From Candidatus Stygibacter australis (GTDB taxonomy: Bacteria; Cloacimonadota; Cloacimonadia; Cloacimonadales; TCS61): a stretch of DNA of 33,984 nt. The translations under genes and the position numbers were made by a program. Within the stretch, counting starts at the first letter, position 1. Every line of letters starts with the position of its first letter. The stretch is from the NCBI GenBank assembly GCA_030765845.1, contig JAVCDJ010000064.1, forward strand, positions 1 through 33,984. The letters are read 5' to 3'. Of the stretch, positions 1 through 33,984 are shown in pieces. The notes below the pieces were generated by a model. The model ran no database searches. It was not told where the DNA came from and worked only from the letters and a program-made list of their open reading frames with translations.

Positions 1-504
1 GAGGTCTTTTTGTCAATGCTTTCTTTTACATATCTTATATATTTTTCAAGCACTTAGACAAGTCGGAAATATCAGTTAATTATTAAAACTATTATATTGC
101 AGAACCTTGGACATATCTGCCAGATTACAGAAGAACTGCCTGATGCTTTGAATTATTTTCAGGAGGCTCTGAGTATCAAACTGAAAGCAGGTATCAAGCA
201 TGAGGTAATTCGAACTATCTGTAATATAGTATATATTTATATTGATTCCGGTAATCAGGAGAGAGCATATGAAAATCTGCTCTTAGCAAGTAAAAAATTG
301 TCCGAATGCTCATTGATAGAGCAGATTTACATTTATAAAGCATATATTAAATATTATAAATTTATTAATGACCTGCCTAATCAAGTTCTTTATCAGGAAA
401 AACTATTAGCTGCCAAAGACCTGCTGGCTGAAAGTGATAATCTAAAGAAAGTAGATTAACTTAAAGCTCAACACCTGATCAATCTCTATAAAGAAAAAAG
501 ATGA
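1..504 (+). pseudogene. Decayed TPR-repeat protein gene (3' part)
   Basis: The open stretch at 97-459 encodes a tetratricopeptide-type helix pair (LGHICQITEELPDALNYFQ, then a second helical repeat). TPR units are protein-interaction repeats. Upstream of about position 84 the more protein-like frame is shifted by one: residues such as FKHLDKSEISVNY end at TAA 84-86, and one frame change joins them to the TPR frame at KTIILQNLG. Downstream, TAA 457-459 is followed in frame by LKAQHLINLYKEKR and TGA 502-504, which reads like the charged helical tail seen after TPR arrays. A frameshift plus a nonsense codon suggest a pseudogene, but the window cuts off the 5' end, so a genuine short gene starting at TTG 97 cannot be excluded. 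No ribosome-binding site precedes TTG 97. Confidence 0.45.
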
Positions 505-563
505 CCTTCTGAGAGTGTGCGGCATGGGAAGGCATAGATTGAGTGATTGGGAATGGAATGTAA

Positions 564-648
564 GGATTTTCAATCCGTGAGAAGTGAGACGTGAAATGTA
601 ATGTGAGGATTTTCAATCCGTGAGAAGTGAGACGTGAGACGTGAGACG
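564..648. repeat. Duplicated intergenic repeat with GTGAGAC units
   Basis: Two copies of a 31-base segment lie at 564-594 and 607-637. Each begins with the small inverted repeat GGATT-TTC-AATCC and continues into GTGAGAAGTGAGACGTGA. The second copy runs on into further GTGAGAC heptamers. A related sequence on the opposite strand appears at about 8013-8049 (CTCACTTCTCACTCTTCAC), so this is a dispersed intergenic repeat. No coding potential is seen. Confidence 0.7.
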
Positions 649-689
649 AAATGTAATGTGGAACACAGAGAGAAGAGGTTTATAGCAAC

Positions 690-722
690 GAACAATTACG
701 AACAAAACGAACTTAAGAAGTA
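690..722. repeat. Dispersed intergenic repeat, copy 1
   Basis: The stretch around CAATTACGAACAAAACGAAC, followed by TTAAGAAGTA, recurs with one change (TGAAGAAGTA) at 7887-7916. Both copies follow an AGCAACGAA motif. Both lie in spacers that border exported-protein genes, about 7.2 kb apart. Confidence 0.65.
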
Positions 723-786
723 TAAGACGGAAAAGAGAAGAGTTTATTATTTATTTGGTCTATAAGTCCTGTAGTCTATCAGTCAT

Positions 787-856
787 GCAGTCTCTCCGTC
801 GTGCAGTCTCTCCGTCGTGCAGTCTCTCCGTCGTGCAGTCTCTCCGTCGTGCAGTC
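787..856. repeat. 16-bp perfect tandem repeat, 4 copies plus a partial
   Basis: Four exact head-to-tail copies of GCAGTCTCTCCGTCGT occupy 787-850, followed by the partial GCAGTC. Degenerate relatives (CTGTAGTCTATCAGTCAT) precede the array. There are no spacers between units, so this is a minisatellite and not a CRISPR. It ends about 50 bp upstream of the predicted promoter of the GLUG cluster. Confidence 0.9.
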
Positions 857-906
857 GAGTAGCCGTTATGTTGGCTGGTGGTTGATAATAAAAGATTTTT
901 TTTTGC

Positions 907-935
907 TTGACATATACAAATGATAATCCTAAATT
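907..935 (+). promoter_or_regulatory. Predicted sigma-70-type promoter for the GLUG cluster
   Basis: A perfect TTGACA (907-912) is followed after 17 bases by TAAATT (930-935, four of six matches to the -10 consensus). The -10 box lies inside the imperfect palindrome CCTAAATTAATTAGG (928-942), which could be an operator. The first GLUG gene starts 27 bases downstream with a GGAGG ribosome-binding site. Confidence 0.5.
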
Positions 936-961
936 AATTAGGACAATGGAGGATAACAAAA

Positions 962-2449
962 ATGAAAGGGCACATTATTTTATTAATCACTTTGGCAATA
1001 TTTTCTTTACTTTTTGCTGATGGCACTCCTGCTGAAGGTGCTGGCACAGAAAATGATCCTTATTTGATTGAGACATTGGATAACCTTTTGTGGTTGAGTA
1101 CTACTGAGGCGGTTTGGGATAGTACTAGTTATTTTTTGCAGACTGCTGATATAGATGCCAGTGATACACAGACCTGGAATAATGGTGAAGGATTCAGTCC
1201 TATAGGAAATTATACTTCTCGATTTCAAGGTTCCTATAATGGTGCTTATTACAATATTGATGGTCTGTATATTATTAGACCTATAGATAATTACATCGGA
1301 CTTTTTGGATTTACTTCCAGATCAACCATTGAAGCTCTTAGTGTTATTAATGTAAATGTGTATGGACATTTTCAAGTTGGCGGTTTGGTTGGAGCTAATA
1401 ACAATCAATCCCTGATCACTGAATGCAATACAAGCGGAAATGTAATTGGGTATTGGTGCGTAGGTGGCATGGTGGGAATCAATAGTAATAATTCCCCGCT
1501 TAATATATGCTATGCAACCTGTATTGTGAGTGGACTCACTGACAATGTTGGGGGATTGGTAGGAACTAATTATAGATCTACTCTCAGCACATGCTATGCC
1601 ACAGGTAATGTGAGTGGATATACTCTTGTTGGGGGATTGATTGGAGAAAATCATTATCAATCCACTCTCAGCAAATGCTATGCAACCGGCAATGTGACTG
1701 GTCATTCATACATTGGTGGTTTAGCAGGAAGTGTTTATTCATGCACTCTCAATGCAAGTTATGCTACTGGTAATGTGATTGGAGAAGCTAATGTAGGTGG
1801 TTTGGCTGGACGAAATTACGTTGCTACTATCAGCTCATGTTATGCCATTGGTAGTGTGAGTGGCAATGATCATCATGGTGGCTTGGTAGGATTAAATTAT
1901 TTTGCACAAATAAATAACTGTGTCTGGAATTCAGGGACAACCGGGCAGACTATCGGGATTGGCTATGATTATGAAGGTGTAATAACAAATTTAATTGGAG
2001 CAACAACTGCAGAGATGCAGATAGTGAGTACTTATACTGATATTGACTGGGATTTTGTGGGGGAAAGTATCAATGGGACAGAAGAAATCTGGGATATAGA
2101 TGATGAGATCAATGATGGTTATCCATATATTTATGATATTGAATTTCCGGTGAGCAATGATGAAAATGTAATCCACCCAGGCGGACAAGAATTGGAAATT
2201 GAAAATTATCCCAATCCCTTTAATCCGGTGACTAATATCTTTTATGAATTAGGTGAAGATGCTGAAAATGTGACTTTGGCTGTTTATAATATCAGAGGAC
2301 AAAGAGTTTGGCAAAAGCAGCTAAAAGAGACAGGCAGGGGAAGTCATACAGTGATCTGGTCAGGAAAGGGGCTGGCATCAGGGATATATTTTTATATGAT
2401 CAGGGCAGATGAAAATGCTAGAACAGGAAAGATGATCATGCTTAAGTAG
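962..2449 (+). CDS. GLUG-motif surface protein with C-terminal sorting domain (GLUG1)
   Basis: A 495-residue exported protein. Residues 1-19 form a signal peptide ending at LLFADG. A conserved N-terminal block (DGTPAEGAGTENDPYLIET, DIDASDTQTWN) is followed by GLUG repeats from about 115 to 320, with units of the form VGGLVGxN...SxxxxCYATGNVSG. GLUG repeats form beta-solenoid folds common in adhesins and proteases of surface-colonising bacteria. Residues 413-495 are the sorting domain (YPNPFNP ... SGIYFYMI ... KMIMLK), predicted to direct export and surface attachment or release by a type IX-like pathway. No catalytic motif is seen; a role in adhesion or binding is inferred. The start is supported by GGAGG at about 948. 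It is the shortest of three tandem paralogues and has only one solenoid module. Confidence 0.9.
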   Translation: MKGHIILLITLAIFSLLFADGTPAEGAGTENDPYLIETLDNLLWLSTTEAVWDSTSYFLQTADIDASDTQTWNNGEGFSPIGNYTSRFQGSYNGAYYNIDGLYIIRPIDNYIGLFGFTSRSTIEALSVINVNVYGHFQVGGLVGANNNQSLITECNTSGNVIGYWCVGGMVGINSNNSPLNICYATCIVSGLTDNVGGLVGTNYRSTLSTCYATGNVSGYTLVGGLIGENHYQSTLSKCYATGNVTGHSYIGGLAGSVYSCTLNASYATGNVIGEANVGGLAGRNYVATISSCYAIGSVSGNDHHGGLVGLNYFAQINNCVWNSGTTGQTIGIGYDYEGVITNLIGATTAEMQIVSTYTDIDWDFVGESINGTEEIWDIDDEINDGYPYIYDIEFPVSNDENVIHPGGQELEIENYPNPFNPVTNIFYELGEDAENVTLAVYNIRGQRVWQKQLKETGRGSHTVIWSGKGLASGIYFYMIRADENARTGKMIMLK

Positions 2450-2529
2450 GATCAGGATTATGGGGATAAATCGTCGGGATCAGGATTTTCGGGATTTACA
2501 GGATGAAGAGGATTAAGAGAATTAAGAGG
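2450..2529. repeat. Paralogous spacer repeat between GLUG genes
   Basis: This spacer contains GATCAGGATTATGGGGATAA ... TCGGGATCAGGATT ... TTTACAGGATGAAGAGGATTAAGAG. The spacer after GLUG2 (4749-4810) is the same sequence apart from a short internal deletion. Conservation of the spacer shows that gene plus spacer were duplicated as a unit. Neither spacer holds a terminator-like hairpin, so the three GLUG genes can be co-transcribed. Confidence 0.8.
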
Positions 2530-2537
2530 TGTTTGTT

Positions 2538-4748
2538 ATGAAGATGGTAAGATTTGTTTTTTTAATTTTAGTTTTATCAAGTCAGCTTTTTGCTGATGGC
2601 ACTCCTGCTGAAGGTGCTGGGACAGAAAATGATCCATATCAAATTGCAATTTTAGATAATCTGCTTTGGCTAAGCACAACTGACACGGTTTGGGATAGTA
2701 CTTATCACTTTCTCCAAACTACTGATATTGATGCCAGTGATACTCAGAATTGGAATGATGGCGAGGGCTTTAGTCCCATCGGGAGGCTTCACAACTTCAC
2801 ATTCATGGGAAACTATAATGGAGGTTACTACGAAATAGATTGTCTGTATATCAACAGGCCGAACTCCGATCACATCGGATTCTTTGGTAATATTCAAGAA
2901 GCAAACATAGAAGCAATTGGTCTTACGAATGTAGAAGTGACTGGAAACGCGTATGTGGGAGGTTTAGTAGGCAAAAGTAATTTATCTTCTTCTATCAGTG
3001 AAAGTTTTATTGAAGGTATTGTAGGTGGAAACTTTTGTGTAGGTGGTCTGGTTGGACATTGTTATAATACTTCTATCAGCGGCAGCTTTGCAGCAGGGAA
3101 TGTAAGCGGAGATGAGTCAATTGGCGGCCTAATTGGATATTGTAATAGTTCTCCAATAGTTGGAAGTTCTCAAATATGTGATAGTTATGCAATGTGTAGC
3201 ATAACTGGTAATAATTATGCTGGTGGTTTGGTAGGGTACAACATATATTCAACTTACAGTCAAAGTTATTATGATTATGAGACAGTTTTAATAAATGATC
3301 AGCACATAATATCAGTTGGCGCTCTTACCAGTGAGTTATATGATGCCTGGATGGATAATGATCTGACCTTAGAGATCACGGAATATCTGTCTTATGATGG
3401 AGAATATTATCTCATTAACGATACCGCTGATTTTGAAAAGCTTCTGGCATTTGGATATGAATCAACATACAGTTATAAACTTACGGAAGACATAGATTTG
3501 ACCAGTAATCCAGATTTTTATATTCCTTTTTTTTCCGGGACAATTAATGGTGACCTTCATACTATTAACGGATTGAATGTAAATATACCTCAAAATGGTC
3601 GTATCGGACTTTTGGGTTATATTTATGAAGCAACCATAGAAAACCTTGGGGTAACCAATGTGAATGTGATTGGGCTTCGAGATGTAGGCGGATTGGCAGG
3701 TGCAAGTTTTATGTCTTTGATCAGCAACTGTTATTCGACGGGCAGTGTTAATGGTTCTGCAATGGCAGGAGGTTTACTTGGTTTAAATTATATGTCCACA
3801 CTCAGCGAAAGTTTTTCAGCCTGTAGTGTTACTGGAAACTCCAGTATCGGTGGCTTAATAGGATTTAATGGTCAGTCCATAATCAGTAAAAGTTATGCTG
3901 TTGGCAGTGTTGATGGAGCAAACTTACAAGTTGGAGGACTTGTAGGGGAAAATTGTTATTCATCCATTATCAGTGAAAGTTTTGCTGCCGGTAATGTGAA
4001 TGGGTATATGTATGTTGGCGGCTTAGCTGGCACGAATGATGAATCCGAGATCATTGATAGCTACGCAACAGGCAATGTGATTGGAGAAGATTCCAAAGTG
4101 GGAGGTCTGGTCGGACAGAATAGAGATTCATCGATCAGCCGCTGTTATGAAACAGGCATGGCAACAGCGAGTGAATGTGTAGGTGGTCTGATTGGAATTC
4201 AAATTAATGGTTCAATCAATAACAGTATCTGGAATATTGAGACATCCGGACAAGCTTTAGGGTATGCAACTAATTATAGTGGCACAATCACTAATTTACT
4301 TGGCAAAACAACAGCAGAAATGCTGCTTATGAGCACTTATACGGATATTAGTTGGGATTTTTGGGGGGAAAGTATTAATGGTGATGAAGATATATGGGAT
4401 ATTGACGAAGATATTAATGAGGGTTATCCGTTTATTTATGATATAGAAATTCCGGTGAGTAATGATGAAATGGTAATTGAAAATGTAAAATGTAAAATTG
4501 AAAATTATCCCAATCCATTTAATCCTGTGACTAATATCTGTTATGCATTAGGTGAAGATGCTGAAAATGTTACTTTGGCTGTTTATAATATCAAAGGACA
4601 AAGAATTTGGTCAAAGCAGCTAAAAGAGACAGGCAGGGGAAATCATTCACTGATCTGGTCAGGAGAGGGTTTGGCATCCGGAATATATTTTTATATGATC
4701 AAAGTAGATGAAAATACCAGTACAGGAAAGATGATAATGCTGAAATAA
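2538..4748 (+). CDS. GLUG-motif surface protein, two-module paralogue (GLUG2)
   Basis: An exported protein of 736 residues from ATG 2538. That start is preferred over GTG 2529 because AAGAGG ends 8 bases before it and GLUG3 has the matching layout. A signal peptide ends at QLFADG. GLUG module 1 covers about residues 20-240. A linker (YDYETVLINDQH ... DFEKLLAFGYESTYSYKL) leads to a second entry motif (TEDIDLTSNPDFYIPFFSG) and GLUG module 2 at about 315-600. The sorting domain (654-736) is almost identical to that of GLUG1. The extra module compared with GLUG1 indicates growth by internal duplication or loss in GLUG1. No enzyme motif is recognised. Confidence 0.9.
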   Translation: MKMVRFVFLILVLSSQLFADGTPAEGAGTENDPYQIAILDNLLWLSTTDTVWDSTYHFLQTTDIDASDTQNWNDGEGFSPIGRLHNFTFMGNYNGGYYEIDCLYINRPNSDHIGFFGNIQEANIEAIGLTNVEVTGNAYVGGLVGKSNLSSSISESFIEGIVGGNFCVGGLVGHCYNTSISGSFAAGNVSGDESIGGLIGYCNSSPIVGSSQICDSYAMCSITGNNYAGGLVGYNIYSTYSQSYYDYETVLINDQHIISVGALTSELYDAWMDNDLTLEITEYLSYDGEYYLINDTADFEKLLAFGYESTYSYKLTEDIDLTSNPDFYIPFFSGTINGDLHTINGLNVNIPQNGRIGLLGYIYEATIENLGVTNVNVIGLRDVGGLAGASFMSLISNCYSTGSVNGSAMAGGLLGLNYMSTLSESFSACSVTGNSSIGGLIGFNGQSIISKSYAVGSVDGANLQVGGLVGENCYSSIISESFAAGNVNGYMYVGGLAGTNDESEIIDSYATGNVIGEDSKVGGLVGQNRDSSISRCYETGMATASECVGGLIGIQINGSINNSIWNIETSGQALGYATNYSGTITNLLGKTTAEMLLMSTYTDISWDFWGESINGDEDIWDIDEDINEGYPFIYDIEIPVSNDEMVIENVKCKIENYPNPFNPVTNICYALGEDAENVTLAVYNIKGQRIWSKQLKETGRGNHSLIWSGEGLASGIYFYMIKVDENTSTGKMIMLK

Positions 4749-4810
4749 GATCAGGATTATTGGGATAAAACGTCGGGATCAGGATTTACAGGATGAAGAG
4801 GATTAAGAGG
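4749..4810. repeat. Second copy of the GLUG intergenic repeat
   Basis: This matches the 2450-2529 spacer (GATCAGGATTATTGGGATAA ... ACAGGATGAAGAGGATTAAG) but lacks a short internal stretch near TTCGGGATT. It ends directly in the AAGAGGAG ribosome-binding site of GLUG3. Confidence 0.8.
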
Positions 4811-4818
4811 AGTTTATT

Positions 4819-7653
4819 ATGAAGATGGCAAGTTTTGTTTTTATATTATTAGTTTTATCAAGTCAGCTTTTTGCTGATGGCACACCTGCTGAAGGGGCTG
4901 GCACAGAAAATGATCCATATCAAATTGAAACATTGGATAACCTTTTGTGGCTGAGTACCACTGAGGCTGTCTGGGATAGTACCTGCTACTTCATCCAGAC
5001 TGCTGATATTGATGCCAGTGATACCCAGACTTGGAATGAGGGAGCCGGATTCAGTCCAATAGGGTATTCTGTGCCTGGTAATGGTATGGCATTTAGAGGT
5101 AAATATAACGGAAATTACCACATTATAAATGGACTATATATAAACAGGTTAGAGGAATATAATATTGGACTTTTCGGACGTACATATGGAGCTATAATCG
5201 AAGAGCTTGGGATAGTGAATGCGAGCATTTCCGGAATCAATAATGTAGGAGTATTATTAGGATATTGTAATGCTACCGAGATCATGGGGTGTTACGCTGC
5301 AGGAATTGTGAGTGGAGAAGATAATGTTGGTGGATTGGTGGGAAATAACTGGGGCACCACAATCTGCGATAGTTATGCAAGCGGAAGTGTTAGTGGTAAT
5401 TATTGTGTAGGTGGCTTGACGGGTTATAATATTTATGATTCTTCGATCTGCGAAAGTTATGCAAACTGTAATGTAAGTGGAAATAATTTTCTTGGTGGCC
5501 TAGTGGGTTATAATTACCTGGCCACTATCATTGAAAGCTATTATGATTATGAGACTGTATTGATAAATGATCAACATTTAATATCAATAGGTGCTCTTGG
5601 CAATGAGATGTATAATGACTGGATAAATAACAATATGAACCTGGAAATTACAGATTATCTATTTTTCGATGGTGAGAATTATCTTATTAATAATATAGAA
5701 GATTTTAGAAAGCTTCTGGCATTTGGTCATGACAGTGAATACAGTTTTCAGCTTACTTCCGATCTTGATCTAACAGGTAATCCGAACTTTTTTATACCAT
5801 ACTTTGCCGGAACTTTCAATGGGTACTACCACATTATAAGCGGGTTAGATATAAATAGTCCTGAGATATGTATTATTGGACTTTTTGGATATACTATTGG
5901 AGCAACTATAGAAGCAATTGGTGTAACCGATGTAAATGTGATTGGGAGCTATTATGTTGGTGGTTTAGTGGGAATTCATGTTGAATCTACCATCAGTAAA
6001 AGCTTTATCAGCGGTAATGTGGCTAGTGGAGGTAGTAATATTGGTGGCTTGGTGGGAAAGAGTTATTTAGCCACAATCAGCGAAAGTTATGCGAATGTAA
6101 GTGTGAGTGGAGATGAATCTGTAGGTGGCCTGGCAGGAAATAACACACACTCCACGATCAGTAATTGTTATGCAACCGGAAATGTGAGTGGAACTCTTGA
6201 TGTAGGTGGTTTGGTGGGAGCAAATTTTTACACCACTACCAGTGAATGCTATGCCAGCGGAAGTGTGATTGGGAATGGTTTTGTTGGTGGTTTGATTGGA
6301 GGGCATTATTACAATTCCACGATTATTAACTGTATTTGGAATGTAGAGACATCGGGACTATCAAATGGAGTTGGATTTGAAGGTCAAGGAACTATACTTA
6401 ATTTACGGGGAGCAACCACAGCAGAAATGCAGATTATTAACACTTATACTGACATTAGCTGGGATTTTGTGGGGGAGATTATTAATGGAACAGAAGATTT
6501 CTGGGATATTAATAGTATTTTGAATAATGGTTATCCTTATATTTCAGACTTGGAATGGTCATTTTATAATAATCTATTAGCGAACTTTGAGGCAACTCCA
6601 ACTTCAGGACTATTACCCTTAACAGTAAATTTCTTTGATGGATCATTTTCAGGAAGTCCCATCACTTCCTGGCAATGGGATTTTGAGAATGATGGTGTGA
6701 TAGACAGTTATGAACAGAATCCAACCTGGGTGTATAATGAACCGGGAATTTACAGTGTTAGCCTGACAGTTTCAGATGATATTGAAAGAGACACTTCTAC
6801 TGAACTGAAAGAAAATTATATAGAAGTGCTAAATCAAATTCATTATGGTGATATAGATAATAATGCAGTAGTAGAAAGTTATGATGCTGGGCTATTATTG
6901 ATGTATGTGGTTGGTCTGGATCCTCTGCCGGAAGATCCTGTTCCCTGGGAAGCCTGGCGTTTGTTATGGGCAGATGTAGATGTAAACGGTGAAGTTGAAG
7001 CTCTGGATGCTGCCTATATTCTGCAATATGTTGTAGGTATAATCACAGAATTTCCCGTTACCAGAATTGGTGGAAATCCTGAAATTGCTATCTCTCTTTC
7101 CAATGATTCAGAATATATCTATTTGAACTCAGATAAACAGATCATCAGCCTGGAATATAAAATTATTGAAAGCCGGAATTTGACCATCGGCAACGCAGAG
7201 ACTGAAAGAGAGGATTGCCTTTATTACCAGAACGAGCAACATTTGGCACTGATTTCTGCGGAGGGTATATCCGGAAATATTTTGAAGATACCATATGAAA
7301 GGACCGGCAATGCTGATTGTTCTCTGGTTATGGAATTTGAGTGTAATGGGTTTATAGAAAATATTTACTATACCTTTGATCCGGTACACTTAATGACCAG
7401 GTTGAATACAATATCTCCCAATCCTTTTAATCCGTTGACGAATATCTGTTTTGAGATTGAGGAAAGTGGTGATGTATTGATACAAATCTATAATCTGAGA
7501 GGACAAAAAGTGGAAACTCTGGCTGATGGGTATTATGGATCGGGAAAACACAATATAACCTGGGATGCTCATGATCTGGTAAGCGGGATATACTTTATCA
7601 ATATTAAAACGGGCTCAATAAATCAGGTGAAGAAGGTAACTCTTTTGAAATAA
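4819..7653 (+). CDS. GLUG-motif surface protein with PKD and dockerin-like domains (GLUG3)
   Basis: A 944-residue exported protein. Signal peptide residues 1-20 (ending QLFADG) precede two GLUG modules like those of GLUG2 (about 20-235 and 315-510). A PKD domain follows at about 587-672, with the hallmark WQWDFENDGVIDS and YSVSLTVSDD. Next comes a pair of dockerin/EF-hand-like calcium loops: D678-I-D680-N-N682 ... D689-A, and D719-V-D721-V-N723 ... D730-A-A. A further beta-rich region precedes a sorting domain at about 862-944 (SPNPFNPLTNI ... KKVTLLK), clearly different from those of GLUG1 and GLUG2. AAGAGGAG lies 6 bases before the ATG. It is the last gene of the apparent three-gene operon. 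A calcium-stabilised surface protein is likely; no catalytic site is seen. Confidence 0.9.
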   Translation: MKMASFVFILLVLSSQLFADGTPAEGAGTENDPYQIETLDNLLWLSTTEAVWDSTCYFIQTADIDASDTQTWNEGAGFSPIGYSVPGNGMAFRGKYNGNYHIINGLYINRLEEYNIGLFGRTYGAIIEELGIVNASISGINNVGVLLGYCNATEIMGCYAAGIVSGEDNVGGLVGNNWGTTICDSYASGSVSGNYCVGGLTGYNIYDSSICESYANCNVSGNNFLGGLVGYNYLATIIESYYDYETVLINDQHLISIGALGNEMYNDWINNNMNLEITDYLFFDGENYLINNIEDFRKLLAFGHDSEYSFQLTSDLDLTGNPNFFIPYFAGTFNGYYHIISGLDINSPEICIIGLFGYTIGATIEAIGVTDVNVIGSYYVGGLVGIHVESTISKSFISGNVASGGSNIGGLVGKSYLATISESYANVSVSGDESVGGLAGNNTHSTISNCYATGNVSGTLDVGGLVGANFYTTTSECYASGSVIGNGFVGGLIGGHYYNSTIINCIWNVETSGLSNGVGFEGQGTILNLRGATTAEMQIINTYTDISWDFVGEIINGTEDFWDINSILNNGYPYISDLEWSFYNNLLANFEATPTSGLLPLTVNFFDGSFSGSPITSWQWDFENDGVIDSYEQNPTWVYNEPGIYSVSLTVSDDIERDTSTELKENYIEVLNQIHYGDIDNNAVVESYDAGLLLMYVVGLDPLPEDPVPWEAWRLLWADVDVNGEVEALDAAYILQYVVGIITEFPVTRIGGNPEIAISLSNDSEYIYLNSDKQIISLEYKIIESRNLTIGNAETEREDCLYYQNEQHLALISAEGISGNILKIPYERTGNADCSLVMEFECNGFIENIYYTFDPVHLMTRLNTISPNPFNPLTNICFEIEESGDVLIQIYNLRGQKVETLADGYYGSGKHNITWDAHDLVSGIYFINIKTGSINQVKKVTLLK

Positions 7654-8054
7654 AGGGTAATTTAGGAAAGAAGAAGAAGATTTTTTAGCCACGAATAGCC
7701 TTCTTTTTTATACGGCTCATCAAGAAGCTCCGAAATGACACCAGCCTTCAATACAATTACGGCTTGGCAAGCGAAAAAATGTAATGTAATGTAAGATTTT
7801 TCACCACAGAGGCACAGAGAACACAGAGAAATGTAATGTAAGAGTTTGAGCAACGAATAGCTTTCATGCATTACAGCTCATCAAGACAATTACGAACAAA
7901 ACGAACTGAAGAAGTAAAATATGCATTTTTTCTTATCCGTGTTAATCCGTGTAATCCGCCTGCCGTACCGTAGCTTTATGCGAAGGATGGTGGCTCAGTG
8001 TTCTATTCTTACTCTTTACTCCTCACTTCTCACTCTTCACTTCTCACTTAGTTA
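7654..8054. other. Repeat-rich intergenic region between convergent genes
   Basis: No convincing gene is present. The spacer holds two related segments, at about 7687-7723 (CCACGAATAGCCTTC ... GGCTCATCAAGA) and 7850-7886 (CAACGAATAGCTTTC ... AGCTCATCAAGA). It also holds copy 2 of the ACGAACAAAACGAAC repeat (7887-7916), AATGTAATGTAATGTAAG runs, CACAGAGGCACAGAGAACACAGAG, ATCCGTGTTAATCCGTGTAA, and CTCACTTCTC repeats at about 8013-8049. These resemble the low-complexity repeats upstream of 962. No clear intrinsic terminator is seen. Confidence 0.7.
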
Positions 8055-8894
8055 CTACTTAATCAAACTCATCTTGCGGTTGAGGATTTGCGTTCCGGTT
8101 TTTATCTGGTAGAAATAGATGCCTGAGCTGTATTTATCTGCTTCCCAGGTGAAGCTATGTTCTCCTGCGGGGTAATTTTGCTGCATTATTTTCTGTCCGC
8201 GGGGGTTATAAATAGTTAAGGTCCCGGAATCTGTGGGGATATTAAATGAGATGATAGTTTCCGGATTAAAGGGATTGGGGTAATTAGCTGCTGTAATGAT
8301 AGGGATAATTTCAGTTTCTTGAGCAGGCAATGTCCCATTCAACGTCAGATATGGAGCCCAGTCCGTTGAGGCTGTCTCTTTGGAATTGAATTTACTGTGC
8401 CGTTGACCATAATCAGCAATGATAACCAGTCCATTATTGGGTACCAATCCATATACCCATTGCTCAACCAGATAAGTGATGTCAATTTCAAACCAGGTAT
8501 CCTGCATCCCTACGGGTCCGGTGAATGTATATGGTATGGCAGAATCATCATCATATTGAGGGTAAGTATGGCAGTCCCAGGTTTCTTCATCCCATTCTTC
8601 TGTGATCAGATATATATTGGCAGCAGTTTGTCCCCCGCCTTCACCACAGGCAAAAAAGCGATGTAAATTCAAGACAGCACTTTCCAGAGTTACTACTGCT
8701 GAGACATCAAACTTGAACATAACTCTTTCTTCACCGGCACTATTCTCTTTATTGAGATACAATTCGCTCTCGATATGGGTACCGGTTGTCAGGCAATCAG
8801 TGAACATATCATCAGTGGGCGGAACAGAGATCTCATCTGCCAGGCAAAAACCGGCAAGTAATATAAATACTAAAACTAAGACTAATTTGGACAT
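8055..8894 (-). CDS. DNRLRE-domain exported protein with sorting domain
   Basis: A 279-residue protein with a signal peptide (about 1-19, ending FCLADE). Residues 20-190 match the DNRLRE / disaggregatase-related beta domain: MFKFDVSAV ... SAVLNLHRF, W-DEETWDCHTYP, WFEIDITYLVEQWVYG and NNGLVIIADYG in the expected order. Residues 203-279 are the C-terminal sorting domain (NYPNPFNPETIISF ... SGIYFYQIKTGT ... MSLIK). DNRLRE domains are carbohydrate- or surface-associated jelly-roll modules often linked to other domains; here the module is almost alone. GAGGAG lies 7-8 bases before the ATG. It is on the same strand as the next gene upstream, but a hairpin terminator separates them, so it is probably transcribed independently. 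Confidence 0.88.
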   Translation of the reverse strand: MSKLVLVLVFILLAGFCLADEISVPPTDDMFTDCLTTGTHIESELYLNKENSAGEERVMFKFDVSAVVTLESAVLNLHRFFACGEGGGQTAANIYLITEEWDEETWDCHTYPQYDDDSAIPYTFTGPVGMQDTWFEIDITYLVEQWVYGLVPNNGLVIIADYGQRHSKFNSKETASTDWAPYLTLNGTLPAQETEIIPIITAANYPNPFNPETIISFNIPTDSGTLTIYNPRGQKIMQQNYPAGEHSFTWEADKYSSGIYFYQIKTGTQILNRKMSLIK

Positions 8895-8975
8895 TTAATA
8901 CTCCTCAAATGATTTGGGGTAATTTAGATCAATTAATATTAGCCGTCAACAAAAATTTATCTGATATAAAGAAAA

Positions 8976-9003
8976 CCGGATAAGCTGCATGCAGCATATC
9001 CGG
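8976..9003 (-). terminator. Intrinsic terminator after the FG-GAP/LamG gene
   Basis: CCGGATA-A-GCTGCA / TGCAGC-A-TATCCGG forms a near-perfect hairpin with one A-A mismatch. Read on the minus strand, it is followed by TTTTCTTTATAT. It lies 23 bases beyond the stop codon at 9026. Confidence 0.8.
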
Positions 9004-9025
9004 CTTCTTTTCTTTCCGGGGGAAT

Positions 9026-11353
9026 TTATTTCAGTAAAGTTATCTTGCCTGATCGCGTCTGCCGTGAAGTTTGCACCTGGTATAAATATAAACCGCTGGA
9101 GACTGGTTTATTCTGACCATTAGTACCGTCCCAATGAATTTCATAAGTATCAGAAGGCAGGTAGCAATCCACCAAAGTATTTATCTTTTGACCTTTGGCA
9201 TTATAGATCACTAAAGTGATATGATCATCGAAGGGCAGAGTAAACTCAATGATTGTGGCAGGATTAAAAGGATTAGGATACGCTCTGAGCTGTAAATCAG
9301 GGGTCTCGGCAATTTGATTTTCATCATTTGATGCAGGCACCAGCTCCATGCCCTGACACCACTGAGCATTATTGATAACAGCATCATGCTGGTGAGATGT
9401 AAGGTCGTGGGCAATTTCGCCATAACCTTCATTGAGTTCCCAGCAGGCAAGCAGGTCAGTTTCATAGCCATTCTGGTGATAAAACATCATATTCTGGATT
9501 TCGGCATGAGTGCGCACATCCTGCCACAATCTTATTTCATCTATCAGACCAGTGAAACCCCAAACCTGGTTAGCTGACATGCCTATCAGCAGGTCTTCAT
9601 CTGTATTATCAGCAATATTACCTTCTGGTGGAATGCTGCTGTCATAAGCTGTATCACTCCCGTCCAGATAGATATGCAGATCATTTATCCCATCATAAGT
9701 GATAGCCAGGTGCTGCCAGACATTAAGAGTTATGGAATTTTCCAGTGTGTTGCAGCGGATCAGGTCACCAGCTGAGTTTTCAAATTCAAAAACGAGACTA
9801 TGGGAATTATAGGCAGTACTATTTTCAATAAGATAGGCAGAGAGCAATGTTTTATCAAATATTCTACCAAAGCCAATATTATTTACAGAACCAAATTGAG
9901 CGGGATTTATCCAGGCTTCAAATGTGAAACCCTGAGTAATATTCATATCCAGAGCTGCCGGACAGTTCAAATGAGCATCACCTGGAAAGTCTAACGCACT
10001 TTCACCATTGAATACGCTGATCATATCGGGTATAAGAATAGATTTCGTGTAAGCAGAGGTAGTTACATTGAGTCGGATAGAATACACTCCCGGCTCAGTA
10101 TATTCCCAAATTGGATTCTGCTGCTGGGAATCTATAATGCCGTCATTATCAAAATCCCATTCCCAGGTATTGATGGGATCAATGAAGATGGAAGCATCAG
10201 TGAATTGAACTTCCAGGGGAAAATGTCCACTTGTGGGACTGGCAGTGAACTGCACGCTGTAAAACAGGTTTTCCCACCAGCAGATCTGATCAGAACTCCT
10301 GCCGATAGCAGCCAGATCAAGGTCACCATCATTATCAAAATCTGCTGAAGCAGCACTAAAACCGTCATTAAATTCACCGGGCAGCGGGTTGGCAGTAAAA
10401 TTCTGCTCTCCATCATTTTCATAGATCAGGGCAAAGCTGGGACTTTGACCTACGGCATACAGATCCTGGTCACCATCAATATCAAAATCAGCGCTATCCA
10501 TCCAGAGTGCACCACCCAAAGCTCCCAGATCATGACGTGAAAAATCACCCGACCCGTCATTCTCCCACCAGGCTATCAAACCTCCGTTACAGGCAGAGCC
10601 AAGTACATCAATATCATCATCACCATCAAGGTCACTGCCGATCACCGTGTGAATGCGGGTGATATTATCATCAATTATTTCTCCTACAGTGAAATTCTGA
10701 TTGCCGTCATTCTGCCACCAGATCACGTCATTATTGATCTCTCCACAGGCAACCACATCCATGTATTCATCATCATTAATATAATCTCCAAATACAAAAG
10801 TGGATTGCTGGAAGACTTCGGAGATAGTGATCTTATCCGAAAATTCCATATTCCCTTCATTTTGCCACCAGACTATCTCGCTGAGGGCATTGCTCATATC
10901 AAACTCACTGCACAGAATATCTATATCACCATCACCATCCAGGTCTTTAAGGTCAATAGTGTGCGGCATCACCAGCGAATTATCCAATACTGAGCTGGTA
11001 AAAGTCATGTTTGTGTTTTCCAATATGATGACTTGATTACTGGTGAGGGTAGCTATCACAATGTCATTATCATCATCATCATCCAGATCAGCTGCTCTTA
11101 TTGAACGGGGCATGCCATAATTTGTGAGTAGCTCAATACTGGAAAAATTACCATTACCGTCATTTAACCAGAGCATTGAGGTAGTACCCACAGTGAGTAG
11201 GTCATTATCTCCATCAAAATCAAAGTCCAGGGCAGAGACTTCCATGCCTTCCTGAAATTCTCCGGATACTTCATGCATTACAAATTCGCAATCCAAGGCA
11301 TTTAAGCCAATTGAGCTGCAAAGACAGAAAATAATGAATATCTTCAGCTTCAT
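9026..11353 (-). CDS. FG-GAP/VCBS repeat, PKD and LamG surface protein with sorting domain
   Basis: A 775-residue exported protein with a signal peptide (about 1-19, SSIGLNALD). Residues 40-370 hold seven or so FG-GAP/VCBS-type repeats with calcium-loop signatures (DFDFDGDNDLL, DLDGDGDIDIL, DFDNDGDLDLA), which predict a beta-propeller. A PKD domain follows at about 370-448 (TWEWDFDNDGIIDS). A concanavalin A-like LamG domain lies at about 450-675 (FTFEAWINP ... WQHLAITYDG ... GLIDEIRLW), a fold that commonly binds glycans. The sorting domain is about 690-775 (YPNPFNPATIIEF ... SGLYLYQVQT ... KITLLK). AGGAGG lies 5 bases before the ATG. The stop codon of the TetR-type gene is only 28 bases upstream, so the two are probably co-transcribed. 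An adhesin or glycan-binding role is inferred; no enzyme motif is evident. Confidence 0.9.
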   Translation of the reverse strand: MKLKIFIIFCLCSSIGLNALDCEFVMHEVSGEFQEGMEVSALDFDFDGDNDLLTVGTTSMLWLNDGNGNFSSIELLTNYGMPRSIRAADLDDDDDNDIVIATLTSNQVIILENTNMTFTSSVLDNSLVMPHTIDLKDLDGDGDIDILCSEFDMSNALSEIVWWQNEGNMEFSDKITISEVFQQSTFVFGDYINDDEYMDVVACGEINNDVIWWQNDGNQNFTVGEIIDDNITRIHTVIGSDLDGDDDIDVLGSACNGGLIAWWENDGSGDFSRHDLGALGGALWMDSADFDIDGDQDLYAVGQSPSFALIYENDGEQNFTANPLPGEFNDGFSAASADFDNDGDLDLAAIGRSSDQICWWENLFYSVQFTASPTSGHFPLEVQFTDASIFIDPINTWEWDFDNDGIIDSQQQNPIWEYTEPGVYSIRLNVTTSAYTKSILIPDMISVFNGESALDFPGDAHLNCPAALDMNITQGFTFEAWINPAQFGSVNNIGFGRIFDKTLLSAYLIENSTAYNSHSLVFEFENSAGDLIRCNTLENSITLNVWQHLAITYDGINDLHIYLDGSDTAYDSSIPPEGNIADNTDEDLLIGMSANQVWGFTGLIDEIRLWQDVRTHAEIQNMMFYHQNGYETDLLACWELNEGYGEIAHDLTSHQHDAVINNAQWCQGMELVPASNDENQIAETPDLQLRAYPNPFNPATIIEFTLPFDDHITLVIYNAKGQKINTLVDCYLPSDTYEIHWDGTNGQNKPVSSGLYLYQVQTSRQTRSGKITLLK

Positions 11354-11381
11354 AACGTCCTCCTGTTTTTCTCTGGCAAAA

Positions 11382-11993
11382 TTACTGGCAGGCTAATCTT
11401 TCCAGATAAGTGTTCACATAATACTCATAAATAAAATCATCAATCTGGTTATATCTAACCATGATTATTGCTATATAAGCAATATTAAAGCTCCAGACTT
11501 CATAGAGGATATTTGTGACAGGGGCTGTGATACTGCCATCTTTTATGCCCCGCTCATATAATGCCACCAGAGTTGTCTTTATGCTGTCTCTAATCCCCCG
11601 GGAAAGCTCTTCAACTTCAGGATCACTAACGGCATAGCGTTGCTTCTCCTGCATGGTATGTGCTATCAGATCTACATAAAGAGGATTCTGGCGACAAAAT
11701 TCATATAGATCAGAATAATATTTTCTGATCCCCTCTAAACCACTATCCTTTTCCCCGCGAATGCTTAAATGAGCATTATATTCTGCTAAGAAGATCTTAG
11801 TGTAAGCATGCCAGATAACTAAGCAGATATCTGTTTTGGATTTGTAGTAATAATACAAATTACCAATTGCCATATCCAGTTTCCTGGCAATAGAACGTAA
11901 AGTGGTCTTGTTCACACCTTTTTCCAGAAACTGCTTCTTTGCTTCTGCGATTATGGCATCCTTTACGACCTTCTGTTTCATTCCTTTGATCAT
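11382..11993 (-). CDS. TetR-family transcriptional regulator
   Basis: A protein of 203 residues from the ATG at 11993. Its N-terminal helix-turn-helix (about residues 10-57) has the family pattern IIAEAKKQFLEKGVNKTTLRSIARKLDMAIGNLYYYYKSK. The C-terminal two thirds is a helical ligand-binding/dimer domain without recognisable specificity. The frame stays open to 12053 (223 residues), but GTGAGG lies about 8 bases before ATG 11993, and 203 residues is the usual family length, so the shorter form is preferred. The stop is 28 bases before the FG-GAP/LamG gene, suggesting that the regulator heads an operon controlling that exported protein and itself. The signal sensed is unknown. Confidence 0.88.
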   Translation of the reverse strand: MIKGMKQKVVKDAIIAEAKKQFLEKGVNKTTLRSIARKLDMAIGNLYYYYKSKTDICLVIWHAYTKIFLAEYNAHLSIRGEKDSGLEGIRKYYSDLYEFCRQNPLYVDLIAHTMQEKQRYAVSDPEVEELSRGIRDSIKTTLVALYERGIKDGSITAPVTNILYEVWSFNIAYIAIIMVRYNQIDDFIYEYYVNTYLERLACQ

Positions 11994-12136
11994 TTTTTTA
12001 ACCTCACTAATTTCGGGGGAATAAGCAAGCTTTGAATCCTGAGTGACAAACACTAAATCAATCTTTTTAAGTCAAGTATTATTTTTTGGACGCGTACTAA
12101 TAAGCGTTAAAAACTGGGCATTTCCAACCAGCCAGG

Positions 12137-12169
12137 ACCTTGCGAATGGTGTCCACACCTTCGCAAGGT
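12137..12169. repeat. Palindromic intergenic element between divergent genes
   Basis: ACCTTGCGAA (12137-12146) pairs perfectly with TTCGCAAGGT (12160-12169), and GGTGT/ACACC pairs inside it around a CC turn. Only one base (T12147) is unpaired in the arms. The hairpin lies in the 321-base space between the TetR-type gene and the divergent C25-like gene. It is not followed by a T tract, so a REP-like element or an operator is more likely than a terminator. Nothing else in this spacer (11994-12314) could be assigned with confidence. Confidence 0.75.
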
Positions 12170-12314
12170 TTAGGATAGGCCAATTAAATTATTCACCGAT
12201 GTGGAATAATTTATGCTACATAAAAAAGTGGAGATTACTGAAAGAGGAATAGCAACATGAATAAATTATTTTAGTAATTAGAAGAAAATATTAAATCTGA
12301 ATATGGAGGAAATA

Positions 12315-15300
12315 ATGACTCGTAAAGTCATGTTATTATCATTTTTACTGCTTGTATTTTCACTACAGGGAGTTTGGCATAATGTCAACGAAACTAACAG
12401 TGAGACTTTCACCTGTAACCAATTAGAACAAGGTATCACGCAGATCACATTCCAGCTTGACGGTTTCGAACTCGAATCTTTATCAAGATCTGGTGAATCT
12501 TTTCAGAAGATCTCACATCCTGAAGCAGAAAGTATGCTGCTTACAGGTATGCCCGATCTTCCCCAGTTCACCACCCTGATAGCTGTTCCTACTGATGGAG
12601 AGATAAATATTGATTACACTTTTACATTCGGTGAAACTCTTTCAGATATTTCCATCTATCCTACTCAGGAACCTGAATATGAGTTTCTGGAAAATAAAGA
12701 TATATTTTCACGTAATAGTGAATATTATAATAATGGAACCCTTTTCCCAGAGGAGAAAGTGATAACGGCAAGTCCGGCTGTAATGCGGGACTTGCGGATT
12801 ATCCCGGTCAGCTTTTGTCCCTTCACTTATAATGCTGCTACCCGTGAACTATCCATAGCAAGCGAGATCCAGGTTCAGATAAGCACAACGGGAACTCAGC
12901 ATCTCATGCGAAACACTATCTCCAGAGCTTTTGAACCGATTTATAAAAGTATGATCCTGAATTATGAAGATTTTATCGGCAGACCGGAATATCAGCAGCC
13001 AACCCTTGTTTTTATCATAAGTGATCAGGAAGATGCCCTGGAAACTCTGGAATATTTAAAAGACTGGAAACGCCAAAAAGGGTATAATGTAGTAGTTGCT
13101 ACTACATCAGAAACAGGAACGACCACTAATTCAATCAAAGCCTGGATCCAGGACGCCTACGACAACTGGGAAAATCCACCTGAATATATCTGTTTCTGTG
13201 GCGATGCTAATGGTTCTTACGAACTTGCTACCTATGGTAATGGCGATCATCCCTATACTGAACTGGCTGGAAATGATTTTCTAGAAGATGTTATTTCCGG
13301 AAGACTCAGTTTTGGTGATATCGGCACATTCCAGGTAATGGTCGCAAAAATACTGAATTATGAAAAAGAACCCTTTATGGGTAGTACGGATTGGTATGAG
13401 CATGCTGTTTTAGCTGGAGATACAGGTATTTCCGGACCATCCATGCAGTTTACCTGTGAATCAATAAAAGAAATGATGCTTGATTTTCCTGATAATTATA
13501 ATACAAGTGCCAGCTTCACTGAGATCTATGGCGGCAGCTTTCCTTCCTCTATCAATGCAGCCCTTAATAACGGTGTAAGTTATATGGTATATCGCGGCTG
13601 GATGGGTATGAGCGGATGGAGTCCCGGTAATCAAACAAATAGTTTCATGCTCCCTTTTGCTACCATACTTACCTGTGGCACCGGAGGCTGGACAGGAGGG
13701 ACTTCTGACAGTGAAACTTTTTCTCGGATGGGTACTGTCACTAATCCTACAGGAGCTATAGGCACTGTGGGCACGGCAACTGCCGGTACACACAGCTGCT
13801 TTAATAATGCCTTGACCTTAGGAATATATGGTGGTATATTCCGGGATAGTATTTTCACAATGGGAGGAGCTACTACCCGGGGAAAATATTATCTTTATGA
13901 AACCTTCCCTCAAAATCCTTCCGGATTTGTGGAAACTTACCATAATTGGGCAAATCTTATTGGAGAACCAAGTCTCTGCCTGTGGACTGATGTGCCGGAA
14001 GAGATGCATATAACTTATGATTCTCAGGTTGCACTGGGGACTAATTACTTATCAGTAAACGTCAAAGATGCCAGCAATACCCCGATCCCCGGAGCCTGGG
14101 TAACGATCTCTAATGAATCAGAAAGCTTTTTTACTACCGGTTTTTGCTCAGAAACTGGTGATATACTTCTTGATATCGCGAGTAATGAAATTGGTGAATA
14201 TGATATCGTGGTTACTTATCATGACTTTATCCCTCATTTAGGTACTATTGAAGTCCAGGCAGCTGACCAGTATGTGGATGTTACAGGAATGCAATTTGAT
14301 GACAGCGCTGGAAATGGTGATGGGATATTAAATGCCGGAGAAACCGTAGTAATAATACCCACACTCACAAATCTGGGTTCTCAACCGGTTAATGATGTAA
14401 ATGTAACCTGCCAGTTAATTCACAATTATCTTAGCTTAAATACCACGGAAATGTCTTATGGTAATATCGCTTCTGGAGCTACTGCTGAACCTGCTGCAGG
14501 AATTGAAATGACAATTTCTCCCGCTGCCTGTGGTGGAATGCAGGGTTTACTTGTCCTTAATGTATCTGATGATAATGGTAATAACTGGACTAACTGGTAT
14601 TATCTTAATATCACTGGAGTAAATCTCTTTGCCTCTGAATATGAGGTAGTGGGAGGTGGTATCCTGGAACCCACAATAAGCTCCGAAATTTTCTTTACTC
14701 TGGAAAATATGGGACAATTGAGTTCTACTGAACTTACTGCTGAATTGACCTGCCAGAACCCTCGCCTGATCATTACTGACGGCCTGGCAGTGATTGATCC
14801 TATAGCTTCCGGAGGAAGTGGAAATAATAGTAATGATGTATTTGGGGTAACTCCCTCAGCGACAATAATCCCTGGCTCACAATTGACTCTGGAAATCCAT
14901 CTTTCCAATGCTGAAGGATTCAGCCAGACCTGTCATATCAATGTGCCCGTAGGTGAAGTAGAAGTCACTGATCCCTTTGGTCCGGATGAATATGGCTACT
15001 GGTGTTATGATGATGGAGATCTTGGGTATGAGAACTGCCCTGAATATAACTGGATAGAAATTGACCCTGACCTGGGTGGAAATGGTACTATAATCAACCT
15101 TAATGATAGTGGAGATAATGGAGACAGCGAAGTGATTGCTTTGCCAGATGAATTTACTTTCTCTTTCTATGGAGTACAATATGACCAGATCACTGTCTGC
15201 TCAAATGGCTTTATAGCACCCGGTGAACATGATGCACCAAATTTCATGAACCATCCCCTGCCCGGACCTGAAGGTCCCAGCCCCATGATAGCAGCTTTCT

Positions 15301-17060
15301 GGGATGATCTGGCAGTTAATAGCGGAAATGTATGCTATTATTATGATGATATCGAACATATCTACGTTGTGGAATGGAGTGAATGTAATAATGGAGATAC
15401 CGGAGCAGATGAGACTTTCCAGATTATCCTCTATGATCCTTTATATTACCAGACAATGACCGATGACTCCCTGATAAAGATACAGTATATGGACATTACT
15501 AATAACAACGCGGGTTCATATCCTGCTAACCATGGACAATACTGCACTGTGGGTCTGGAAAGTGAAGGGGCTCAGATGGGCATGACTTATACATTCAATA
15601 ACACCTATCCAGATGCTTGTAAAGAACTGGGAAATGAAATGGCTATCCTCTTTTCACCACCTCAGTATCCTGAATTTGGACCCTATCTGGAGATGGTTGC
15701 TTATGACTATATCTCAGGTGATGATCAATTCATTGAAGCTGGTGAGACAGTAGATCTATCTATCACAATAGCCAATCAGGGTGCAGAAGCAGCCTCGGAT
15801 GTTAGTGTACAAATGGAAATTGACGATCCCTGGTTCACCTTGATTGATGATGAAGCCACTATTGATATCCTTCCAGCAATTGGAACTATTGAGCTGATCG
15901 ATGAATTCAGCTTTTCCGTAGATGAGCAGGTTCCTGATGATTATAATTTCACTGTTACCTTTAATATGACGACTGTAGATAATGCCTGGTTCTCAAGCAT
16001 CTCTCTCACTGCCCACTGGATAAATGCCTTCCTGGTTGATCAGGACAGCATTGATGTAGTTCTGGGACTGAACCTTACCACTGAGCGTACTTTTAATCTT
16101 TCCAATACTAGTGCCAATCCGGTGGATTATTACCTTAGAATGGATGATCAGCAACCGACAGGCAGAGATATATCCGGCTCTTTTGTGCATTGCGATTCCA
16201 CAGTATTTCATCCAGGAGAAGAGCAGCTCTGGCGTTTTATTGTGCATAATGGCTCCTCCTCAAATGAATGGGTAAATGATGTCTGGCTAACCTTCCCTCC
16301 GGGTGTAAGCGTTGTTAGCGCAACTAATGCCTATGGCGGAACCGGAGGATATATGGAATGGGACGGAACTACCGGCGATGATGTTACTGTGAACTGGCAT
16401 GGCGAAGAACCGAATGGCTGGGGAGTTCTTAGAGATGATGAAACTGCTGGCTGGAATGTTGTTGTTCAGATAAGTGAAAATTTTGCCAGTGATATACAGG
16501 TAGGCTGGGAAGTCGGCGGTGATGGTTATGGCAACCCTCCTCACAGTGTTATTGGTGAACTGAATTTCAATTTTCCTATTCAATGGATCAACCTGAACAC
16601 ATCTTATGGAAGTCTTGAACCAGGTGAAAGTGATGACATCATTATCTATTACGATACTAATGATATGGAAACAGGTGAATATGACTGCTCCATCAATATC
16701 CTTTCTGATAGCTGGTTCTCTAAAATTGTAAATACACACCTCACTGTGGTCACAGTGGATGAAGATGATAATGATATTCATAAGCTAACACAGCTTCTGG
16801 GTAACTATCCGAACCCATTTAATCCCAGTACAGCTATCAAATTCAATCTGGCGGAAGATTCGTTTACAGAGCTTAATATTTATAATTCCAAAGGGCAAAA
16901 GGTATGCACTCTGCTTCAGGAACAGGTTTCAGCAGGTACTCATGAAGTAAACTGGAATGGCAGAAATGATAATAACAGATCTGTCAGCAGCGGGGTTTAT
17001 TATCTGAAGCTTAAAACCGGTGATGCAAACCTGACCCAGAAACTTCTGCTTCTTAAATAA
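12315..17060 (+). CDS. Gingipain-like peptidase C25 family protein, multidomain, possibly inactive
   Basis: A 1581-residue exported protein. ATG 12315 is preferred over ATG 12303 because GGAGG lies immediately upstream of it, inside the longer version. A signal peptide (1-19) is followed by a propeptide-like region (about 20-225) and a C25 caspase-like fold (about 229-555: PTLVFIISDQEDALETLEYL, KGYNVVVATT, YICFCGD, ILTCGTGGW, HNWANLIGEPSLCLWTD). Cys454 in LTCGTGGW fits the catalytic position. The expected GHG histidine motif is replaced by Y426-RGWMGMSGW. Next come a carboxypeptidase-regulatory-like domain (about 570-650), CARDB-like Ig repeats starting NGDGILNAGE, a nidogen-like or anchor domain (about 892-1115), more Ig-like domains, and the sorting domain (about 1494-1581). 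If active, the family cleaves proteins outside the cell. A strong terminator follows. The sorting-domain DNA is nearly duplicated at the end of the gene finishing at 22770. Confidence 0.88.
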   Translation: MTRKVMLLSFLLLVFSLQGVWHNVNETNSETFTCNQLEQGITQITFQLDGFELESLSRSGESFQKISHPEAESMLLTGMPDLPQFTTLIAVPTDGEINIDYTFTFGETLSDISIYPTQEPEYEFLENKDIFSRNSEYYNNGTLFPEEKVITASPAVMRDLRIIPVSFCPFTYNAATRELSIASEIQVQISTTGTQHLMRNTISRAFEPIYKSMILNYEDFIGRPEYQQPTLVFIISDQEDALETLEYLKDWKRQKGYNVVVATTSETGTTTNSIKAWIQDAYDNWENPPEYICFCGDANGSYELATYGNGDHPYTELAGNDFLEDVISGRLSFGDIGTFQVMVAKILNYEKEPFMGSTDWYEHAVLAGDTGISGPSMQFTCESIKEMMLDFPDNYNTSASFTEIYGGSFPSSINAALNNGVSYMVYRGWMGMSGWSPGNQTNSFMLPFATILTCGTGGWTGGTSDSETFSRMGTVTNPTGAIGTVGTATAGTHSCFNNALTLGIYGGIFRDSIFTMGGATTRGKYYLYETFPQNPSGFVETYHNWANLIGEPSLCLWTDVPEEMHITYDSQVALGTNYLSVNVKDASNTPIPGAWVTISNESESFFTTGFCSETGDILLDIASNEIGEYDIVVTYHDFIPHLGTIEVQAADQYVDVTGMQFDDSAGNGDGILNAGETVVIIPTLTNLGSQPVNDVNVTCQLIHNYLSLNTTEMSYGNIASGATAEPAAGIEMTISPAACGGMQGLLVLNVSDDNGNNWTNWYYLNITGVNLFASEYEVVGGGILEPTISSEIFFTLENMGQLSSTELTAELTCQNPRLIITDGLAVIDPIASGGSGNNSNDVFGVTPSATIIPGSQLTLEIHLSNAEGFSQTCHINVPVGEVEVTDPFGPDEYGYWCYDDGDLGYENCPEYNWIEIDPDLGGNGTIINLNDSGDNGDSEVIALPDEFTFSFYGVQYDQITVCSNGFIAPGEHDAPNFMNHPLPGPEGPSPMIAAFWDDLAVNSGNVCYYYDDIEHIYVVEWSECNNGDTGADETFQIILYDPLYYQTMTDDSLIKIQYMDITNNNAGSYPANHGQYCTVGLESEGAQMGMTYTFNNTYPDACKELGNEMAILFSPPQYPEFGPYLEMVAYDYISGDDQFIEAGETVDLSITIANQGAEAASDVSVQMEIDDPWFTLIDDEATIDILPAIGTIELIDEFSFSVDEQVPDDYNFTVTFNMTTVDNAWFSSISLTAHWINAFLVDQDSIDVVLGLNLTTERTFNLSNTSANPVDYYLRMDDQQPTGRDISGSFVHCDSTVFHPGEEQLWRFIVHNGSSSNEWVNDVWLTFPPGVSVVSATNAYGGTGGYMEWDGTTGDDVTVNWHGEEPNGWGVLRDDETAGWNVVVQISENFASDIQVGWEVGGDGYGNPPHSVIGELNFNFPIQWINLNTSYGSLEPGESDDIIIYYDTNDMETGEYDCSINILSDSWFSKIVNTHLTVVTVDEDDNDIHKLTQLLGNYPNPFNPSTAIKFNLAEDSFTELNIYNSKGQKVCTLLQEQVSAGTHEVNWNGRNDNNRSVSSGVYYLKLKTGDANLTQKLLLLK

Positions 17061-17091
17061 ATTTTAGTCAAAGACTGATATAACAATAACC

Positions 17092-17129
17092 GGAGAGATA
17101 TTCTACTTGAATTTCTCTCCTTTTTTTTT
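17092..17129 (+). terminator. Intrinsic terminator of the C25-like gene
   Basis: GGAGAGA (17092-17098) pairs with TCTCTCC (17114-17120), with further ATTC/GAAT pairing inside, followed by nine T residues. It lies 31 bases after the stop codon. It is homologous to the terminator at 22800-22828. Confidence 0.93.
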
Positions 17130-17484
17130 CGTTAATGATGATGACTATATAAAAAGAGAAGCTTATTAACCACAGAGTACTTAGAGGATTATTTTTTTTA
17201 ACATGAGCTTTTTTTATTCCGAAGTGTACCAGTTCGGTCTGTAATTAAGACGAGATTATTGTGTAAACTGGGCAGTTATATTCCGATCTTTGGGGATATA
17301 TTTAGAAATATTGAATTTAAGAAACTATTTAATAAAAAAGCTGATCATCTAATTATCCAGTTATGCTAAGGTTCTTTATAAATGTCAGATATGAATTTCA
17401 GGTAAACATTTTTACTCTGCATAACCCTTTATAACAATATCTACATAAATATAGAGAATGTCTTATACAATAAATTTATATTTT

Positions 17485-17686
17485 CTGGCACCCCCCTGTT
17501 TTGAACACGACATTATCCCATAAAATGCTATTAAATATATAGTTACTTATCAATTTAATTTGAAATTATTCTTACCCTGAAAGGGTTGTACTATACTAGC
17601 CATGGGTTTCAACCCATGGCTAGTATTGTAATGCCCATTCAGGGCAATTAATGTCAGCTTCTATTTTAATTCCGGGGGGATGCCAG
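17485..17686. mobile_element. MITE-like insertion with inverted ends and 10-bp direct repeats
   Basis: The element begins CTGGCACCCCCC (17485-17496) and ends GGGGGGATGCCAG (17674-17686). These ends are inverted copies apart from one inserted base. The direct repeat TTTATATTTT flanks it at 17475-17484 and 17687-17696; two bases of boundary are ambiguous because CT follows both copies. The paralogous spacer at about 22996-23012 reads AATAAATTATGATTCCTATTGAC with no insert, which is the empty site. The element is 202 bp and encodes no transposase, so it would have to be mobilised in trans. It contains the nested palindrome 17575-17645. The family is not recognised; a target duplication of about 10 bp is compatible with IS4-type transposases, but this is only a suggestion. 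Confidence 0.75.
17575..17645. repeat. Large nested palindrome inside the inserted element
   Basis: The core ACTAGCCATGGGTT (17595-17608) and AACCCATGGCTAGT (17611-17624) form a perfect 14-bp stem around a 2-base turn. Outer arms CCCTGAAAGGG (17575-17585) and GCCCATTCAGGGC (17633-17645) pair imperfectly, so the 71-base segment could extrude a cruciform or fold as an RNA hairpin. No T tract follows. Confidence 0.9.
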
Positions 17687-17700
17687 TTTATATTTTCTAT

Positions 17701-17717
17701 TGACAGTAAAACTGTCA
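17701..17717. promoter_or_regulatory. Operator-like inverted repeat
   Basis: TGACAGT (17701-17707) and ACTGTCA (17711-17717) are perfect inverted repeats separated by AAA. The first arm overlaps a TTGACA box at 17700-17705. The paralogous site at 23013-23029 keeps the structure with one mismatch (ACTGCCA). This would suit a dimeric repressor or activator; no candidate regulator is identified. Confidence 0.4.
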
Positions 17718-17763
17718 TTGACTTAGTTTTGTGATTAATGAATGAACTTCAATAAAAGAGGAA

Positions 17764-17892
17764 ATGATGACTGAGACAAATAATGGACATAAAATGGTGT
17801 TAACTCTTTCTCTCTCTGTATTTAGGCTCTTCAAGCACAAGAAAGAAACGGCCAGAATTTATTATCTCCTGAGGAAATTAAAGTTTGGCTGA
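17764..17892 (+). CDS. Possible 42-residue ORF with CT-repeat tract
   Basis: ATG 17764 (or ATG 17767, 5 bases after AGAGG) opens a frame reading MMTETNNGHKMVLTLSLSVF, then a basic tail RLFKHKKETARIYYLLRKLK, to TGA 17890-17892. In the second spacer the homologous frame (23076-23192) has a 6-base in-frame insertion. Its CT run is two bases longer, which shifts the frame after LTLSLSL and gives a different, shorter tail. The good ribosome-binding site argues for translation; the frame change and lack of a known family argue against a conserved protein. A leader peptide or a remnant are alternatives. Confidence 0.22.
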   Translation: MMTETNNGHKMVLTLSLSVFRLFKHKKETARIYYLLRKLKFG

Positions 17893-18044
17893 GCAGGCGA
17901 TGTCATCATGGGACATGGAATTAGTTAGTAGAATAAGTGATTTCGGTATCGAAAATAGAAAGTTGCCTAAATACTGAAACTGACCTCAGCAAGATAGGCA
18001 ACCAACATAAACACACACAAGCTAAAATAATATAGGAGTACATA

Positions 18045-20387
18045 ATGTACAAGAAATATTTTGTTTTATTGGCAATTGTGATATTGCCTTTGATGATTTT
18101 TGGCACAGACTGGTATGTGGATTGTACTGCACAACCAAATGGAAATGGGAGTCAACAAAGTCCGTTTCAGGAAATTGGAGATGCAATTGAAAACCCATTA
18201 ATCAATAATAATGATATAATTATAATATCAGAGGGCGTATATAGTCCAATAGATATAGGGGATATTGGAATTAAAATAACTGCTGAACAAGGTGAAACAG
18301 TTACTATCAATGGAGGTAGAAATAGAAGTTGTATAAGATTTACTTCAGCCTGTACAACGCCAACATTAATTAATGGAATAACTTTGACTAATGGATTTGA
18401 AAATTTGTATTATGGTGGCGGAATTAGCTGCGAATATTCAAGGGAATTAACAATAACTTATTGTTCGATATTAAATTGTGGAGCTCAATCAGGTGGAGGT
18501 ATAGCGGTATATGAATCCATACTCAACTGTTCACATTGCATCATCTCGAATAATGAGACATTTTTTCAGAATGGAGGGGGGATTTATGCTTCACACTCAG
18601 AAGTTAATTTATCATCAGTAAAACTCTCTAATAATTTAGCTTCTAGTAATGGAGGAGGATTATATATTGAACAAAATTCTGAAGATCATAATATTGTTGT
18701 CACTAATACCCTAATTAACAATAATAGGGTAACTGGGGGAAACGGAGGAGCAATTTACATTTATTCCGGTACAGATGAAAACTGTTCTGTTGATCTCAAT
18801 AAATGTACAATTGTTGACAATTACTATGACGAATATGGATTTGGGGGAATAAGTACTTTTGTTTTACCTTTTTGCGAAGTAAACCTGAATATTGCAAATA
18901 GTATCATATATAACAATACCGGGTCACCTCAAATTATACCAGGATATAATGTAACATATTGTGATGTTGAAGGGGAAAATCTATATACGGGTACAGGAAA
19001 TATAAATGATGATCCAGAATTTGTTGATGCCTCCAATGATGATTATTCTCTGGAGTATAACAGTCCCTGCATTGATACTGGTGTTGATAGTAGCACTTAT
19101 GATGATCCTGACGGTTCAAGAGCAGATATGGGCTATCTCTACCATGAACAGGATGTATATAGCTGGCAGTATGGTCCCTTTGAAAGACAGTATCTGTGGA
19201 AGAGTTTCCCAAAATTGCAGATAGATCCCAATCAGGGGGGTGATGTAGATGTTGAGAACTCTCTGCAGTCATGGAATCCGTTGCAGAATGAGTTAGCAAT
19301 AACAATCACATTTGAATTTAACGAACTTGATTACGGAGAATATGATGCTGGTGCAGAAACCTGGGATTGGGATCAAAGCGCAACAATATCAAGTATAAAA
19401 GGATATAAGATGGAAAAAGATAATGCAACTGGCAGTTTATTATTTTCCAGAGGTGTAATATGTGAATCTGATACATATCTGAATACTCATGCCAGTCTTG
19501 AAACCTGGCTGGGATACTTTCTGGAAGACAGTCAATTAGTACTGGATGCATTTCCTTCCAGTGTGCTTGATGACGCTGTACTGGTTAAGACAATGGATTG
19601 GACTATCAGCAGAAATACTACAAATGATCGCTGGTCAGGAGCTACAGGTTCCAGTTATATCAATTATGCTGATTGCGTGGTAATAAAAACGGTAAGTGCT
19701 CATAATGATTTTACCTGGGAAACACCCTCCCGCAGCGGAGAAGCACATTATAGACCAGTAGCAGAACATTTTTCATTTGATGATGATGTTGATTACTTTC
19801 CTATCTATGCAGCATTTGACGTTAACGACATGCCTGACGAAGTAGCAGTTTATATTGATGGTGTCTGCCATGGAGCACAGGTAGTCGAGGATACTCTCTG
19901 CCAGATATGCGCCCATATTCTGGAAGAAGATCCCGGTCAGGAAGTTGAGTTTGCTTTATGGTATGATGGAAGAAGTGGAGTAGAGTTTTTAAACAATTAC
20001 CAGGTTTTTAATGAATCAAAAGATAAATATGAAAGCAAAAAACTGGTAACAGGAATGCCTGGAATCCATTATAAAGTTTTCCTTGAAGGAACCAACGAAA
20101 ATATTGTTACTCCTCAATTCAACCTGAACTGCTATCCTAATCCTTTCAATCCTGAACTGACCATTTACTTCAATCTAAGAGAAACTCAAGATGTTCATCT
20201 GAATATATATAATGTTAGAGGACAAAAAGTGAAAACTCTGGTTAGTGAATTATTCCGTCCTGATGATTATAAAATTGTCTGGAATGGTGATGATAATAGT
20301 GGCAATAGAGTAAGTAGTGGAGTGTATTACATTAGATTGCAGGTCGGTGAAGATATAGTGAACCGTAAAGTAATATTGATGAAGTAA
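18045..20387 (+). CDS. Parallel beta-helix surface protein with sorting domain (gene A)
   Basis: A 780-residue exported protein with a signal peptide (about 1-20, ILPLMIFGTD). Residues 22-340 form a right-handed parallel beta-helix of the pectate-lyase/polymorphic-outer-membrane type (NGNGSQQSPFQEIGDAI; repeated GGGI, GGGIYASHS, NGGGLYI turns). A choice-of-anchor-Q-like segment (SPCIDTGVDSSTYDDPDG) closes it at about 350-370. Residues 385-690 form an unrecognised module with conserved WKSFPK, WLGYFLEDSQ, INYADCVVIKTV, VAVYIDGVCHGAQVVEDTLCQ and LEEDPGQEVEFALWYDGR. The sorting domain (about 695-780) starts NCYPNPFNPELTI. TAGGAGT lies 5 bases before the ATG. It pairs with gene B 60-70 bases downstream. 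Beta-helix proteins bind or cut polysaccharides, but no catalytic residues could be assigned. Confidence 0.88.
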   Translation: MYKKYFVLLAIVILPLMIFGTDWYVDCTAQPNGNGSQQSPFQEIGDAIENPLINNNDIIIISEGVYSPIDIGDIGIKITAEQGETVTINGGRNRSCIRFTSACTTPTLINGITLTNGFENLYYGGGISCEYSRELTITYCSILNCGAQSGGGIAVYESILNCSHCIISNNETFFQNGGGIYASHSEVNLSSVKLSNNLASSNGGGLYIEQNSEDHNIVVTNTLINNNRVTGGNGGAIYIYSGTDENCSVDLNKCTIVDNYYDEYGFGGISTFVLPFCEVNLNIANSIIYNNTGSPQIIPGYNVTYCDVEGENLYTGTGNINDDPEFVDASNDDYSLEYNSPCIDTGVDSSTYDDPDGSRADMGYLYHEQDVYSWQYGPFERQYLWKSFPKLQIDPNQGGDVDVENSLQSWNPLQNELAITITFEFNELDYGEYDAGAETWDWDQSATISSIKGYKMEKDNATGSLLFSRGVICESDTYLNTHASLETWLGYFLEDSQLVLDAFPSSVLDDAVLVKTMDWTISRNTTNDRWSGATGSSYINYADCVVIKTVSAHNDFTWETPSRSGEAHYRPVAEHFSFDDDVDYFPIYAAFDVNDMPDEVAVYIDGVCHGAQVVEDTLCQICAHILEEDPGQEVEFALWYDGRSGVEFLNNYQVFNESKDKYESKKLVTGMPGIHYKVFLEGTNENIVTPQFNLNCYPNPFNPELTIYFNLRETQDVHLNIYNVRGQKVKTLVSELFRPDDYKIVWNGDDNSGNRVSSGVYYIRLQVGEDIVNRKVILMK

Positions 20388-20403
20388 TTTCTCGTGAGAC
20401 GAT

Positions 20404-20437
20404 CTGGGAACTGCGAGCTTCTGCTCGTAGTTCCCAG
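20404..20437. repeat. Palindromic element between genes A and B
   Basis: CTGGGAACT (20404-20412) pairs with AGTTCCCAG (20429-20437), followed inward by a G-T pair and CGAG/CTCG, around a 6-base loop. It is followed by AAAATAAGG, not a T tract, so a mobile palindromic repeat or processing hairpin is more likely than a terminator. A decayed relative (CTGGGAACAGCGAG ... CTGCTCGTAGT) occurs at 28083-28110. Gene B starts 17 bases downstream. Confidence 0.85.
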
Positions 20438-20454
20438 AAAATAAGGATGTGGTT

Positions 20455-22770
20455 ATGAATAAGTATTTGATTTTAGTTAGTATGATTTTTTTATTTGGAG
20501 TATTGCAGGGAACTACAATAATTGTTGATATAGAGGGCAATGGAGATTATACTTCAATTCAGGAGGGGATAAATGTCAGTGTGGATGGAGATATAGTGCT
20601 TGTCTATCCTGGTCGGTATTTTGAAAATATTGATTTCATAGGAAAAACTATAACTGTGGCAAGCTTGGAAATGACGACTGGTAATAGGGATTATATTGAC
20701 TCAACAATAATTGATGGTAATCAGACAAGTTGCTGTGTATATGTAAATAACAATGAGGGACAAGGAACAACATTAAGAGGATTTACAATAACAAACGGCA
20801 TTGGACATTTGATTACTGTAAGTAGAAGGGGAGGTGGTATTTATACTAGGGATGCATGCTTGGATATTATTAACTGTATTGTTAAAAATAATAATGCATA
20901 TAATGGAGGAGGTATTTCGGTCTCGGGAACCTATCTATATTTAGAAGGGTGTACAATCAGGAATAACAGAGCTTTAAAGCGTGGTGGAGGTTTAATATGT
21001 GGTCGCTTATACAGTTCAATCGAATTTTCTGATGACAACAGATGTAATATATATGATAATTTTGCTCCCTGGGGTCAGGATATTTGCAATATATTTGACG
21101 AAACAGTGGGAATGGTAACTGACATAATAGTAGATACCTTTACAGTTTCGGAGCCTCTGGGATTTGAGTTATATCAGGGTGGCAGCGATTATATACAGAA
21201 TTATTCCGGTGGTATGACTTTGGATATTCTTCAGGCAAAATATGAGAAAATAGAAGCAGACCTTTATGTAGCTCCCTGGGGTAATGATGAAAACAGTGGG
21301 CTTAGCGAAGCTGAAGCTCTGTATTCGATAAATAAAGCTCTGCAATTAATTTCGGCTGATAATGACCATCCCAGAACAGTACATCTAACGAATGGACTAT
21401 ATGCACCCTGGTATGAAAGCCAGACATTTCCCCTTGTAATGAGAAGTTATGTTTCGTTAATAGGAGAATCAGAGGAAAATACTATTATTGATCTTCAAAA
21501 TGGAAATTGCGGATTTATAGTTGATCTTTTTGGAGCACTTGGATATGAAGTCAAAAACATGACAGTTCAGAACGGTTATCTACCTGAAGACAATTCTGCC
21601 TTTTTTGGACATCTAAGCTATATTAGAAATGCAGAAGATTCTGCTGAACCATTACTATTTGAAAATATTACATTCAGAGATAATAGTTATCGTTTAGCTC
21701 TAACATATAATGAAGTAAATTTGACAGTAAGAGATGTTAAATTTATTGGTAATCATGGTGAATATAGTAATCAGGGAAATACTTTTTTAAGGACAAGTTT
21801 AATATCGGATAGTGTAAGAACTACATTAATAGAAAATTGTATCTTTCAAAATAATAACAGTGGAACTATCATTTTTTGGAGTGGGTCTAATATACCTCAG
21901 GGTTCTTTAACATGCAGTGTAGTAAATTGCCTATTTTACCAAAATGAATTTGAAAATGTACATACGCCAGAATTTCCAGCAGGCATGTCAATTGTCGCTA
22001 TTTTTACTATGAACTTAAATATTATAAATTGTACATTTACTGGTAATCAGTATTATGGTCCTACTATTGGCGATGCTCCGGTTAAAGTAACAGATGAAGT
22101 TTATGCGACTTTTGCAAATAATATATTTTATGATAATGATACCACACACTCCATTATTGCTCACTCGTCTGGTAACGCATTTCCGGTGGTTGTTGTACAT
22201 CACAATATCATTGAGAATGGTTTAGACGGAATTTTGGATGAAGGCAATTTTGTTATCTGGGATGATGAAACGAACTGGGATGTTGATCCGTTGTTTTTAG
22301 GAGAAGGAGATTACCCTAATACTTTGCAGGAAGGCTCACCAGCTATAGATATGGGGACTTTCAATCTCCCGGAAGGAGTGGAATTGCCGGAATATGATCT
22401 GGCAGGTAATCCGCGAACTATTGGCAATGGAATTGATCTGGGAGCTTACGAGTGGCAGTATCCGGATTCCAATGATGAAAATGAGATAACTGAGATTGAT
22501 GAAAATTTAATTATATACCCCAATCCTTTCAATCCCAGCACCGTGATCAAATTCAATCTGGCGGAAGATTCGTTTGCAGAGCTTAATATCTATAATTCCA
22601 AGGGGCAAAAGGTATGCACACTGCTTCAGGAGCAGGTCTCAGCCGGAACTCATGAAGTAAACTGGAACGGCAGAAATGATAATAACCGACCCGTCAGCAG
22701 CGGAGTTTATTATCTGAAACTGAAAACCAGTGATGCTAACCTGACCCAAAAGCTCCTGCTCCTGAAATAA
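20455..22770 (+). CDS. Parallel beta-helix surface protein, chimeric sorting domain (gene B)
   Basis: An exported protein of 771 residues from ATG 20455 (AAGGA lies 7-8 bases upstream; GTG 20449 is less likely). Signal peptide ends GVLQGTT. A first beta-helix (about 20-215) begins DIEGNGDYTSIQEGINVSVDGD and has RRGGGIY and GGGISVSG turns. A second begins DLYVAPWGNDENSGLSEAEA and extends to about 600. A choice-of-anchor-Q motif (SPAIDMG ... GIDLGAYEW) lies at about 640-675. The sorting domain (about 687-771) is nearly identical in DNA and protein to that of the C25-like protein and unlike that of its paralogue B'. Its terminator is also a copy of the C25 terminator. The body pairs with B' throughout, so this gene is a recombinant. 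Surface binding or polysaccharide interaction is inferred. Confidence 0.88.
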   Translation: MNKYLILVSMIFLFGVLQGTTIIVDIEGNGDYTSIQEGINVSVDGDIVLVYPGRYFENIDFIGKTITVASLEMTTGNRDYIDSTIIDGNQTSCCVYVNNNEGQGTTLRGFTITNGIGHLITVSRRGGGIYTRDACLDIINCIVKNNNAYNGGGISVSGTYLYLEGCTIRNNRALKRGGGLICGRLYSSIEFSDDNRCNIYDNFAPWGQDICNIFDETVGMVTDIIVDTFTVSEPLGFELYQGGSDYIQNYSGGMTLDILQAKYEKIEADLYVAPWGNDENSGLSEAEALYSINKALQLISADNDHPRTVHLTNGLYAPWYESQTFPLVMRSYVSLIGESEENTIIDLQNGNCGFIVDLFGALGYEVKNMTVQNGYLPEDNSAFFGHLSYIRNAEDSAEPLLFENITFRDNSYRLALTYNEVNLTVRDVKFIGNHGEYSNQGNTFLRTSLISDSVRTTLIENCIFQNNNSGTIIFWSGSNIPQGSLTCSVVNCLFYQNEFENVHTPEFPAGMSIVAIFTMNLNIINCTFTGNQYYGPTIGDAPVKVTDEVYATFANNIFYDNDTTHSIIAHSSGNAFPVVVVHHNIIENGLDGILDEGNFVIWDDETNWDVDPLFLGEGDYPNTLQEGSPAIDMGTFNLPEGVELPEYDLAGNPRTIGNGIDLGAYEWQYPDSNDENEITEIDENLIIYPNPFNPSTVIKFNLAEDSFAELNIYNSKGQKVCTLLQEQVSAGTHEVNWNGRNDNNRPVSSGVYYLKLKTSDANLTQKLLLLK

Positions 22771-22799
22771 ATTAATTTAAGACTGATATAACAATAACC

Positions 22800-22836
22800 G
22801 GAGAGATATTCCACCAGAATATCTCTCCTTATTTTT
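22800..22836 (+). terminator. Intrinsic terminator after gene B
   Basis: GGAGAGATATTC (22800-22811) pairs perfectly with GAATATCTCTCC (22817-22828) around a 5-base loop, followed by TTATTTTTG. It is paralogous to the terminator at 17092 but has the longer perfect stem. Confidence 0.92.
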
Positions 22837-23344
22837 GTTTAACGTTAGCTGTTTTTATTCCGAAGTACAACAGTTTCTGACTGAAATTAATAAGAGATTC
22901 CTTAAAATGCCAGATATGAATTCCTGGTAAACATTTTTACTCTATATAACCCATTATAACTATATTCATATAAATGAAGTTAATGTGTTATACAATAAAT
23001 TATGATTCCTATTGACAGTAAAACTGCCATTGACTTAGTTTTGTGATTAATGAATGAACTTCAATAAAAGAGGAAATGATGACTGAGACTGAAACAACTA
23101 ATGAACATAAAATGGTGTTAACTCTCTCTCTCTCTCTGTATTTAGGCTCTTCAAGCATAAGAAAGAAACGACCGGAATTTATTATCTCCTGAGGAAATTC
23201 AAGTTTGGCTGAGCACATTGTCCGCACAGTTAACCATAAAGCCGCTCTGCCAGCCGAAACCGACAAAGCAGCCAATACAAAGCAATGATAAGTTAACCAA
23301 AACCAGTATTATGTCAAGCTGGATGATCTTTTTAGGAGGAAAAA
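22837..23344. other. Spacer upstream of gene A' (duplication copy 2)
   Basis: Homologous to the first spacer over ATTCCGAAGT, CCAGATATGAATT...GGTAAACATTTTTACTCT, TTATACAATAAA and the conserved block at 23009-23215. It lacks the 202-bp insertion (empty site about 22996-23012). The CT run in the block is 16 bases instead of 14. After 23215 the sequence is unlike copy 1 and ends in a strong TAGGAGGA ribosome-binding site for gene A'. No independent gene is supported. Confidence 0.7.
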
Positions 23345-25687
23345 ATGAAGAATAAAATTTATATATTGATACTGATATTATTACCAGTATATTTATTATC
23401 AACTACTATTTACGTTGATGCGAGTGCAGACCCGAATGGAAATGGAACAATAAACTTTCCCTATCAGACAATTAATGAAGCCATTGATGATCTGGTTGAT
23501 GGAGATACTATAGATATTGCAGCAGGAACTTACACCGAAAACTTAGACTTTGAAGATTATTATTTCACAATGATAGGGGAAGATCCTACAACCACAATTA
23601 TTGATGGGAATAATAATCCCGCATCTGTTATAGATCTATCCGAAAGTTCAAGTGGTCTTACGGAAATAAACAATCTAACTATCTGTAACGGTAGCGACAG
23701 TGGTATTAACATATTTAATAGGAATGTTAATATTGTAAACTGTATTATTAGTAATAATCAAAATTCAGTTAATCCAGGAGGTGGAATTAAATGTTATGAT
23801 AATACACAATTAGTTGATTATTGCCTTAATATAATAGATTGTATTTTTGATAGCAACGTGACGTCAGTATGGGGGGGAGGGCTGTATTCTACCGGTAGTA
23901 TCACAAATATATATAATTGTAAATTTCATGATAATATTGCAGATGATCCTAATAACAATAATATTGTTCATGAAAAAGGGGGAGCTATTTGTTATCTTGC
24001 AGTAGATGGTGTTATTGAGAATACTCTAATTTATGATAACTATGCTACTCATCAAGGGGGCGCTGTATATCTTATTGGGCAGGAAGTTATACTATTTAAT
24101 ATAGATTTTAAATTTTGTACTATAGTTTATAATAATGCATCAGATGGTATAGGGAGTATAGGAGGCGTACATTCTACACCAGGAAGTTCTTTCGATGTAT
24201 CTTCAAGTATATTCTGGGGAAACAGCGGAAATTGCCAAGTTACACCTGGACACACAATCAATTACTCATGTATCGAAGGTGGTTACTATACAGGTACAGG
24301 TATTATAGAAGATGATCCAGAATTTGTTGATGCAGCTAATGATGATTATACTCTTGAATACTACAGTCCCTGCATTGATAAGGGTAATCCGTCATCAGCT
24401 TACTACGATCCTGATGGGTCTTATGCAGATATGGGATGTTACTACCATGAACAGGATGTTTATACCTGGACTTATGGTGGCTCAGTTAGAACTTATATCT
24501 GGAAAAGCTTCCCTAAATTTTTTTTTAGGGATTCTAATTCTAATACCGGCCAAGATATAGAGCCTGAATATGCATTTGAGACATGGACTCCAATTCCAGA
24601 AGGACTTGATGTATGGTATGAAAATGAAATCACAGAATATATATCAGGAGAAACAGATCCGACATGGTCATGGGATCCCGATAATGATGTTTGCAGTATA
24701 GAAGGTTACAAATTACGTAGAAATAACGGCGCAAACTGCCTTTTATTTTCCAGAGGATTATTATGTGAAAGAGAAACAGATCTAACAGTGACTTCTGCAA
24801 ATGCAGCCTGGCTGGGCTATTTTCTAAAAGATAGTCAAAATGTTTTGGATGCTATACCTGATACGGTTATCAGGGATGCTGTGTTGGTTAAAACGCAGGA
24901 TTGGAGTATTAGTAGAAATTCTACAAGTGATCCATGGTCAGGCACACCACGTTCGTGTAAAATCAACTATGCTGATTGCGTAATTCTCAAAACCGTTAAT
25001 TCTCATACTTTTGAATGGGAAACTCCCTCGCGTGATTCGGAACCGGAATATCGTCCAGTTGCTGAGCATTTTGCTTTTAATGACGATATTGATTATATTC
25101 CAATATATGCTGAGTTTGATGAAAACGACATACCAGACGAAGTTGCCGTTTATGTGGATGATGTCTGCCGGGGAGCGCAAGTAGTAGAAGATACTATTTG
25201 CCAGATTTGTACTCATATACTGGAAGAAGATCTCGGTCAGGAGATAGAGTTCGCTTTCTGGTATGAAGGAAGAAACTCGGAAAAAAGATGCAATAGTTAT
25301 CTGGTATATGATCAGGAAACTGGTGAATATATATCCGGAAGCCTAATTACCGGAATGCAGGGAATTCATTATGAGGTATCATTTAAAGACAATTATGAAA
25401 ACGTTGTTCCTCCTGAATATGACCTTAATTGCTATCCTAATCCCTTTAATCCGGAACTGACAATATCCTTCAATCTGGAAGAAACACAGGAAGTAAAGCT
25501 GAATATTTACAATGTCCGCGGTCAGAAAGTTAAGACTCTGGTTAGTGAGTTATTCCGTCCTGATGATTATAATGTTGTCTGGATGGGTGATGATAATTTC
25601 GGCAATAAAGTGAGCAGTGGTGTATATTACATCAGATTGCAGGTTGGTGATGATATTGTAAACCGGAAAGTGATATTGATGAAGTGA
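23345..25687 (+). CDS. Parallel beta-helix surface protein with sorting domain (gene A')
   Basis: A 780-residue paralogue of gene A. Signal peptide about 1-19 (VYLLSTT). A beta-helix (about 20-340; DGDTIDIAAGTYTENL, PGGGIKC, WGGGLYS, KGGAIC, QGGAVYL) ends in an anchor-Q-like segment (SPCIDKGNPSSAYYDPDG). Residues 386-690 repeat the unrecognised module of A (IWKSFPK, WLGYFLKDSQ, VAVYVDDVCRGAQVVEDTICQ). The sorting domain is about 695-780. The C-terminal half is very close to A, whereas the N-terminal helix is only recognisably similar, so the solenoid has diverged much faster than the rest. AGGAGG precedes the ATG by 6 bases. Gene B' follows after about 90 bases that include a different hairpin. 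Confidence 0.88.
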   Translation: MKNKIYILILILLPVYLLSTTIYVDASADPNGNGTINFPYQTINEAIDDLVDGDTIDIAAGTYTENLDFEDYYFTMIGEDPTTTIIDGNNNPASVIDLSESSSGLTEINNLTICNGSDSGINIFNRNVNIVNCIISNNQNSVNPGGGIKCYDNTQLVDYCLNIIDCIFDSNVTSVWGGGLYSTGSITNIYNCKFHDNIADDPNNNNIVHEKGGAICYLAVDGVIENTLIYDNYATHQGGAVYLIGQEVILFNIDFKFCTIVYNNASDGIGSIGGVHSTPGSSFDVSSSIFWGNSGNCQVTPGHTINYSCIEGGYYTGTGIIEDDPEFVDAANDDYTLEYYSPCIDKGNPSSAYYDPDGSYADMGCYYHEQDVYTWTYGGSVRTYIWKSFPKFFFRDSNSNTGQDIEPEYAFETWTPIPEGLDVWYENEITEYISGETDPTWSWDPDNDVCSIEGYKLRRNNGANCLLFSRGLLCERETDLTVTSANAAWLGYFLKDSQNVLDAIPDTVIRDAVLVKTQDWSISRNSTSDPWSGTPRSCKINYADCVILKTVNSHTFEWETPSRDSEPEYRPVAEHFAFNDDIDYIPIYAEFDENDIPDEVAVYVDDVCRGAQVVEDTICQICTHILEEDLGQEIEFAFWYEGRNSEKRCNSYLVYDQETGEYISGSLITGMQGIHYEVSFKDNYENVVPPEYDLNCYPNPFNPELTISFNLEETQEVKLNIYNVRGQKVKTLVSELFRPDDYNVVWMGDDNFGNKVSSGVYYIRLQVGDDIVNRKVILMK

Positions 25688-25732
25688 TTTTTTAACGTGA
25701 ACAGTGACCAGTGATTGGTGATTGTAAAAACG

Positions 25733-25756
25733 CCTGACGTCCTGAGGGACGTCAGG
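25733..25756. repeat. Palindromic element between genes A' and B'
   Basis: CCTGACGTCC (25733-25742) and GGACGTCAGG (25747-25756) form a perfect 10-bp stem with loop TGAG. It occupies the position equivalent to the unrelated hairpin 20404-20437 in the first unit. No T tract follows, and B' starts 21 bases downstream. Confidence 0.88.
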
Positions 25757-25777
25757 TATATATAATGGGATGTGGAT

Positions 25778-28078
25778 ATGAAGAAGTATTTAGTTTTGCT
25801 TATTGGATTGCTTTGTATTGGATTTTTGCAGGGAATTACAATAGAAGTTGATATTGAAGGTAATGGTGATTATACATTGATTCAGGCGGGAATTGATGCC
25901 AGCTCTGATGGTGATATTGTGCTGGTGTATCCGGGCAGATATTTTGAGAATGTAAATTTAAACAATAAAAATATCACATTATGCAGCCTGGAGATGACCA
26001 CTGGAAATAGCGAATATATTGCAAGTACGATAATTGATGGAAATGAGACAAGTAGCTGTATTGCAGTATGTAATTACGAAAATAATGTTGTAATTAGAGG
26101 GTTTACTATCACTAATGGTATTGGGTGTCAAATTGGAACTCGAAGAAGAGGAGGAGGGATCTATTCATTAAATACTACTTATGCAGTAGAAAACTGTTTA
26201 ATAGAATATAATAATGCAGAACAAGGAGGGGGGATATATATACAAGGTTCCCAGGTTAGCCTTTCAGGTAGCACAATCAGAAATAATAGTGTAACAAAAA
26301 GGGGGGGTGGAATTGCAAGTTATTTTTTATATTCATCAATTTCTTTTTCTTCAGAAAATAGATGTAATATCTACAATAATTATGGTCCCCTTGGAAGAGA
26401 TATATTTAATTGTACACAAGATGGAGATGGAGTGGAAACTGATGTTATTCTTGATACAATGACAGTATTTGAACCTTTTGGATATGAGTTTTTCCAGGGA
26501 GATCCTAATAGTTTTTCTCAGGATTATTCAAATAGTGAATTTGAAATGCTTAACGCAAAACTGGATCGTCTTGATTCAGACCTGTTTGTATCACCTGATG
26601 GAAATAACAGCAACAGTGGTATATCTGCAGATGACCCCTTACAATCTATAGACAGAGCGATGCAGTTAATTATTGCCGATGAGGAAGATCCCAGGACAAT
26701 ACATCTGGCAGATGGTATATACTCGCAACAATTCAACAATCAGCAGTATCCTGTTACGATGAGAAGTTATGTATCAATAACGGGGGAATCACAGGAGAAT
26801 ACAATAATTGATCTGAGTGATGCCTTATGTGGCTTCATTATGGATTTTGTTAGTGAATTAGGGTATGAGATCAGTAATATGACAGTCAGAAATGGTTATG
26901 CAGATGATAATGTATCATTGTATAACAGACTTTTTGTTTTACATAATACTCAAGGTGTAACAAATCCCGCAATATTTGAAAATTTATTAATAGAAAATAA
27001 TGAATATAATATGATCTATGTTATTGATGATTTGAATATGATACTAAGGAATGTCACTTTTAATAGTAACTTTTATCTCAATTCTTCCTGCGGAATTAGA
27101 TATAGCAAAGAACATTTTGCCGACCGTTATTTATTATTGGAAAACTGCAAATTCAGTAACAATAACAGTGCAGAAATATATCCTTCGGGGCTTATGAATA
27201 ACGAGCAAGCAAGCCTATATATGGATATAGTCAACTGTGAATTTACAGATAACGATCTTGATATAAATTTTAATCCAATGTATCCAAGTTCTGTTAATTT
27301 TTTTGGGGTTTATAATGTTGATCTTAATATAATCAATTGTACATTTTCTAATAACTGTTTTGATGATCCCGTGGGTGGTGCCCCCGTAAGATTTTGCCAA
27401 GGAATGGAAGTTAATATTTGCAACAGTATATTTTATGGTAATGAGACATCACATTCCATAATTGTACAAGGCTCAGCCAACTCTACCCCACCCGAAGTTA
27501 CTATCCAAAACAGCATATTAGAGAATGGACAAAGCGGCATATTAGTTATGGAACCTGTTAATATAACATATTGTAGTGAATCTGTCTGGGATAATGATCC
27601 TTTGTTTTGGGCAGAAGGTGATTACCCGTATGCATTACAAGACGATTCCCCGGCAATTGATAGGGGTACATTAGAATTACCGGAGGGAATTTCCTTGCCG
27701 TTAACTGATCTGGCTGGTAACCCGCGTGTATTGGGAAACGGAATAGATATTGGTGCTTATGAAAATAATCCCTACAGCAATCCGATTAATGAAGATGCAC
27801 TGGAATATTCGAATCTTGTAATTTATCCTAATCCGGTGAGAGTTAATCAAGGAAGAGGATCAGTTATAATCAATTATCCTGTCAGCAGTGATGATGCCGA
27901 TTATAAACTGAGCATCTACAACATAAAAGGACAAAGACTTCGTTCATTTAAAATTTGCGAAGCAAACTGGGATTTGCGTGATGATGCTGGTGATATTGTG
28001 AGCAGCGGAGTATATTTTCTTCGTGTATCCAGAGATGGAGAATTTATTGAGCAAGGCAAATTGACAGTGATCAAGTAA
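25778..28078 (+). CDS. Parallel beta-helix surface protein with its own sorting domain (gene B')
   Basis: An exported protein of 766 residues from ATG 25778; GTG 25772 is in frame, but ATG matches the paralogue. Signal peptide ends GFLQGIT. Two beta-helix regions as in B: DIEGNGDYTLIQAGIDASSDGD ... RRRGGGIYS ... GGGIASYF, then DLFVSPDGNNSNSGISADDP onward. The choice-of-anchor-Q motif SPAIDRG ... GIDIGAYEN lies near 630-665. The C-terminal sorting domain (about 680-766) begins VIYPNPVRVNQGRG, lacks the NPFNP form, and is unrelated in detail to that of B; it ends SGVYFLRVSRDGE ... KLTVIK. This is probably the ancestral B ending. The ribosome-binding site is weak (GGGA), suggesting translation coupled to A'. 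Confidence 0.88.
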   Translation: MKKYLVLLIGLLCIGFLQGITIEVDIEGNGDYTLIQAGIDASSDGDIVLVYPGRYFENVNLNNKNITLCSLEMTTGNSEYIASTIIDGNETSSCIAVCNYENNVVIRGFTITNGIGCQIGTRRRGGGIYSLNTTYAVENCLIEYNNAEQGGGIYIQGSQVSLSGSTIRNNSVTKRGGGIASYFLYSSISFSSENRCNIYNNYGPLGRDIFNCTQDGDGVETDVILDTMTVFEPFGYEFFQGDPNSFSQDYSNSEFEMLNAKLDRLDSDLFVSPDGNNSNSGISADDPLQSIDRAMQLIIADEEDPRTIHLADGIYSQQFNNQQYPVTMRSYVSITGESQENTIIDLSDALCGFIMDFVSELGYEISNMTVRNGYADDNVSLYNRLFVLHNTQGVTNPAIFENLLIENNEYNMIYVIDDLNMILRNVTFNSNFYLNSSCGIRYSKEHFADRYLLLENCKFSNNNSAEIYPSGLMNNEQASLYMDIVNCEFTDNDLDINFNPMYPSSVNFFGVYNVDLNIINCTFSNNCFDDPVGGAPVRFCQGMEVNICNSIFYGNETSHSIIVQGSANSTPPEVTIQNSILENGQSGILVMEPVNITYCSESVWDNDPLFWAEGDYPYALQDDSPAIDRGTLELPEGISLPLTDLAGNPRVLGNGIDIGAYENNPYSNPINEDALEYSNLVIYPNPVRVNQGRGSVIINYPVSSDDADYKLSIYNIKGQRLRSFKICEANWDLRDDAGDIVSSGVYFLRVSRDGEFIEQGKLTVIK

Positions 28079-28082
28079 GTCC

Positions 28083-28110
28083 CTGGGAACAGCGAGTTCC
28101 TGCTCGTAGT
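28083..28110. repeat. Decayed copy of the 20404-type palindrome
   Basis: CTGGGAACAGCGAG followed by TTC, CTGCTCGTAGT repeats the left arm and loop of the 20404-20437 hairpin, but the right arm AGTTCCCAG is lost. It begins 5 bases after the stop codon of B'. Confidence 0.65.
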
Positions 28111-28831
28111 ATAAAGAATCTTCTCTAACATTTTATTTGTCAACCCAGCTAAGCAGAGCTTTTGAACGGTACTCCGGATAAGAGCCCTGGCGACCGTTAT
28201 CCCTCTTTTAGTGCTTTTCGTGGCTTTAGTTGATGATAAGCTCTTTCCTTTTTTGTCAACGAAAGGCTCGAAAATCACGAAAAAAATACAGAAATAAGTT
28301 TAAGTACATTTTATTGCTAACATATTTGTTAATAAAGGATTAATGTTCTCTGTGCAATCTGATTAGTAATTTCTTTTTCGCGCCTTTCGCGTTTTTCGTT
28401 GTTAGAAATCTTCTCTTCTATGTTTTTAGAGTGGGCTCTTACTTAAATAGTTTATATCGTATTTATCAGAATCACGGCAGCGGATTATTCCACTGCCGTG
28501 ATTTTATATTACAAAGGAAATAATTTCACCTGTAGATACACATGTTCTCTTTCAATAATTTCTAATTCTTTGCAATTGCATTTAAGTCTTTTGTTCTAAT
28601 TGGACAATATTTACTGGAATTTTACGCTTTTTACATAAATGACTGATATGTAATATCATAATTACCATAAATGTCTCTTCCTTTCTCCCTGTATACTCCC
28701 TGTGGCTTCCCTGTGGGTTACAAGTGTATTATTTTAGATTTTCGTAATTTCAGACATCAATAATGTTATTAGTAATTTTTATTACGTTTCTATGGATTCT
28801 TAGGATTATTCTAAGGAAAGGGAGCAAAAAA
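28111..28831. other. Intergenic region between the B' gene and tRNA-Pro
   Basis: No supported gene. It holds sequences of the type TTTCGTGGCTTT, CTTTCGCGTTTTTCG and ACGAAAGGCTCGAAAATCACGAAAAA, which look like dispersed low-complexity repeats, the hairpin terminator 28470-28507, and a CTCCCTGTATACTCCCTGTGG repeat near 28686. The rest is AT-rich and featureless to me. Confidence 0.6.
28470..28507 (+). terminator. Strong intrinsic terminator
   Basis: AATCACGGCAG (28470-28480) pairs with CTGCCGTGATT (28493-28503), with GGA/TCC pairing inside and a TTAT loop, followed by TTTATATT. It lies about 390 bases beyond the last beta-helix gene and may end that transcript or act as a barrier before the tRNA. 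Confidence 0.8.
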
Positions 28832-28909
28832 TGGTCGGGATGAGAGGATTTGAACCTCCGACCTCGCGGTCCCGAACCGAGCGCGCTAACCGGACTGCGC
28901 TACATCCCG
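28832..28909 (-). tRNA. tRNA-Pro (anticodon CGG)
   Basis: A 78-nt cloverleaf on the minus strand. Acceptor CGGGATG/CATCCCG, TA, D-stem GCGC/GCGC with loop AGTCCGGTTA, anticodon loop TTCGGGA (CGG at 34-36), T-arm GGAGG-TTCAAAT-CCTCT, discriminator A and encoded CCA. The anticodon stem CTCGG/CCGCG has one unpaired position (T28 against C42). It decodes the proline codon CCG. It stands alone, divergent from selD. Confidence 0.93.
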
Positions 28910-28921
28910 ACTGACTTACGG

Positions 28922-28950
28922 AAAATTCTTAACAGTGATTTATCTGTCAA
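28922..28950 (-). promoter_or_regulatory. Candidate promoter of tRNA-Pro
   Basis: On the minus strand a perfect TTGACA (28950-28945) is followed after 17 bases by AATTTT (28927-28922), a weak -10 box. Position relative to the tRNA 5' end (28909) is appropriate. Confidence 0.35.
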
Positions 28951-28978
28951 GATAATTGCACCGCTCTGTCTATATCGA

Positions 28979-29011
28979 TTGACAAAAAAATAGAAAAACA
29001 AAATCTTATAC
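28979..29011 (+). promoter_or_regulatory. Candidate promoter of the selD operon
   Basis: TTGACA (28979-28984) is followed by an A-rich spacer and TCTTATAC (29004-29011). The -10 match and spacing (19-20 bases) are imperfect. It lies just upstream of AGGAGG 29023-29028 and divergent from the tRNA promoter. Confidence 0.4.
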
Positions 29012-29029
29012 AAAATCTCCACAGGAGGT

Positions 29030-30076
29030 ATGAGCTTGAAGCGGATTTCACTTACTCAATACGTAAAAGCGGCTGGCTGAGCTGCGAAACTAAGTCCGGG
29101 TGACTTACATAAATTGATGAATGGTCTGGAATTACCGTCAAATGAGCATTTGCTGCTGGGATCAGAATCCAGTGATGATGCAGGAATATATCAGATCAAT
29201 GATGAGCAGGCACTGGTGCAGACTCTGGATATTATCACTCCAGTAGTTGATGATCCATTTCTCTTTGGTCAGATTGCTGCTGCCAACAGTATGAGTGATG
29301 TGTGGGCTATGGGCGGTAAAATGCTGACTGCCATGAACTTTGTAGCTTATGATAATTGCCATTTAACGCTGGAAATCCTGCGGGAAATCCTTGCTGGCGG
29401 TGCTGACAAAGTGCGTGAAGCAGGAGGAACTATACTGGGTGGTCACACAATAGAAGACATTGAGATGAAATATGGTCTCAGCGTGACGGGAATTGTCCAT
29501 CCCCGGAAATATCTTCGCAATAATACCTGCCGGCCTGGAGATGTACTGATAATCACAAAGCCCCTGGGGATGGGAGTGATATCCACTTCGATCAAGGGCG
29601 AAATGGTTGATGAAGCCACAATTCAGGAAGCAGGTTTCCAGATGGCATTTTTGAATAAATATGCCAGTGAAGCTGCCCTGCGGGTGGGAGTTCATGCGAT
29701 GACGGATGTAACCGGATTTGGCTTGATGGGGCATCTGAATGAGATGACCAATACGAATACTTCCATTGAGCTGAATTATCATAAAATCCCCATTATTAAA
29801 GCCGCCATTGATCTGGCAGAGTATGGTTTATTCCCGGCAGGAGCACATAGAAATGAGGAGTATTACAGACAATTCTGTAAGATCGAGATTAATATTCCTG
29901 ACAGCCATAAGATGCTGCTTTTTGATCCCCAAACTTCTGGTGGGCTGCTGATCAGCGTATCAGAAAGCAAAGCAGAAAAACTGGTGCAGGAACTGATAGA
30001 TGCAGGGATTGAGTCAGCAACTATTATCGGTCAGGTTATCCCTAAAAGCGGATCTAATGTAATACTCAGGAGCTGA
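29030..30076 (+). CDS. selD: Selenide, water dikinase (selenophosphate synthetase), selenocysteine-containing
   Basis: A protein of 348 residues when in-frame TGA 29078-29080 is read as selenocysteine. The enzyme makes selenophosphate from selenide and ATP, the selenium donor for Sec-tRNA. The N-terminus ISLTQYVKAAG-U17-AAKLSPGDL matches the SelD active-site loop (Cys or Sec at 17, Lys at 20 in the E. coli numbering), and downstream motifs are typical (DDAGIY, VQTLDIITPVVDDPFLFGQIAAANSMSDVWAMGG, GGHTIED, DVTGFGLMGHL, DPQTSGGLL). Without recoding the gene would be misread as starting at TTG 29114 or ATG 29117 and would lack the active site. AGGAGG lies only 1 base before ATG 29030 but 7 before TTG 29036, so translation may begin at TTG (346 residues, Sec15). 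It is followed by the GH31 gene after one base. Confidence 0.95.
29078..29080 (+). other. In-frame UGA selenocysteine codon of selD
   Basis: TGA is in the frame that continues through the complete SelD protein and sits exactly where the family has catalytic Cys or Sec (G-U-A-A-K). No other stop occurs between the start and 30074. Confidence 0.93.
29091..29107 (+). promoter_or_regulatory. Putative bacterial SECIS stem-loop in selD
   Basis: TAAGTC (29091-29096) pairs with GACTTA (29102-29107) around the loop CGGGT. The loop begins 17 bases after the UGA and carries G at its second position. Known bacterial SECIS elements have a small apical loop with an early G about 16-37 bases after UGA, so the geometry fits. 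Binding by SelB is inferred. Confidence 0.65.
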
Positions 30077-30077
30077 G

Positions 30078-32219
30078 ATGAAATTGTATCGTTTTGGAAA
30101 ACCTTTTGAGACTGGGGCCGTATTAGAGAAACCCTTAAAATTTCTGCAAAATGAAGAGATTAACGGTTTCAAGCTGAAGAAGACAAAATATACCATAATA
30201 TTGCGATACCACATGGCTCAGGATGACATGGTGCTGGGACTGGGTGAACAGATGGGTGGCGTTAATAAGCGGGGCAGGAAATATATCACCTATAATACTG
30301 ATATTCCTGAGCATACTCCAGACAGGCTTTCGCTGTATGGTTCGCATCCTTTTATCATCATCAAAGGCAGGCGAAAGTCAGGTTTATTTATCGATTATCC
30401 TGGAGAGATCATATTTGATATTGGCTTCACGGATAAAGATATTCTGGAGATAACCATCACTTCCCATGATCTTGATATTTACCACTGGCAGGAAAAATAC
30501 TGGCAGAATATAATTACCGGCTATATTAAGCTTACAGGAGGAGTATATATCCCTCCCAAATGGGCATTTGGTTATCAGCAGTGCCGCTGGAGTTATCCTG
30601 ATGCAAAATCAGTGACTGAAATAGCAAGCCGGTTCAGGCAATTAGGCATTCCCTGTGATGCGATCTACCTTGATATTGATTATATGCAAGATTATAAGGT
30701 ATTTACGATAAATGAGGAGCGATTCCCTGATGTTGGCAAATTTACTAAGAAGCTTGCTGATGATGGTTTTCATTTGATACCGATAATTGATCCCGGCGTG
30801 AAAATAGAAGCTGGTTATCCGGTTTTTGAAGAAGGAAAAAAGAATAAATATTTCTGCACTGATGCAAAAGGTGATGATTTTGAAGCAGCAGTCTGGCCCG
30901 GTCTTACGCATTTACCTGATTTTTCCAGTGCAGCCGTGCGAACCTGGTGGGGAAATTTATATGAAGAATTTATTGAACTGGGAATAGAAGGCTTCTGGAA
31001 TGATATGAATGAACCAGCCATCTTTTATACTAATTATCAGAAGGCAGAAGTTTATCAAAAACTGCAGGAAGCAGCAGCAAAAAATGAGATTGAAGAGATT
31101 GATCTGATAGGTTTGCAGTGGCAAATACGCAATTTTCATAATAGCAGAGAAGATTATCAAAGTATCTATCAGCATCCGGATAATAGTGAATCCATCTGCC
31201 ATGACAAAATTCATAATCTTTATGGAGCACAGATGGCACTGGCTTTTTCTGAGCATGTGCAAAAACACTATCCAGACAAACGATTCCTGATTTTCAGCCG
31301 CAGCAGCTATAGCGGTTCTCAGCGCTATGCCGGTATCTGGTATGGAGATAATAAAAGCTGGTGGCAGCATCTGAAAATGAATATCAAAATGCTCATCAAT
31401 TGCAATCTGGCGGGATATCTATACAGCGGAGCTGATATCGGAGGCTTTGGAGATCACTGTCAAGCGGAGCTGCTGTTACGCTGGCTGCAGCTCGGTGTTT
31501 TCAGTCCGTTATTCCGTAATCATTCTGCCATTCACACCCGCCGTCAGGAACTTTGGGAATATGACAAGGAAACCCTGAATATTTCCCGGAATATTATCCG
31601 TCTACGCTATTCACTGTTGCCCTGGCTGTATTCTCAATTTCTGGAATTTGCCAGCATGAATACCCCTTTGATCCAGCCTCTTTTCTGGCATTATAAGGAA
31701 CAGCGTTGTCAACAAATTGAAGATGAGTTCATATATGGTTCCAGCCTTTTAATTGCACCCGTGTATCAGCCAAATGCATCCGGCAGAAATGTGTATCTGC
31801 CAGGAAATAACTGGCTGCTCTGGCAGGCTCGCAGTTGGGAAGAACGCAAAATGCAGGTAATCCCTGCAGGTGATCATTACCTTGAATGCCCATTAGACAG
31901 GCAATTGATCTTTATTGCAGAAAATTCTCTAATAGCACTTCAGGAACCTGAAGATTATGTGGATCAGATAAAACCTGACACCTTATTCATAACCGGGCTG
32001 GTGACAGAATCTGCCAGTATCAAGGTTCTGGCTGATCAGGGTAAATATCCTGCTTTTGCCGGCATAGCAGTTTTGGAACTCAATGTAGAACGTAATGGGA
32101 TTGATTTCAAGATTACTATTAAAACAGTTAACAGAGAGCTTTTGCAATGGCAAAATCTGGTATTTGAACTGTATAATGGACAGGGAAATCTAATGGTGAA
32201 ACACCGAAAATTATTATAA
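30078..32219 (+). CDS. Glycoside hydrolase family 31 alpha-glucosidase-type enzyme
   Basis: A 713-residue protein without a signal peptide, so probably cytoplasmic. The GH31 order is complete: N-terminal beta domain (LGLGEQMGGVNKRG), barrel start (PPKWAFGYQQCRWSYPD), IYLDIDYMQDYKVFT, catalytic nucleophile D309 in GFWNDMNEPA, acid/base D424 in IWYGDNKSWW, GADIGGF, and FSPLFRNHSAIHTRRQE. GH31 enzymes hydrolyse or transfer terminal alpha-linked glucosyl (sometimes xylosyl or galactosyl) residues with retention; the DMNEPA and GDN motifs favour an alpha-glucosidase, though substrate is not fixed by sequence. The ATG lies 1 base after the selD stop, with AGGAG inside the selD end, so the two are co-translated. 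The next gene begins 9 bases after its stop. Confidence 0.93.
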   Translation: MKLYRFGKPFETGAVLEKPLKFLQNEEINGFKLKKTKYTIILRYHMAQDDMVLGLGEQMGGVNKRGRKYITYNTDIPEHTPDRLSLYGSHPFIIIKGRRKSGLFIDYPGEIIFDIGFTDKDILEITITSHDLDIYHWQEKYWQNIITGYIKLTGGVYIPPKWAFGYQQCRWSYPDAKSVTEIASRFRQLGIPCDAIYLDIDYMQDYKVFTINEERFPDVGKFTKKLADDGFHLIPIIDPGVKIEAGYPVFEEGKKNKYFCTDAKGDDFEAAVWPGLTHLPDFSSAAVRTWWGNLYEEFIELGIEGFWNDMNEPAIFYTNYQKAEVYQKLQEAAAKNEIEEIDLIGLQWQIRNFHNSREDYQSIYQHPDNSESICHDKIHNLYGAQMALAFSEHVQKHYPDKRFLIFSRSSYSGSQRYAGIWYGDNKSWWQHLKMNIKMLINCNLAGYLYSGADIGGFGDHCQAELLLRWLQLGVFSPLFRNHSAIHTRRQELWEYDKETLNISRNIIRLRYSLLPWLYSQFLEFASMNTPLIQPLFWHYKEQRCQQIEDEFIYGSSLLIAPVYQPNASGRNVYLPGNNWLLWQARSWEERKMQVIPAGDHYLECPLDRQLIFIAENSLIALQEPEDYVDQIKPDTLFITGLVTESASIKVLADQGKYPAFAGIAVLELNVERNGIDFKITIKTVNRELLQWQNLVFELYNGQGNLMVKHRKLL

Positions 32220-32228
32220 AGAGGAATT

Positions 32229-33984
32229 ATGAAAAAAGCGATCTTGGTAATATTTATTTTTAGCTGCTTATTACTTAAAGCTGAAGTCAATGTTGATAGA
32301 ATACAAAGATATGCCGGGAATAATGCTGCCGGATTATTAAATCTGTGTGAGACAACTGCCCCGGACACACTGGAATACGTGGAATTCTTACTGGAAAACT
32401 GCTCTGATTCTGATCTGGCAATTCTCACTCCGGAATATTTGATGGATAATATTAGATATGCGCTCAAATCTCAGGAACTGGCATATACTAAAAACTATGA
32501 TCATGATATTTTTCTGCACTTCGTGCTGCCACATCGCATGTCTCAGGAACCTCTTGAAGACTGGCGTCCTGCATATTTTGAAGAGCTGGAACCATTGGTT
32601 AAAGATCTGGAAACTATTGAAGAAGCAGCCATTAAGGTAAATCTGTGGTGCCTGGAGGAAATGACTTATAAACCTACCCACGGTAGAGATCAGAGTGCAT
32701 TTACATCATCAAAACGTGGTTATGGACGCTGTGAAGAAATGATGATCATCTATATGTGTGCCGCAAGAGCTGTGGGTATCCCTGTCCGAAGCTGCTCTGC
32801 TCCTTACTGGAATTTCACGAACAGTAATCATGCCTGGATTGAAGTGTGGACTCCAAATGGCTGGAAATATCTGGGAGAACCGGCAAACTCACTCAGCAAA
32901 ACCTGGTTTACTAATACTACCCAGAGGGCAACTTTGATAACAGCTAAAGCCTTTGGAAATTATCAGCATCCGAATGTTATCAAGCAGGAAAATGATGTAA
33001 CCACCTTAAGTTCCATAGAATATTACACAGACAGCTATCAATGCCAGATCACGGTTTTAGATCAAGACGGAGAACCAGTCCCGGAGGTTACAGTAATGCC
33101 TTTGGCAGTGTCTTTTGGGGGACTTTGGCCCATGACAGATCTCACAACTGATGAAAATGGAGAGTGCTCAATACCTTTAGGACAAGGAAGCACTTTGATC
33201 ATGGCAGGAAAAGACAGCCTGGCAGCCTGGCAGATGCTGGCAAATCTTGATGGTGAAGATAGAAAGCTAACTCTGACCTTCAGTGATGATAATACTATGG
33301 ATGAAGATTTCAATTTCCTCTTTCCCCTGCCAAATTCCAATCCGAAAGAAAATGATGAGCCCGTATTCTGGGAAGATAATTTCAGTCTGATGCGGGAAAA
33401 TGCTGACCTGAAAAGAAAGAACAGACTTAATTCTCAAAAACATACAGCGGATTTTGCCCAGTACTATGATCAGGTTAATGATAATAAAACCAAAGATGAT
33501 GGATATTATACTGACCGTAAGGCATTTCTGGAAAAAGCAGACGAACTTGCTGCTAATGCAGATGATTTCCTGCACGTATATGACCTGCAATCAGATAATG
33601 GTAAATGGGTACTTGCCGAAATGATCAATACCTGGGATATCAAAGACCTGTGTGAGATACCTGATTCCCTTGCACTGCAGGCAATAGTAGATATTTTCTC
33701 TGAAAATCTTAATAGATATAATCTGACTGACAGCCTGTTTTCCGAGGGCTGCATAGCACGCACCTGGCGCTCAGCAAGTCCAGTGCAGAATGGCTGGCAG
33801 AAAGGATTTTATCAGCTTATCAAGCCACTTATGGATGATGAGATTGATAGCACAGTATATAATATTTATCATTGGATATTAGAAAGTACGGAAATCGAAG
33901 AGGATTTCATCTGGACCTATTATTCCTGTCCTCTCACACCTCCAGAGATCCTCAACCTGCACTATATCCCTGAGTTTTACCAGA
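32229..33984 (+). CDS. Secreted transglutaminase-like domain protein (3' end outside window)
   Basis: Open from ATG 32229 to the window edge (585 codons). GAGGAATT precedes the ATG and the GH31 stop is 9 bases upstream. A signal peptide (about 1-18, ILVIFIFSCLLLKAEV) precedes a helical region and a transglutaminase-like core: C168 in YGRCEEMMIIYMCAARAVGIPVRS, H201 in SNHAWIEVWTPNGWKYLGEP. The third residue of the triad appears to be at or near the acidic GEP. A transthyretin-like carboxypeptidase-regulatory domain follows (about 275-345, QCQITVLDQDGEPVPEVTV), then a helical region. The family uses a Cys-His-Asp/Glu triad for peptide cleavage or cross-linking. Not to be read as complete; domains beyond 33984 are unknown. 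Confidence 0.88.
   Translation, partial: MKKAILVIFIFSCLLLKAEVNVDRIQRYAGNNAAGLLNLCETTAPDTLEYVEFLLENCSDSDLAILTPEYLMDNIRYALKSQELAYTKNYDHDIFLHFVLPHRMSQEPLEDWRPAYFEELEPLVKDLETIEEAAIKVNLWCLEEMTYKPTHGRDQSAFTSSKRGYGRCEEMMIIYMCAARAVGIPVRSCSAPYWNFTNSNHAWIEVWTPNGWKYLGEPANSLSKTWFTNTTQRATLITAKAFGNYQHPNVIKQENDVTTLSSIEYYTDSYQCQITVLDQDGEPVPEVTVMPLAVSFGGLWPMTDLTTDENGECSIPLGQGSTLIMAGKDSLAAWQMLANLDGEDRKLTLTFSDDNTMDEDFNFLFPLPNSNPKENDEPVFWEDNFSLMRENADLKRKNRLNSQKHTADFAQYYDQVNDNKTKDDGYYTDRKAFLEKADELAANADDFLHVYDLQSDNGKWVLAEMINTWDIKDLCEIPDSLALQAIVDIFSENLNRYNLTDSLFSEGCIARTWRSASPVQNGWQKGFYQLIKPLMDDEIDSTVYNIYHWILESTEIEEDFIWTYYSCPLTPPEILNLHYIPEFYQ

Follow-up and report, generated by a model that had tools for sequence, protein, structure and literature searches.

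A gene for peptidase C25 and the four genes that follow it on the same strand, A, B, A' and B', make up the locus analysed here (Table 1). It lies in contig C64 of a draft metagenome-assembled genome (MAG) of Candidatus Stygibacter australis (278 contigs, 3.8 Mb); the whole stretch of 33,984 nucleotides that was analysed is referred to as the window. The initial annotation, which had read the upstream sequence as a C25 3' end, was correct, as the gene encodes a peptidase C25 with a type IX secretion system (T9SS) sorting domain. CTD denotes this sorting domain (T9SS type A), A-B the two-gene cassette, and pS and pN the synonymous and nonsynonymous differences. C25, A, B and A' passed the cut-offs of both TIGR04183 and Por_Secre_tail, and B' passed that of TIGR04183 only; all five products are thus predicted T9SS type A cargo by the cut-off for the C-terminal domain. 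The structure model of A' had a mean pLDDT of 39.9 and was confident only in parts of the N-terminal beta-helix. In the A proteins, the first 300 residues (encoded at 18045-18945 and 23345-24245) are very variable, with about 30-37% identity to all other copies found, while the middle part and the CTD are conserved.

Table 1. Features of the C25 locus, with positions in the window
Feature	Position	Strand	Evidence
C25: peptidase C25 (gingipain-like), propeptide and T9SS type A sorting domain	12303..17060	+	PF01364 1.3e-41, PF08126 5e-29, TIGR04183 7e-10
CTD copy 1, YPNP codon to stop	16806..17060	+	87-88% DNA identity to 22516-22770; codons 11-84 pS 0.36, pN 0.018
Terminator-like hairpin, copy 1	17092..17120	+	fold z -3.9
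Extra sequence in spacer 1, ~60 bp	17129..17188	.	no counterpart in copy 2 (alignment)
Extra sequence in spacer 1, ~111 bp	17258..17368	.	no counterpart in copy 2 (alignment)
MITE- or REPIN-like insert in spacer 1	17477..17687	.	~20 further partial genome matches; inner hairpin
Spacer block copy 1	17688..17895	+	91% to 23000-23215
Gene A: beta-helix N-terminus, A-specific domain, CTD	18045..20387	+	sister of C125 A (100/100)
Gene B: beta-helix surface protein, chimeric	20449..22770	+	sister of C125 B in its body (100/100); match to C125 ends at 22451
Linker of B	22452..22515	+	84% to B-like gene on C222 vs 53% to C125
CTD copy 2: C25-type CTD on B	22516..22770	+	junction at YPNP codons; differs from CTD of all other own-genome cassette B genes examined
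Terminator-like hairpin, copy 2	22800..22828	+	12 pairs; fold z -6.6
Spacer block copy 2, leader ORF 23076-23192	23000..23215	+	91% to copy 1; similarity ends at 23215
Gene A'	23345..25687	+	not sister of A, AU p 4.9e-7
Gene B', own NPVR-type cassette CTD kept (27824-28078)	25772..28078	+	not sister of B, AU p 5.6e-5

Beside the locus, a selD gene (29030-30076) has its apparent start at ATG 29030 and an in-frame TGA (29078-29080) at the usual Sec/Cys site (...KAAG-U-AAKLSPG...). This points to a probable selenoprotein, for which the listed TTG start would be an artefact. The protein showed 80% identity to SelD of a Candidatus Cloacimonadota MAG, isolate Tobar13.5m-G52.

The co-linear repeat and its spacers

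Self-comparison of the window revealed four direct repeats in the same order, 16806-17128 with 22516-22836 (87%, E 6e-111), 17189-17257 with 22829-22899 (82%), 17369-17476 with 22895-23001 (83%) and 17688-17895 with 23000-23215 (91%, E 1e-82), and these are followed by the similarity of A to A' and then of B to B'. Between the copies, the CTD and terminator are offset by 5710 and gene A by 5300, the values that the initial annotation had given. The second copy (22516-23215) is compact and matches the first along its full length, and the 410-bp change of offset arises mostly because three extra pieces of about 60, 111 and 211 bp sit in spacer 1, which bears out the earlier attribution to an insertion there. 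The similarity at the level of the spacer halts at 17895 and 23215, respectively, without extending into A or A'. The CTD, the terminator and the spacer are the only closely alike parts of the repeat (82-91% at the DNA level). Genome-wide, no other copy of the spacer block was detected except a 37-bp piece on contig C151 and short CTD pieces.

The 211-bp insert is a dispersed repeat element with copies in relatives as well. Its inner hairpin (17572-17647) has a folding energy of -48.7 kcal/mol (z -9.6), and imperfect terminal inverted repeats, TGGCACCCCCC and GGGGGGATGCCA, and a possible, imperfect TTTATATTTTCT target duplication were read by eye from the sequence. By these features it resembles a MITE or a REPIN. 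The first copy of the spacer block contains a candidate TTG-N21-TAGTTTTG promoter, a ribosome site, a 40-bp box and a leader ORF (17764-17892) with a TC tract. Promoter and leader roles for the spacer are plausible, and the expression signals would then travel with the CTD. The two leader ORFs, 17764-17892 and 23076-23192, differ in their C-terminal frame via the length of the TC tract, and the tract could conceivably serve as a slippage switch. C151 likewise has a TC tract and the 40-bp box upstream of its A gene. The box was considered as a widespread recombination site and rejected, since the genome holds just three copies, all 5' of A genes. A known RNA element in the spacer was likewise rejected; the Rfam cut-off was reached in the window by one tRNA only, and the weak matches in the spacer sit on a palindrome and fall below the cut-off.

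Kinship of the gene bodies and the sorting-domain swap in gene B

The proteins of A and A' are 52% identical and those of B and B' 48%, and the synonymous sites of both pairs are near saturation (pS 0.62 and 0.66). The A-B cassette repeats in this genome on contigs C125, C13, C55, C160, C238, C162 and others, and also in relatives. The window A-B matched that of C125 with 78% DNA identity over 3.5 kb, ending at 22451 just before the CTD of B. In the trees, A and B each grouped with their C125 counterparts with full support, and forced pairing of A with A' or of B with B' was rejected by the AU test (Table 1). The two-gene cassette is thus widespread, and A/A' and B/B' represent old copies of it that are not sisters. 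A second array, C125-C160-C138, whose contigs are joined by exact 127-nt overlaps, has the order A-B-A-B-A-B, and spacers within a cassette array can be near identical.

The initial annotation had proposed a 5.7-kb tandem duplication with both unit boundaries in sorting-domain DNA. The co-linear adjacent repeats are real and the left edge lies at a CTD, but the repeats do not form one unit with one history, as the bodies are non-sisters and the pS of the CTD is 0.45 against 0.62 and 0.66 for the bodies, and the right edge, 28078, is simply where B' stops, and B and B' differ in their CTDs. A simple tandem duplication that copied CTD-terminator-spacer-A-B once, with A and B then diverging under fast evolution, would account for the gene order and for the co-linear CTD and spacer copies, and a clean example of exactly such an event exists in a relative (described below). 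As a single event it was rejected by the trees and the synonymous divergence, and we regard it as very improbable: the closest kin of A-B is on C125 and not A'-B', which indicates separate arrival of the two sets of bodies; near saturation of synonymous sites in the bodies and not in the CTD has no explanation in fast protein evolution; and the duplication could be rescued only via later replacement of one cassette. A single-copy C25-A-B arrangement was not found in the relatives, where the C25 contig of G001, a genome of the same genus, ends about 140 bp past the gene, and G015, of another genus, has tandem C25 genes and then a different gene.

Among the cassette B genes of this genome that were examined, only the window B has a C25-type CTD; the others carry another type, and B' keeps its NPVR-type CTD. 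The C25 orthologues in G001 (74%) and G015 (63%) bear the C25-type CTD, and therefore the C25 lineage was the source of the shared domain. Thus, gene B acquired the CTD, terminator and spacer of C25, and the shift to C25-type sequence occurs at the YPNP codons. Since the 64-nt linker just before this junction is C222-like and the CTD is C25-type, the C-terminus of B is a mosaic. The layout, a B body fused to the CTD of the upstream gene and a last copy B' with its own CTD, is that expected of CTD-mediated unequal crossover.

The synonymous divergence is not uniform along the repeat. Between C25 and B, the CTD showed a pS of 0.45 as a whole and 0.36 for codons 11-84, where dropping the first ten codons was a choice made after the alignment was seen, and a pN of about 0.02. 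For the window pair alone and the whole CTD, the contrast with the bodies is modest (p 0.012 and 0.0025), and it is clearer without the first ten codons. The pS between C25 and its G001 orthologue was 0.65 for the body and 0.62 for the CTD, which places the CTD copy after the species split. The copy is about as old as the split between the window A-B and the C125 A-B, for which the pS was 0.42 (A) and 0.51 (B). The noncoding spacer has diverged less than the synonymous sites of the CTD, which may reflect selection on the spacer or more than one event.

CTD exchange in another genus and across the genome

Contig C4 of G015 carries a direct repeat, 3864-6275 with 6309-8725 (85% over 2.4 kb), in which the duplicated unit consists of the CTD of an A gene, terminator, spacer and B body. 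The unit begins exactly at the CTD of A and ends 33 nt before the CTD of B1, so that both edges are at CTD starts. B1 bears the CTD of A (91%), B2 retains another type, and the two B bodies show similarity of mostly 70-98%. This is a clean CTD-bounded tandem duplication, as would arise if neighbouring genes underwent unequal crossover at their CTDs. The check in other genomes covered about 0.2 Mb.

The T9SS CTD is common to well over a hundred exported-protein genes. In the 1.65 of 3.8 Mb of the window's genome that the genome-wide test covered, 231 CTD genes were compared, and the median CTD pS over 26,560 pairs was 0.70. A pS below 0.48 with a pN of at most 0.2 was found for 62 pairs, and 30 of the 62 had unrelated or significantly more diverged bodies. 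These discordant pairs group into 15 sets, of which six are local. Distances within 10 kb were found for 13 of the 30, as against 159 of all 26,560 (0.6%), in a count of non-independent pairs. Codon identity at identical residues was 0.68-0.94 in the CTDs, compared with a mean of 0.46 and a 99th percentile of 0.65 for random CTD pairs, and this test agreed for most of the discordant sets tested. On contig C145, nucleotides 71-230 of the CTD (160 nt) are almost identical in two genes with diverged CTD sequence on both sides and unrelated bodies, a conversion-like tract by its pattern. On C76, the stretch shared by two genes spans from the CTD start into the terminator. A scan for direct repeats gave five whose two left edges both coincide with CTD starts; a contig end limits one of these.

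Could selection alone, with no recombination, have kept the CTD and spacer alike? The very low pN of the CTD (0.02) and a spacer less diverged than the CTD synonymous sites would be consistent with this. On the other hand, CTD synonymous sites are saturated between most genes, CTD pairs with a pN below 0.05 have a median pS of 0.31 with none above 0.6, and the other B genes of this genome keep a different CTD, so that the C25-type CTD of B needs a transfer. This explanation was rejected by the CTD type of B and the pS distribution, and we consider it hardly credible. The proposal that sorting domains act as recombination hot spots is thus supported in part, by the CTD swap in B, the G015 duplication and the genome-wide discordance between CTDs and bodies.

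Several further arrangements of CTD sequence were observed. At 962-7653 of the window are three adjacent repeat-rich exported genes, the first two of which have CTD DNA 89% alike, with a pS of 0.22 versus 0.57 for the bodies. On C76 (G000, L171 8953-9221), a third partial CTD copy lies downstream of the two genes with a common CTD and terminator. An ORF of about 101 amino acids on contig C175 of G000 (L088 around 5788) consists of little more than a CTD; this has 91% identity to the CTD of a 1680-aa gene on contig C25, and the ORF is possibly an orphan tag. In G015, many CTD matches lie about 140 nt from a contig end (contig starts of C58, C87, C46, C54, C25, C27 and C39), which suggests that repeats just 3' of CTD genes break the assembly.

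Recombination at the export tag and its meaning

These results suggest that the shared export tag is where these surface-protein arrays recombine. We consider it probable that, in this Cloacimonadota lineage, neighbouring surface-protein genes repeatedly undergo homologous recombination with one another in their CTD-coding DNA, by unequal recombination and conversion. At the window, where recombination was inferred from sequence and the intermediate state was seen in no relative examined, the CTD of an A-B cassette would have recombined with that of C25, joining the B body to the CTD, terminator and promoter-bearing spacer of C25 and giving C25-[CTD-spacer]-A-B-[CTD-spacer]-A'-B'. As A-B and A'-B' are non-sisters, the recombination partners would not have been identical sister copies.

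One route would be unequal crossover of two haplotypes, or with incoming DNA, in which the C25 loci carried A-B in one and A'-B' in the other. A single step would then account for the second CTD-spacer copy and the fusion of B, for cassettes that are not sisters and for the agreement in age between the CTD copy and the A-B/C125 split. The junction also lies at the YPNP codons, like that in G015. It needs, however, turnover of cassettes at the C25 locus, of which none was observed in one draft MAG, and we give this route a substantial chance, somewhat below even. Alternatively, a C25 conversion tract of about 1 kb, from the CTD through the spacer, may have overwritten the CTD and spacer of B in a standing A-B-A'-B' array. 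Tandem A-B arrays exist elsewhere, as on C125-C160-C138, spacers within an array can be near identical, the C145 tract is confined to the CTD, and strain variation would be unnecessary. Nevertheless, the sequences around the right border at 23215 are not similar, with no visible homology to end the tract, and the matching ages would be a coincidence, so that conversion is a possible reading, held more tentatively. Under both the crossover and the conversion readings, the exchange lies in CTD-coding DNA. Strain mixing or assembly chimerism is possible in a fragmented MAG, and duplication by the assembler is unlikely with copies about 88% alike.

Tandem paralogue arrays evolve by unequal crossover and gene conversion, and the fused genes at duplication junctions, homogenised shared segments and diverged bodies seen here are alike; the difference is that the homology here is a short C-terminal export signal of otherwise unrelated genes. 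In Porphyromonas gingivalis, gingipain and haemagglutinin domains rearrange with allelic exchange, and gene conversion has been invoked (PMC5266723). There too, T9SS surface proteins including C25 proteases diversify through recombination of shared domains, but it is adhesin modules that reshuffle and alleles that swap between strains (PMC5266723), whereas here different surface-protein genes exchange the CTD along with terminator and spacer, in a unit delimited by CTD edges. Consecutive large genes of the giant surface-protein cluster of Apilactobacillus kunkeei are also diversified by recombination tracts, some starting near the C-terminal end, although this organism is Gram-positive, without a T9SS CTD, and the tracts were described between strains (PMC12863079). 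In Flavobacterium johnsoniae, proteins with swapped CTDs are still secreted, and the swap can alter where the cargo ends up; CTDs are modular there as well, in laboratory constructs rather than natural rearrangements and in a study centred on type B CTDs (PMC12618676). Searches of the open-access literature, which takes in few subscription journals, gave no description of CTD-coding DNA serving as a site of recombination.

Such exchange would probably keep the signals for export and expression uniform and let the exposed beta-helix bodies multiply and reassort. A broader reading, in which CTD DNA is a shared recombination track of the Cloacimonadota T9SS repertoire that continually moves beta-helix bodies between expression loci in living populations and homogenises tags and terminators, is speculative and at present rather unlikely. 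Should the export tag be the driving homology for duplication, tag swapping and body reassortment, strain genomes and long reads would be expected to show clustered rearrangement breakpoints where CTDs begin. CTD exchanges could also shift the destination of surface proteins, given the CTD swaps in Flavobacterium (PMC12618676). Cloacimonadota genomes carry very large sets of T9SS cargo genes, and an export tag acting in this way would explain how these sets grow and stay exportable.

Follow-up and report, generated by a model that had tools for sequence, protein, structure and literature searches.

The 33,984-nucleotide stretch of Candidatus Stygibacter australis DNA analysed here (the window; contig JAVCDJ010000064.1 of a 3.8-Mb assembly) carries a MITE that was very probably mobilised in trans by a divergent IS4-clade insertion sequence (IS), inserting 3 bp upstream of a promoter's -35 hexamer. 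This reading draws on features that are legible in the DNA: inverted ends, target duplications (TSDs), an empty site, a 3-bp offset, a variable distal cut, tandem re-insertion, an autonomous copy that obeys the same rule, and an IS4 motif. Insertion anchored on TTGACA appears to be a habit of the family in Cloacimonadota, almost always 3 bp before the hexamer. An earlier description made by a model from the letters alone (the sequence-only reading) did not recognise the family, whose transposase is assigned here to the IS4 clade, and missed the -35 box that lies 3 bp beyond the TSD.

The window element and its empty site

The element is a non-coding insert of 202 bp (17485-17686, + strand) bounded by the inverted ends CTGGCACCCCCC (17485-17496, + strand), which matches the family ends and faces away from the promoter, and GGGGGGATGCCAG (17674-17686, + strand), which by the family pattern is of the TTYCGG type and faces the promoter. 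Repeat comparison places a perfect 10-bp TSD, TTTATATTTT, at 17475-17484 on the left and 17687-17696 on the right, a length at the short extreme of the family range of 10-18 bp. The ends and duplication are thus as first described. No ORF of at least 80 aa lies inside the element, in keeping with the claim that it has no coding sequence. Beyond the right, promoter-proximal TSD copy, CTA (17697-17699) forms the 3 bp that separate the TSD from the target -35 hexamer TTGACA (17700-17705, + strand), which lies outside the element. The sequence TAGTTTTG (17724-17731, + strand) follows 18 bp after TTGACA and matches the TAnnTTTG -7 box that is enriched in pooled targets, which gives a window promoter of the form TTGACA-N18-TAGTTTTG.

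The same promoter arrangement occurs at a paralogous, uninterrupted site (22895-23215, + strand; TTGACA at 23012-23017 and TAGTTTTG at 23036-23043). Window positions 17369-17476 correspond to 22895-23001 and positions 17688-17895 to 23000-23215; when one TTTATATTTT copy is deleted, the window flanks align without a break to ACAATAAATTATGATTCCTATTGACAG of this empty site near 23000. Because the flanks minus one TSD copy are continuous with the empty paralogue, the insertion most likely occurred after the local spacer duplication, as the sequence-only reading had proposed. That reading also allowed that the flanking repeat might prove to be part of a longer duplicated segment, which it is not.

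A 42-codon ORF with a ribosome site (17764-17892) lies downstream of the targeted promoter; the frame of its counterpart in the paralogous spacer (23076 onwards) is broken, and the ORF may accordingly represent a leader or relic instead of a gene. Window positions 12303-17060 and neighbouring sequence encode a gingipain-type C25 protease with a sorting domain; it belongs to a cluster whose proteins carry type IX secretion sorting tails (Por_Secre_tail). Several members of this cluster are tandem duplicates. Dispersed direct repeats of 34-37 bp (692-725/7886-7919, 94% identical; 7486-7522/20205-20241, 89%) are unrelated to the MITE and are, we presume, probably repeats within sorting-domain coding sequence.

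A multi-copy family with common ends and variable interiors

A DNA search with the element gives 21 matches in the host genome and, in two congeners, 45 and 26; one copy often accounts for several of these matches. Other genomic copies, as the sequence-only reading anticipated, thus exist. Four genomes, from two genera, contain the end pattern GGGGGATGCCAG 14, 60, 18 and 58 times; six other genomes lack it, and a reversed control of the pattern has zero occurrences. The host genome and three relatives therefore share a multi-copy family that is short and non-coding, with terminal inverted repeats, TSDs, multiple copies and an autonomous element with the same ends. The MITE identity first suggested for the window element is upheld by true TSDs, by the uninterrupted paralogue and by an autonomous relative whose ends match. 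Direct repeats flank other copies too; the 10-bp length that had been looked for is not constant and varies from 10 to 18 bp.

Copies have common ends and differ in their interiors. The nested 71-bp palindrome of the earlier description exists (17572-17647, 82% over 76 bp), and it is best read as secondary: alignment with longer copies indicates that the window copy apparently lacks some 110 bp that separate a pair of CCATGGGTT..AACCCATGG hairpins in those copies; fusion of the hairpins would have produced the long imperfect palindrome. The window element would thus derive by internal deletion from a parent type of 311-323 bp. Together with its TSDs, the element folds as single-stranded DNA far better than shuffled sequences do (z -8.6).

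Palindromes of this kind could also point to a REP/BIME-type repeat that is moved by a Y1 (RAYT) transposase, with the flanking repeat incidental. The CCATGGGTT/AACCCATGG palindromes, their short matches elsewhere in the genome and a sub-threshold resemblance to an RNA family would fit such an origin. Against it stand the inverted ends and the 10-18-bp duplications, and three copies (L060, L041 and L045) keep the ends and the target rule with interiors that lack this palindrome. A REP/RAYT origin is thus very improbable, and we rejected it on the TSDs, which are present also in copies without the palindrome. An Rfam search returned sub-threshold matches to the palindrome only; its segment 17573-17619 (- strand) resembles Acido-Lenti-1 RNA (RF01687) at 27.3 bits, below the gathering threshold of 37. 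It is conceivable that mobile palindromes figure among the catalogued small RNAs. Loci L009, L010, L011 and L016 and similar G000 loci give short matches to the CCATGGGTT..AACCCATGG palindrome alone, and these lone palindromes are possibly an independent REP-like repeat of the host genome.

Tandem or nested arrays occur at L040:2671-3294, L150:4008-4689, L180:165-866 and L091, with a second element between the first element and the promoter.

Insertion 3 bp upstream of TTGACA

In many copies, TTGACA stands beyond one end at a distance of 12-19 bp. Pattern scans gave 41 and 108 hits, with none in the reversed control, and TTGACA offsets plotted as a histogram fall almost wholly within 11-22 bp, in a set some of whose loci had been retrieved by patterns that include TTGACA. 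An unbiased set was therefore assembled from loci fetched by end sequence, with TTGACA unused and a direct repeat of at least 10 bp required at both ends. Its 40 elements have AT-rich TSDs of 10-18 bp, mostly 12-15 bp; TSDs shorter than 10 bp are excluded by construction, and the scan with the rule applied likewise gives mostly 12-15 bp. TTGAC starts exactly 3 bp past the TSD in 31 of the 40 and at no other offset from 0 to 8 in any of them. Three of the remaining nine have -35-like hexamers at +3 (CTGGAC, TTGCCA or TTGGCA), and six are tandem or nested members whose flank is another element. Some rows share one promoter, which leaves about 30 independent sites; the binomial probability of the fixed offset, from the local TTGAC frequency and with independence assumed, is about 4e-78. 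The distance from the proximal TSD edge is constant at 3 bp, and the distance from the element end to the box varies with TSD length, with a mode of 16.

Since TTGACA lies beside almost every copy, it could belong to the element itself, with a longer true mobile unit that carries its own promoter. The uninterrupted paralogue has this TTGACA and the sequence downstream of it without any element, the direct repeat stops before TTGACA, the sequence between end and TTGACA differs at each copy, and the sequence past TTGACA is locus-specific. The chance that this is correct is negligible, and TTGACA as part of the element was rejected on its presence at the empty site. Survivorship alone would instead have near-random insertion in AT-rich DNA, after which selection keeps copies upstream of promoters. 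The TSDs are indeed AT-rich, and selection against insertions in genes must act, but all 31 TTGAC-flanked unbiased copies have the same 3-bp offset, for which there is no evident selective reason. Second elements of arrays have moreover entered the same target stretch as the first (L040, L150 and L180). Survivorship as the sole cause is accordingly most unlikely. Because of these second insertions there also seems to be no sign of target immunity.

Evidence that the targets are promoters

In pooled targets, TAnnTTTG is enriched at a spacing of 16, 7.7 sd above other positions and with z 6.2 against shuffles; we take this motif to be the Bacteroidetes -7 box. TATAAT as a -10 box has no enrichment in the same pool. 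A ribosome site and gene start within 170 bp follow 11 of 27 proximal flanks versus 2 of 27 distal flanks; that such starts are seen at only 11 of the 27 proximal flanks counts against the promoter reading. The pooled sites give a TTGACA-N16-TAnnTTTG architecture, and each element flags a promoter, so that -35 boxes are marked in a mostly uncultured phylum.

An autonomous copy and its relatives

A transposase gene with related ends, which the sequence-only reading had suggested looking for, is present in the host genome. Pairing of ends yielded no element longer than 700 bp, and the long copies came from searching with repeated target sequence. The autonomous copy (L056:1298-2789) is 1492 bp long and has the same terminal inverted repeat core. 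Its target reads TSD ATTTTGTAATAA, then ATA, then TTGACA, which is the same +3 rule, and a decayed 853-bp copy follows that rule as well. The L056 transposase is a DDE enzyme with an intact YREK motif and has 465 aa from a TTG start or 443 from an ATG. An L056-type or closely related transposase presumably moves these MITEs. One intact IS copy was found in the host genome, and a transposase search of two MITE-rich genomes, G001 and G015, gave no hit; the mobiliser may for these reasons be a different but related IS that these assemblies have lost or do not include. The assemblies are fragmented, and many contigs end within elements.

Transposase relatives with 27-42% identity occur across Cloacimonadota and more sparsely in KSB1, Calditrichaceae, Planctomycetota and others. 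At transposase 3' ends that were found by protein alone, TTGAC lies within 75 bp in 27 of 44 distinct cases, nearly all 14-46 bp after the gene; KSB1 contributes one of the TTGAC-bearing ends. In a Planctomycetota copy the element end is more distant from the gene, and TTGAC follows 18 bp beyond that end. The +3 offset is seen directly in the complete relatives L194 and L229, and in a few relatives the offset comes out as 2 or 4, according to the end position chosen. Distant relatives in Bacilli, Neomarinimicrobiota and Zixiibacteriota have no TTGACA. Plasmid records contain no relative, phage records one weak match and viral contigs two weak matches. Beyond the IS end at L197 and L223 there is an operator-like TTGACA...TGTCA repeat array with no obvious gene start.

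In about 25 of 29 unbiased cases it is the TTYCGG-type end of the MITE that faces the promoter. Autonomous copies almost always have the transposase 3' end toward the promoter, with L211 an apparent exception; the promoter-facing end of L056 is of the other type, and L194 and L207 carry the TTYCGG type there. Orientation set by end sequence alone was therefore rejected, since the MITEs mostly present the TTYCGG end and the L056 IS the opposite one.

Transposase class

PF01609 (DDE_Tnp_1) is found in 15 of 15 aligned transposases, none of which matches PF06782 or another Mutator-like Pfam family, and the NCBIfam hits include no IS256, ISLre2 or ISKra4 model. The Y(2)R(3)E(6)K motif is invariant in all 15 (Y320, R323, E327 and K334). 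In L228, with catalytic residues assigned by alignment, the D-D-E spacings are 88 (D104-D192) and 135 (D192-E327). Both motif and spacings fall within the IS4-family limits given in the text of PMC2266710, Y(2)R(3)E(6)K and D(60-110)D(100-150)E. The predicted structure of this relative (pLDDT 88) has a Tn5-like fold, with Tn5 as best and sole significant PDB match (E 8e-14, TM 0.62-0.66). None of the curated IS4, IS701, IS1634 and IS1380 models reaches its cut-off (best 73 bits versus at least 100), and TSDs of 10-18 bp, with a mode of 13-15, overlap yet exceed the IS4-family range of 7-13 bp. The transposase is called IS4-clade on its YREK motif, D-D-E spacing, PF01609 match and predicted Tn5-like fold, and is placed outside the named subgroups because all curated cut-offs are missed.

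Proposed mechanism and target recognition

The transposase would pair both GGGGG(G)ATGCCAG-type ends and capture target DNA where a promoter begins on its upstream side. The promoter-proximal join would always fall 3 bp before the -35 hexamer, the distal one a further 10-18 bp upstream (mostly 12-15 bp), and gap repair would duplicate the stretch between both joins. What is duplicated is DNA that already lay in front of the promoter, so the gene would keep its promoter together with the adjoining upstream stretch, and damage to the host would presumably be reduced. The fixed position of the proximal cut, against a distal cut that floats, points to a complex held from the -35 side. This combination is not usual among DDE transposases and calls for a mechanical explanation.

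We infer that the hexamer is what is recognised, and the balance tips slightly toward a transpososome that reads the -35 sequence directly; promoters would then be the main sites left once insertions within genes had been lost. A polymerase-guided reading, which differs only in what is recognised, would have the transposase contact promoter-bound holoenzyme (e.g., sigma region 4 or the alpha C-terminal domain) and cut at the upstream edge. The promoter-like second box at the expected spacing, the gene starts downstream of targets and the cuts just outside the -35 hexamer agree with it, and such a model is published for Mutator-like elements (PMC3942029). However, the hexamer is nearly always TTGAC(A) and the -7 box weakly conserved, which is more than polymerase occupancy would seem to need, and L197 adjoins a repeated TTGACA array without an obvious gene. 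Polymerase guidance is thus possible at somewhat less than even chances, and direct reading is, on the near-invariant hexamer and weak -7 box, somewhat more likely than docking on RNA polymerase or sigma. The fullest version of the direct reading is an evenly balanced proposition: an undescribed IS4-clade family in which promoter targeting evolved independently of Mutator-like transposons, with proximal strand transfer locked 3 bp from the -35 box, distal transfer floating over 10-18 bp and a transposase that has its own -35-reading function.

Comparison with known systems

These elements resemble bacterial MITEs that are moved in trans by IS in being short and non-coding, with inverted repeats, TSDs, many copies and an autonomous partner with similar ends; they differ in their strict position relative to promoters. 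Yeast Ty3 is a retroelement guided by polymerase III transcription factors, and its mechanism and enzyme are unrelated to those described here. The likeness to Ty3 lies in integration at a fixed short distance from promoters, with genes spared (PMC3942029).

Among IS4-family elements, the text of PMC2266710 gives TSDs of 10-13 bp for the IS4 subgroup and 10-12 bp for IS231. The present elements share with these subgroups, as that text describes them, the YREK motif, the D-D-E spacing, a single ORF and a length of about 1.5 kb, and their TSDs overlap the subgroup lengths of about one helical turn. They differ in missing all curated IS4 cut-offs, in ends that depart from the subgroup signatures as given there, and in TSDs of up to 15-18 bp. 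The same text attributes to its Figure 3 a 'spectacular' target-arm specificity of some IS4-subgroup elements and, that figure on target arms aside, does not describe promoter targeting. The literature searched, a scope that leaves ISfinder and Figure 3 of PMC2266710 aside, holds no report of promoter targeting by IS4-type elements.

Promoter-seeking integration in bacteria has hitherto been described, in the literature searched, for Mutator-like transposases. TnGBS/ISLre2 (p-MULT 3) and the ISKra4 group (p-MULT 4) are Mutator-like DDE transposons whose insertions lie about 16 bp from the -35 box on its upstream side (PMC3942029), mostly in one orientation and with 8-9-bp duplications (PMC3942029; PMC4701971). 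The TnGBS-type transposase is PF06782 (PMC4701971), and holoenzyme-guided targeting was proposed for TnGBS by analogy with Ty3 (PMC3942029). The elements described here likewise occupy a set place upstream of the -35 box, at the promoter's upstream edge and mostly in a single orientation, with a modal end-to-box distance of 16 against about 16. In contrast to the Mutator-like enzymes, their transposase belongs to PF01609, with the YREK motif and a predicted Tn5-like fold; their TSDs are 10-18 bp rather than 8-9 bp, and what is constant is the 3-bp proximal offset. Targeting works like that of TnGBS in an element outside that family. Promoter-upstream insertion, known for Mutator-like transposons, thus recurs in an unrelated clade with a different geometry and is apparently convergent; with promoter-seeking also in the Tn5/IS4-like clade, a strategy that spares genes seems to have evolved convergently. 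As the Tn5/IS4-like structural class is well understood, how a transposase finds a promoter becomes testable.
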